Positions 1 to 64,000 of a DNA stretch of 64,000 nucleotides are shown piece by piece. The notes under the pieces were generated by a model. That model worked only from the letters and a program-made list of their open reading frames with translations. It did no database searches and was not told the DNA's origin. Both the position numbers and the translations under genes were made by a program. Each line of letters begins with the position of its first letter. Position 1 is the first letter of the stretch. The stretch comes from Thuidium tamariscinum (lineage: Eukaryota > Streptophyta > Bryopsida > Hypnales > Thuidiaceae), in NCBI GenBank assembly GCA_947034885.2, contig OZ019759.1, positions 9,178,501 to 9,242,500 of the forward strand, written 5' to 3'.

Positions 1-2029
1 GAATATCCAGTTCTGCATCGTAATATAAGTATGAACATGTCCAGAAGTAGCCTCAAGATGTCCATAAGTAGCCTCAAGGACTGTGACGCAAAATAGTAAA
101 GCCCTTTCTTGCAATCACCCTTGATTGACTTCTTAGGATAGGTTGATGCTAATTGTGCAATGAAGAACATTAGAAGAGGGAAAAGGTATGACATAGTTCA
201 ATGTTGTGCACCTTCAGTAAGAATTGTGTGGAATTGGAGGCATAGTATGGTAAGATGTTTTTTATGTCTTCATAAAAACATTTATGCATTTGTGGGCAAT
301 ACCAAATGCTAAGTAGAAGTGATACATGTTGAAAATAGTAGAACAATTTGAAGGGGAAAGATGTTGTGAACATTGAAGTGGACAAGATTTTGTTCAAAGA
401 AGAGCTGTATGCACATTTGTCAGGTAATGTAATAACATACCGGAACATGATTAAGGGAAGTCATATTAGTGGCATTATCGAAGGCAATTATATTTAGTAG
501 AATATGACTATACATTGGAAAAATTGTCCATTACAGTTAGTGTACCATTCAAACGTCTTGGTAGTATGTGAATATCAATTTGGAGTGCATGAAGCGAAGA
601 TGTGTTACATAGAGCACTATTTGAAAGGAATAGTAGGCGTATGTTAATAATACAGTGTAGAGTGCATTGAATGGAAAATTGTATTCGCAATTTTTTTAGA
701 GAGTGAAAGAATCTATATAGGAACAAGCATTTGCCAAGGAAGAAGATGATGCAGCATGATAGGGAACCAAGTACTATAGCTTAAGAGTATAAGTACAATA
801 CATTTCCCTATTAACTACATCGAAGAATTATTTGTAAAGAATGTATTAATATGAAAATATTTCAAAAAATACCTAAACCATTGTTTTAGCTTTTCAGTTG
901 ACATCAAGTATAAATAATTCTATGAAGAAGGTATTCTTCTACATGATGAGTGAATCAAATGTCTCATCCATCTTCTAGTCAGTATTTTATGAAGAAAGGA
1001 GGTACAACACGTTTACCAGAAAAGTAGAGAGTACTGTGCGGAGGCCAAATGAATTGTATGGTCAATTTCGTTAATATGGCAGTACTCCATCAAAATGGTA
1101 TGGTATTCTAATAAAATCGCATAACATTCCGTTGAAATGTCACATTTTCTTAAACTACCGGTAGGCTTGTAAGTCAGAATGGTACACAGAATATGTCAAA
1201 ATGGCACTTGAATTTGTCAAAGTGGCACATGGAATATGTTGAAAAGGCACACGGAGTATGTCTACATGGCACTCGTAATACCGCAATTTTAATGAAGTTG
1301 ACCATCTATGAAAAATGCATAGTAGTTTGCACAGTGATGTTTTAAGAATTGTGCAAGGAATTTTTTGTGATTCTGAGACCAAAATTGCAAAACTTATTGG
1401 AATTTGGGAGGAAGATGGATACTGTCCTTCACAAAGGAAAGAGAATTAAAAAATCATTATTTCATTTCTGTTCTTGTATGAAGAAAGCACCACGTATGCA
1501 TAGTGTGGGGTGGCTAATGCTCGAGTCTCTAAACTATTGAAATTTAGAATACCTGTTTTTCAGTCCCTATTTTTGAAAATGAGCTTATGGTACATTTAGT
1601 TATAGACTTCTATCATTATGACCCTTTTCTTATTTTCATGTTCTATTAATTGTAGTCTCCAAGTACGTTAATTTTGAAGGTAACATTTTAGACACAATCA
1701 TTTATCTGAAGTTTCTTCATGTCTTAATGGTATGTTTACCGAAGTACTTAAAGTATATAAAATAGTGAATGTACATTCAAAATTAATGTCAATTGTTGTG
1801 AACTTCATACCTAGTATAGTTTGTTTTCACCCTTTAACTGCATTGGATCTTATATATCTGAATGATGAAATTGACAGTAATTGTGAATACATGTATCTGT
1901 TTTGTATGTGTAGGATGACTATGCTCCTGTGGACCTTCAAAGCAAGATAGAACGGCGTAAAAAAAAGCGCAGCGTCCGCCTGAACTCCCCAAAGTCCTTT
2001 CCAAATGCAGGAGAAGTTGACGTTTTCGC
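1..2029. other. AT-rich 5' part of CACTA element 1, no convincing gene
   Basis: There is no open frame here with protein-like character. Positions 1050-1280 hold a loose repetition of phrases like 'aatggcac' and 'aatatgtc', possibly a degenerate subterminal or promoter array. A relative of this transposase (51.2-55.9 kb) begins with a Cys/His-rich N-terminal domain (transposon-associated type). The equivalent is not recognisable here, so the 5' exon is deleted, diverged or upstream of the window. Coding-like sequence begins around 1915-2030, next to a possible acceptor (..tgtgtag at about 1913). Confidence 0.4.
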
Positions 2030-5000
2030 ATGGTGGCAGATTGTTTTAACAAGTACGACAACATCAGTGTCAGTGCTGAAAGTGTGGAAAATGTTGTAGG
2101 TCATGAAGTTCAAGACGGTCTAGTAGAAGATGTAGCAATGGTAGGTGGTTTGCCAGTGGAAGAGAATGCTGTAAGCGTAGGAGAAGAGAATACCAGTAAT
2201 GATGTATTGGACAGCGAAACAACTTCTACAGATGTGGAAGACCCTGCTGGTGTGGACATGGAGGTGCTCATGCAAGAAGCACGGACTCCACTTTATGCTC
2301 GGAGCACTTCAAACCGATTGACAACCACACTTATGCTACTTGTGAGTTGCACTACATTTGGTGTCTCAAACAACTTTGTTGATGAATTGTTGAAGTTGTT
2401 GAAGGAGACCATTTTACCTAAAGACAATGCTCTTCCCAAATCATTCCACGAAGCGAAGACTTTGTTGATGAAATTAGGGTTGTCCTACAATTCCATACAC
2501 GCTTGCAGAGATGGATGTTGCTTATTTCGAAAAGAATTACAGGATGCAGTGGAGTGCCCAACTTGTCACAAATCTCGGTATGTAGAGAACTCAAGTACTA
2601 TACCTGTGAAAGTTTTGAGGCACTTTCCATTGATTCCCCGATTGAGAAGAATGTATAGCAATGCACAATTGGCAGAGTTGATGAAGTGGCACGTAGATGG
2701 GAGAAGCCAAGATACGGTAATGAGGTCCGTAGTGGATTCGAAGGCTTGGAAGCACGTGAATAACAAGTGGCCACTATTTGCAAAAGAGGAGCGGAATGTT
2801 AGACTTAGCTTGGCACTAGATGGTGTGAACCCGTTTCAGAACCAGAACTTGAACCACTCAACCTAGCTTGTAGTGATGCTCAACTACAATCTACCTCCTT
2901 GGTTGGTGACTAAGAACTTCTTCATGATGCTGACACTACTCATACCAGGAAAAGAAAGTGTAACAGAGAAGAATATTGATGTATACCTTGCACCATTAAT
3001 TGAAGAGCTACAAATGCTTTGGGAAGGGGTTGATTGCTTAGATGGATCTCGGAAGAACTCTGCAGATGAAGCTTTCAAGCTGCATGGAATCTTGATGTGG
3101 ACGGTCAATGACTTCCTAGCATATGGATTAATTTCAGGCCAAGTAACTAAAGGATATAGGGCATGCCCCATATGTGGACCAAGTATAGTGACTCGACGTT
3201 CAGAAGCATTGAAAAAAAATATTTACATTGGGCATAGACGGTACTTGCCAATGAGCCACCAATGGAGGCAACAGAAGTCCAGATTTGATGGCCACGTAGA
3301 TTTGAGACCGCCACTAAGGAGGATGACTGGCCGAGAGCAACTTCGTTATGCAGAGGAACGAGAGAATTGGATGAGAACTAGTCCTCGAAATGCAAAAGAG
3401 GAAACATCAGACCCAGTGCACGAGCATGGAGTGAAGAGGAGAACATGCCTTTTCGACTTGCCATACTGGAAAGTAAGTATTTTAGCATGCATTCATGATA
3501 TCAGAAGAAAGTCTATAGTTGATTTGCTATTCATGTAGTGAATTGGTGCATGCAAATGCTTGAAAGTAAGTCTGTATGTGCTTCTGTTGTCATATGGAAG
3601 TTGATAGAGTAAATGTTAAAGTAAAGAGGAAGGGAAATGATCAACGTATATATGTGGTCAATATAATTGACGTGTACTTATATACAGTGAAGTACAAGAT
3701 TTAAGAAGATGGAATTATGAAGTTGCGAATCGAATGCAGTTCCTAACACGTTTAGATTGTTGTGCAGGATCTTCTGATTCGACACGTTGGATGTTATGCA
3801 TTGTGAAAATAATATTGCTGAGAACATTCTCAAAACCTTAAACGGAGAGAAGGACACCTTGGAAGTTCGTTTGGACATGAAGGAGGCTGGTATACGTAAA
3901 CATCTATGGCCCCTACCAGGAAAGAAACTAGGGAGTGCTATCTTGCCTCGTGCATCATATGTCTTAACAAGAGAAGAGCATCAAGTCTTTATAGAAGGAA
4001 TTTGCTCACTGCGAACACCTTCCCAGTATGGGGGTCATTTGAAGAACCGTGTGCATGCAAATGGGACCTTGAAGGGCTTAAAATCTCATGACTACCATAT
4101 TCTCCTTCAGCAAGTACTACCATGGTGCACTCGCACAATCTTGGCAAAAGAAGTTCGGAAAGCAATTATCATGTTGAGCAGGGTTTTCAAGAAAATATGT
4201 GCAAAGACCATAGATGTGAACAGTATAATGGAGTTGAGGTTTGACGTGGCTCTAGCATTGTGCATGTTGGAAAAAGAGTTTCCGCCATCTTTTTTTGACA
4301 TTATGAGTCACCTACTTGTGCATCTTGTTGAAGAAGTGGAAATTTGTGGTCCTGTACACACTCGTTGGATGTATCCTATTGAAAGGTATTTGAAGACATT
4401 AAAAGGATATGTTCAAAATCGTGCTCGACTTGAAGGGAGCATGGCTGAAGGGTATGCTGTGGGTGAAGCACTTGGATTTTATACAGAGTACATGCAGGAG
4501 TACAAAGTCACTACCCGAAGAGTGTGGGACGACAAAGAGGATCCCACTATGTATGATGAAATCTTAGAAGGCAACGGACGAAGAAGGCTCCTCTCAGTTG
4601 AACTTTGACAATGGATCCATGAGTTTGTTTTGAATAATGCAACGGCACTGGAGAAATGGAGGAGGTAAGTTTCTATGAAAGAAATGGAAGTTGTTTAGTG
4701 AACTGAATGCAACTGAAAATATGTATGGAAATTTCGCTTGTATTCGAGAAGTTCATGTAGTTGGCAACATATGAACCGATGGCATTGCTTGATTAGCTAC
4801 TGTGGCTATTATGGATTCATATATGTTTGTATTTGAAGTACGAGTTGTATGTATAATTGAAATAAGTGATGCAATTGAATGTATGATTGCACAGAGGAAT
4901 AGAATGACACATATGACTGAACTATGAATTACATTTACAATTATGACTGTTTCAATACTGATATGTACAATGCATTGTTTGACTAAACAAAGTAATACAA

Positions 5001-6077
5001 TTGCTTATAAGTCATATATTTTAATGTAATTGGTTAATTGCATGCCCGATTGAACAGAGTCATATGATGGCATATATGACTGTCTCTAATGATGTATTTG
5101 CATATATGATTGACTGCAGTCATGTCTTTGTGAGTATGACTTCTTCCAGTCACGCGTTTCGATGAGATGATAAATTGACATGGTCACTTGTTTTATAATG
5201 TAGGAGACACGAGGATGACATGTTGTGTCGTGAACAGGAGCGTCATCAGTTTAAGCGTAAAAAAAGAAAGAGCCGGTTGCAATACCCACCAGAAATGTGT
5301 GATGAGGAATTCCACATTTGGTTTCCCAAGGCAGTATTACAGGTGATGGAAGATGGAATTGAAGAAGTGGAAGAGGATGTGAGGGCTCTCATGCTACCTC
5401 CATCAGATCAAGCCAAATCATATCGTTCCATGTATGCATTTGGAAATCACATTCGTGTCCAAAGTTGTGAGAAGCAACTGACGACAATGGATTCAGGAGT
5501 GGCCGCAACCTTTCAACAATTCTGTCGAACAAGCGTGAAGGATAAAAAAATGAAGGCCGCAGATTTGGAATATGTGGGGTGGGTGGAGGAAATCATTTCA
5601 GTGGACTATGGGCACTTTGAAGTGGTAGTCCTCTTTTGCAATTGTGTGGTTGCTAACATGAGAGGTGATGGAGCGAGTATGAAGCGTGATGAGTATGGGT
5701 TCACGAGTGTGAACTTTGAAAAATTGATACCATATTCAGCACAATCATTTGCTTTTCCTCTACACATAGAACAAGTGTTCTTTGCACCAGACAAGGCAGA
5801 GTGTAGATGGCAAGTTGTGCTCCGTAAAGAACCAAGAGGTGTTCGATTATTTTCTCCACATCAAGCAATACTTGAAGTGGAATGCATATCTATGGGAAAG
5901 ACAACAGATTTTCATGGATTGGAAGCCACGGACTTGTATGAAGACCTTGTACCGAAGACACCTATCTTGTGTGGTGCTATGGAAGTGGAAGCCGATGTGG
6001 TCGCAACAACGTTGCAACGTTTCAAAGAACACCATATAGCAGTTGATGCAGAGAATACCGATGTTGATTTTGAGTGA
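2030..6077 (+). pseudogene. CACTA tnp2-type transposase, degraded (exons 2030-3472, 3768-4664, 5204-6077)
   Basis: This encodes a transposase of the plant En/Spm tnp2 family. The first exon carries the Tnp2 core, including the HACRDGC Cys motif, CPTCHKSRY, a conserved YNLPPW block and the late CPICGP Cys pair. The second exon carries LDVMHCENN, then the DUF4218-like region ending near VWDDKED. The third exon carries the DUF4216-like region (VEYVGWVEEI, DEYGFTSVNF). Introns 3473-3767 and 4665-5203 have GT-AG borders. It is broken in three places: a TAG at 2864-2866 where the relative on the other strand has Trp (HSTW), a 1-nt (or -2) frameshift at about 3786 before LDVMHC, and a TGA at 4606-4608 where the relative has Arg. 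Family assignment is firm from motif order. It cannot make a full-length product without recoding. Confidence 0.9.
4665..5203 (+). other. Last intron of element 1 transposase with TGACT repeats
   Basis: This intron is bounded by a GTAAGT donor and a TAG acceptor. It contains repeated atatgactg / cagtcat phrases between about 4905 and 5155, in both orientations. These match the subterminal array at 6839-7240, so the same protein-binding motif may occur inside the gene. The rest is AT-rich and non-coding. Confidence 0.5.
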
Positions 6078-6838
6078 GTGCTCTCCAATGACAGGGAACA
6101 TTGTATGTGAATTTGTATTTTGTATTTCATATAGAAGATTGTAGACCACATTTGCTTTTCATGTAGAACGTACCTAGAAATGCACAGAATGTAAGTGTAG
6201 TTGTCATTGTTGAATGATGGCATGGGAATGCAAAATGACCATTGTTTAATCTTCTTGCATTCAAAGCTATAATAGCATCATGTCCTAGTCTAATTACTTG
6301 TTTAATAGCTGAAGAAATTGATTGTCTACGTAAGAAAATGTATCTATTTCCCTAATGTTCTAATTCTTTTTATGTTTGACGTTTTTTTGAAGGAAAAGAT
6401 ATGGTGACTTAAAAATGGAACTACAATATGGAAACACGACACATTTTATTAGCATATGAGTACATTCAAAGTAAATGGCTGGTGGCTTTGTAATCTGTAC
6501 TAGTAAAAATGGAATACGGAACAGAAGAGTCCTTTTCTAATGTCATGTTTGTAATTCCTTCAATTTTATATGTTGCAGTCCATTGTGGAACATGTATTGA
6601 CTTAATGAATTGAAATACAAGTATTAGCCATCCATAGCTTATTATTTGACATGTATTTTGCAATGGATGGAACTTCCTAAAAGAATATTTTTTAGTAGGC
6701 AATAAATGAAGTCCTCACGACAGTCAAAGTAGTGCATCATGTAGCCATCATGCGAAATGTCCACGTTCTGTACATGAACTCTTTGTTGCATGTTTTAAAG
6801 ATGGAAAAAAATTTACTACAAAAAACGTTAATGCTAAA
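6078..6838. other. 3' UTR / spacer of CACTA element 1
   Basis: This is AT-rich sequence between the transposase stop (6075-6077) and the subterminal repeats. I see no further gene. A second, TNPA-like ORF was not recognisable in this copy. Confidence 0.4.
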
Positions 6839-7240
6839 AATGACTGCAAAATATGACTCATAAAAAAATATGACTGTATATTGTGACTGAAGCAAAAATA
6901 TCACTCGGTACTCTTGAAACATGAGAACTGATTGCATTTTACTTGGGGTCCCCGAAAAAAAACAAAAAAAAACTAATGTACAAATGTGACTGCAAAATAT
7001 GACTAGAGGAAAATATGACTGCAGAATATGACTCGGCGTTCCCCAAGCACGTTCCCTACGGTTCCCTAAGAAGTTTTTTGTTGTTTCCTATACATGTATA
7101 CTATACACCCATGAAGTACGAAGGCAAAATATGACTGGGAGTCATATTTCCAGTCATGTTTTTCTCAAACGTTTTGGAATTCAAAAAAATGACTGCAAAC
7201 AGTCGCCAGTCATCCTCAGTCACATTTTCACAGTCATAAA
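6839..7240. repeat. Subterminal TGACT/AGTCA repeat cluster of CACTA element 1
   Basis: At least 14 copies of TGACT or its complement, mostly in the wider context AATATGACTG, lie in about 400 bp directly inside the 3' terminus. They occur in both orientations. Clustered, mixed-orientation short motifs of this kind are the binding sites of the accessory TNPA-type protein in En/Spm elements. The role here is inferred from that family. Confidence 0.7.
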
Positions 7241-7261
7241 ACACTCAAATCCTTGTAGTGT

Positions 7262-8294
7262 GCGTTTTGTCACACCCTATTTGTTTCTTTTTCTTTTAGC
7301 CATAACTTTTGTGTTTTAGCTCCAAATGACTCAAACTTTACAGGGAAGCTACTCATAGCTATTATATATCTAAAATGAATTTTTGAGATTTTCAAAAATA
7401 ATTTATTATTTTTAAATAGCCCCGAAAATTTCTCACAATACTTTATTTAAGGGTTTTTAGCTCCCCGTTTTTCCCAAAAAACGAATTTTGACCTAAAATT
7501 TGGAGAATATGGTTTCCTAGTAGACTTATATTTGCTGTCCAAAGGAATTTTTAAAATACTTATTTTTAAGTGTTGTAGAAGTCCACAAAGAGAGCTTCAT
7601 TTTGCATTTTTTCCAAAGGTATAAGACATTATTTTGGTGATTTTTTTGGTTAAATCTCATCACCAAAAAGTTTTTTCAAGTTTTGTATTTTTATGTATTT
7701 TTAAAAAAAATAATACTATTTTTAACAAATTAAAATGTCACAAGTTGTATTTTCTTCACCGGAACTTTGGACATAGAATTCTCATAGATTTCTGGTGAAA
7801 AAAATACAACTTGTGACATTTTAATTTGTTAAAAATAGTATTATTTTTTTTAAAAATACATAAAAATACAAAACTTGAAAAAACTTTTTGGTGATGAGAT
7901 TTGACCAAAAAAATCACCAAAATAATGTTTTATACTTTTGGAAAAAAATGCAGAATGAAGCTCTCTTTGTCGACTTCTAAAACACTTAAAAATAAGTATT
8001 TTTAAAATTCCTTTGGTAAGTAGGTATAAGTCTACTAGAAGACCATGTTCTCAAAATTTTAGGTCAAAATTCGTTTTTTTGGAGAAATGGGGTGCTAAAA
8101 ACCCTTCAATAAAGGACTATGAGAAAATTTCGGGGCTATTTAAAAATAATAAATTATCTTTGAAAAATCTCAGAAATTCATTTTAGATACATGATATCCA
8201 TGAGTAGCTTTCTTATAAATTTTGAGTCATTTGGAGCTAAAACACAAAAGTTATGGCTAAAAGAGAAAAGAAAACATAAGGTGTGACAAAAGGC
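7262..8294. repeat. ~1-kb foldback (long inverted repeat)
   Basis: The left arm (about 7262-7765) starts TTTTGTCACACCC shortly after the CACTA terminus. The right arm (about 7795-8294) is its reverse complement and ends GGTGTGACAAAA. Arms of roughly 480-500 bp match along nearly their whole length with scattered differences and small indels, and the unpaired loop is only a few tens of bases around 7770-7790. No open frame lies within it. Transcription through it would give a long hairpin RNA. It could be a foldback-type transposon or an inverted duplication. No clear target duplication was seen. The left edge coincides with the CACTA insertion, so element 1 may have inserted into the outer part of the left arm. 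Confidence 0.85.
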
Positions 8295-10731
8295 TTTAAG
8301 TGTTTCTTGCATTCACCCCCAAGCACAATGTTCAAGGCATTTGTAATTTTTTGAGGATCCCCACTCCTTCTAGCAGCTATGAGTTTCAACTCCCCCTTTC
8401 ATGGCCTTAATCCTGATGCATGGCCTTTCAAATATGCACGATAGTTTATCATTTGAATCCAAGCACGGATACTGTCATCACATATTGTATCAAATAAGTT
8501 GTTCCCTCGCTTAATTTCCAAACATTTGAAGCCACTTGGTATGTACCATTTTAGATAGATTGCACGATGGTAAGTTGAGCATCTCTTCCAAACTCAATTT
8601 ATAGGAATTCCCAAAAATGTACAAAGAAGTTAGTATTTCACAATCAAAACACTACTACCTGTGAAGTTTGTATCCACCTTTGGCAATTGAAAATATTTAC
8701 TAGAATAGTATGTATGACTTGCAATGACTTTCTTATGTAGCAAGATATATCAATATTAAAATAATGAAGAATATATTATTCATCCAAAATTCTAGTCCGA
8801 ACAAACATGTACATTTGAAATTTGGAACTCCATGAAGATGTTATTTATTTTCAAAATACATAAATTAGAGGATCATGTGTAAACCATAAATATGTCCATT
8901 GGGCCCGAGTGATGTAATTATAGTATTACTTGGACCTCCTCATTTTAATACATAAAAGAAAAATTACAAAAACTTTCAAATATGCTTGAAAAAAAAATGG
9001 ACAGATTAACTTCCACTTAGTTCACATGATACATTGAATAAAACTTTCAATTAGAGAATATGCCTTTTAATATAAAGCTTTTATAAAAATTGAGATTACA
9101 AATTCAACGCACCATATCCATGAAGCCTCTCCATTGTTGGTATCAAGAATGCTAGAAAGCTAGCTAGTGATCTAAGTGATGAAGTACATCTTCATTTGTA
9201 GCCCTAGATGAAAGCCATTATGACCATATTGCTAGGTAACTTATCTCTGTTTGGTCCATATATTCTTCAAATCTTTGTATTATTTACACAATGAAATATG
9301 TTGCTACTGGAATGCTTCTTTGATGTACTTCTGTGTATGTCTATGGAGAGATGTATTTCAATGCAACAAACACGTTCTTTCACGATTCTCCATTGTGATA
9401 AACACAGAATTGTTGTTGTACACAATGCGAACCACATTCTAGTTGGCCATGGCGCTATTTGCTATAAATCCCTTGAAGTTTGTATTAGCCACTCCTTGTT
9501 GTTGCATTATTGTGTTTAAGCTCCGCCAAAACTGTACTTGAACCTCGATACCTTCATATTACATATCGCACATTGCAATAGTCATGACCTTCTTGTACGT
9601 GATATTATACACGTAGCAAGCCATTGTGGTCCAATCCTTCACGCGCTTTATGAGGTCAAACATCAACCAATCATTTTGCAGATTACCTCCTTCTTGCATG
9701 TGCTTTATAATGTCCACTCTACTCCCTCGCTCTTTTGTAAGCATTTTGAAGATAACATTGCAAATGCTTGGACTATTTAGGTACTAGAAGCAATCCATAA
9801 CCTCCTCCATTTCTTCTTCTTTCAACATCTTTTTTTTGCCCTCTCCATTGTGAAATAAATAGTTTGTTAAGAAGTCTTTACTAGCTGAAAGAGCAACAAT
9901 AGAGTTTGTGGCCATGGGTGTCTTTGCCACTTGCTCTGCTATGAGTCCGCAATTTTTTTTTGTAGAATCTCTATACAACAAGATGACTATATTCTCCAAA
10001 GTGAATTTCCACCCTACTCAATTCTAGGTTATCAACGTATGTATAGTAAATCCTAGCCTTGCATACACTAAAACATGTAGGAGAAGTTTTGCAAACCTTG
10101 TACACTAGAGTTGAATCTGTTGGTGAACACTCTCTAGGAATGAAAGGGAATACAATATAGCGAGCCCACTCTGTCTCATTTTTCCTATAAGCTCTTTTTA
10201 ACAATTTGGATTTTCACAAGCAAGATGGCCAACACAAAAGGACTTATGGAATTTTAGGTTGGCCGAGTTGTGGATGTTTGTTGTCACTAGCTTGCACCTT
10301 AGATGACCGTCAAACCACTTGTCCATTCCCTTTAAGTTTTGGGCCCTAGATGAAAAAGAAGATGAATGACATGGTGGCAATTCAAAGATAACATCTCCAT
10401 CAAATATTGCTTGAAGAAATGGAACTCGAAGGTGTTTAATGGTGTTTAGATCCATTGTTGACAGTTCACTTTGAGAGTGACGCATTGTAGCTAATTTCTT
10501 CAAACAATTCATTATGCTCTCTGTACCCGCTACATATGGATGGACAAGGGGGAGTGGCACTGACAAATTTGAAGGACTTCTTGAAGGAATTTCTAATAAT
10601 GATTGAACAACTTCCATCTTGCATGATGCAAGCGGAATAGAACAAGTAGGCTTCTTAGGACTCAATTCTAAAGAATCTCCTTCAAAATCAAAAGACAATT
10701 TAATGATTGGATCTAGTCTCTCTACTTTCAT
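8290..10731 (-). pseudogene. Degenerate transposase-like ORF (unclassified, DDE type suspected)
   Basis: The minus strand keeps coding-like blocks over 2.4 kb in several frames. They are a Cys-bearing block (VGHLACENPNC, then CKTSPTCFSVCKARIYY), a helical block ending KEEEMEEVMD, a block with MQEGGNLQNDWLMFDLIKRV and MTIAMCDM, then NFKGFIANSAMAN and ENRERTCLLH, and last a block around RAWIQMINYRAYLKGHASG. I recognise this order from repetitive plant proteins that look like DDE/RNase-H-fold transposases. I cannot name the superfamily (MULE-like is possible). Breaks include a 1-nt shift near 10200, TAG at 9439-9441 and TGA at 9358-9360, both probable former Trp codons. The 3' end runs into the foldback. 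Confidence 0.6.
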
Positions 10732-10739
10732 TGTACAAA

Positions 10740-11334
10740 GTTATGTATGCTTCTCTAAAACTAGCAAAGGTTGCGAAGATAGACTATGTGCAACATCACG
10801 TTCAATAGATGGCATATCAACTATAGAATTGTCTAACTGGCAATTAAGGATTCCATAGATGCACATAGCATGGATACAGGAAGCCCGTATGCTCCGTAGT
10901 TTCTAGGAGAAAAAAGTACCAACAACTCATTCTATCCTCTACAGACATGACAATAGGGACAGACTCCTACACTTCACTCAAATCTGTCATTTTTTCCTCT
11001 TCAACATATATAGAGGTTTCTACAAATTTGAATTGAACATAGAGAAGATGGGAGGCAACTCTAGCGCGTCCATTGTCTACTACCGGAAATACCAAAGGAA
11101 CTTCACTACCATCTACTCGAATGTAAGCCAATCTATAATTCTATCAAGGGGTGTGAGAAGGAGAAGAGAATGAATCCTTTTTACAACATGAGTCACAAAA
11201 GAAGACAACTTTGTATACATTTTAACTTTGCCATCTTTGAAGGTATCATTCTCTATTATTAATTCATCCAATATTAACCGTTGTAGTGGTTTACATTCTT
11301 CATTTATCACCATCTCTTTACTAGGGCCCTACAA
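10740..11334 (-). pseudogene. Possible 5' extension of the degenerate transposase-like ORF
   Basis: Short minus-strand open stretches continue upstream, including a 66-residue piece at 11113-11313 (MVINEECKPLQRLIL...). They are interrupted by many stops. They could be the N-terminal part of the gene at 8290-10731 or chance frames. No domain is recognised. Confidence 0.25.
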
Positions 11335-13303
11335 CAATGAGACAATAAATTTTGTACAATAATAAACTATTAGTTCATTGTAACATAAAGAACTATGGAA
11401 GATAACAATTCCATTTTAGAAGATAAAAAATGGTGCACAATAAAAAACACAATTACGAGGAAATTGATGCCACTAATATATTTTAAACCATTACCTCTTA
11501 AGAATTTATTGATTGCATGGAGGCAACTTTGTCATAGATCATTTTTACTTTTAAATCTGACATGCTGGCGGCCTTACAAATTGATGAGGAAGTAATTTTT
11601 TGAATTGCAAGAGAGCGATGGTTTAGGTTGAAGAAATTGACAAAGACGACTCTGTCATAACAAGATCCTCCACTAAGATCTTGCCGATGCAACTAAGAGT
11701 AGGTCATTTCCCACATGTCATACCATACTGCCACATGTGTCATGAGGACTAACCATAACAAGCCAACTTTTTTTAAACTTCCACCTATGCCATAAGAAGA
11801 ATGCACCACGTGACAAATACTCATTTGTGTGATCTTTGTTGAACTAGTGCGGTCCAAAGCGAGAGTTGTGATGTATTTTCTTTTCACTTCATGCTTGTAG
11901 AGAATATGATAGTATCTTTAGGTAATTCCAAGCAAAGGAGTAGATGGAAGAGGTGTAGCTCATTCTATTTCTCATCTACTAAGGCTTTGCGACGATCAAG
12001 AATGACGAGAGGAAGTAGAGGGCCATCAAAGATAACTCAAGCAACGGGAGGAGATCTTTAGAGAGTCTTCTATTTCAAAGTAGGGAGTACGGGCATGGAG
12101 GAGGATGCTCCTGTCAATGATAGTAAAGCAGTCCAGGAGACATCCATGAACAATTTAAATGTAAAGCAAAGTGGAAGAGTTGTGGAATTTGCAAATGTAA
12201 GAGTCTTCTTGAACTCTTTATATTTTAGTGTTGCATCTTTTGTTTCTGTCTTTCTGCTATTTTTCAAAGTGCATAAAAATATTAGATATGTTCTATACAT
12301 TTCATCTAGTCATCTCATATTCACTACTCTATGCGGAATAGGATCATATGAAGACTATAATGCAAAGTGGCATTCACCTTCACAGAAAATTAGAGAGATG
12401 TCTCAGAATGTCTATTACGTGTATACTCTAGAGAAAAGGAGCGTTATGACTGAGGTTCTATAGAAGTTCATTTGTCTATAAAAGACAAGTATACACTACA
12501 TTGTGTATAGCAGTGGCTTAGGCTATTAAGGTTTGGTGCCATTTTTCAATTTGATCAATGAAATCAATTATTCTCAAATAAGACATAATAGCTACTATAG
12601 GAGTTTAGAAGATTGACTCTTCTTATAAGTAGAAGTTACTTCACTATGTTGATGAACTAAAAATCAAATAGTACCTACACTTCGTAGGGACTGCAAGTGA
12701 TTATCTTTGAAATTGCTCAAGAATAAAAGATGATATTTGGTAAATTGTAGCATGTTCTTGATTTTATATTCATTCCTTGACAATCGTAATGATGTGTTCA
12801 TTATATGGACTAGGCATCCCTTAGGGAAAAAATTAAAATTAAAATTTCATAAAATAAAAAATGTTTTCAATGGAAAAGTCAATTAGGAAATGAATGATAA
12901 ATTTGTTAAGTGAAAAAATAGGTTTAGGGTGCCTATTCTGTGTTCAATTTAAAAATACATAGATTGCCAAATACGTACATAACTTCATTATCTATTTCCA
13001 TAAATAATTTTTTTGAGTTCAAATAAGCATATTTAAATGCTCCACTCATCACCAATAGGTAGTCTCCTCAAATAGAATTTGAAGAAAAATATTGCTTCAA
13101 TACTTTCTTTAATATTGAATTTACAATTTCAAGAGTCTTTGAAATTAATAATTGAATTCAAAACACAACATGCTTGAGCATTTTATTTTATTTTTGAAAT
13201 AGCATGAATAGGAGAGAAGTTTCAAATTTTTTTTAAATGAACTAATTTGAAAATCAATTAGAATTTTCACTTCATGACATTTTTATGCATTTCACAGAAA
13301 TAT

Positions 13304-13566
13304 TTGAGTTATTTGTAAAGTACACTAAATTGGGGTTTAAACCCATGTATTTTGTGAAAAAGCCGGTTGAGTTAAAAAAGTCAAAATAAAAGTGGGTATG
13401 AAACTTATTTTTCCATCAAAATGGTGCCTAAAAAAGTTTGGTCCCCACTTTTGAAGTCGTGTGACATAAATATCTTACAAAAAAGTTTGATGCTTCAACT
13501 ATAGTTGCCTTTTCAACTTCAAAAAAAGCCATGCCCAAAGTGGGGGGTACTTTACAAATAACTCAA
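13304..13566. repeat. MITE-like element with terminal inverted repeats
   Basis: The 263-bp segment starts TTGAGTTATTTGTAAAGTAC and ends with its exact reverse complement (GTACTTTACAAATAACTCAA). The homology runs a little further inward (ACTAAATTGGGG against a CCCCCCACTTTGG-type end). There is no coding capacity. A target duplication is not obvious, so the superfamily is undetermined. Confidence 0.6.
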
Positions 13567-15246
13567 TTGTTTTCAAAAAAGAAGAACCTTATTTGTAATA
13601 ACCAAACATTATCAAAGAACATATAAATTTAAATACGTAGCAATAAAATATCATTAGGGCAAGTAGTATTTAATTTGTTCTCTTGAAAATAAAAACATTT
13701 ATTGAGATGTCTATTGTTTAGTCCTTATTCCTTAAGTCCTTAAGACTTCTCCAAATTAAATTTTTTTTCTTAAAACTTATCTTTTAAATTATCATATTAA
13801 CAAATAATATTTGACCCTTCATTTCTATATTTGAAATCAATAGCAAAACATACTACGAAATTAGTATTCTAGGAAAGTCTATATTTTTGAGGAAGAATTT
13901 CTATGCATTCATGATACATATGAGTCTTGCATGATTTATCAAATGTAATTTCTTAATAGAAGAAGAATCTTGAGATTTAAAAGAAAACCTAATTACATCT
14001 CACAATTAAAAAAAAACATTCTAATACAATTCTATTGTACCTCATTCAATGCTAACTTTGCAATTTGAAGAGTTGCATTTTAATGAATTCTTTATTTTAG
14101 CATCAATAAAAAGATTAATGTTTAATTAGTAATATATCTTTCTTGCTTTTGTCATTCCTCGTTGAAATTGCCACGTGAACATTTACAAGCCTTCAACGAA
14201 TCTAAAACTACCATGTGATAGTCGTCTCAAGAAGAAACCAGTTTACACCATGCGACATCACGGGGGTCCTCGCCACTGAAAGGTTGATATGTGGACCCAT
14301 TTCGCATGTCAGAGATCCTTAAAATTCTAGTTGCAATGAATTCAGAGAATTGAAGATGAACATGGCCCTACAGCATTCTTGGACCCACTGCAGCGCACTA
14401 CAGAAATATATGGAAAAGAAGGATCAAAAGATTTTGAATTCCCTTGGATGACTAGTGGACCTACAAAGTTGGTTGATTCCCATTTCAAGCTTGTCTATCA
14501 AAGCCAATTATTGTGGTGGCGCTACCAAACCATGGAATTAGTATCAAACTGGAAACTAGAAACCACACTTATGCATTCTCATTCCCATTCTTCCTTTCAC
14601 GATTTTGAGCGTATGTGCCTTTGCAAATTCAGAACACTAGGATGACAAGGATGACGCGCAACCATGCATGGAGAGGCATTGCAACTCCACCTACTCTACA
14701 AAGGAAGATGTGCAGGAGCATTTAGGTGTGGATTCATTTTTGTTTTACTCTTGTATTAGATGTTGAAATCTTCCCTCCTTGCGTTCATTCACTTTCCAAG
14801 AGAGCGTTCTAGTGATCTTTGTCTGGATCAGTTGCTGGTAATTTGAAGAAAAGTCAGACCTTCTTGTTTGAAACTTCTGTATTTAAGATTAAATTACAAC
14901 CATAACTCAATTTTTATCATGTAGCTTTCTCTTTGATTCATGTTAGTTATTTAAATTGATAAAAGAACATTTCAAATTATGGACATTGGTGACAATGATT
15001 AGACCTACTTCTCATGCATTTTAGTTTGAACCTTCGAAGGTTAGTAATCTCAATTATTGGAAATTAGTACCTTTGAAGTCTTGCCAAAATAGAGTAAGAT
15101 GAAACCACTTGATTTAAGGTTTGAAGACCTAGTATCTTTCATTGAGAAGCCTTGCTTGTAATAAGAAATAAACAAAAAAGTTTTAAACTACAAGATTCAA
15201 TGTCAAGAGAATGTTGCAAAAGAAGTACATAGTAATCGTCAAATAT

Positions 15247-15336
15247 GGATAATCAAGGGGTCCCTTAGATGGAGGCTTAGTAACCGTTAAATTTGATGGT
15301 TATCAAGCCCCTATCTGGGGGACCCCCTGATTATCC
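15247..15336. repeat. 90-nt imperfect hairpin
   Basis: GGATAATCAAGGGGTCCC at the left pairs with GGGGACCCCCTGATTATCC at the right. A second paired stretch lies inside (GGAGGCTTAGTAACC with GGTTATCAAGCCCC) and the loop is about 10 nt. The shape resembles a plant miRNA precursor or a very small foldback MITE. The sequence alone cannot decide between them. Confidence 0.5.
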
Positions 15337-16488
15337 AAATCCATTTTTTTTTCTAATTTTCAATTTTTTTTTCTAAATTCAAAGATTTACCTTTTATTTT
15401 ATAGATTTCCCAAATATCACGCAGATTATGAGTTTTATATTTCTATAAATTTTGAAGATTTTAAAAATCTACCAAACTAAAAATAATGAGCATTTTAATT
15501 TATTTACATTTTACTATTGATTTAATGTCGATTTAAGAAAATTCAGTGGTCAACGGAATGTTGTTATAAAGCAGTCATTATTGTCTATATTCTTTCATCT
15601 GTAGATTTTTTCTTTAATTTTAAATTAATATTCTTAATTTGTATATTTCAAGATTTGTTGGTTCATTTGAATTAATTGAATAAATTTATATTTGGATATT
15701 TTTTTTAATTAAAATAGTTTGAAAAAATTAAGAATATCCGATATTAGGAATTTTAGAAATACTGAATTTTTTTTTCAATTTGTAAGGGTCATTCTATTTT
15801 GTGCATTCTTCATGTGCATATATTATATAGTAAATCCTCAACCTTCAGATTGTGAAGGTTTTAAAAGTTAGTTTTCTTTAAATTCATGGTAATTTCTTTA
15901 TCATTATTATGTAAAGGGTTTCATAGAGTCAAATTTCAAATTTCCTTTAATCTATTATTCTAATGATTCAAAATTCCATATACTACCTTGTCATTCAAAA
16001 CTTGTCTCAAATGTCTCTTTTATATGTATGTTGTATTTAATAGAGGTATTCTCTTTTTATTTGAAATCATGATGAAGATGAAAAAGTACAATTCTATGAT
16101 ATTTTTAATTTAAATACTTTTGGGATCATGTACTATAGGAGCATAGTCACCTATTTTATAATAAAAGATTTGAATTAAAATTTAGCGTGTACCCTTGAAG
16201 TTTGAAATTTCAAAATTTTAGATTTTAGATTCTTTAATGCTCATCATAGAAGGATAAGAATGTGCTCATGGTACGTTTATAAGCCAAAAATATGAATACG
16301 TTTATTTGAAAAGCATTTTTGGATGTCTTAATATTTATCTTTCTCTTACTCTTATTCCATTTACATTTTCTCACAGTATATGTAATTTGATTCTTAGATT
16401 ATTTTGAGGCCCATTTCCTTCACCCTTTTGTAATGAGAGACTTATATGATTTATTTGAATTTGAATTTGACTTTCTTACAACAAGCAG

Positions 16489-18583
16489 GACATGGAGAAG
16501 GTGGATCTTCATCTACAGCATTGCCTCCAAGTGTCCCAGTGCTTTATGGAGATGGACCTTCTCAGATACCTATACTTGTGAGTCCAAATGTGGCGGTTTC
16601 AAGTGATTCAAAGGAGTAGGGAGATTTAGGGGAAGACTTAGTAAGTTTTGATGATGTCATGGATGCTATTCCATGTACAGTAGATGCTTTCAAGAGTTCC
16701 ATGATGAGTCATGTTAGTCACACTTGGGTACGTAAATATAGACATATTGCTCAACTTGTGGAGATCGCTAGACGAAGGGGACCTAGATTCATGTCTCCAA
16801 AAAGCTCAAACACAAAGTATAGCTCAAAGCCCCAGGTCTCTATCAATGTTGATGGTCCACTGTTGCAAGACACTTACAGTACGTGTGCTTGTAGCAATCT
16901 TAGAGGTCCACAAGAGCCTATCTTTATTCACCTGAGCTCAGATTTAGACTTAGATGTTCAAATTGACTAAATTCATTTGTCTTTCTTATAAATCCATTAA
17001 ATATGACTATATTTCTTTCTTGTTATATCTTGAGGAAATTGATGGCATCCGATTGAAAGAAGTAAACTGATTTTGACTTTGACTCTCAATATGTAAGTTT
17101 GTTAATTTATTTTTGGTTTTACTATTGTAGATGGATGTGTCTTTAATAAACCTCTTCTAAGACGACACTATTTTAGAAACACCAAACATGGAAGAGACAA
17201 CTCAACCGGATATTGAAGGTGAAGAAGAAGGAGGACTCATGGTAGAAGATGTAGAAGAGGATTTGTTGGAGGAAGAAGACAAGGACCTCATAGAGGATGA
17301 TCTTCATTAGTACCACAAGGTGGATTCAGTAAACAGGATTTCATCTCTCGAGATGAAGCCGAATCACTTATTTTGGCTTGCAATTCCACTATGTCAGATG
17401 GTGGCAATGCCCATAGTGAGACCAACACTCCCCTGTGATTTGAATTTATTGGAGCATGAGAGCTCCAAGCTCACGGAAGAAGAGAAAAAAAAGTTGAATC
17501 CATTATGGAAAGAGAAAAACAATATCTTCAATGCACATGTGGAGTCCATACTCGAGCTCAAGTTCTTGAAGAATCCGAAGTTTTTTCTTTGTGACGGTAA
17601 TTACTACCTAATCTCATGGATGAATTACTTTTCCAGGAAGCACTCAAAGGGCAAAGACTGGCATTGTATTGTTGACTCCATTGTCTTGGATACAAAGGGG
17701 AAAATAGGGCTTGTCATATATGTCATGCCTGATATAAACAAGTAAATTTTTCTTCATGTACCATCTCTTTTTCTAAGGTCTTAGTGTCTTTCTTTTAATT
17801 AAAGAGTTTTGCACTCAATAAAAAATATAAATTCAAAAAATTCTTCTATATCTCGGATCTACAGAGGATTTACATGGGAAGACAAATCTGGTTCACACCT
17901 TGTATAGGGTACAGAAGTATGGGCTTCTACCTATTGAATGCTTCAATGAGATGTTGAGGTCGTAAAAGTTGAAACAATGTACGGTACAGAAAACAAAGAA
18001 GACATGGTATTCCATGCCACAAGAGGTCTTCACATCCTTTATTTTTTGGGTAAGGAATTATTCATATTATTTTAACATTCTTATTTGTATTTAATGTGTT
18101 GTTTTATTTTGTTTTCATTTATTGTTTAATCATATTGGTTTTGGACTTGTTCAGCAAGAGATTGCCCACTCAACAAATGCAGTTGTTTGCAAGTACAATG
18201 AGGTCATGCCCAAGAATAAAAGAACTCTGGAAGATCTACCCCATGCCATGAAAGCCAGGGCAAAGGAGAGGACTAGAAAATTGAATGTGAAGATGTCTAA
18301 ATTGGCAGTAGTTTCCAATCCGGCTAATCAGCCTGGTTTTTTGCAAGAGATAAGTTGTATGTATATTTCATAATCAATTGGAAATGCCTTAGTTTTTAGT
18401 TACAAATGGAATCCAAATGTTTTGATCTTTTTGTGCAGGTCGAGAAGCATTAGAGTACGAACTAGGTTCCTAAGATGACCCTCGAAAAACTCCAAATATT
18501 TGTCACATGCAATACAATTGCAACTCACAAAATCAAATTTCTAAAGTAGTGGAAAATGATCCTCTATGCCCTCCCGTGATGTA
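16489..18583 (+). pseudogene. ParB-like domain gene, truncated and stop-ridden
   Basis: This is a spliced gene model with likely exons 16489-~16968, 17131-17741, 17865-18049, 18155-18356 and 18439-18583, all with GT-AG borders. The second exon holds an acidic stretch (EEEGGLMVEDVEEDLLEEED), then a domain with the motif FFLCDGNYYLISWM (DGN at 17593-17601) followed by HCIVDSIVLDTKG. A DGN/DGQ-H-R loop is the signature of ParB/Srx-like nucleotide-binding domains, though here His/Arg are replaced. Later exons give LVHTLYRVQKYGLLPIECF. In-frame stops: TAG 16617-16619, TAG near 17308, and several TAGs in the last exon. Relatives I recall continue into further domains. Here nothing follows. The fold assignment is inferred from one motif. 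Confidence 0.55.
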
Positions 18584-21286
18584 AGGCATTTTCTACCTAA
18601 GCTAGTATTTGAGATATTCCTTGGACCATTCTTGAACCGTTGTGTGTCTAGTATGCGGGGGTAAATATTTTTTTTAATGCATTTCAAATATCAAACTATG
18701 AATTCTACAATCAATGAGTTTTGACATTACTGAAATTTAGGCATTGTTTTGTACATTATATGGCTTCTAATTTATCAACGATGTTTACAAATTAAAGATG
18801 CAATAGTTGAATACTTTGAACGTTGTGGGTGCTATATTTCCACCCTTGGAATTAAGCGAACACAACTGGACTTTAACTAAGTCCTCTGTCTTATGGGTAT
18901 CTAAGCGTCAATACATTGTGCCTTCCAAGCAATGAATCTTTTTATTAACCTACTTACTTTGCTATGCAAGTTGGTTATATCCCTAGCCTTTTTCTTTTCC
19001 CTACTTAATGTCTTAATTCTTTTTACTTCCTTTGGACTGACTACCTATCCTATCCTAGCTTGTAGACTTATCTTCCTATTTGGTATGTGTGTATGCCGTC
19101 TCCTTCTTCCTACTTGGTTTGTTCCTCTACTTTACGCCCACGTATTTTGTACTTCTTCTCTATTATTAGGTATTTTGTCCTTCTATTCTATGTATTTTAT
19201 CCCTCTATTCTACATTTTTATCCCTCTATTCTACGTTGGGATATTTTGTCCCTTCTAATCTATGTTCGTTTCTTCTAGTCTATTCTATAATTTATTCCTT
19301 TACTCTAATCTACGTTGGCTAATTGACGACCTCTAATTGCAATTAGATTACTAGCTCCTTGCTCCTAACTATTCCCAAATTGCAGAATTAATTGAAATAA
19401 AAAATCCAAACTAGGGTTAGGAATCCACCTCCAATACGTGTGTGGTGGTGCCCTCCGGTCCCGCTTCGCCCTGCGCCATGTCCATAGGTCCTCCTTGTTG
19501 GATTAACGTAGTTCCTAATTCCCCACTATTCCTAACTATTCTTCTAAATTGGTTGCCTTAGTTCCTAATTCCCCACTAACCCGTGGACCCCTGGACCCTT
19601 GGGAAGCTCCAAACCCGGCTGGCCGATTAGAAAGCCTTGATACTCGACTGTCCAATTGGAAAGTCTCGACGTCGGCTGGCCAATGGGGAAGCCCCAACCT
19701 CGGTTAGCCGACTGGAAAGCCCTGACAAACTAGGGGCTCTCAATCTCGCTAGAAGCTCACGACCTGGACTGGGGTGCTCACAGTCTGGGCTGAATGTCTA
19801 CCATTCCAATTTCTAATTACTCACACAATGCTAGCTAAATGTATATCCTAGTATCCATTCATTTCAAGGGCTAACTAATACTAATGTGTTGGAGACTAAA
19901 CGTTGAACTAGTTTCCAAGGGTGTTGGTGTGGTAGCACAAAGAAGTACAAATCCTCCCGTTAGGTATTTTAATGGTGTAAAACACCTTAGATGACTCGTG
20001 TATCGTTCCCAAAGGATTTTATCGTAGTTTCCTCAAGATTATCCGGATCAGTGATGCGGAAAACAAACCCCAAGACAATAGAAAACCGGAAATGAAATTG
20101 GAAACTATCTATCCGTACCAGGATCCTCAATTATTAATTCTCTCAACTCATCTAACTCCTTCTGTCCATCACCAGATATAGAGGAGTGTCATTATCCTAT
20201 ACCTTTTTCTATCTGGATTGATCAAAACTTATCTCAATTAGGCAAATGTGAAACCGGAAGGAGTGTCTAAAGCCTGTACCTCTCCCGGATCCGGATCCAA
20301 TAACCAAAGTAACCAAAGTAACCAATTTAGAAGTTTAACCTCTATATCAAAAGGGTCCGCTCTTGGATTTAAGGAAGGGAACATATATCCTACCCTCCTA
20401 CAAATTTGAGTGATTGGAGGGTTACTACAGAAACAATGGGATGACAAAAAAAATGGGGAGCGGATTCTTCCTCAAAACAAATTTGAAATCTAAAACCCCA
20501 AACTTGCAGGTCACTTAGGAATCCTCCACTACCTCTCAATACTACAACAACAGAACTAATCAATCCCAACCCCAAGAGCTAGACTTGGTGATTTGATAAT
20601 TAAGAAATCTTCACTATTTAGCTATTCCTCTCTTTCAGTTTTAGCGAGACTTCATTAGACTTCACTTAGCACACATCCTCCCCCATTGTAGAAAGTATCC
20701 AACCTAGGAATGGCTATCTCATTCAAAAGACTCTCCAAAGAATAGTCACAGTAAGGGTTTCTTCTTAATGCACCCAATCCATTATCCAACTCCTAATACC
20801 CTTAGGACTGGAACCGGATAGAATCCGGGGGACTCTCAATTAGTTCCAACACCTGCAAACCAGCTAGCGCGCACTAAAAAATGATTCAAACATTGCATGG
20901 CATATTAATCCAGAGCTAAGACTTGTACATATTAACTCTTAGGAAGTTGAAATCCGAATTAGAATTTGCAAAACATTGAAAACATAACCCAAGACTACCC
21001 GAGGCTTGAAACTAACATCAGCCTCCTAAATACACCTAGGAAAATCCTAAAAGTCCCAAGGCAAAAAGTTAGAGGACAGGAGAATGACAGGTGTCATTCC
21101 ATATTGTTCTAGGTTGACTTTCCTACCACCCCATTAGATCCGCAAAATGTAGATCTAAGATCCTACAAACCCGGAAATTATGGTCCAGGTGCATCCTAAT
21201 CAAAAGTAGCTAACAAATAGCTTTCTAACTACCCCAAAACTTAGGTTTTTGGCCCACTGGCCTAAGTCTAACCTAGAAACTCCTAT
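18584..21286. other. Spacer: pyrimidine-rich tract, minisatellite, 3' part of repeat copy A
   Basis: No gene is supported. Positions 18930-19320 are strongly pyrimidine-rich with degenerate 'cctctattctac' units on the + strand. That makes long open frames of low complexity which I do not regard as coding. From about 19990 the sequence shares a block (GACTCGTGTATCGTTCCC) with position 26310 (GACTCGTGTATTGTTCCC). This marks the 3' side of the repeat family whose ORF copies are listed below. Confidence 0.4.
19616..19733. repeat. 28-29 bp tandem repeat, about 4 units
   Basis: Four successive units follow the pattern cggctggcc(g/a)attggaaag(c/t)ctcgac, starting near 19616, 19645, 19673 and 19701. 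They differ at several positions each. The array is GC-richer than its surroundings. No function is apparent. Confidence 0.6.
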
Positions 21287-23364
21287 CTACTTCCTATCCT
21301 TTTTAGAAGAGGGTTCCTCACTCTTGGTGGCTCCCTTCCTAGCCAACTGTTTCCGACTTGTTGACGGTTGCTTCTCCTTTGCTGCCTTGCCCTTTTGCGG
21401 AGTCGATTTCTTCCCCTTGAAAGTCTTGGGGGACATCATAATTGGGTTGGACTCCTCCTCTAACTTCAACTTGGATTCTGACTCAGTCCCAGATCTGGAT
21501 CCGCGCTCCTTTTCCTCTGAGTTATCCGGAGATTCATCTTCCTCTGAATGATGACTCTTCAAAGACACCTCTCTTGCTCGCTTGGTTGTGCTATTCCTCT
21601 TTATAATACTGGGTACTTTCGGAGAGGGTTTGGGCACCTTGCTTGATGGTGTCTCAAACTCTAGTCCCATCTTCCGGGACAATCCTTTCAACTCGGATCT
21701 CTATACAGATCCATCTCCTGCTGCATGGATCGGTTGAGAGAGCATCTTTATAGGGGTCTTCTCCTCTATCTCTAGATCTCGAAACTTGGCTAGTGCTAGT
21801 GGCGAGGTGGTCTTGGTTTGCTGTATTGGGATTTCTTCTTCCTTTGGTTCCACCTTCGGCACCTTACGTGGATCCAAGAACTTTAGACCTGCCTTTTGAA
21901 GAACCTCCCGGATCTTGTAAAGTAGCTTCTCCATCCCTTCAGAGTACTCTGCCAATATAGCCACTGACTTTGTTGTTGCATCCTGCTTGACCTTGTGGAT
22001 TTCCTCATCAAACAATCAAGCTTTGTTCACTACATCTCCGGTATTCACCACAAAGTCCCAGAGCTTTCTTAGCGTTTCTCCCCACTTTGTGGTAAGTTTC
22101 CTCACCGATTCACTTTCTTCTTTCTTCTTCTCCAACTGGTGTAGGAGCTCTTTGTTCTTCTCCGTGAATTCCTCAATTTGGACTTCCCATTTTCGGGGAT
22201 TATTTTCCAGGATTAGGTTCTCCACCTTTTCACCAAGTTCAGACACTTCAATCCCTCCAAGTAGCCCACAAACATTCTTTACTACTCCCTTCTCTGTATC
22301 TAACTCATCTCAGACCCTTTCTAGATCCCTAATGATCCTCCTCAATGGATTATCCCAATCCATTTTCGGTTTTGGGGAATCCCTTTTTTCCTCTACTGGC
22401 CCTTTCTTCTTTGCCGAAGTTGGAATCTTACTAGAGTCTCTCTTTCCCTCTGAGGAGACCCTCTGCCTATCGAAAGAACCCTTCTACCTCTTGAATGATC
22501 CTCTCTTGGATTCTTCATTCGGTCCTCTCTTCCTTTCCTCACTCTCTTTTTCTCGTGGAGGAATGATGTTTCAACATCGTTGCTGCGGCTTTATAAGCCG
22601 TCCTCTCTCTACTCCTAAGCGTTCCTAAGTGATTATAGAAGTGAAAGAGGAAGGGGCCAATAGTAGTGGCCTTAGTGTTCTCTAGGGTAGACACCATCTT
22701 AGCAACCATATCCCTCACGATTTTTCCCCAAAATACCTTCCTCTCTCCTTTTAGTGCCCCAAAGATAGTATTGGCCCACGTTACCATGAGTTGGTTGGAC
22801 CTCTCCAGATACAAGATAGGGAATATGAACTCTATCATCTTCCTCTCTTTTGCACTTTTGCAATCCCCTACCTAGTATCCGTCCTTAGGGTGTGGAGGAC
22901 TATAGAACTTATCTTCTGTGAATTTGGTCGTCCGAGAAGCCATTCCATCTCCCTCGCGCAAAAAATCATAAACCCATTTCCACACCTCAAGGGTCAACTT
23001 GCCTAGAAGCGCACGGAGGGTCTTGTGCCACTCATTAGACTACTCCCTTATGAGCTCCTGGATCATCTCCTCGTCCCTCAAGCTCCATGGTCGGAGTAGA
23101 AATCCTAGGCACCCGATCTGTTTGAGATCCTCCTACAACTCCTTCTCGCCAACATCCTTGGAAATAGCTGGATAAACATTCTTGTACTTGATGTACACCA
23201 CGCTACTCCCTTCTGCCTTCACTATAGCTCTTTGCAACAAATAATCTCTCATGAAATCAATAATCTAGGACTTCACAACTCCCTCACAAGATCCTCTTCA
23301 CAACTCCTCTTTGCCTTTCCTCCCTCTCGGAACTGGAACCAGAGTTTGCTCACTTTCTCGCCAT
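21287..23364 (-). pseudogene. Repeat-borne ORF family, copy A (degenerate)
   Basis: This intronless minus-strand ORF is broken by many stops. The ATG at 23362-23364 is followed almost at once by TGA. Recognisable blocks in order are IGCLGFLLRPWSLRDEEM, VYDFLREGDGMASR, ANTIFGALKGERKV, the signature GPFLFHFYNHL (about 22650), a coiled-coil-like charged region (ORF at 22016-22246, rich in E/K/L), and a Ser/Lys/Glu-rich basic tail (21287-21691). The same block order occurs in copies at 27.5-29.6, 30.1-31.4 and 61.9-63.5 kb, so this is a dispersed repeat. Several stops are TAG. I do not recognise a named domain. A gag-like structural protein of a retroelement is one possibility but no reverse transcriptase is seen. 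Confidence 0.6.
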
Positions 23365-24648
23365 TATTTCTCTCTCTCACCATCAGTTGAGCACCTCTTG
23401 TAGGAATTCAGACTTCTGTGGCTGAACACAAGAATGGGAGAGTTGGCTCTGCTTCACCCCTAAATGCCTTTTCAGGTACATTTAGGGTTCCCGTTTTTGT
23501 AATCACTATCGGAACGACTAATTAACAACGGCTATCCGCTAATTCCAGTAGTGTCGTTGGGTATGTGGAGGGGCTGGTTCACTCCCGGTATGGTTCCCTA
23601 TATCGTGGGATCCGCGTTTGCATCCGCTTTAGATATTTTTTCGTGAGTTTTCATAGTTTCTCCTAATCTTAATCCGGTTTCGGTTTCCGTTCAGATCGGA
23701 AACTTTTAGAAATCCTATTAACCTAATTATCTCATAAGTGCTATTCCTATATTGCAATTACCTTATTTTAGGTAAGAACCTATCATTCTTCTTTTGGAAA
23801 TCAAAAAAATTTCATAAGGTAAAGTAGTTGTCCTTATTTAATTACTAACTTGTCTAAAGTTCATTTATTAGGTACCTATAGTTGGAAACTAAATGTTGAG
23901 ACTAGCTCAAAGGAAGTTGCTTTTGACACCCTGCTAACACTTAGGGGGTTCAAAACTTCGCCATGAAAACAATGATTATGACACTTGACTAAGACTTTTG
24001 GTTTTTTAAAGACCTAGGGAAGCCAAAGCTTTGCTGTCCTACATGGGACTCTTATAACTCCGTGAACAATGGAAGAAGGGAAGAGGAGGTTGTACAAAAA
24101 CTACATACTCTCATAAGTCACCTCCTTAGTAGCCTTTCAATTCCTCTCAACTCCTCCCAATTCTCTCCTACAACACTACTCAATAGTTCACAAGTATACA
24201 AAGTTTCTTCAATATCAATTGCATTAAGTATTACACAACCTTGGGGGGGTCTCAAGTTCCCAAGGTGCAAAACACAAGTGCCAAGGGTGTAAAAAATTCC
24301 AAAAACTATCAAAGGCTTCTTTGACATAACAAGCTAAAAAAAATCCGGCATAATTCAAGCCCAATAGTACTCCCCCAAAAATGTAGGGAGTGAGAAAAAG
24401 AGAGAATGAGGGGAAAATGGCCGCCCCTTTTATATCCAAAAGGTAGTATTCATCCCCCCCTTAATCTACTAAGAAAAATTAGATTGGGAAATTAAGATGG
24501 AACGTACATGTGACCTCTCTCCAAATCTAATTATCTACTTAGGATCCATGTAATTTGAATTTAGAATTCAAATCTCACTTAACCCTTACAAGAATTTATA
24601 ATCTACCTACTTTTACCTTTCCAAAATCTACAAGTTCCTACATGGGAG
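23365..24648. other. Spacer between repeat copy A and a MITE
   Basis: No gene is supported. Positions 23365-23700 are probably the 5' leader of repeat copy A, moderately GC-rich with several CGG-containing words as in the other copies. The rest is AT-rich. Confidence 0.35.
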
Positions 24649-24874
24649 CACTAAAACAAAAGCCTCAAAATCTGCGTTTGTTTCAACATAATGTGTCAAG
24701 TGACTTATGTTGAAACAAATGCAGAAAACGCACTGAAAAAGTCGGAAAACGAAGAAAAATGCATTTTTCTACGTATTCCGACTTTTTCAGTGCGTTTTCT
24801 GCATTTGTTTCAACATAAGTCACTTGACACATTATGTTGAAACAAATGTAGATTTTGAGGCTTTTGTTCTAGTG
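24649..24874. mobile_element. 226-bp foldback MITE, CACTA-type ends
   Basis: The ends are CACTAAAACAAAAGCCTC on the left and the near-complement ...GAGGCTTTTGTTCTAGTG on the right. The direct flank GAG is present on both sides (24646-24648 and 24875-24877), a 3-bp target duplication as in CACTA elements. The two halves are almost perfect inverted copies around a short centre near 24760. Each half also contains its own smaller inverted repeat (TTTGTTTCAACATAA with TTATGTTGAAACAAA), so a cruciform is possible. There is no coding capacity; it would have moved with a transposase supplied elsewhere. Confidence 0.85.
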
Positions 24875-27553
24875 GAGTGGTTCCCATGTGTTCCCACCTA
24901 CTTTTTACTTCAAATTCAAATTTACTTACACCAAGCACTTGGGGCTTATACCTCCTTGTTTTTTGGAATGTACTTGCTCCCATGTGTTCCCATATCTCCT
25001 CACGCATTCTCTACAAGTTCCCCAAGGCTATTGGGGCCCAAATCTCCTAAATTCACATTGAGAGACCTTAAACACCATTTCTTCTAATATGTGTTGTCTC
25101 CAAACTTTAATTTTTGGAGTTTGACTCCAAATTACAAACGGATTGCACCGTTGGGTTCAAAAGGCTACAATTAGTCTAAAAAAATCCTTTATCCCTTACA
25201 CTATGCCCTAAATTTCTACGAAACCTAGCATAGGTTGGAATCAAAGTTGAGATAAATTCCCAACTTTTGGAGTTTGACTTTTTTGGACCCCATTCCTTCA
25301 CCAAGCTCTCAAGTAGATAGAGGGGGGTAGGAATAGACCTAACTTAGGCCCTGATCCAATGTCGTATGCTCCCAATACGTCGACCAACTTCCAATATCAT
25401 CCATTAATTCGCCAAATGTCAAGGGAGTTCGCTGATTTGGGGTCTTCTGCTTATCAAAATGCCGTGAAACTTAGGGGAGTGCTCTGTTGGTGTGTGACTT
25501 CTTAGTCGGATTTTTAATGGAATTTTATCACACCTTGGTATATTCTTACAAATTTCCATCCAAAGACTACTGCGGTTGACCGTCTGGGAAATTATCCAAT
25601 AAGACTTGGAAAATTCCCGAACTTTGGGGGGGACCTCCCATGGGATTGTCCCATGTGGATGTGAGATCACATCTTGACTATATGTACCAAAAAATAGGAA
25701 AATGCTAGGTACTTGCAATTCAAGATTAGTATTCTTTTGCTTATTCTCTTTGATGTTATGGGGAGTGGAAATTTCCTTCTAGATTTCCCTATTTGGGACT
25801 ACCTAACCCAATGTGACCCTTTTTAGGCTTCTTACCCTAATCCCCTACATTACTCTCGAATTGTCGTTTGTTTGACCAAAGCAAGACCCATTTGGAATAC
25901 ACACTTATCTAAACTCCTTCTATTGACCAAATAGTGTATTGGCATGTAGGATGCCGATACTAGTTTTATACTCTTTTGTAGGTTTATTACACCTAATTGT
26001 GCCTTGGATTGTGTAGGAATCCAAAAAAAGAATTCGTGAGTTCCCGATGACGAATCAGGGGCTCACAGTCCTCAAAAGTCTTTTATCCGTCGATAACCTT
26101 GCTTGCTACGCTAGACTCAATTTGGCAAACATTGGGACATGTATGAGGTTGTCAAGTCCAACCGCACATTTTGGATTGAGACTTGCGACCATTCCCCTCA
26201 TCTCTTTCAAAACTACCTCCATTTTGGCCTGATACTCTTGTCGTAGCACAGGAAAGCACAATTCTTTCTTTAAAGTGTTAGAATGCACTAAGTTAGCCTT
26301 AAAGTGACTCGTGTATTGTTCCCATAGGATTTGGTCGGAAGCTTACAAAAGACCGGAATATGTTAATGGTTACCACAACAAAACCCAAGCAAAGACTGAT
26401 CCGGTCCCGGTTTGAGCGTTCTCTAGAAATTACTTTTGACCTGAACTGCGATCATTCCTCTGACTGCAGAGAGTTTCCTCTCTACTTATACCATCATGTT
26501 TAGAGTTTTATTACTACTCTTTCGGAATATGGGACCGTAGACCGGAAACTGAGATTTTGGTCTTGTCCCTAAATAAGTAACCAAGTGTAGGTTTAACCTC
26601 TGTAACAAGAGGGATCTGCTATTTTGGGCGTTTAGGAAGGAAGCCTACTCGTACCCTTCAAGTTTTAAAGTGTCAGAAGTTCCACTATAAAGAGAAATGA
26701 ACTAATCCTACCAGACCGGAATACTTCACAACTAGATTGGAACTGATCCGGTCCAGCAGGTCACACAAGCACTCCTATCTATTCCTAACAAATACTACAA
26801 CGACAGATTACCAAGTTAGTCTAAGTCCTGGCAGAACAAGGGCAGTAGCTTGCGTAAGAGAGCTGGATTCCTTACTAGTCCTTCTTTCATCTAAAGAAAC
26901 CGTATCATTTTTCACTTGGCATTTGGCCGGACGCTCCCAATCTCAAACCCAGACTTTATGAGTGGCTATCTCTAATGATTACTCCCTAGACCTGTTCTAG
27001 AATACATTGTGAGATCCCACACAAATTTCCTATCAAAATCGAATTCACTTCAATTCCAGAGACCGGATAAACTCAATATCCGGGCACACATTTTATCCAT
27101 ACAAGGTTGCAATCCTAATCGTCGCGACAAGACTTTGACAAGGTCCAACGTACAGAGCCCACTTTAGAGTGAATTAGAAAGGTTCTGACTTGTATTTGCA
27201 ACACAAAAACTTGTGAACGTAAGATAACATAATGCACACCCAGATTCAATTACAACCTGGGTTTAAATACTAAACTACAAGCATAACCTAAAAGTGCAGG
27301 TGGAATCAACACCAACCCTAGAGAATGCCACATGACATTCCCTCACAACTTGGGCGGGTTGACTTCCACAAAATCCAAAAATACCAACAAAATAGGATTT
27401 GAGATCCTATAAATCTAGATCCGGTCTAAGTTCAAAACTTCTACTCTAATTATATCCTGCTTTGGCTAAAGACTAGACGCCTTTCCTATCTACCTAGAAT
27501 TAATGCCCCTATATCCTTAGCTGCTTGGTAGGTGAGGCGCCCTTTCGGGCTGG
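24875..27553. other. Spacer and 3' region of repeat copy B
   Basis: No convincing gene. From about 26270 on, the sequence is the 3' side of repeat copy B, sharing GACTCGTGTATTGTTCCC with the copy near 19990. It is rich in CCGGA and GATCCGG words, a composition shared with the 60.6-64 kb repeat. Confidence 0.35.
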
Positions 27554-29601
27554 CTACTTCTTTCCGGGCGGAGACCGGAACATCTTGACCGGCTTAGGCT
27601 TCGGCTTAGCCTTACCTCGCACCTTGGCCCGACTCTGCTTTGTTTCTGCCAGTGCCTGGTCTGTGTCAAAGTATAGATCCGACTCATCACCAGAGTTGGT
27701 CTCCTCCTCCGAGTCGTCATCTCCCTCATTTGGCTCATTGTCCTCTTCTTCTATTCGAGCCTTCTGCTTCACCGATTGAGACTCCGGATTCTTCGTCTTG
27801 GTCAATCTGGTGATGGGCGGATGGTAGACTGCCTTGCTCTGTGGGGTCAGCTCTTCCGCTCTCTCGACGATCCGGACTGGGCCCTTGCTTGGAGATCTGG
27901 ATCCAGATCTGGTCTTTAGTATCAGGCGGACCTGAACCGCCGTCTTCACCACCTCCCCGGACTTTTGTTGTACAACCACGGTTGGTGACGACTTGCTCGG
28001 AGACATGCCGCACAAGTCTATGAACTTGGTCTTCCTCCGTGGTGGGGAAGCTCCCTTGGCGACCTCCTGTAGCACGCTCGGTTTGGGCTCCGGTCCCTTA
28101 GACTTCTCGAGCTCTGATGCCTTTGGGTCTTCAGTTCCAGTCAGTTGAACCAGCTCCTTCGTCACTTCTTCGGCCCTCCTTTCTTCCTCCTTCAATGGCT
28201 CGGTCACCCTGGGTTCTTCCGTGATTGTGGTTGTTGGAGGCTGCGACTCCGACTACTCCATCTTTGGCTCTTCCGGTCTCGAGACCGGAATAGAACTTGC
28301 CTGGACATCGGTGATGACGGTGCGCCACTTCTCCAGAGTCACCTCCATCTTCTTGTTGTAGCCCACCAACGTTGTGAGCAGTTGGTGGCCTACCATCTTG
28401 CCTGCCTCCAACACCTTCTTGTCGAAGAATATGGCCTTGTTGACAACCTCGCCTGGATGAGTGATAAACTCCCGGATTTCTCCGAGAGTGTTCCTGGCCT
28501 GGGTGGAGAGCCGCTTCTCCTCGTCCAGTTCTTCCTGCTTCTCGTACAACTCCTTCTTCAGGGCCGAGACCTGATTGGTCATTCAAACCACCTCTCCCTT
28601 GTCTCAACTGTCATGCACTTCCCGAATCAACTCACCCAAATTCTCCATGACTTTGGAGGGCGGCACATTGCCTAGGGCTCTGCATAGCCCCTGCAACACC
28701 CTCCTCTCGTCCATGTATTGCCTCCTGAAATCATCTAGGTTCTGGATGATTCTAACTAAGGGATCCTGGTCCCAGACCGGATCTGCCCCTTGGGTTCCTA
28801 CTGTTACTGTGGGATCCTCCAGCGGTAGGTTATCTCCTCCCACATCTGGTTCCTCCCTTCTCTCTTGGAGTTCCCCTTGTTGCTCTTCATGGCCCTCTTT
28901 TTCCGAGAACTCTTCTTCCTGGTCCCCATCGACGTTCGGGTTCTCTATATCGTACTCAATCATGGCTGCACCCACATCGTAGGCGACCCTCTCATGTTCC
29001 CTCAAGAAGTCTAGCGAATGGTACAAATGAAACAAGAATGGTGAGATGGGGGAGGGTTTTGATCTCCCAATCCCATTCACCATTTTGATCATCTGGTCCC
29101 GCATTACTAACCCCCAATCTATCTTTCGGTCTCCTGATAATGCACCAAAAACGGTGTTTGCTATGGTGACCGTGATTCTATTTGGCCTATCCAGGTTGAG
29201 GAGTACTAGAGCAATCTCCAGTGCTTAGGCGAGATACACTCTGTGACCGTGAATCCATCCTTTGGAGTTATGGGTCTCCAAAACTTACCCAAGTGAAATT
29301 TGTCCATCCGGGAGGCCGATCCATCTCCGCCTTGCTCGAACGCATACACTTTGCACCACATCGCCACTATCCAGTCTCCGGGTAGTGCTCGAATCGTCCC
29401 CTTCCACTCGCTGGTCTAGTTGTCTAACAATTCGACCACCATCTTCTCGTCCTTCAGATTCCACGGACGACCTAGAAATCCTTCACAACCCATTTGCTTG
29501 AGGTCTCCCTTCAGCTCTAGCTTCTCTTGCTCCTCTGTGGGCACGACCGGATTGACATTCCGGAAGGCTAGACTGCAATCATCCTGCCCTTTGCCTGCCA
29601 T
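27554..29601 (-). pseudogene. Repeat-borne ORF family, copy B (degenerate)
   Basis: The start is ATG at 29601 (MAGKGQDDC). Blocks in family order are GCEGFLGRPWNLKDEKM, VYAFEQGGDGSASRMDKF, PKDGFTV, then after a 1-nt frameshift near 29200 ANTVFGALSGDRKIDW, the signature SPFLFHLYHSL (about 29030), an acidic linker, a coiled-coil-like region (28253-28582), and a basic Ser/Pro/Lys tail ending 27554. Stops include TAG at 29416-29418 and TAG at about 29192. The GC content is clearly higher than in the flanks. The long plus-strand frame at 28145-28675 is a shadow of this coding strand. Function unknown. Confidence 0.6.
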
Positions 29602-30062
29602 TGCTCGCCTTTTGCTTACGCTAACTAGGTGGGGTCCAATTTGATTGACCTAACCTTGCTCAATAATCTCTCCACAACTTCTGCAAATGGTCACTCAAGT
29701 CTGCACCAAACCAAATTGACAGACCGTCTCTCTCTTCTTCTCTCGGTATCCCAGATATGCTCTCTCTCTGTGCCAGAATACACTTCTCGATTGGCGTGTG
29801 AGAAAGTGGCAGGACCTGGCCTGATTCTTTGGTCTTATACTTTCCCCCCAACATTTATTGCTGACCGTTAGGTTCAAACATTCCTGGTCACGTGGGAGAG
29901 TTCCCGACAATCTCTAGCCTCGGTAGCCACTCATTGCCTATCCGGTCTCGGTTGCTAGGGTTGCTCGGGTCCGAATTCTTACTCTGTCCCTTAATGCAGT
30001 TATCTACTTCCGGTCTACGGTTTTCCGGTTTTCGGTCTTAGACCTACTTTTACGTTAGACTA
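29602..30062. other. Junction between repeat copies B and C
   Basis: This holds the 5' leader of copy B and the 3' tail of copy C, both transcribed leftward. CGG-rich words are frequent at 29930-30050. No gene. Confidence 0.3.
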
Positions 30063-31410
30063 CTAAAACAAAAAAAAAATGGGAATTGAATAGATCCCTT
30101 TCCCTCGTATTTTGTTTAAAAACCCACTCATGCGATTTCTAGGTTGCCACAACTCTACCAAAATAGTGAGGAATTTCGTTCCCATTACAATCCCCTCTTG
30201 AATTAGTCGGGATGAAAAGAGCCATGATCTCACCATTGCCTCAACCGATTTCTCTATGAGTTCCTTCATATTCTGAATCATCATGGTGGCATGGGCTACA
30301 TTATCCTTTGCGATCATCAGCTCACTCTCCGTCTAGTGAATGTACCATTGGAGCTCATTCCATTCTACCTCTACCTTTTGGTGTTCTTGCTTTCCTTTCT
30401 AGAATCTATCTCTCCGGATCCGGAAGTCTTTGTTCATTCAGATTTGCTCTTCCTTCTGTCGGAATACTTCCAGATTTGGCAGCTTGTCCAAGGTTGCCAA
30501 TAAGTCATTCGGCCGGACCCCTCCTAGCTTGTCATAGGCTGCAACAATCAGATGTTGGTATGCCTATTTTTCCTCAAAGGCAAGTAAAAGGTGCTGAGTT
30601 GCAAGATCAAAGTGATCCGGCCCCTCCTCTTCTTGCTCTTCTGACGGGCCTCCAATTGGTATTCCCCTTGCATATAGAGTTGTAATCTTTTGTTGCTCCA
30701 CCTTGCGTTCCAAAACGACCTCTCCTGACTCACTATCATTTTTTTCCATCAGTTCCGGTTTTAGTTTATTTCAGTTCAACCTCAAAAGTGAGGTCATACT
30801 TTAGAATTTGGAATCCGGTGTCGTATACCACCAACTCTTGGTTGTTTAGGATCTCCTGTTGGTGGTACAAGTGGAACAGGTACGTGCTGAGGGGACTGTA
30901 TTTGGCCTTCGAGATATGGCTTGCTAGTTTAAGAACTAGCTAGATGATTACGATCTCCTAGTTCATGGCTCTGCTCTCAAAACATCTGAAAATGGTGTTT
31001 ACCATCATACTGGTGACTTGGGTAGGCTTTTCCGAATAGAAGATGGGAATCAAGAATTCCAACATCCTCTTATGCCGGTCACTCTCGCAATCCGAGATTG
31101 TGTATCCCTCCTTTGGGGGTAACGGATTCTGGAACTTCCCTTGGGAGAAATCTTCTTTTGGGGAGGCGAACCCTAATCCGATTATCTGAAATCTATAAAC
31201 CGCCGCCTAATGATCCGGGGTCCAAGTTATTAGCCTACCTCTCATTGTCAACTCATACTGATTTAGAGCTCCCGTGAGGAGTTTCTGAATCATCTTGTCA
31301 CTCTTCAATGTCTAAGGGCAACAGATCAATCCCTCACACCTTAACACGGCTAAATCCTCCTCCAACTCCTTCTGATGTTGCGGAACGGAAGGGATGATCG
31401 GAACAATCAT
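30063..31410 (-). pseudogene. Repeat-borne ORF family, copy C (degenerate)
   Basis: The start ATG at 31408-31410 opens a frame beginning MIVPIIPSVPQHQKELEED. Family blocks are CCP-stop-TLKSDKM (others have PW), AVYRF, PKGGYTISDCESDRHKRM, VNTIFRCFESRAMN-stop-E, and STYLFHLYHQQ (about 30870). It then degrades into short frames down to 30063. TAG stops at 31312-31314, 31207-31209 and 30958-30960 all stand where sister copies have Trp. It lies head-to-tail with copy B, so the two form a tandem or nested pair. Confidence 0.55.
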
Positions 31411-32603
31411 CCGAGCAATAACCGTCGCCTTTCACAGATTTCCGAAACACTCTATTTGCACAGATTCTACTTCTGTCGGTGCAGTTAGCACCAACCAAAT
31501 ACTAAACTTCAACTTAATCGCTAACTCGCCACTCTTTCATTCAACTATTTGTGTGCTTGAAAACCTAAACAGTGAATCAAAAACAGCTCAAACAAAAGTG
31601 AGGAATGGAGAGGTGCGAGGGGGTATAAGTACTGGCTGGTACGAGAAGTTCCTGGTCAAGAACGAAAAATCTGACCGTTCCCGGACCATTATGCTAGGTT
31701 TTGTAGGTCGGCGCCCTAGACCCGTAGATGCCTCCCATCCGGAACCTATCCTGATTGCTTTCAAATTCTTTCCGGATCCATTCCGAATCACCATTACGGA
31801 ACTTCCGTTACCGTAAACTCCTTAGACAATAAAAGACTCTAAATATTGCCTATTTCTATGTTTTAACTCTAAAAATTTGAAAATTCAGACTACTCTAGCA
31901 AAATACATTCTAATTCTATGTTTTGGATATTTCCGGACTGTGACACTAGTATAATGAACAATTATAGATGGGAGGTTTGTTGGCACCACCCAATCACTAG
32001 CTCTCCACTCCTTCCTATCAATAGGACAAATTGGTATAAGAGTCTCTCACTACAAAACCAACAATAGAATAGAAGCCGCAATAAACATCCATTGCATAAT
32101 GTGTGGCTGACTTAGGAAATTTTATAAGGGTTAGATTATTTAGGGGAGTAGGGGACTATACCTATCCAAACGCCAAAATCTCGACGTCGTCTTCAAAATT
32201 CCTCCCCAAATCTACTTGTTCTTTGTCATCATTGGGTGGATTCTAGGACACGATCATGAATGTTTGAACATGCGATGACCTTAGAGGTGGAATTGGTTCA
32301 ATTCGTGGACCTAATCATCCCCTTGAGTTTTAGGTATCGCATCTAGGTACACTTCTTTGTCATTTGAGTCTTGAGATTATCCTCAACTTGAGGGTAATTA
32401 ACATGAGTATCAAGCCGTGTAGGTGAAGAACCACGACAATCAACCTTTGCTGTGAGATTATGGTGATTATCATAGAGGGGAAGAGAGAAATCCTTTGTAT
32501 TAGCCATTACCGGAGAAAGAGTATTATGAATTAGAGAAGTAGAGTCTAGAACAAAATTATATTTGACTCAAAGATAACTCTAGGTACTAGGATCTAGTGG
32601 CTA
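31411..32603. other. Spacer, no gene seen
   Basis: This is the 5' leader of repeat copy C and then AT-rich sequence. The plus-strand frame at 31394-31816 has no protein-like features and antisense frames compete with it. Nothing else is supported. Confidence 0.35.
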
Positions 32604-33936
32604 CTAAGTAGAGGCTTCAAAAACATATCCTAAATGAAGGACATGAAGATGAATCTGTTGTAATGTCGAGGGACCTTGATGTAGTGAAAGATTTTCCTTC
32701 AGAATTTGATTCTCCTCATATGGAGCCTCCTTCCATAGCCTCTCTTGCTCTCTTCTCTCGGCTTCTTCTTCCTTTTTCTTAGCCTTTCTCTCATCGAAGT
32801 CCTTGTTCTTTTTTTTCACTACCACAACTTCTAAAGCAATAGCGCTTCAAGAACACATTGTCTCTTTGTTTGCTAGAAGATTTGATTGTACAATAGGCTT
32901 CAATTTCTCATTGGCACCTAAAATAATATATTTATTAAAATGAGAGTATTCCACTGAATTGAAAGGTTTAGAAATATACTTTCTATCAACAAATATACAA
33001 AAAAGCAAGATAGTGAATCAGAACTCCAATCAACAATGCATCATATCATCAAGGATAATGCAATGAACAAAGCTATCACCATGAACAAAAACTCCTATAT
33101 TTATAGTGAGCCCAGTATTTCCAACATTCTTTCAAATGTGACATTCCAATTAATAGAAATCGTCAAGAATGTGTATGTGTTTGTAATGAGTGTGATTCAT
33201 TCTTGTAATGTATACTATATAAAGCTTGAACAATGCATTTATATACTTGACTACTATTCAGCTGTACAATATACACAACTGCTATATGTTTGATTGACTC
33301 TTAATAGTTGCCATCGCCTTCAAAATCTCCGGCCCACGACTATAACCATTATCAAATTTTTTTTATTGTTGAAGGTCTTCTAGCTTCTGCAATTGTATAA
33401 ACTTAAGATCCCATTCATCTTGCATTGCTTGAGTGACTCGGCTTTGAGAAACTCCATTGTGTGATTTTGACCTCCTTACACTTAGAGATGTCGCTCGCAT
33501 ACGAGGATGCACGACACCATGGGAACGCACACAAATCTTATTCTCTCTTGATTCATTAGGCAATGGAGAAGTTGGGTGTACTACACATTCTTGGAGTTGG
33601 AATTGCTCATATAGCTTCCTCTGCGTCAGCTTCTTCTCTGTCAATTTTTCAAAAGTGCTAGCTGTCATGTGCGATGCAAAAAGATCACTCCATCAAAGAG
33701 GCAAAGGAGAGCACAACTTCAACTGCAAAGGCGTCCAACTTGGTGGACTATCCACCACACCATCGTCCATAGGCACCACTGAAAAGTCCATTATCGAATT
33801 GGATGTGGTTGCGGAGCATAGGAAGTCTCCAGTACTCAAGATTGCATTTTGCTCGTATTCAAGAAAAGAATCGATCGAAGCGGAGCATGGCAAAGTGCCT
33901 TTTCGGACAACAAGAGCACTTCTAGGAAGGGTCTAA
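32604..33936 (-). pseudogene. Two exon-like blocks downstream of the ParB/methyltransferase-like gene
   Basis: Minus-strand blocks at about 33933-33363 and 32917-32604 look coding. The first runs through one TGA (between CSPLPL and WSDLF) and ends KLEDLQQ. The second starts after a TAG acceptor (ANEKLKPIVQSNLL) and contains a lysine/glutamate-rich coiled-coil segment (ERKAKKKEEEAERREQERL). It has one TGA. They lie in the same orientation as the large gene upstream and could be its 3' exons or a separate accessory gene. No domain recognised. Confidence 0.35.
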
Positions 33937-34355
33937 AAATAAACAAGATTACAAATCAAACATCGAGATTGATATGATTTCAGAAAACATTTAAACTACT
34001 AAACAAACAAACAAACAAAGGTTGAGTCGACCTGAAGTGGAGTAAAAAAAAATCAAAGTAAAATCGTTTCCTCAAATATTCCTTTTGAAGTAATTTCGTA
34101 CATATTGAGTGAAGGCAAATCAAACATTCTACCTAATAAGAAAACAAAGATCAAAGACCAAAGAGAGAACAAAAATAGAGAAAGGTCGAGCTGAGTTAAA
34201 GAGGAATGAAAACAAATCAAAGTAAGAATGTTTTCTCAGATATTTATTCAAAAGTAAATCCATACATATTGAGTCAAAGGAAGTCTAAAAGCCTATATAC
34301 AATTTAGGTCACCTCAACCTAAAATTACAGCAAGCGAAGCATGTAAAGCTGGTCC

Positions 34356-35145
34356 CTATCTCAAGGTACTCGAGTGTCTGACGATGTCCATTAGCCTATT
34401 GTACTCCTTACGGTTCCTCTCATCGCAGAGCATTATGCGCCCCATTTTTCCGAACCTATTTTCCCTAAAGGATTTTAAACCATTGTTGCAAGCAAGATGG
34501 AGGCGTTGGAACCAATGCAAAAGAATGTCAAGAAGGAACGTGTCCTTTGGACCGTTGCCCTTGTTGATCCACGTGTCTAGGAGAACAACATTCTCTGCCT
34601 TGTTCAAAATGTGTTTGACCGGACTATCGTTGACCGTGACCGTATTAGTGGGCTTGAACTTTCCTCGATTGTTAGTAAAAAGTTGACTAAAGTCTTTCAA
34701 AACAGTTCCTTGGATGTGCCTGGTTCCTTGAATGTTGTGACATACCTAAAGCTATCCGTGCACTTGAGTGTGGTGCAGGAGTTTTTCCCGTATACAAAAT
34801 CAGGATATTTTAGGCCGTTGAAGAGGAATAAGAAAATTTCCTCAGTAGTGGACTTTTTCATGGAGCTCCACACTAAGACGTATGCAAATAGAGTTAATTG
34901 TCGCAAAAACTTTGCACAGTTTGGACGGACATAAACTAATTTTGGTCCAACAAGAACAGGGGAGGTTGCCGAATGTGGCTGCCTAGAGTCTTGAAGACAC
35001 TTTGCAAAACCCTTGGACTTTGCATCCTCTGTGACATAGAGGATCCCATTCAAGTCCAGGACGACGTGCAGCCACCTATTTGCCAACTTGGAACTCAATG
35101 GGACCGAAACAACCTCCAACGATTCCCCACGAAGACATGCAGGGT
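34356..35145 (-). pseudogene. FCP1/SCP-like HAD phosphatase region
   Basis: The exon starts after a CAG acceptor at 35145. The block HVVLDLNGILYV (Asp at about 35056) matches the nucleophile motif of FCP1/NLI-interacting HAD phosphatases in its plant D-x-N-G form. YVRPNCAKFLRQL and AYVLVWSSM (motif II Ser) follow. After a 1-nt frameshift near 34700 come KDFSQLF, then TVNDSPVKHILN where the family has DDSP, then VVLLDTW and LLDILLHWFQRL. Order and spacing fit the family well. These enzymes dephosphorylate phosphoserine proteins such as the RNA polymerase II tail. Here the first Asp of the second acidic pair is Asn, so activity is doubtful. It may be the C-terminal part of the gene upstream or a separate gene in tandem. 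Confidence 0.65.
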
Positions 35146-35320
35146 CTGATCCCTACTATCAAACAAAGAGAGACGATGCTAGTCACTAATCCACCAATTG
35201 TAATAGAATTTTCTAAATAAAAAAAACTAGTAAGTTAAGAAACAAACGATGCAAATTTAAAAAAAGACAAAGTATGCCATCCTTCATGTCTGTTCAAAAT
35301 CATGTATTCATTTCACTAAC

Positions 35321-35565
35321 CTCAACAGCAGAATCTGTTATTATATTCCCATCATCCAAGGAGACAAGAATAAAAACCTCCAATTCCATTCCTACAGCGT
35401 CAGGAACATATATGTTAACACGAGTAATCTCATCTGGAAGAGTAAGATTATCCTCGCTCACGCATGGATCGGATTCCAACACAACAGGCGCAATATCATT
35501 TGGAGAGGTTGCCTTTGCAATTTTAGACTCAATGCTATAAGGATCACTCATGACATTCATAGCGC
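35321..35565 (-). pseudogene. Exon between linker and HAD region
   Basis: The exon is bounded by a CAG acceptor (exon start 35565) and a GTTAGT donor (exon end 35321). It encodes an acidic segment with SDPYSIESKIAKATSPND and ends DDGNIITDSAVE. An ATG near its start (MNVMSDPY) could be the initiation codon of a separate HAD phosphatase gene. No domain. Confidence 0.4.
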
Positions 35566-35818
35566 CTGCCATAGAAAAGAAATCAAAATAGAATGTGAGA
35601 ATGCCGTATAGTAGTTTTTCATTAAATGAGTGATATAATACACAATTGATTTTCAAAAATCAAAATGATGATTTCCATGGTTTTTTCCACTTTGGAAATT
35701 AGCTTAACCAAGAAAGTGAAGCTCCTAACATCCTGTAATATTAAATACAATCTATGATACACATTAGGTCGAGCTGACCTAAAATGCCAAGAACCACATG
35801 ACATTCAACTAGAAGCAC

Positions 35819-37163
35819 CTGCAAATGCAGCCGAGTTCTCAGGCACAGTTGACGTATCATCAATCGTAGCAGGGACTACATTGACCATGACGCATTCCAC
35901 GAGTGTCGCAACCACGACGTCCTCATCCACGTCCATTTGAACGACATCGGCTTCGTTGGTCACTGAATTAGGAGGTGACGTGGGAGCAACGAGCACTAGT
36001 AGAAACCCTTGTTTAATGTGACAAGGCCTAATTTTTCTTGACGGATTTTGCTAAGCATCAAAAGTAACAACCCATGTTTTTATGTCAGCATTGATGTTGT
36101 GTTGAACGTTTTTATTGACATAAAAACATGGGTTGTTACTTTTGATGCTCAGCAAAATCTGTCAAGAAAAATTAGGCCTTGTCACATTAAACGGGGGGTT
36201 CTACTAGTGGAGTTCACTATTTGTGGGAGGCAAAGGAGGCTCTTGGATTTTTTCCTTCTCTGCCTCATCAGGAGTAGGAGCATTGCCTTGTACGGGCCCA
36301 ACAGTCGAGACGGTGGCAGCAAAAGCTGTACTTTACGGGACTAATGGTGTAATGTCCACAGGTGCTGGCATGAGAACCTGAGGAGCCACAAACAAAGTCC
36401 CTTGCTCGGGAAGCCCTAATCCAAAGTTCAGGAACGACCTGAAAGATCCAAAACCTCCACTCTGGTTCAATAAGGGAATTCCACCATGTCCTAGAAGATA
36501 CGAGCTGGTAGGATTGATGCCTTGCAAGTGGTTCACAATGACAACCAATGTTGCTTGATTTTCAGCAAATTTAGAGTAAATCAATTGCTTGATTTTATCA
36601 AGCTTCTCCGCTTGATTGGCATGCAGAGCAAGATTTTGACTGATGTCTTTCTTTCGAGTCGCCCTCATCTTCGCTAATTGCGTCCGCATGTCCTCTTCAC
36701 TATCCTCATCGTCTTCGTCTCTTCTCCTCTTCCCTTTAGTTCTTTCCCACGCATGTGTGCTCACCGGCTGCACATCCATTAGCTGCCCTAAGGATGCTGA
36801 GGAACCCCGCACACTTTGAGAGAGATTAACTAATGTGCAATTCTCTTCATTTAGAGGCATGGGGTTTGTATATTCGATCTTATCCTCGGTATTGCCACCA
36901 TCATCCAACAATTCTTCAACCTCAACTTCCGTCCTCCTAGACCTCGTTGAGGGTGTTCTCTACACGTTTGACAAAACTCTCCTACGACGTGAAGATGAAG
37001 GGGTGGAGCCATCTACAAGTTTGCGTGGGTGAATTTCTTCATCCACAAAATACCTTCTTTGAAGAAAGTCCTCCTTGTCAAGTGACTTAACCAACTCCAC
37101 GACTTCGGTCCATTGTTCAGACTTGTTAGAAGCCCCGACCGTAAACACCCTGAATCCCAGCAT
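35819..37163 (-). pseudogene. Methyltransferase C-terminal part plus charged linker exon, split by a MITE
   Basis: The exon starts at 37163 directly after a TTTTACAG acceptor. It continues the methyltransferase-like fold (MLGFRVFTVGASNKSEQW), then has a basic patch (SSSRRRRVLSN), a nuclear-localisation-like KGKRRRDEDD, and a Gly/Pro-rich low-complexity tail. It is interrupted by a TAG near 36957, a TAA near 36333 and the 216-bp MITE at 35994-36209. Frames on either side of the MITE agree once a single GAG target copy is counted. The donor is GTGCTT at 35818-35817. Confidence 0.5.
35994..36209. mobile_element. 216-bp foldback MITE, CACTA-type ends
   Basis: It begins CACTAGTAGAAACCC and ends with the complement GGGTTCTACTAGTG. 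Both flanks carry GAG (35991-35993 and 36210-36212), a 3-bp target duplication. The arms (about 90 bp each) are nearly perfect inverted copies around a centre near 36105. It sits inside a protein-like exon. Its terminal 11 bases match those of CACTA element 2 at 49998 and of the non-autonomous element at 40528, the likely source family of its transposase. Confidence 0.9.
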
Positions 37164-37331
37164 CTGTAAAACCATATACAGATTTAATTAAAAGTAAAGA
37201 TATGTATAGCACTCCCCCGTATATAAGATAAGGAAGGAAAATATTTAGGTCAAGTTGACCTAAATAGGGAGAATGAAGAATACAAGAAGAAGGTATGCTA
37301 TTCAGGTCAAGTTGACCTGAATGGTATTCAC

Positions 37332-38684
37332 CATTGCAACACAAGTGAATTTCGATCCTGCAAACACCGACAAAATATTCATAGACCCAAGACCAAAACG
37401 CTTAAGGATATTCAAATAAAATTCCATGCGCAGTTGGGTATTGTGAATCCGATACGCTGTTTTGTTGTAGAGTCTTGGCTTGTTAAAAACATTGGTATCT
37501 GGGGCCCAATATGTTTTGTATGGAAGTTTCCACTCAACTCTCGACTTGTCCTGAAAGAACATGAGATACACTTTCTCAATGGCCTTGCTGTTGTTGGATG
37601 AGTAGTCTTCCATCCTTTTGTTCTTTACTGGCCAGTAATCACCGTATTCAATTTTGTATTCTTTCATAATAAGATTCTGGTGAATAAAATTGAGAACTTG
37701 TGTGTTCTCAATGGTGTCAGTGCATATAAACATCCACCTTGGAATATCCTCAAGGAATGGCTTCTTCATTGTTTGGAAAGACGCCATCACCGCTTCAAAA
37801 TAAGGCTTGAGCGACATGCACTTGCCCTTGTTCAATACCACTAGAGTATATCGAAAGTCGATAACTCCAAATCCCATGTTGGGTAGTGTATCGGCCCTCC
37901 ATGTACCCGCTGGCCATTTGTGGTGCTTGTCCACTTTGATTTCGTATATTCTATAATGAGCCAGAGTTTGTGGCTTTACAAAATTACTTTGTTGCTCAAG
38001 AAATGTCTTAAAAAACTGAGTAGCATATGGAGAAATGTCCACTATGATCTTGTTTTTAGACCTCGTCTACTTTGCATCTTTTTAGAAATCTTCACTAGAC
38101 TTCTCAAGAAGGACATTCATGGTAGTATTGGTGATTGAGCGGTTCTCTTTGAACTCTCTCCACTTGTCGGCGTTCAAAGTGTTGAATGCATTCAACAAAC
38201 CTAGTGATGGGTCAAGGATGTAAAGTTCTCTCTTCACAAGGTACTTTTTCTTCTGCTATTCTACCCAATCCTTCGCTGTGTAGCAGCTTTCCAAAACTGA
38301 CCCTATCATTTTTACAGTCACCTTTGGATACTGAAGGTTCTGCCACTTGGGATAAATGTGGAGGATATGCTCGGCAAGCTTTGCAAGATCATTGTAAGAG
38401 AGGTTCCCTAGCCACTTAAAGAATTTGTGTGTAAGGTTTCCACTCTCTGATTTCCACCCTGCCTTATCTTTAAATTTCATTAGTATATCACGGTCGATTA
38501 GCTCTCGATGCGCTGCGCTCAAAATAACCTCACTCCATAAGTTGTAGACGCGATTTGGTGCTATTATTATTTTTAACTCATTTATAATTTTGAGCTTCTC
38601 CTCTGCATCTTTCCCTCGTGATGCTTTTTGAGACTTCACTACGTCTAGCATCGCGAATCAGGTGTTCATAGCTTTGACAAACTC
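37332..38684 (-). pseudogene. Permuted DNA-methyltransferase-like domain exon
   Basis: The exon runs from a TTCTAG acceptor (exon start 38684) to a GTGAAT donor (37331-37330). The first half is helical and continues the ParB-like protein. The second half has, in order, GFGVIDFRY (37848-37859 covers DFRY) in the place of motif IV (DPPY), then aromatic-rich strands, QLRMEFYLNILKRFG, and NILSVFAGSKFTCVAM (VFAGS at 37353-37367). The last resembles the SAM-binding motif I, DPFAGSGT. Motif IV before motif I is the permuted beta-class order of bacterial N6-adenine/N4-cytosine methyltransferases, which are often fused to ParB-like domains. Both motifs are altered, so activity is doubtful. Breaks: TGA near 38660, TAG near 38255, TAA and TAG near 38060-38090. 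Confidence 0.5.
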
Positions 38685-40527
38685 CTAGAATAACAACAAT
38701 ATAGCAAACAATGTCACAGCAAATTAGGTTGTGTTGACCTAAATGTGAATGATTTTCATTTATAACAATGAATAGGGACACTAAAAGTTTATCATATACT
38801 AATTAGGTCAAGTCGACCTAAAATCACATACCTTGAACTTCACTGGGTTCTTTTTGTTGTGAGCGTTCCGCCTCGCCACTGATGCAGTTCCGATGGAGGC
38901 AACATCCTTTGAATTTCTTGGCCTCCCCATATTGATCCAGCATGTTCTAGCACCAAGAATATTGGTCAACCAAGAGGGCTTCAAAGCCACGAAATGATTG
39001 ACACAGTTATAGTATGCTAAAATTGTTCTCAAGATTTCATTGCTGTCAAACCATACAATATAAAAATCCCACTCTTGGAAGTGCTTAAGGATGTCTTCAT
39101 CTACATTCTTTTCCACCATCAATTTGCTGGCGGAGACACTATGTTGACCATTCACAATATAAAATTCATTCGTCTTTAGCTGGTCCCAATCCTCTCTCTT
39201 GGGCTTTTCAACCTGGTCGACGGGCATGACGCATAACATCTGCTTCCCTGTTTTATCTAGCATATGCATCAGATAATGAAACATGTCGACGACAAGCCGC
39301 TACTTGTGACTTTGAATGTTGACATTAGCAGGTGTAGCTATCAATTTTTCAATGGAAAGTTTTTTTTTCTCATCGATGTTAAATACATATGCATCACTAT
39401 AGGTCGCCTAATAGTTCTTGTATGCTTCTATTGACTCTTTGTAGTCAACATTGCGCTTGAGGTCATGCACGGATGGAACATTGGTGACAGCTAATGCAAA
39501 GCTCAGGTCCGCAGGTGCAGGTTCGCTTTTGTCCTTTTCAAGAGTCTTCATAGCGGATGAAGAAGCAAGGTTGCTCTTCCGGGCTCTTGTTGTTGGTGTC
39601 CCAGTGTGTGTACTTCTCTTGGTACCCCAACTTTGTTGCGTACCTGGCGTACCTTGAGAACTTTGTCCTTCTACATGACTAGGGGGATCGTGGGATACAG
39701 ATTGGGTAGCTACTTGAGTCTTCTTCAAATCAAGCTTGCCTTTTAGGACCGCAAAGTCCACAAATAATTGCCTTAGCCTATCGCAGAGATTCTTTCCCAT
39801 CACTTGGGCTCCCTTCTTAGATCTCCAATATCCAACGTCCACCTTCTTCTCCAGCTCTGGGATTTTGCCATTGTACTCCGAATTCTCTAGGCTGTGGATG
39901 AAGTGACTCACGTAGAAGAAGATCTTCAAGGAGTCGATGACGAGTGTAAAGTGATACTACTCTTCATCTTTTTTCCCAATCTAAGCAATCACACAATGGA
40001 TCTTGATCATTGTCCCTATATCAGGGGAAATCTCCTTGATCTTTTCTTTGTATGAGATTAGGTGATAGGGAAGCTGGTCCTTGTACTTGCGGCAAAAGCA
40101 GTACCTGTGGGTCAGGGTTTTTTTTTTAGGCAATTAAATGCCCAATTTCTTCAAAACAAAAAGTGCTGGATCAAGCCTATAGGAAAAAAATGGGATAAAT
40201 CATTCCAAAAATGCCATACTGCAATTGCCTCACCACTCTTAGAGCCACAATGTTTTCAAAATTAACTATAATAATAAAAACAATGCCAGCAGTAAGTACT
40301 ATGTAGCACCACCAAAAATGAAAATTATGCCAAATTGATGAGATTATGTCAGGCTTGATGAGCATCTGAAGCCTAACAACAAACAAAATTTAATGCCCGT
40401 GTTGCCTAAGTACTCTTGCAAGCAGGGTTTTTTAAAGCCTATATCACTGCCAATAATTTAAATACGGTGCCTTAATTTCTTTCATTGAAAGAGGTAAGCT
40501 ACCAAGTTGCCAACCATAACGCAAGTG

Positions 40528-42814
40528 CACTAGTAGAAAATGACGTCCAAATCAACAGAAATATGTTAATTTTCTGTTGATTCGGGTACTGGAATGTCCA
40601 ATTTCACATTTTTTTGTTACGGGTGACATTTTTTATGTTGATTTGGACAGTAAGTGACAAAATCAACAAATTTTTGTTGAACACTTTTTGAACCTTCTAA
40701 AATATTTTGGAATATTTTGGAACCTTATAGAATCTCTTAAAATCTTTATATTACAATGTCTTTATAAAAAAATTAAGTATTTAGATTTCTATGTTCAATA
40801 AAAACCGCAGACTTTGGAGGTCATTTACACATAGTAAATAAACATTTTTCAGAGAACTTTCAACTAAAAAAAGTTGTGGAATTAAATTTGACTTTCATCT
40901 CCAACAAATTTGACTTTCACCTGATTAATCAAAATAGAATAATTCAAAACTTTTCATGTATTTATAAATGTTGGATACTAATTTCAAATGTCTGTTTCAA
41001 AATAATAATGATATTTTAAGAATTTTTTGAGATTCATAAGCATCCCAAAGATTAATAAAAATTACATATAATGTAATAAATTTTAAATCATATTTGTCAA
41101 AAGAATTACCTAAATTATTGTACCTCAAAGCTATTTTGGGGACACACATCGACCTGTAAAAACTCTAGAGGGAAAAAAAGTTAAAAATTGTATCTAAAAT
41201 CTCTACGTTGCTAAAATATGCCATTTGATTATTTAAAGGTTGACCCTTAAGTACCCAAGCCTTTTCAAGTCTATTTGGAAAAAGAGTATGGGCTTATAGG
41301 TATTTCCAATAAAGCCAAAAAAAAATTTCAAAATTTCATTGTATAGATGTTTAAGGAACTTGCTTATTTGTATGCATATATATCAATTTTGAGTGAAAAA
41401 ATGCATAGGAGTTGTAAGATTATAACAAGAAAAATGCACTTTTTTTTCAAAGTATGTTGCCCTTCCCTACAATGTTTCAAAAATTTGCTATAAAAATTTC
41501 TAGAATTTGAATGTGCCATAAACAACTACAATTAGTGTTAACATGATATGATGCACTTTTAAGAAACTAAATATTACGTGAAAATTTATCAAAATCATTA
41601 TACACTCCACTTTGCAATTATTGAAAATTTGAAATGCAATTTATAAAGAAAAAATCACAATTACCTCCAATTCAGCAGTTGCATGTTCAATTTTGTAGTG
41701 TCCAAAACGATGAAAAGAGTTTACTATTTTCATTGGGACTAATTTTAAAACAAATGGATAAGTACAATTTCTTAAATTTCAAATCAAGTGAAATTATTGA
41801 ACTTTCCTCAAACTCGGAAAATTAAGTCAATTCACAAGCTTTTCTTTATACTATTGGTATGCATATGCCTTTGGGAACCTTTCTAAATTAAACATATATA
41901 TTTTTCACTAAAAAAAATGAAAACTTTCATTAGTCAACCTTGAAATTGCCTATAAAAGTTTTTAATAAGTCAATCATTCAAAAATCGGTGTTTTTAAAAT
42001 TCAGCATACTTTGGAGGCCGTTTGCACATAGTAGAATAACTTATTTTCTTTAAATTTCAACAAAGAAAAGTTCCTAAATGAAACCAAATTTCACCTCCAA
42101 AAATTCGTTTCATATTTGAAGAATTAGATCAAAATCTATGGGCAAAATACAGAGAGGGGTTCAAACTGCCTTTCTTGTTTTACACTTTTAAACATCCTCT
42201 CGGAATTTTGTTCATAACTTTTGAATTAAGACTCAAAATTGCAAAAGGATTTTTAGAGGTGAAAGTTGGTTTCATTTATCAACTTTTCTTAGTTGAAATG
42301 TTTTTCAAAAAATTTAACATACTATGAGAAAAAGTCTTTCAAAGTCTACTGACTTTCAAAAACAAAGAAAAATAAAATAGAAAACTAAGTAAATAAAATC
42401 GGAATACCTTGGTTGTCATGAGTGTTCTTTGGTGGTCTGATGGTTAAGGCAGGGAGTTCTGAACCCCGAGGTGTGGGGTTCAAACCTCATGGGTGGTGCC
42501 CTGCCTAGGGGGCGCTGCCGCGTGGCAAGCGCCTCTTGGCAGCTTGTAATTGGACATGTTTGTTGTCATTTTTGTGTTCAAATTAACATTTTTGGGGGGT
42601 GAGAATCGACACTTTTTGGTTGGAAATTAACATTTTTTTTGTTGTCAAAACAACACTTTTGCGTTGACAAATAACACCTAATTGTTAATTTGAATGTCCA
42701 AATCAACATTTTTTTGTTATGCAATGACCAAATTAACACGTCCTAATTAACAACTAAATTAACAAAAAAATCAACATTTTTTTGTCAACTTGGACACTGA
42801 ATTTTCTACTAGTG
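40528..42814. mobile_element. Non-autonomous CACTA element nested in the hAT
   Basis: It starts CACTAGTAGAAAATGACG and ends with the complement ATTTTCTACTAGTG. GTG flanks both sides (40525-40527 and 42815-42817), a 3-bp target duplication. The ends continue with repeated motifs on a theme of 'aatcaacatttttttgtt' and 'ttaacaa' in the outer 150-250 bp, like subterminal repeats. The body is AT-rich, with no transposase and only one short frame. It must have depended on another CACTA element, and element 2 shares its first 13 bases. Confidence 0.9.
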
Positions 42815-42817
42815 GTG

Positions 42818-44636
42818 CCAGTGCCTGTATTTATGTAAGTCTAGGGTCAAGGATTCTCAAACAGTCAGACTGCCTCTATCACTGGGGTTGGACGCTGGCT
42901 AAGTGGCTTGCCTGGCACCCTAGGCCCTAGCCGTTTCAAATTTTGGAAGGGCGGGATTGGGGGAAGGGCAGAGTGGTGGGCTAGGTTGGGCTGGGTCAGT
43001 TTCATCGTCGTTGTGGGGGCAGGGGAGACGGGTTGCCGGTGGACCTTACCCCTTGGGCGGACAGTTTGCGCCTCGCAGGTCGGAGCAACAGCCGGGTCGC
43101 AAGTTGAAGTAGAGGGCTTCGGCATCGGAGGTGAGGAGGTCGGACTGCTGGAGGTGCGGATCGAGCTGGTCGGGGCGGAGGTTGTGGATCTGGTCCGCTG
43201 GTCAAGCGCGGAGTTGAGTTGGGCGAAGGCGGGGGTGGAGCTGCGGTAGGGCGGGGTTGGGCTGAGCGACTCAGCTGTTGCGGTGGACGGACTGGTTGGG
43301 TGGGGCGGGGTTGGGCTGCAGTGGTTGGAGTGTTGGATTGTCGGAGGCTACGGACCTGCGGTGGTAGGGGCTGGGGCTTCGCCGCTTCGACATTGGAGGT
43401 GGAGCTTCAACAGTGGAGGTCAGGTCGTGCCGGGTTGAGGTTGCGAAGTCAAGTCTGCATTCTGCACTCTCCAAGTATACTGGCATAGGGTTGTGAACTT
43501 GAGACTTGCAAGTTGATTGAATATTGATTTATTGGAGATTTGGAGGTTGTAAATTGTTTGGCTGTTTGATTTGGAGGCTCCGATTTGATTGTTGTAATTC
43601 TTGGCAGGCAATGGCAGCAATGGACTTGGAAGTGGGGTGTAGAACTGCACATGACTAGATAATGCAATACCATAATGAAGGTGGCGGCTGCAGCTGTAGT
43701 GATTAGATTTGATGATCAAGGTTGTGATTAAGGATTCAAGTGGCGCTCCAGTAGTCCAAGTGTCCAACTGCTCTTATTGGCAATCTTTAAATTTTTTAAG
43801 TTTTTGATTTCTAACTCATATTTGAGTCATTAAGTGGAAATGAAGTTTCTTGTTTGGCTGTTTGGGTGATTGGTATTTTGGATTGTGCTTTGTGTGATTT
43901 TAAGGAGATCTTGATTTTTTCATTACACAATGGAGTGAAGTGAATGAATACTTGTTACAGTTGTTATTAAGTACCAATAGATTGAATCATTAAGCTATTA
44001 CTGGAGTAAGGCGGCTGCACCAGGCAGCTTGGTAGGAAAATAGTGAGGAATTTCAAATTTCAAAATTTTACTCCAAATATTGATTAATGACAAATTTTAG
44101 ATTTTAATTTTGTTTCTTGTGCCTTCTTTTGCAGGTTTTAATTTGGCTTGTTGTAACTTACTGAGGCAGTTGTACTGTAAGAGAGATTTGAATATTGGAA
44201 ATTATTGTAAATGTGAAATATTTGAACTGTTGTAGTATTGTAAGCTTGTATCCCTAGTATTGGTAGTGAGGTGCAACTTCTTTTAGGATTTGGAGCTCTG
44301 CTGATTTGGTCTGATTGTCCATCTTGTTGCAACTTGCAAATGCAGTTGGATCATTTTCATGGTTTGTTGTTTTTGAGGTTGGTTTCTATAGTATTCACAA
44401 CCTTACTGTTAGTTTTGCCTTAGAAAGTTCACAGGATCACTTTAGCAATTTTGAGAGGTGAAGTGGTTTGAGTTAGTTGAGTTGTTGAGTGCATAAAAAT
44501 TTAAATTACAATGTTTTGTTTGTAGAGTGAACTTGATTGCATATTGGGATAGTTCATCTCGTTTTGCTTTTAGAGATTGTTTATCTACTACATTCTCCTT
44601 TAGAGATCATTCTTCAGAGGTTGTTGGTGACTTGCT
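42818..44636. other. hAT leader with a GC-rich segment
   Basis: Positions about 42900-43450 are GC-rich and strand-skewed, full of tggg/gggc words, unlike the AT-rich rest of the element. The skew creates long frames on both strands with low-complexity translations (Gly/Val/Trp on +, Pro/Arg on -), which I do not take as genes. It could be a promoter/leader region. 43450-44636 is ordinary AT-rich leader. Confidence 0.4.
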
Positions 44637-47600
44637 ATGGAAAGTTCTGTTCCTATAGATGAAGGCTTGGCTGTTGTAGCGAATGCAGCAGCCTTGAAGA
44701 GAACAGCAATACTTCGGGCTAGGAAAATGGCTAGAATTCAAAAGGAAAAAGAAGCAGCTGGTCGTAAAACACTTCAAAGTAGTCATTAAAGAGAGTGGGC
44801 GTGAGAAGGCAAGACAGAAGAAAACGTTGCAGTCATATTTTTTAGCTTCTCATAATCCAGATAATGGGGATGCTATTGCAGTACAAGAGTTGTCTGTTCC
44901 ATCAATAAATCAGACACCTTCTTTAGATTCGAATAGTATTTTCCCCATGCAAGAGGCAAATGTGTCTTTAGACACAATCCAAAACTTTGTTGGAGTACAA
45001 TCTGCTTCAACGTCTGTTGTTGTCTTAGGAAGTATTCCAGGTACAGTTCTCTTATCTAGTAATGATTTAGCCTTCACTGTCTCTGAGGATAATCCCAATT
45101 ATGTTGCTTTACATAACTTGCATGTAGCATCTGAGAATGAGGAAGTATCTACAGATGGTGACTATGACATTCTTCCCCCTCCCAAGCGTTCTAAGAAGAA
45201 TTATGATTTAGCACGTAAATTTCAGATGGAGTGGTCTGCTAAATTACCTTGGGCTGAAATGGTTTTAGCACCTGATGGAGGATTGCATATGGTGCGTTGT
45301 CATGTGTGCACCGAAATGGGAAAGAAACCCTATACAATGGGTCCCAAACTTTACACTATGTAGACTCATGAGAAGAGGAAGAAACATAAAAGCAACATGT
45401 TGTTGTATCCAGCCAAGCGACCTACTATAGTGTTGGAGCAGATCAATAGCAACAATACCATTGAGTCTAGGAAAAAACGAGTGCAGTTTGCTACTTTGTT
45501 TCAGATTCTCAGTGAGGGTAGGCCAATGATTGAGTTTTCTTCTAGGTTTCCTTTATATGAGTTGATTGCAATCCCTGATATACCAAGGATGTATTGGAGT
45601 GATGGAGCAAGTTGGATTATGGCATCTCATATGTGGTCTGTAGTTCAAGATAGAATGAAGGCCATTGTTGGGGTTGCTATGTACATTGCCATCACTGCTG
45701 ATGAAACTACAGCTGTGGATAACTGCAGCTACATTGTTGTCCATTGTTATGTAATGCAGAATTGGACCCGTGTTCCCATGCTCATCTTGTTGTAGAAGCT
45801 TGAAGCAAATGGAGCTTCAGCAGACAATTTGACTTCTGTCATTATTTCAGCTTTGAGTGTGAAAATGGAATTGTTTGCAGAAGCCATTGCAGCCAAAGTC
45901 ATGTGTTTTGGTGCTGATGGAGTAGCTGCTTTTCAAGGTCAAAGAAGTGGAGTTACAAAGCAGATCCAAACCTCTCATGCCCCTTTTGCCCAAGGTGTTC
46001 ACTGCATGGCTCATAGATGCAATCTGGCCTTCAAGACATTGTCTTCTTTAGACATTATGTCTGTCATTGAAGATTTGTTGAGAGTTTGTCACAACTACTT
46101 TGCATGCAGCCCTAAGAAGTATGCTGAATTCCACAACCTTGCATTGTTGATGGAAACAAAAGGCTTGAAGTTGCTCAAGAATGTAGCTACCCGTTGGGTG
46201 TCTCTAATTGATCCTTTGAGGCGACTTTTAAGTGAATACCGCTCAGTTGTGGCCAAGCTCAATGTTGATTCTACAAACAGTAAAGAAACTATAAGATTTT
46301 CTTTTATATGCTTGTTTCATTGAATTTTTTTTGACTAAGTTGTATGATTTATTTAGTGCTAATTTTTTTAGAACTCAGTTGTAGAACTAATTTAGTGCTA
46401 ATTTTTTTGAAACTCAGTTGTAGAGTTGGTTTAGTGTTGATTTTTTGAAATTCAAGTGTAGGATTGGTTTAGTGTTGATTTCTTTAGAACTAATTTATGG
46501 GTTTAGGATAGTGCTGATTTTTTTGGAACTCATTTGTAGGTTCTTTACATGGTTGATTTTTTGGACTAAGTTGTAGGACTTATTCAATGTTGATTATTTG
46601 AAACTAACTTGTGGATTTTCTATAGTGCTGAATTTTTTGTTACTAAGTTGTAGGACTTTTTTAATGCTGACTTGTTTGGTACTAACTATTAAGTTGTAGG
46701 ACTTATTCAATGTTGATTATTTGAAACTAACTTGTAGATTTTCTATAGTGCTGAATTTTTTGTTACAAAATTGTAGGACTTTTTTAATGCTGACTTGTTT
46801 AGTACTAACTATTAAGTTGTAGGACTTATTCAATGTTGATTATTTGAAACGAACTTGTAGATTATCTATAGTGCTGAATTTTTTGTTACTAAGTTGTAGG
46901 ACTTTTTTAATGCTGACTTGTTTGGTAATAACTACTAAGTTGTAGGACTTATTCAATGTTGATTATTTGAAACTAACTTGTGGATTTTCTATAGTGCTGA
47001 ATTTTTTGTTACTAAGTTGTAGGAATTTTTTAATGCTAACTTGTTTGGTACTAACTAATAAGTTGGAGGACTTGTTTTGTATTGAATTTGTTTGACTAAC
47101 TTCTAGATTTTTTCTAGTGTTGAATTTTTTTGATTAACTTGTGGTGTTTTTTTTGGTTGATTATTTTTGACTGGTTTGTAAGATTTTGGTGCTCCTGAAT
47201 TTTTTGGACCAATATGTGAAATTTTTTCTACTGCTGAATTTTTTCTACAACTTGAAGGTTTAGATACATTCTTTGATTTGGTACTAACAATATTTTATAT
47301 TTTGCAATGCAGAAATACATGAGGACAAAGGCCAAAGGTGTTTTGGCTAAGCTCATTGATCCTTATGTTGTTCTAGGTATGACATGCCTCTTGCCACTTC
47401 TTGAAAGCATTGATAATCTGGTCCTCTTTGCCCAAAAACGAGATGTGCACATTTTAGATTTTGTGGCTGCCCAATAAGTTTTTCAAGGACACTTGTTCAA
47501 ATTCTACTTAGACCTTGATCAAGCCTTTGCTACTGAGGAATTTTGGTCCTTCAAGCAACTTCTAGATTGCTCTCATGAGCAAATCCACATGAAGTGGGTG

Positions 47601-48734
47601 TCCATGCTAGATTTGCCAATGGATTTAAATTCTGATGGGCATGATTCATAGCTAGCTTTTGTCTCAGGTATGCAAACTGTATTTGCAGTGCATGAAGGGC
47701 AATATGTGACCAAGGAATCATTTGGAGACATTGTGAGCATGGTAAAAGATGAATGTAAAGGTATGTCCTATTGTTGTATTTTATTAGCTAAGTTATTTAT
47801 CTACCACTATACTTTATTGGCTCTCTTGTGAAATTTATCTAGTGCTGACTTTTGTAGTCACAATTGTAGAATTTGGCTACTACTATTTTTTGGAGTTAAA
47901 TTGTGGAATATTTCTATTGCTAAATTTTTTGGTTAAGTTCTAAAATTGTGTATTTTGTTTTTTTTGGCTTAAATTTGATATTGTCTACTGCTGTATTTTT
48001 TGAGTTCAATTCCAAAATTTCCCACTGTTGTATATTTTTGGCTTAGTCCTAAAATTGTCTATTATTATATTTTAGAGATCAATTGTAAAGTTTGAAACTA
48101 TCATTGACTGTGGAATATGGACCTTGCAGGTGCAGCATAGCAACTCATTGATGAACTCAAATCTAGATTTCCAACCCATGGTATTATGGATGCCCTCAGC
48201 TTGGTTTATCCACAGTATTGGTTACAAGGTGATTGTGAATTTAGCTTCCGAAAACACCTTCATGTGATCAAAAAAACTTTTGGTGAGCCAAAATGGATTT
48301 CTGGAGAGGAAGGCCCTAAACTTGTGCCACCTGTCTTAGATTGCTCTCTGCTAGAGTTGCAACAACCAATGTTTAAGCTAGCTATGTTTTCAAATTCCAT
48401 GGCAGCAATGGAACCACTATTTCTGGTGAATCCTCTTGCAAAGCTGTGGAGGACTTTGGATGCAAACTCAGCACTTGCCAGTATTTTTAGTGAATATGTG
48501 AAACTTGCAGAGATTGCCATGATTCATGTGCTTGGTTTTGTTGAGGATGAACGTTGCTTTTCATCCTTATTATTCTTGAAAGATAAACTTCGAAATAGGC
48601 TGGATGCTAATTTGGGAGTAGTGGTTGGCATGAAGGCACAGCAAGTGTACACCATCAACAACTTCCCCTATGAAGAATGTTTTGAGCAGCGGGTTCATTC
48701 AGCTAAGCGGTACCGCTATGGTGTGACAGCATAG
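44637..48734 (+). pseudogene. hAT transposase (ZNF862/KIAA1586-like type), degraded
   Basis: Likely exons are 44637-46279, 47313-47760 and 48130-48734 with GT-AG introns. The ATG at 44637 starts MESSVPIDEG. A 1-nt frameshift near 44785 precedes LQSYFLASHN. A Cys/His region follows (VRCHVC), then the RNase-H core with ITADETTAVDN (Asp near 45697) and CFGADGVAAFQGQRSGV, HCMAHRCNLAF, and VATRWVSLIDPL. The last exon has the dimerisation-type end (LAEIAMIHVLGFVEDERCFS, LRNRLDANL). It catalysed cut-and-paste movement of the enclosing element. Stops: TAG 45361-45363 and 45793-45795, TAA near 47475, TAG near 47650 and 48138. Family assignment is strong. Confidence 0.85.
46568..47059. repeat. 123-bp tandem repeat, four units, in hAT intron 1
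   Basis: Units beginning AAGTTGTAGGACTTATTCAA start at 46568, 46691, 46814 and 46937, and a diverged fifth starts at 47060, giving an exact 123-bp period. Units are nearly identical. Flanking DNA (46320-46567 and 47060-47280) shows older, shorter degenerate versions of the same phrases (tttagtgctgattttttgg, aacttgtagg), about half the unit length. The array lies entirely within intron 1. Confidence 0.9.
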
Positions 48735-49250
48735 TAAATATCTGTAGCTAGTTTTATCTAGATACATGGCCCTTTAGTCTCTCAATGATGCAATAATCAT
48801 CCTTTGCATGGTGATTAATTACTATTCATCTGTTTGGATTTTTAGATTGCAGTTTCCAAAATGACCCTTTTGTTTCCATCATCCATGTATAGCTTTGGAA
48901 TTTGCCTAGACAATATATTTGGTCAATGAAAATTATCAAGGAAGCCCAAGTGCACCTTTTTAATTTATTTTTGTTGCCTCCTAAGTACATTAAAAAACAT
49001 TGTAGTTGCCAATATTATAATAAAAATTTGAAAATTATTGCCTATTCTAAATCCTAACAATAACCTCTTGATGCCATGTATTTCTTTGCAATTAATATAA
49101 ATATAGCCAATAGTCTTCAAAATTACCTAGAAAATTGCCATCTACAATCCTTGGCAAAATCAATGAAGGAGCCACTGAATGGAATACATTTTTTGTAACA
49201 AGGCCACATAGCCATTTGTCCTAAAACCAAAAAAAAACCCTGTTGTGGGT

Positions 49251-49997
49251 CATTGGAATGAGAAGAAGGGACCAACACTCCATTGCATCTGGATTGATGA
49301 ACTCCCAGTACTCTCCTTTGTTATTGAAGTCATCGCCGCCATCATCGTTAGCAATGATATTCATTCTTTTAAAGAATGACTCCAACTTTGGAACTTGTTC
49401 CTCTATCTTGTAGGAACATTGTTAGATCAATTGGTATGACACATTAGGTCGAATCAACCTAATCTTGCATTTGTCATAGAATTTTACGGTGTCATTTTCT
49501 TTACAAAGTCGGTACTTCTCTTGGACACAGCTTGCGGTTAGATTTGTAGTTGCAATTTAGTTCGCATTGACCTAAACTAATGCATGTACTTGAGTTTTTT
49601 AATATTTTACAATTTATCTAGTTTTTCATTGAGGCGGACATCGAAATTTTTGAGTGTTTTCATTATTGTCAATTGATTTTGTCTTAGCTATCTAAGTAGT
49701 GTACATGTTGATTTGGGTCGGGTCGACCTAAACCAACATGTTCACTTCATGGCTGTGATTCTCATCTTCTTCTAATTATAGTAAGGTTGACCTGAACTAT
49801 TATCGACCTAAACCGTAATGCACCGTTTAATTGGTGTCGTTAGAATGTACGCAACATGTAACCAAAAACAGTTTGGCCAATTTCAAACATGCAGATTTAC
49901 ATATGGATTCTCTACATTAGAAATGCTCACATTAATATGAGATAATCAAGATTGCATTCAGTAAACGTGTGCTTTTCATTTTCTTTCTCACTACTAT
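49251..49997. other. 5' side of the ParB-like gene
   Basis: This contains the start of the split exon (to 49406), an apparent upstream exon (about 49470-49530), three quasi-palindromes and two half-sites. It ends at the terminus of CACTA element 2. No start codon could be fixed, so the 5' end may have been removed by the element 2 insertion. Confidence 0.4.
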
Positions 49998-50029
49998 CAC
50001 TAGTAGAAAACCTTGTTGAATCCAACGGC

Positions 50030-51205
50030 ATTTTCCAATGTTTAGGTGATTCTCGGCTACCCTGCACTCTTGCTATGTTGAAGAGTAGCACTCTTGTTTC
50101 AGAAAATTGTTGAACACAATACAATGTGTTGTATCTGTGTTGATAACGGTTTTTGTTTTGGGTATGATTACGAATCCTGTTCGGAGAAATGTATTTTCCG
50201 TTCTCAATAACGAAGATGACCCTCTTTGACACGTGGATGTCGTCTTTACTCTTCCGTGCCTCTCTGAAAAATCACATTCAGTCCCCGTTTGACCTAGTTG
50301 AAATTTCACATGTCTATAATTGACCATCCTTACTTTATATGCAATTTCTACGAAGCAGCACGAGTACTGAAAGATGACATGTGCATATGTTTTGCTATTT
50401 GAAGGCAACATAGACGTTCGTATTTTACTGCTCATTTTATAGTGTACCACGCGTTCATGTTCCAATGCGGTTCCGTTCATCTAACGATACTCCGTTCGTA
50501 TGAACAGAAAGCACAAGTTCAGAACGTGTGCTTGAAGGAGTCAAACGTTTCTTCAAACGTCCCAATAGCTTCACAAACATGTACATGTCGTTCTCGTCAA
50601 CATTACGGTAACGGCATTTCCTTTTTCATGACAAGAAAAATTCTTACAAACCTCAAGCTCTACCGTCATTAGTTTTTGCTTCTCTTTACTATTACAACTC
50701 CTGGTTTCATGCACGTCCTTCTAAATTCATGACTACCTCATGTATGGTAGGCACGTCTGTATTTCCAATTGAAAGCCTTCTCAGTAAACCTTACTGCAAA
50801 TCTTGCACTTGACTCCTGTTTATACTTTGGAGCACTGCAATTTCCTTTCTTTCAACAATTTCTTCAGATTCGGATTTGCCAATGACAATGATATGTGGCA
50901 CGTAACTCAATCTACAATTGTGAACATATCTTTTTTGTTGCACATTCTCCTCTCCACTGCCTTATTCAATACAGTTCTTGCACGCTGCATTCACTGATTT
51001 GCATTTTGAAGCACCAACTACCCAAACTTCGTACTCCCTATAAAGCCCTTGACCTTCACTAAACCTCTCAAATTACAACAATCCTACACACTCCTTCATG
51101 ACAGAAAATACTAAATGCTTTCACGACTATGAATCCTTTCACAGACCTATGACAACAGTTTTGACACTACGTACTGAACTCCGTGCATTCATCAATTACC
51201 TTGCA
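50030..51205. other. 3' subterminal region of CACTA element 2
   Basis: It holds many short CCGTTC / AACGTT-type motifs in both orientations up to about 50650, then AT-rich sequence. No gene is supported. The frames at 49927-50672 are low-quality and overlap on both strands. Confidence 0.4.
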
Positions 51206-54200
51206 TCAATGTCGAACTTGTAGACCGTCAAAATCCACATCCCTACCTGCTGTAAGAAATTCTATGTCTACCTTTTCACTCTTGCGATCTCCACGACGTC
51301 CTCTCACTTCTGTACCGCAAATGACTTTCCAATCTCCTCCGCTACCATTTTTGCGCTCAATGTCGTTGGAGAAGAAAACCTGCTGACATTGTGTTGGGAA
51401 TGCAAAGGAATCCACCCCCAATGGCATGCAGTGCGTGAAATTCCCTACAGCAAACATGTATTTGTCACGAATAACATTTGCATTCGCTGATCCAACTTTA
51501 GCTGGTACCTACAAACACACCAGGATGACACAACAGTGGCTGCGATAGTTTAGTTCTAAAATCTCCTGAATCCACCCAACGTATTCCACAGTTTGCCAAT
51601 TCCCTTGTTCAATGGAAGACCTCCCTCTACAAAGACGTAAAACACATGCTGCTATACCACTATCGCAGGTCACTTTATCTTCTATGCTTTGCACACGTAA
51701 GTGCATTCCATGGGCATACATTGCCCTATAAGCTGTAGCTACTATCTCAGGCTTCTTTGAGGCCTCTATAACATCTGGAGAAGGTCTTCGCACTCCATGC
51801 CTTGATTCTTCAACTGCTTCTTGTAGCCATTCCGCAAACTTTGGCAAATTCCTATATTCATCTGAATACTGTAAGAGGGTCTGCCACCCTAGACGACGAA
51901 TGAAGTTTGCCCTGAATTGCTGTCGACTCACGCGCCTCTCTTCATATGCCATACTGTAATTTCTGTTTCACATTCACAAAAACGCTATGAGTCTTTAGAC
52001 ACATTGCTTTCTTCCACCTTATCCACTAACAACGTTATTGGGACCAATGCCATCTCCTCTACAACACGACTTCCCATAACAGAGTTTCTTACTCACAACA
52101 CCTATAGTACGTGTTCACCTCCTCCTCTGCATCAGCAAGTCATACATAATACGACACTGCTGACTTCAACAAACACTGCCTTTACCAATGCTATTCTTTT
52201 CATGTACAACATAAATTTACAGAAATCGGCACTCACTGTCTCCATTCTTTAAGATCTAATGAGTTCGATAATACAAACTCATGAGCCCATTCCCGAAACT
52301 CCTCTGACATTCGACGCACCCACCTACTCCCTTGCACAACTTCATCATTCATCCTGTGCTCCTCCTTATCATCCCAGACACGACAAGACGTTCCTTGAAA
52401 TCGTTGCAAGTACTCCGTACAATATCCTAATGTCTCAGACATTGCATACCCTTCTGCTATACTAGCTTCTGGTCTAGCATACGTTCTCACATATTCCTTT
52501 AAAGTTTTCATGTACCTCTCCATTGGATACATCCAACGACTATAAACTAGTCCACATATATATAGCTCTTCCACAAGATGAATCATCAAGTGTGACATAA
52601 TGTCCATAAAAGTTGGTGGAAATTCCTTTTCCAGCACGCAAAGAGCATCTGCGGCATCTTCCAAATCTGCATCTCTTTCAGAGATTTTTATTTCTCTTGC
52701 ACATAATCTTCGAAAGACTCGACTCACCTTCATCACTGCTTGTTGAACACCTTCACTAAGTACATTGCGTAGTGCCAATGGCAAAACCTATTTGCAAGGT
52801 CCTACAAAATTACAAAGCAATTACTGAAGGTTCACAAACAATACTTATACTTATATGCTACTGAACTGTCTCCTACTCTCCTTCATCTTATCTAACAATT
52901 GCAAGTAATACCTAATTATCATTTCTATGCATACCTCAATGCAATATAGGGCTGTTTGATGACATACACTAACAAGTCAGTCAAATTTACCAACAAGAGA
53001 AGCCTACCTCTACAACAAAGTTATTTCTACTTGGCTTCTTCCAACTATGTCCTACCTTGCAATGCTTCGTTCCTTGTTTGTAAACAGAATTCACTATGTC
53101 ATACCTGCTGCATTAGCACATGAAAGTCGTGGGTTTTCATATATCTCAATTTTCCCTCCTGCAGACACTTGTGTATGGCACCTACATATTGGCTTGATGT
53201 TTTCAATTTCTTAATTATCTCCATCACTGTGGTCTTTCCACTCCCACTCAAAATATAGGGTGCTGAAGGCATGTGGAAGTCATCGCAGTTGCTTTCTGTT
53301 GGAGTGAGCCACAATTCTGGTCTAATTTGCAGAGCTTCCATGTCCTGTCTACTACCAATTGAATCTTTTCCTCCCAACAGTGTTTTTGTTATATTCTCGC
53401 ATAAGTTCTTCTCGCAGTGCATTGGGTCTAGCAAGTGCTGAATTAGAAGATCCTACAATAATCCAACACATGCAAACCATCTATTACTTACATAAATAGA
53501 TGTAAAGGCGAATCTTAGACATTGTATAGGTTAATCTTTCCACCACCATGTCATTATATTCCAAGTTTCTTTCAATGACACAATTTGTTCATTAAATCCA
53601 TTTTAGAAGATTCCATACCACATTGACAAGCTCCTATCCACTGCAGCAATTACCTTTCCTACAACGACATTAAGAACTACTGCTATAAGTTGCATCTCTT
53701 TGCACAAGTTCGTTACATAGAGCCTTCAATACAATTCAACCTATTATTGCACTTCTGTACACTTGCCCATTCCTAAGACTAATGTTTGAAAAACTTTCCC
53801 TATGCTCTCTTTCAGTTAGGCAGAGGTAATCTAAGAGACGTTACATTTTCTTTTTCTATATATTCAAATTCCCTAATCACAGTGAACATTATCATCCCTA
53901 CAAAAACACTACGTCCTTCACATTCTGAACATGAAATCCTTCCTTTACAATGTGAACATTTCCCAACAAAACGCATCCTCTTTTTCCATTCAACATTCAA
54001 TATGGACATAAAATTATTATTGAACTCTTTGAACCACACTTTCTTGTTTATGTTGCTTTTCATTGCATATATTTTTATAACATAGCACTTGCTCTGAATA
54101 ACTTTCATTCCTTCAATAAACTGAAATCTCATTCCTTCTCTTAAGAAGTCTGATACTCACTGTCCAATATGGAAGGTCGTTCAACGCACTCCTTCTCTTC

Positions 54201-55897
54201 ACTCCGTGATTGTGTACTGGATCATCGTCTCCTCCTTTCCTGCCCCCATTTGCAAGGTATGCATCCCGTTCTTCACCGCAACTTCTCCTTACAATTGCAC
54301 TCATTCTTGGAGGAGCTGGTCTACTTTCAACCTTTCCATCAAATGAGAGGTTCCTTCGATATGGGTGGCTTCTACGAATCCACCTACGACTTCCGCCATA
54401 CACAATTTTCCTCCCCTTTGCTCTCTTAGATGGATCCACATTGTTGCCTGATGATGTACTCCTCGCATCTATTAGAGGTCTACAAACTGTGCAACCTTTG
54501 TAGCCATGGGTGCACAGACCAGAGATTAGCCCATAAGTAGGGTAATCAAATATAGTCTACATCAAAATGCCTCTCAAAGTGAATTGCCTTTGCCCTACTG
54601 CCTTTGAGAAATCTTGAGCCTGTGTTCCTACCCACAGTTCTTGGAACTCCTCTATCACAGGCCTTATGGAAACATCAATGTTTTCATTACTTGGAGAAAA
54701 TTTGCCTGATATCAGAATACTCAATTGGATAAAAAACTTCTTGGTCACTAGGTGTGGAGGTAAGTTATATATGACCAATAGCACGGGCCATGTTGAGTGA
54801 CTAGTGCTATTGTGGGTAAATGGATTCACTCCATCTAAAGACATCCCAAATCTCAAATTCCGCACCTCATGCCCAAAGGCAGGATCAATGTTATTGTCAA
54901 CATGTTTCCATGCTGGACTATCAGCGACTGATTTCATAACACCCTCATCTAGGTTAGGGTGCTCTGAATGAAATCTTAATAGCTCAGCTATAGCTGGTGA
55001 ACGGAACATCCTCTGTAGCCTAGGTATAATTGGAAAATGCCTAATCACTTTAGCCGGAATTACATCAGACCCTTCTACAAATCTGGACTTGCCACAGTTT
55101 GGATTTGGACACTCCTTCAAATTCTCTTTGTCCCCATGATATAAAACACAACCATCCGGACATGCATGGATGGTGTTGTAATTTAGGCCTAGCTTCCTAA
55201 TCAGCTTCTTGGCCTCATAATGGCTGCTTGGTAAGATGTTCCTTGGAGGCAACAACATAGTGGATAAATACTTTAGAAGTTCATCTATGAATATGTTGCT
55301 CACACCATGTATGACGGCCATGTTCACAAGAACAATTGTCGCTGATATAACGCTGACATTCATTCCGCTGTAGACTACACGTGTAGCGGTCTCATACAAT
55401 ACTTCTATTGCCTCCACGTTATCTGAAACCAAATCATTGTCAACCTCAAGCTCATCTGCAAGCAATATTGAATCGCTTATACTATCACCTTCATCTAATG
55501 CATCAAAAAGTTGCTGCTGAATGTCATAATATGGATCCAAATGTTCCACATATTCGGGAATGTCCTATTCCTCAGCACAGACATTGTCTGCCCCCAGTAC
55601 CTCTCCAGCATCATTCACCCATATCCCTCCAGGAGGATATCCCCCTTTAGGGTCTCCTCCTAACATAGACTTCATGAGGAAGGGATCACGTTTGTGGACA
55701 CGAAGGTGTCTCTTGATAGTTTCTATGCTCTGCCGATGCCCCCTGTGGCACCTTGAACATGGACAACGGTAGGCAGTGCAATTTTCATCCCTGGCAACCC
55801 GTTCTTCTGTTTGAAATATCAAGTCTTCCACAGGAATATGAAATCCATGGCCACCTGACATGTTTGAAAAACAATTCCTGGTTGAAATGAATGTCAA
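51206..55897 (-). pseudogene. CACTA tnp2-type transposase of element 2, degraded
   Basis: Likely exons are 55897-54161, 53452-53105, 52787-52237 and 51953-51206, all with GT-AG borders. The N-terminus has the transposon-associated Cys/His domain (CTAYRCPCSRCHRG). The Tnp2 core follows (HACPDGC, CPNPNCGKSRFV, HSTWPVLLVIYNLPP), then LLDPMHCEKN, the DUF4218-like block (MDIMSHLMIHLVEELY) and the DUF4216-like block (VEYVGWIQEI, RDKYMFAVGNF). In-frame TAGs stand at about 55563, 54557-54559 (ILM-stop-T, the relative has ILMWT) and 51509-51511. The intron 53104-52788 is absent from the element 1 gene. It belongs to another CACTA subfamily than element 1, whose termini differ. Confidence 0.9.
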
Positions 55898-56655
55898 TGC
55901 TCCTAGCTCGAAAATGCTTGTCAGTGCATTAGAACATCATCTTAAATTACAGTAGAAGCACCGTCTGTTTTATAATCATCAATATGTAGTGCGCGACCCC
56001 AAATTTCACCAAAACATGAAACCTGCATTCTAAGGATGTGTTGATGAAGAACACCTCATGCACCAATAACCTGGACATCCACAGAAGGCACGATTGTCTC
56101 AGTGGAGTACTGACAACACACACATGACTTTGCAACATCAATAGTCTCTGTGTACTAATAGCAGCAATAGTTCTAGGCCTATGTTGTCTACAACGTGGGA
56201 AGCAAAGCAGAGGCTCTTCACTTTGAAAACACCAAATTCTTCTTTGCTTCTATCTTTGCAATGCACATCGGTTATCAATACCATATAAATGATGGCATCC
56301 ATGGTGCTTTCAAACATCAACCACTTCAGGCACAACAAGGTCGTACAGCACATGCACTTGGAATGACATAGTCTTATTTCAACAAGGAATATCACTACAA
56401 CATCCCCCACATTTGAAATATCCCTAAAAGACACTTCAATACAATGACAAAATAATACTCATATAACATTCAAATCTGTCCACATTTTCTACCATGCAAT
56501 GCTCACACATGTCCCCTACACTTAGTACACTACTCTATATTCCTGTAGTTGTTCAAGGTTTTCCTTCAAGTAAAACTTTGAGCAGTACAAAACACTAACT
56601 AAATGACTGCACTTCCATCTCTGCTATGCCACAACCATGTAGACTGAGGAGACAA
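55898..56655. other. Spacer between the two ORFs of CACTA element 2
   Basis: This is probably intron and upstream region of the transposase. Weak minus-strand frames at 55947-56434 have no domain and are not called as genes. Confidence 0.3.
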
Positions 56656-57138
56656 TTATAATCCATCATTCCTATATTTCTTGGAACCCAACATATTCTC
56701 CAGTGAGATCTTTCTCTTCTGTGGTGTAATTGTGTTGGCATCACAGAAGTTATCCGCTTTCCTTTTTCTTTCCTCAAGAGCATTCAACATGCACTCAGCT
56801 TTTTCTATGCACTTCACTGTTTCCTTGAACCCTCTTTCAGCTTGGTCCATCAAGTCCTTGATTTCCTTCATTTGTTTCTTAATGCTCTCGTCATGACTCT
56901 CTTCTGTGACACTAAGAGTTGATTGAGCCTGCTCCAACTCCAAAAACTCTGTTGAGCACCCCTCATGCACATCACACTTTTTTCTTGACAATCTGGATGA
57001 CCCTAGTACATGAGGGATGAAATTGAAATTGTCGATCTCTTTCTCTCCTACCACTCTCCTAGTAATTGTCCTCCACTCTCCAATCTTTGAAGATGAGTTA
57101 TCTACAGGAATGACGTTCTTATGATCCATGTTAAACAA
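56656..57138 (-). CDS. Possible TNPA-like accessory protein of CACTA element 2
   Basis: An intact 160-residue frame from ATG 57138 (MFNMDHKNVIPVD). It contains ARG/LYS-rich WRTITRRVVGEKEID, then a long amphipathic alpha-helical, probably coiled-coil stretch (about residues 70-130, with KKQMKEIKDLMDQAERGF), and a basic C-terminus (TPQKRKISLENMLGSKK). It lies inside element 2, upstream of and co-oriented with the transposase. In En/Spm a second protein (TNPA) with a dimerisation helix binds the subterminal repeats. This is a positional and structural analogy only. It is unusual in having no stop, unlike its neighbour. It may continue into further exons. Confidence 0.45.
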   Translation of the reverse strand: MFNMDHKNVIPVDNSSSKIGEWRTITRRVVGEKEIDNFNFIPHVLGSSRLSRKKCDVHEGCSTEFLELEQAQSTLSVTEESHDESIKKQMKEIKDLMDQAERGFKETVKCIEKAECMLNALEERKRKADNFCDANTITPQKRKISLENMLGSKKYRNDGL

Positions 57139-58478
57139 ATAGATTGTTCTACTCCTCGGAAATGACTTCCAGATGAACTACACAAAAACGAGCACACTCA
57201 GTAAACAACATGTTGTAATACACCAGATTACATGATAATTTTATACAGATCCACCATCATAGAGTTGGCTAGATGCATTAGTAAATTGAACTCTTGCACA
57301 TGTTGAATTAAACAATATAGTGCTGATCTACCATGCATGTCATTCACTCACTTATGCTTTTTGTTTCTGAAACACAAACTACCATATGCCTAAGCCTGTT
57401 TGAAAACTGCGCCTCTTCCTGCAAATACTCTCCCAAGGTACTCTTTCCTTCTAAGAATTTACACAGTTTTCTAATGACATACTTCCCAGTCCATAAGGAG
57501 GACATGTTGACATGTTATACTTATATTAGTTATTGACTCAATTGCATTTCACATGACACACGAAATTATCTCTAGTCTTTCGTATTCTACAAGCTTCTTC
57601 TAAATGTTGTTGTTGCACCAAGAATTATCTTCTCTTCAACAATTATCCGCAGTTCCTTGTACTCAGATTAACTAAATTAATGGGAACACATGTGCTGGAG
57701 GAATTCCTTTCTCCCTGTGTGAAGAGTGTACAATATATTGTCATTCCTAATTACAATCTACATTCCAAGCTTCCTAATACATAGCCTGCATTTCAAGTAC
57801 TATCACTCACCCCTTGCATAACAATTCCAACCTAAACCCTTAAAGAATTCTTCATGAAGTTTTTTTACATTAAAATGCACCCAGTCCTTTGACAGTTTCA
57901 AATAAAATTAGACCCCAGACCTCACTATAATTTACTTAATTTAATGAAGTCCGTTACTCTAATCTAGTGGAATGAGGGCTTCACAAAGTGAAGTATAATC
58001 CTCTACTATGCATATCAGAACCTTATGGAATGAATGTGCTCCTACAGTGCACAGATTCACTTTCAAGGGGTGCTTCTGCAAATTCCCCTTCAATGCCATG
58101 AAGCATAGAAGAGGTCATCCATGAAGTCCTCCAAAACTATGACGTCCCTTATTCAGTCCATTAGTTTAATTCAATTCCCCCAAAAAATTCCAAATTAAAA
58201 TTGGAATCCTACAGTACTTTTTGTAGGACTGAACAGTATAGACTTAAACATTTTGAACTATCCACTGCTTCACTTCTTCTACTGTTCCGTTCGAAAACAC
58301 AAAGTTTTTAGCATTAAGAAGAACCTCTGACAATAATTACAGAAAATGTTGACAGACACGTGTAGGTCACCATTACAGTGAACGGGAGCACTTCCAGATC
58401 GAGCTTGATCACGGACAGATTTCTTCTTCGACATCATTAACTCCTGTGCAGAACGGGAAATCACTTCCGTCGTTTTGA
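57139..58478. other. Region between CACTA element 2 ORF and the host gene
   Basis: This is AT-rich and shows no supported gene. 58280-58470 has GAACGG-type words like the left subterminal region of element 2. It also must hold the promoter of the gene starting at 58479. No clear TATA box was fixed. Confidence 0.35.
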
Positions 58479-60588
58479 ATGGGCACCCAATTAATGGACG
58501 ATGACCTAAGCAATCACATTTCTGCTTACGAGGTTGAGAGGAACTCACGCAGGCAGGCACTTCACGATGCTGTGCAGAGGGACTTGCTCGCTGCAGGATT
58601 CCACAACGTTGCTGCGCTCCGATCTGCGTTTTCAGGAGAGGGAAGTAGCGTAGTGGGAGAAGGAGATGGATGCACCGCGAAGACAACCGGGCGTAAGAAG
58701 GTGAAGGTGCGAGTACAGAACTTGGCAGTGCGGCGGACGACGAGGTTGCGGAAAGCGGCGCCACCACTCGGAACTCTTTGCGAGACACAAAAGACGCCTG
58801 CAGCGAAGGTGAGGACGATTCTCCCTCATGTTGGTCGCCGTTTTTATCTGCTACTCTGATTTTCGTGGTGTAGCCTATGCATAACTTAGAAAAAGTTTCA
58901 GTTTTCAATTAATGCAAGTTGTGGGCGGAATTCGGCACAACCAATTTTAGTTTACAAATGTGTACTCAGAATTAGCAGAGCACTTGGCTACGCCGCCCCA
59001 CGTGGCCAAGTGCTTGAAATTTGCATGACGTTCTCTTGCGCTTGGCTACTTCCTGTGATTTAGGATTGTCAGACCCAGTTCTTAGACCCCAGAGTTCCTT
59101 ACGTGCTGGAGGACGTATGCCATCCTTAACGCACATCCACGCCTTGAAGCACCCTAGGGTTTAGGGTTTTGATAACATGTGGGCACCAGATAACATTAGT
59201 TCAGTCTAGCCTAAATTACAAACTGTAGTAACAGTGTCGGGGTTGCAGCTAGGAACGTTTTTTGTTTACACACGCTACACTTCTCAATTCGAAACACTTG
59301 CACACTGACTAGAGATTTTAAAAGCCAAGTCCAATGGTGGTGGTGAGAAGTAAGCGGAAGGGACTCGTGCAAGGTAGTCCAACACTAGTTGTAGTATTTT
59401 TGTTTGTCAATGCAGCTCATGGCTCATTCTCTACTTGCTTCATGTTAGGTCACTTGGGTCTTTAGTAGTAGTTTCAAAGAGTGAGGGCATGTCAGTTGTT
59501 CTCTTTTCCTGTGTCTTGTGTTATTTTTTTTATATCATTCCTGCCAACATGTACCATTCATGCTCCTCACAAACCCCGTTTTCATCGATTCATTTGTGAC
59601 ATCAGCAGGAAAGTTTTTGCACTTGGCCGGGGAAAGACTCCTTGAAGAAGAAGAACATGAAGAAGAGTAGCGGTTCGACAAAAAGGAAGATGGTCTCTGT
59701 TTCACCTGATCCTGCAAGCGACACAGACCCCGAGGAAGTAGGAGGGCAGTCGCTGGAGGTTCAGATTGTGAGAAGCAGACGGACCTCTCTTTTTCCAAAG
59801 AAAGCACCGGCATTGTTTGAAGAAGATATTCGTGACTTACAAGTAGCACGGCGAGAAAGGGATGTTCAGCCCCCTCCACGGCCAGCCCCAGGTGGATATC
59901 GCGGAGAACATCAAGACAAAAGAGTTATTCCTGAATGGAGACAAGAGTATGGAGGTGGTTTTGGTCCTCCACGTAGTGGACCCTACAGGGGTTCCTCTAG
60001 AAGACCTTGGTCGCCTGTACCCTATGGAAGTGGTAGAGAATTTGAAGGGCCTCCTCCAGACTACGGCAACCGGGGCGCACCTTACGGAGGACAGTCAGAG
60101 TACCTTGATCACAGAGGTATGTAATTCCCTCACGTTGCAGTTTCCTTTAATTCTGTTGTTGTACCTCATAATGTTTGTAGACTACAATTTTGTTCTTCTT
60201 TGTCTCAATTTGTTTGTAAGGGCTTCCTAATAGGGAATTTATCATCTGTAATTCTGTTGATCTTTGCTGATTTATGAAGTGTATTTTTATAAATTTTTTG
60301 GACGCCATTGACAGAGCCCTACCATGACCACCAATTGAGGGAGTATGAAAGGCGTCCAACGGAGTATGAGGACGTGAGAAGATATCCAGAGGGGAGGTAT
60401 GATCATTGGGAACTGACACCAGCAGTGCATGTGTATGCTTCCACAGCCAGACCGAGTGCAGGAAGTCAGATTCCAGGGAGCAGGAGGCTCGGCCTCAATC
60501 CAGCTCCTTCATCCTCAACATTGATTGAGAACGAGGTAAAGTCAAGTAACAAAGTACGGCGTCCCCTTCACGTATGTCGCAACACAGG
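58479..60588 (+). CDS. Spliced gene of unknown function, probable host gene (3' part unresolved)
   Basis: Exons 58479-58808, 59609-60116 and 60315-about 60588 join in phase through clean GT-AG introns (donors AAG|GTGAGG and GAG|GTATGT, acceptors ATCAGCAG and TTGACAG). ATG 58479 gives MGTQLMDDDLSNHISAYEVE; ATG 58494 (MDDDLSN) is an alternative start. Exon 1 has a short helical N-terminus and a very basic stretch (GRKKVKVRVQNLAVRRTTRL). Exon 2 starts lysine-rich and becomes Arg/Gly/Pro/Tyr-rich (PPRPAPGGYRG, GPYRGSSRRPW), like low-complexity RNA-binding tails. Exon 3 continues Arg/Tyr-rich. The frame ends at TAA 60590-60592, but CAGG|GTAAGT just before it is a strong donor, so the gene may continue past the repeat at 60.6-64 kb. 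No family recognised. No internal stops, and GC is higher than in the surroundings. Confidence 0.6.
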
Positions 60589-60592
60589 GTAA

Positions 60593-61882
60593 GTAAATTC
60601 CCCATTATACTCACAAAAATCACTGTAGAGTATAACTAAGTGACTCTAAAGATCGAACCCACGAGATTCTGTGAAGTATCTGGCTTAGTTAAACGATTAA
60701 GATAGGATAGCCCTGAAACTCTACAACCCGGTTTCTAGATCTAGAACCGGAAACACCAAAACAACCCGAACACAACAACCCGTTATCCTGTTCAAAACCG
60801 GTTTTCTAACAATCTGGCCCGGAAAGGATCCGCTCCTTGACTCTTCCGGCTTTCCGGAATTTATTCGTTCCGTCAGACTGCAACGGATCCGCTCCCTAAC
60901 GGATTCCGCTCCTGGTTTCCTCTCTGGATCAATCCATCCACACCCGTTCCTCAATCTGGTTTAGCTTTGCCTCTGTTTTACCATCAAAGGGGTCGCCGCT
61001 TGATTTTGTGAGTAGTAGGCCCACCGCTCCTTCCGTGACTTATAGTGGCTGAAGACCCACTTTCTACCCGTTAATTCTAAAATTACTTCAGATTCGGTTT
61101 GATCCCTCACAACAGTCCAGACAAAGATCCGGACTGTAGGTCACACAGAGATCCCCCGTACGATCTTCTCATACTACAACGACTTTGACACTACTTTCCG
61201 TTCCTGGGGAGCCAGGTGGCTACAAGTGTATCCGTCCGTTCCAACGTCAACCAGAACTCTTCCGTTTGCCACAAAGACGGTGAGACCTCACAGGAGATCG
61301 GACACTCAACTGGGTTTCCCACCCAGGAGCTCTAGCACGATTAAGGAATCCCTCCCTCTCGCCTAGCCTAACAACGGCTTTCTCACCCGGAATCTTAAGT
61401 CCTAGAAGCGCTGAGGCACTAGAATTACACTCCCAACTCTTCTCTACCCGTTCTCATATACCCAGACACGGAAAATAAACACCAAAGGGAGAATGTCGCT
61501 TGCAAAACCACTTGCACCTTCCTAACTCCGCGTCACGCCGCCCTGCCAAACTCGGGAGATACACGCGCAAAGCAAGAGAGAATAAAATACACAAAGATAA
61601 TGCAAAGGAAAAGACTCCCAGTCCACCGCGAGGGGACTGATTTAAATAATCAGCAAAAAGCAAAAAGCGCCATACAAGTCCGCCGCGATTAACGCTCGAC
61701 GGATCCGTTCCTACCTACTTCTGAACCGGAACGGATTCCAACCCGCTCCAAGTTCCTAAATCGGACCGGATTTCCTCCTGATCCGTTCCTAAGTCAAAAA
61801 CTACAAAAACAGGAAAATCTAACACCTACGTATCCGGCCCTGCTACCCTAGATCCTATAGTCGGGCTTTTCGCCCTGCTGAT
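60593..61882. other. 3' region of repeat copy D
   Basis: From about 60620 the sequence becomes rich in GGATCCG, CCGGA and ACGGATTCC words, the composition of this repeat family. It leads leftward from the stop of copy D. A block AAGTGACTC near 60638 recalls the shared 3' block of copies A and B. No gene is supported. Confidence 0.4.
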
Positions 61883-63505
61883 CTACTCGAAGACCTCGGT
61901 GAGGTTCCGATTCCGTTCCCCGTCTATTGCAACCGGAGCTCCAGTATCCGGACTCGCAGGAGACTCTGACAACTGAATTGCCGCCTCCCGGTTACCCGTT
62001 GACGCTCGCCCCGACTTCTTGGATTGCGGCGTCCTGTCCTTCCCTGGCCTCTGAGGCAACCCTTCGGAAAGATCCGGTAGAGACAGATCGAAGAGTCTGA
62101 CCGGAATTTCCGTCAGCCTCCGGCTGCAGTCTTCCATCCGGTCGGCTGCTTCCCAAACTTGCACCAGAGTTGCCTCCACCCGATCGGAGAAGTCGGTAAG
62201 GATCCGAGCTATCCGGCTTCCGGATAGTTTCTTCTCCTTGTGCACCTCCTCGTCAAACAGGCGAGCCCTGATGACTGCCGATCCGGGTTCCCCGAACGTC
62301 GCCTTCACGTGCTCCGCCACTTTGACGGTCTCCGCCGCCATCTCCCTTGTAGCGGTCTCGTTCTCCCTGAGGACAAGGAGTTCCGCCTTCAAACCGTCAA
62401 CTTCATCCTAAAGTTGACGGTTTTCCGCCTCCAACTTGGCGAGATCCGTGGGGGAGGCGATGCAATTCCCCACTACGCCCGGAAGATCTCTATCCGGTTG
62501 GCCATCAACCATAGCCGCGATAGATTCCAGGGTAATCCGTTTGATCTCCCAATCTGCCCGGATGTCACACAGGATCTTCGTCAATTTGTCGAACGGATCC
62601 TTAGGGCCCTTCGCCTTTGGTGCCGGTTCGGATGGCCCCGGCTCTGACGGTCCCGGTCTGTCCTCCGTGGCCGGATTCCGTCGGACTGGAGGTGATCCTC
62701 TCGTGTTCGGCGGTGTTGATTTATGCCGCTTCACGGGAGGAGCTTCCGGTTCCTCATCTTTGTCCTCCTCTTCCGAGTCGGAATCGGAGGGGGTCTCCTC
62801 GTCATCCGTTTCCGACTCTCCGTACTTCAGGACTATCTCCTGAGCGCGCCAAGTCTTTTCCTCCGTATCCGTGAGGAGCTGTAAGCTGTGATAGAGGTGG
62901 AAGAGGTAGGGAGAGATCGGGGTCGCCCTGCTCCCTGTGAGGTTCCTCAGTAACCGGCCGACCAGCTCCTGGATGATCCGTCCCTAGTCTACTTTCCGGT
63001 CTCCGATCAGAGCACCGAAAATGGTGTTGGCCAGGCCGATCGTGATCCAGGTTGGTTTCTCCGGATGAAGGACCGGAAGCAGAAACTTCAACAGGCGTCT
63101 ATGCCTGTCTTCGTTGCAGTCCATGATCCGGTATCCGTCCTTTGGGTGAGGGGTGCCACTAAACTTGTTTTGGAAGAAGTCTACCTTCCTCCCGGCCGGT
63201 CCGTGCCCCTGGTGCCTGAATCCGTACACGGCCCTCCAGTGCTCTTCCGTCCATTTGTGCGCTACTCCCCGCTCCGTGTTGTCGAACTAATTCGACACCT
63301 TCCCCATCAGTTCCTTCACCATCTTCTCCTCCTTGAACCCCCAGGGTATCTCTGCTAACCCTAGGCAACCCATGGTGGTCAGGTCCTCCATCAGATTGCC
63401 TCTCTCCGGCTTTGTAGAAGGGATGAGCGGAACTACTTTCTTCAGGCGTACTCTTGGGGGTGGGGGTGTGGTGGACTCGTTCCTCTTCCGGCGTAGCTGC
63501 GGCAT
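61883..63505 (-). pseudogene. Repeat-borne ORF family, copy D (best preserved)
   Basis: An essentially single reading frame of about 540 codons from ATG 63505 (MPQLRRKRNESTTPPPPRV). Blocks are MGCLGLAEIPWGFKEEKM, AVYGFRHQGHGPAGRKVDFF, DGYRIMDCNEDRHRRLLKF, ANTIFGALIGDRKVD, SPYLFHLYHSL (about 62900), an acidic linker (SDSEEEDKDEEPEAP), a Ser/Pro/Glu region, then a long helical coiled-coil (LKAELLVLRENETATREM) and a Ser/Pro-rich tail. Only three in-frame stops: TAG near 63287, TAG 62984-62986 (Trp in copy A) and TAG near 62409. The order N-terminal globular, conserved core, coiled coil, basic tail recalls structural (gag-like) proteins, but no zinc knuckle or polymerase is seen. Function unknown. 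Confidence 0.6.
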
Positions 63506-64000
63506 GGCAACTATCCGGAAACACTACCTCACTTCTCTCCTAGCCGCACGTCCCGTTCCTCACACACACTCACAACACAAACACAAAGGCAATCCGCCCG
63601 TAATAACCACCTGCACAGAACACACACAGTCCTCCCGCGCACACCAGCGCTTCAACGCACAGTCTGAAACCCGCGCCGCTGACAACTGCCTGCTCTGACT
63701 AACACCAGCCGCAAACACTGACAGCCGTGCCACAGAAAGTCGCGCCACCAAACACGCGCAAAAAGACAAACTCACAGAAAAGGCGAAAAACGCTGAGGGT
63801 TAAAAAACACACAACGAGGCGCCTGAGAGCAAATGGGCCAACTGAAAATGTCAGGCCTTATATAGTTTCCCGAAATGGATCCGGTCTTCCGGTCCTGATC
63901 ATCCGTTCCCGTTCCTATCCGATCGGTCCAAGTCCGAAAAAGGTCCGGTCCGGATCAAGAACTGAATCCGGATAGAATCCGTTCCTCTCCGGAAAGGGTC
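63506..64000. other. 5' leader of repeat copy D, runs off the window
   Basis: This is GC-richer sequence with frequent CACAC and later CCGGTC/GGATCC words. It probably includes the leader or terminal repeat of the element. No ORF is supported. The right boundary lies beyond 64000. Confidence 0.35.

Follow-up and report, generated by a model that had tools for sequence, protein, structure and literature searches.

Sola1-1_Ec32 of Ectocarpus is a 21.5-kb element in which a ParB-like/N4-N6 methyltransferase gene lies opposite the transposase (PMC12477816). The algal ParB/methyltransferase accessory proteins have been suggested to bind and mark their own transposon, and the available excerpt of that report does not name their target sequence (PMC12477816). 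It is the sole report on such proteins in transposons among the literature matches listed. The Sola superfamily has been defined, with a 4-bp target-site duplication (TSD), in the available part of PMC10741241. A bdelloid rotifer protein, N4CMT, carries SPPY and has measured activity according to the part of PMC8885841 available.

The window analysed here is a stretch of 64,000 nucleotides of Thuidium tamariscinum (contig OZ019759.1). It holds the last (3') third of one decayed member of a multi-copy family of DNA transposons with terminal inverted repeats (TIRs). A preliminary description had proposed a mobile or domesticated descendant of a ParB-methylase fusion, and the mobile reading is strongly supported by 150 scored genome-wide matches to the family, by TIRs, by 4-bp TSDs (GATT, TATT and TTAT) in all three copies for which the two ends were located, and by a gene matching DUF7869. 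These three copies span 23.0-23.9 kb. The TIRs of copy C9 are AACATCATATTCATTAA and AACACTATATTCATTAA, which agree at 16 of their first 20 bases, and its transposase-side gene (DUF7869, PF25273, E 2.3e-42) runs antisense to the ParB-like/methyltransferase-like gene. The DUF7869 gene is also on the opposite strand in g3C2 and g4C2, with 70% and 52% identity to that of C9, respectively. Both the 4-bp TSD and the TIRs are features of Sola elements, and from the TSD, size and architecture we infer that the DUF7869 protein is a Sola1 transposase. C9 aligns to the window solely over its element coordinates 16202-23207, and the transposase, which belongs to the 5' part of the element, was not found within the window. 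C9 was read whole, C11b minus about 4.0 kb and C11a minus 2.1 kb between fetched stretches. An inverted repeat, I24, was considered as the TIR of the element and rejected. The window copy is dead; its features are as follows.

32922..49815, minus strand: 3' portion of the decayed giant, probably Sola-like copy, interrupted by later insertions; 3' end placed by copy comparison, upper limit set by palindrome half-sites near 49800 and not by the element end
32922..32945, minus strand: decayed right TIR, AATAATATATTTATTAAAATGAG (AACACTATATTCATTAAAATGAG in other copies), by copy comparison
33363..35569, minus strand: second gene, NIF/FCP1-like HAD phosphatase, candidate ATG at 35569
33363-33932, minus strand: C-terminal exon of the NIF-like gene
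34356-35152, minus strand: NIF domain, frameshift near 34695
35806..37163, minus strand: exon E3 and C-terminal tail of the accessory gene, with a CACTA-type MITE inside and two in-frame stops before it
35994..36209, unstranded: CACTA-type MITE inside exon E3, 3-bp TSD GAG
37164..37331, minus strand: intron with two palindromes
37332..38684, minus strand: exon E2 with four in-frame stops, covering a linker and the domain resembling permuted methyltransferases (VIDFRY ... FAGSKFTC)
38685..38829, minus strand: intron with two palindromes
38830..40104, minus strand: remainder of exon 1 (exon E1), with NGQHS in a ParB-like segment and four TAG codons in frame
40113..49242, plus strand: hAT-type element in exon 1, ends CAGGGTTTTTTTT and AAAAAAACCCTG, flanks ACCCACAA and ACCCACAG, coordinates derived from the end sequences
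40528..42814, unstranded: CACTA-type element lying within the hAT-type one, TIR CACTAGTAGAAAA, TSD GTG
49251..49421, minus strand: opening stretch of exon 1, separated from the rest by the hAT-type insertion, 62-67% identity to six group-1 relatives

The coding blocks noted earlier were all located on the minus strand. NGQHS (about 39150), GFGVIDFRY (about 37850) and NILSVFAGSKFTC (about 37360) belong to the accessory gene, and LDLNGIL (about 35060) and NDSP (about 34630) to the NIF-like gene. The blocks did not arise by chance: six close (group-1) genome relatives match block by block with 51-80% identity, and four more distant relatives show 25-56% identity where they match. The reading frame over 36210-40100 contains 21 stops, introns included, compared with 51-88 in the other five frames; exons E1-E3 of the window copy contain 10 in-frame stops. 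The fetched copies were picked for long open frames and some are not intact, with one or two E2 stops each in C11a, C11b, g2C11, g3C2, g3C6 and g4C2 and one stop in the NIF stretch of C2. The stretch 49251..49421 and exon E1 form a single 499-aa open reading frame in L114. The hAT-type insertion is absent from intact relatives; its transposase was rejected as a component of the giant element because it lies within exon 1 and is bordered by 8-base flanks identical at seven of eight positions. A script search for TIRs and TSDs gave nothing convincing for the hAT ends, which were clear via the intact copies alone. The single multi-exon reading path first described thus holds for the ParB-like and methyltransferase-like exons, but not for 40113-49242, which is this insertion, or for the phosphatase blocks, which form a second gene.

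That second gene matches PF03031 with an E-value of 8.2e-12 and 45.5 bits against a gathering score of 21.8, as two pieces joined with X, and has one 266-aa open frame in C9, C11b and C8a. It is a separate, downstream gene that travels with the accessory gene, and the same order was found in nine of the ten fetched relatives; in g3C2, the sole exception, the NIF match is absent from the fetched stretch. A single fused ParB-methylase-phosphatase gene was therefore replaced by two adjacent genes, and the suggested joining to a host phosphatase is not supported.

A new observation at this locus is a set of 15-bp palindromes in introns and upstream, all unstranded.

34019..34033: palindrome in the presumed intron of the NIF-like gene
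34306..34320: palindrome in the presumed intron of the NIF-like gene
35766..35780: palindrome between the accessory and NIF-like genes
37247..37261: second palindrome in the E2/E3 intron
37304..37318: palindrome AGGTCAAGTTGACCT, after the E2 splice donor
38726..38740: second palindrome in the E1/E2 intron
38805..38819: palindrome AGGTCAAGTCGACCT, about 10 bp past the E1 splice donor
49446..49798: upstream cluster of one palindrome (49446) and three weaker sites (49559, 49715 and 49784)

The 16 half-sites of the window comprise eight CA, four TG, four CG and no other type. The undecayed motif AGGTCGANTCGACCT was deduced from these CpG-decayed sites alone, before other copies were readable, and was then seen in intact copies. 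The first consensus was drawn from window sites, and the subsequent genome counts do not depend on its derivation: AGGTCGANTCGACCT has 316 exact genome sites compared with two for the reversed-pattern control, and AACTCGANTCGAGTT has 106 compared with two. Divergent copies carry AACTCGANTCGAGTT, TCTTCGANTCGAAGA or looser AAGTAG/CTACTT and AGGTAG/CTACCT types in comparable places, including directly after E1 and E2, and palindromes occur ahead of both gene sets as well as at recurring intron places. Two of the palindrome types go together across the genome with their matching group of copies, as scored with 74 of 150 listed copies and the first 50 listed sites per motif. All 50 listed AGGTCGANTCGACCT sites (of 316) have a group-1 copy within 35 kb, and the 50 listed AACTCGANTCGAGTT sites (of 106) comprise 47 whose nearest copies have less than 43% identity, two nearest to a group-2 copy and one near none. 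Only a family of three palindromes with exact arms was found in g3C6. Three palindrome searches were empty in g2C11, where degenerate palindromes were picked by eye. A literature search with the motif letters returned only papers on other subjects.

The two domain assignments of the accessory protein differ in strength. The permuted-methyltransferase relationship is weakly supported, and the earlier assignment stands in part. Against our own profile of 17 phage methyltransferase sequences (hmmsearch), the window copy scored E 1.5e-6, with none of 300 shuffles as good, and with the window copy left out, the family alignment was matched by none of 200 column shuffles; however, the nine other copies listed, g4C2 not among them, scored E 2.3e-4 to 1.6, two of them below 0.01, and DPPY is missing. 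No Pfam match to N6_N4 methyltransferase (PF01555) was found in the window or an intact copy. In all eight copies displayed, DFR or DGR replaces the catalytic (D/N/S)PP(Y/F/W), and the motif I glycine is lysine. Of these eight, only the window copy has FAGSK, the seven others having FGGAK, FTGVK, FGGGK, FVGGK or YCGTK. Amino-methyltransferase catalysis is doubtful because D[FG]R stands at the DPPY place, and for this reason the domain is probably a nucleic-acid or cofactor-binding fold and not a normal amino-methylase. The single phage match of this segment, at E 3, is an annotated DNA methyltransferase, a lead and not a test.

The ParB-like domain proposed earlier was not significant in any profile test: 275 of 300 shuffled sequences scored as well against ParB_N (PF02195), as did 14 of 200 column shuffles of the family alignment, with no Pfam match in the window or an intact copy. 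The putative assignment rests on motif order and the published Ectocarpus analogue. Phage tblastn matches to the ParB segment (E 4 and 10) were rejected as chance-like, one being antisense to its gene and the other in a protein without a Pfam match. Searches of the window proteins against viral and genome contigs, PDB sequence searches, plasmid searches and Rfam gave nothing useful, and NCBIfam and PHROGs gave only matches weaker than E 0.02.

On present sequence evidence, the element is probably a Sola-like giant plant DNA transposon with a ParB-like/methyltransferase-like accessory gene whose protein would bind the palindromes of its own element. Such binding, the most likely role of the palindromes, would let the element recognise its own DNA for self-marking, autoregulation or protection from silencing. 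A more tentative extension, somewhat less probable than its converse, is that each subfamily has a DNA-recognition protein with matching palindromes, formally like parS/ParB, whose specificity shifts with divergence, and that the FCP1-like phosphatase perhaps influences chromatin or transcription where the element is bound.

The palindromes could instead be binding sites of the DUF7869 transposase, with the ParB/methyltransferase-like gene an unrelated passenger, a reading that is unlikely but deserves weight. Transposase-bound sites have a precedent in the TnpA sites of Spm. In C9, sites occur at element coordinates 4863-5438, just past the transposase gene on its 5' side, and closer to the left end there are two weaker ones (about 1423 and 1546), whereas the majority occupy introns of the accessory gene and two internal clusters, not the termini. 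Where palindromes differ, the transposase is still 52-70% identical to that of C9, whereas accessory E1/E2 are 26-42% identical to the window copy, a contrast overstated by the decay of that copy (67-79% identity to intact group-1 copies in E1 and E2). The weaker sites nearer the left end and the identities measured against a decayed copy slightly lower confidence in self-binding by the accessory protein and slightly raise that in transposase binding.

It is improbable that the accessory protein functions as an N4/N6 DNA methyltransferase and modifies the element that encodes it, for instance at TCGA within the palindromes. The profile-level match to permuted amino-methyltransferases, the presence of TCGANTCGA in three of five palindromes seen and the suggestion, in the available part of PMC12477816, that proteins of this kind may bind the transposon encoding them and modify it are consistent with this reading, whereas the D[FG]R and lysine replacements in all eight copies displayed and the absence of TCGA from two palindromes argue against it. 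Still less probable are host transcription-factor sites recruited for element expression: the decayed window sites contain TTGACC, which we take to be a W-box (paired W-boxes, TTGAC), whereas intact copies mostly have TCGACC, the palindrome sequence varies with subfamily and the intron placement recurs. Three unrelated host genes or pseudogenes side by side, as the in-frame stops and the NIF-like frameshift might suggest, can be dismissed in view of the conserved order in the fetched relatives and the TIR/TSD boundaries of the located copies.

If self-binding by the accessory protein is correct, a eukaryotic transposon would tell its own from host DNA by a private DNA code, which would bear on the persistence of giant elements with passenger genes in plant genomes.

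The NIF-like gene resembles FCP1/NIF-like HAD phosphatases (PF03031) in its domain match, but is transposon-borne and has LDLN and NDSP in place of the canonical LDLD and DDSP. The accessory protein resembles phage fusions of ParB_N and N6_N4_Mtase, such as that of Streptococcus phage phiGBSVK-A, in having a ParB-like segment before a permuted methyltransferase-like one with the motif I region in register. Unlike these fusions, the plant proteins have no such Pfam match, no DPPY and no motif I glycine, and their NGQHS block is separated from VIDFRY by roughly 300 residues or more. Like bdelloid N4CMT, as described in the available part of its report, it would be a eukaryotic amino-methyltransferase relative of permuted type, but it is encoded by a plant transposon gene and lacks DPPY or SPPY. 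Compared by description and not by sequence, with the algal report available in part, the element differs from Sola1-1_Ec32 in its plant genome, its co-travelling NIF/FCP1-like gene, its visible subfamily palindromes and its replaced DPPY. It is like Sola1-1_Ec32 in being a giant DNA transposon (23 kb here, 21.5 kb there) with a ParB-like and methyltransferase-like accessory gene opposite the transposase, and its candidate targets are base-defined, different between subfamilies and paired with open-frame protein copies, so that the algal proposal becomes directly testable at the bench.

The element to which the window copy belongs, a giant transposon with terminal inverted repeats, was delimited by comparing copies, and its length is 23,212 bp in C9, 23,032 bp in C11a and 23,882 bp in C11b (three relatives elsewhere in the genome). 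C9 was read completely, and C11a and C11b were read except for about 2.1 kb and 4.0 kb, respectively, in mid-element. The terminal inverted repeats of these copies are AACAT(C/G)ATATTCATTAA and AACACTATATTCATTAA, and the elements are flanked by the 4-bp duplications GATT, TTAT and TATT, respectively. A DUF7869 gene (PF25273, E = 2.3e-42), taken as the transposase, sits close to the far end of C9 and runs opposite to the accessory (ParB-like/methyltransferase-like) gene; it is also present in the divergent copies g3C2 (70% identity to C9) and g4C2 (52%). By alignment the window retains only element coordinates 16202-23207, and the transposase was not found within it. Upstream of the ParB-like gene, the interval separating the two gene sets contains tandem arrays with a period of about 177 bp, close to nucleosome length, in the C9, C2, C8 and C11 copies.

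A search of 363 Mb (19 contigs) with the ParB-like exon gave 399 candidates, of which 150 matches were scored, with identities from 100% down to 33%; many of these have open frames of about 500 aa. The window corresponds to C11:9178501-9242500. Contig C11 is small (17.5 Mb) and home to many of the 150 listed copies, a distribution that a sex chromosome, or one rich in repeats, might show.

The blocks quoted in the preliminary description, which proposed one minus-strand multi-exon path between 32604 and 49530, are all present in the sequence. The coding frame of 36210-40100 contains 21 stops, introns counted in, versus 51-88 in the other five frames. Exons E1-E3 of the accessory gene contain 10 in-frame stops (seven TAG, two TAA and one TGA), and E1 and E2 align with relatives without a break. 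In another relative, L114, a single 499-aa open frame spans the counterpart of 49251-49421 together with exon E1; in the window these two parts are separated by a hAT-type element with the ends CAGGGTTTTTTTT and AAAAAAACCCTG, whose 8-base flanks (ACCCACAA and ACCCACAG) differ by one base. The family name is based on the termini and on sequence motifs, and the joined transposase pieces gave no Pfam match. Two further insertions were mapped.

Insertions of CACTA type in the window
40528-42814, CACTA-type element nested in the hAT-type element, target site duplication GTG
35994-36209, CACTA-type MITE breaking exon E3, target site duplication GAG

The hAT-type element also contains a minisatellite with 39- and 123-bp periods (46321-47172) and an ARAGORN tRNA-Ser(GGA) call (47858-47952, plus strand), which could be a pseudo-tRNA or have arisen by chance. 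The CpG observed/expected ratio is just 0.17 across 44-48 kb. CACTA transposase remnants with Transposase_21, DUF4218 and sub-threshold DUF4216 domains (Pfam) lie on both sides of the giant-element copy, at 2021-6077 (plus) and 51509-55564 (minus). An additional CACTA-type 5' end (CACTAGTAGAAAA) is present at 49998, and its partner was not found within the window. Two similar minus-strand open reading frames, 28604-29224 (PFLFHLYHSL) and 62408-62983 (PYLFHLYHSL), had no informative Pfam match and are perhaps gag-like parts of LTR elements.

The proposed ParB-like, permuted-methyltransferase-like and FCP1-like reading was based on a real observation and proved correct in part. The FCP1-like portion is clear (PF03031, 45.5 bits, E = 8.2e-12) and belongs to a second, NIF-like gene, whose candidate ATG lies about 235 bp past the stop of the first. 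This gene was seen in nine of ten fetched relatives; none was found near g3C2 in the fetched stretch. It carries a frameshift near 34695 in the window; the same stretch is a single 266-aa open frame in C9, C11b and C8a, and contains a stop in C2.

A profile built from 17 phage permuted methyltransferases gave a 160-residue match to the window copy (hmmsearch E = 1.5e-6, one target), and none of 300 shuffles scored better by hhalign. Among nine other copies, a list from which g4C2 is absent, E-values were 2.3e-4 (C11a), 5.5e-3 (C11b) and 0.12-1.6 (the remaining seven); since these score lower, a private mutation to FAGSK probably raises the score of the window copy. With the window copy excluded, the family alignment is still in register with motif I and narrowly exceeds all 200 column shuffles (25.5 versus 24.1 for the best). 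D[FG]R stands at the position of the catalytic DPPY in all eight copies displayed, and the missing DPPY argues against ordinary amino-methylation. When the window copy is left out, the ParB-like segment pairs with the beginning of the ParB profile, and NGQHS falls opposite AGH(G/Q)R. The ParB score is not significant, being equalled by 14 of 200 shuffles for this alignment and 275 of 300 in the window-copy test, and the segment has no Pfam match in the window or intact copy.

The palindrome AGGTYRANTYRACCT occurs in the window at 8 sites if one mismatch is allowed and at 11 if two are, none of them outside 34019-49798; Markov expectations per 64 kb are 0.15 and 2.65, respectively (means of 20 samples). 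All 11 fall outside mapped exons. In the 33.4-40.1 kb stretch, all seven lie within the 1,389 noncoding of 6,528 bases, a conservative tally because it took in the 267-base first NIF exon. The variable pair in the 16 half-sites of the eight best is CA, TG or CG and never TA, and AGGTCGANTCGACCT was therefore set down as the undecayed form from the window alone, before comparison with any other copy. Six group-1 copies (close relatives of the window copy) contain 6-11 sites apiece, mostly as AGGTCGANTCGACCT; in C9, C2 and C11b two introns carry two sites each, with further sites upstream. Genome-wide, AGGTCGANTCGACCT has 316 exact sites versus 2 for the reversed pattern, and for all 50 sites listed of the 316 a group-1 copy is no farther than 35 kb away; assuming 60 such copies, zones of this size would cover about 1% of the genome.

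The group-1 motif was not found in the 19 kb fetched for each of four divergent copies, which represent other subfamilies. Six exact sites of another palindrome, AACTCGANTCGAGTT, are present in g3C2; it has 106 sites genome-wide versus 2 for a control, and for 50 listed of these the nearest copy has less than 43% identity in 47 cases and is a group-2 copy in two, with none near one site. Copy g4C2 contains TCTTCGANTCGAAGA (eight exact sites and one variant), and g3C6 an AAGTAG/CTACTT palindrome (three with exact arms) with degenerate relatives in its introns. Three palindrome searches in g2C11 gave no result; weaker evidence comes from AGGTTGACCCTACCT and AGGGTGCCTCTACCT, picked by eye right after exons E1 and E2.

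The accessory protein most likely binds the palindromes of its own element, which is the simplest explanation; binding may serve marking, anti-silencing, autoregulation or assembly for transposition. Its E1 and E2 identity to the window copy is 31-42% in g3C2 and 26-27% in g4C2. Set against the 70% and 52% of the transposase to C9, these values (26-42%) would suit a protein whose sites and DNA specificity change together, a contrast overstated because the window copy is decayed. Binding by the transposase instead stays open, since palindromes also cluster next to its gene and two weaker sites sit closer to the left end of the element.

Sola elements have 4-bp target site duplications, can pass 15 kb, and occur in the moss Physcomitrella patens while being apparently uncommon in flowering plants (PMC10741241). 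This distribution, like the CACTA-type elements and CACTA transposase domains of the window, would fit a plant source, perhaps a bryophyte. Sola1-1_Ec32 of Ectocarpus, a 21.5-kb element with a ParB-like/N4-N6 methyltransferase gene opposite its transposase (PMC12477816), has the same architecture as the element described here. The latter is related to a known kind of transposon that has hardly been described, here in a plant, and it carries a feature that is new and testable.
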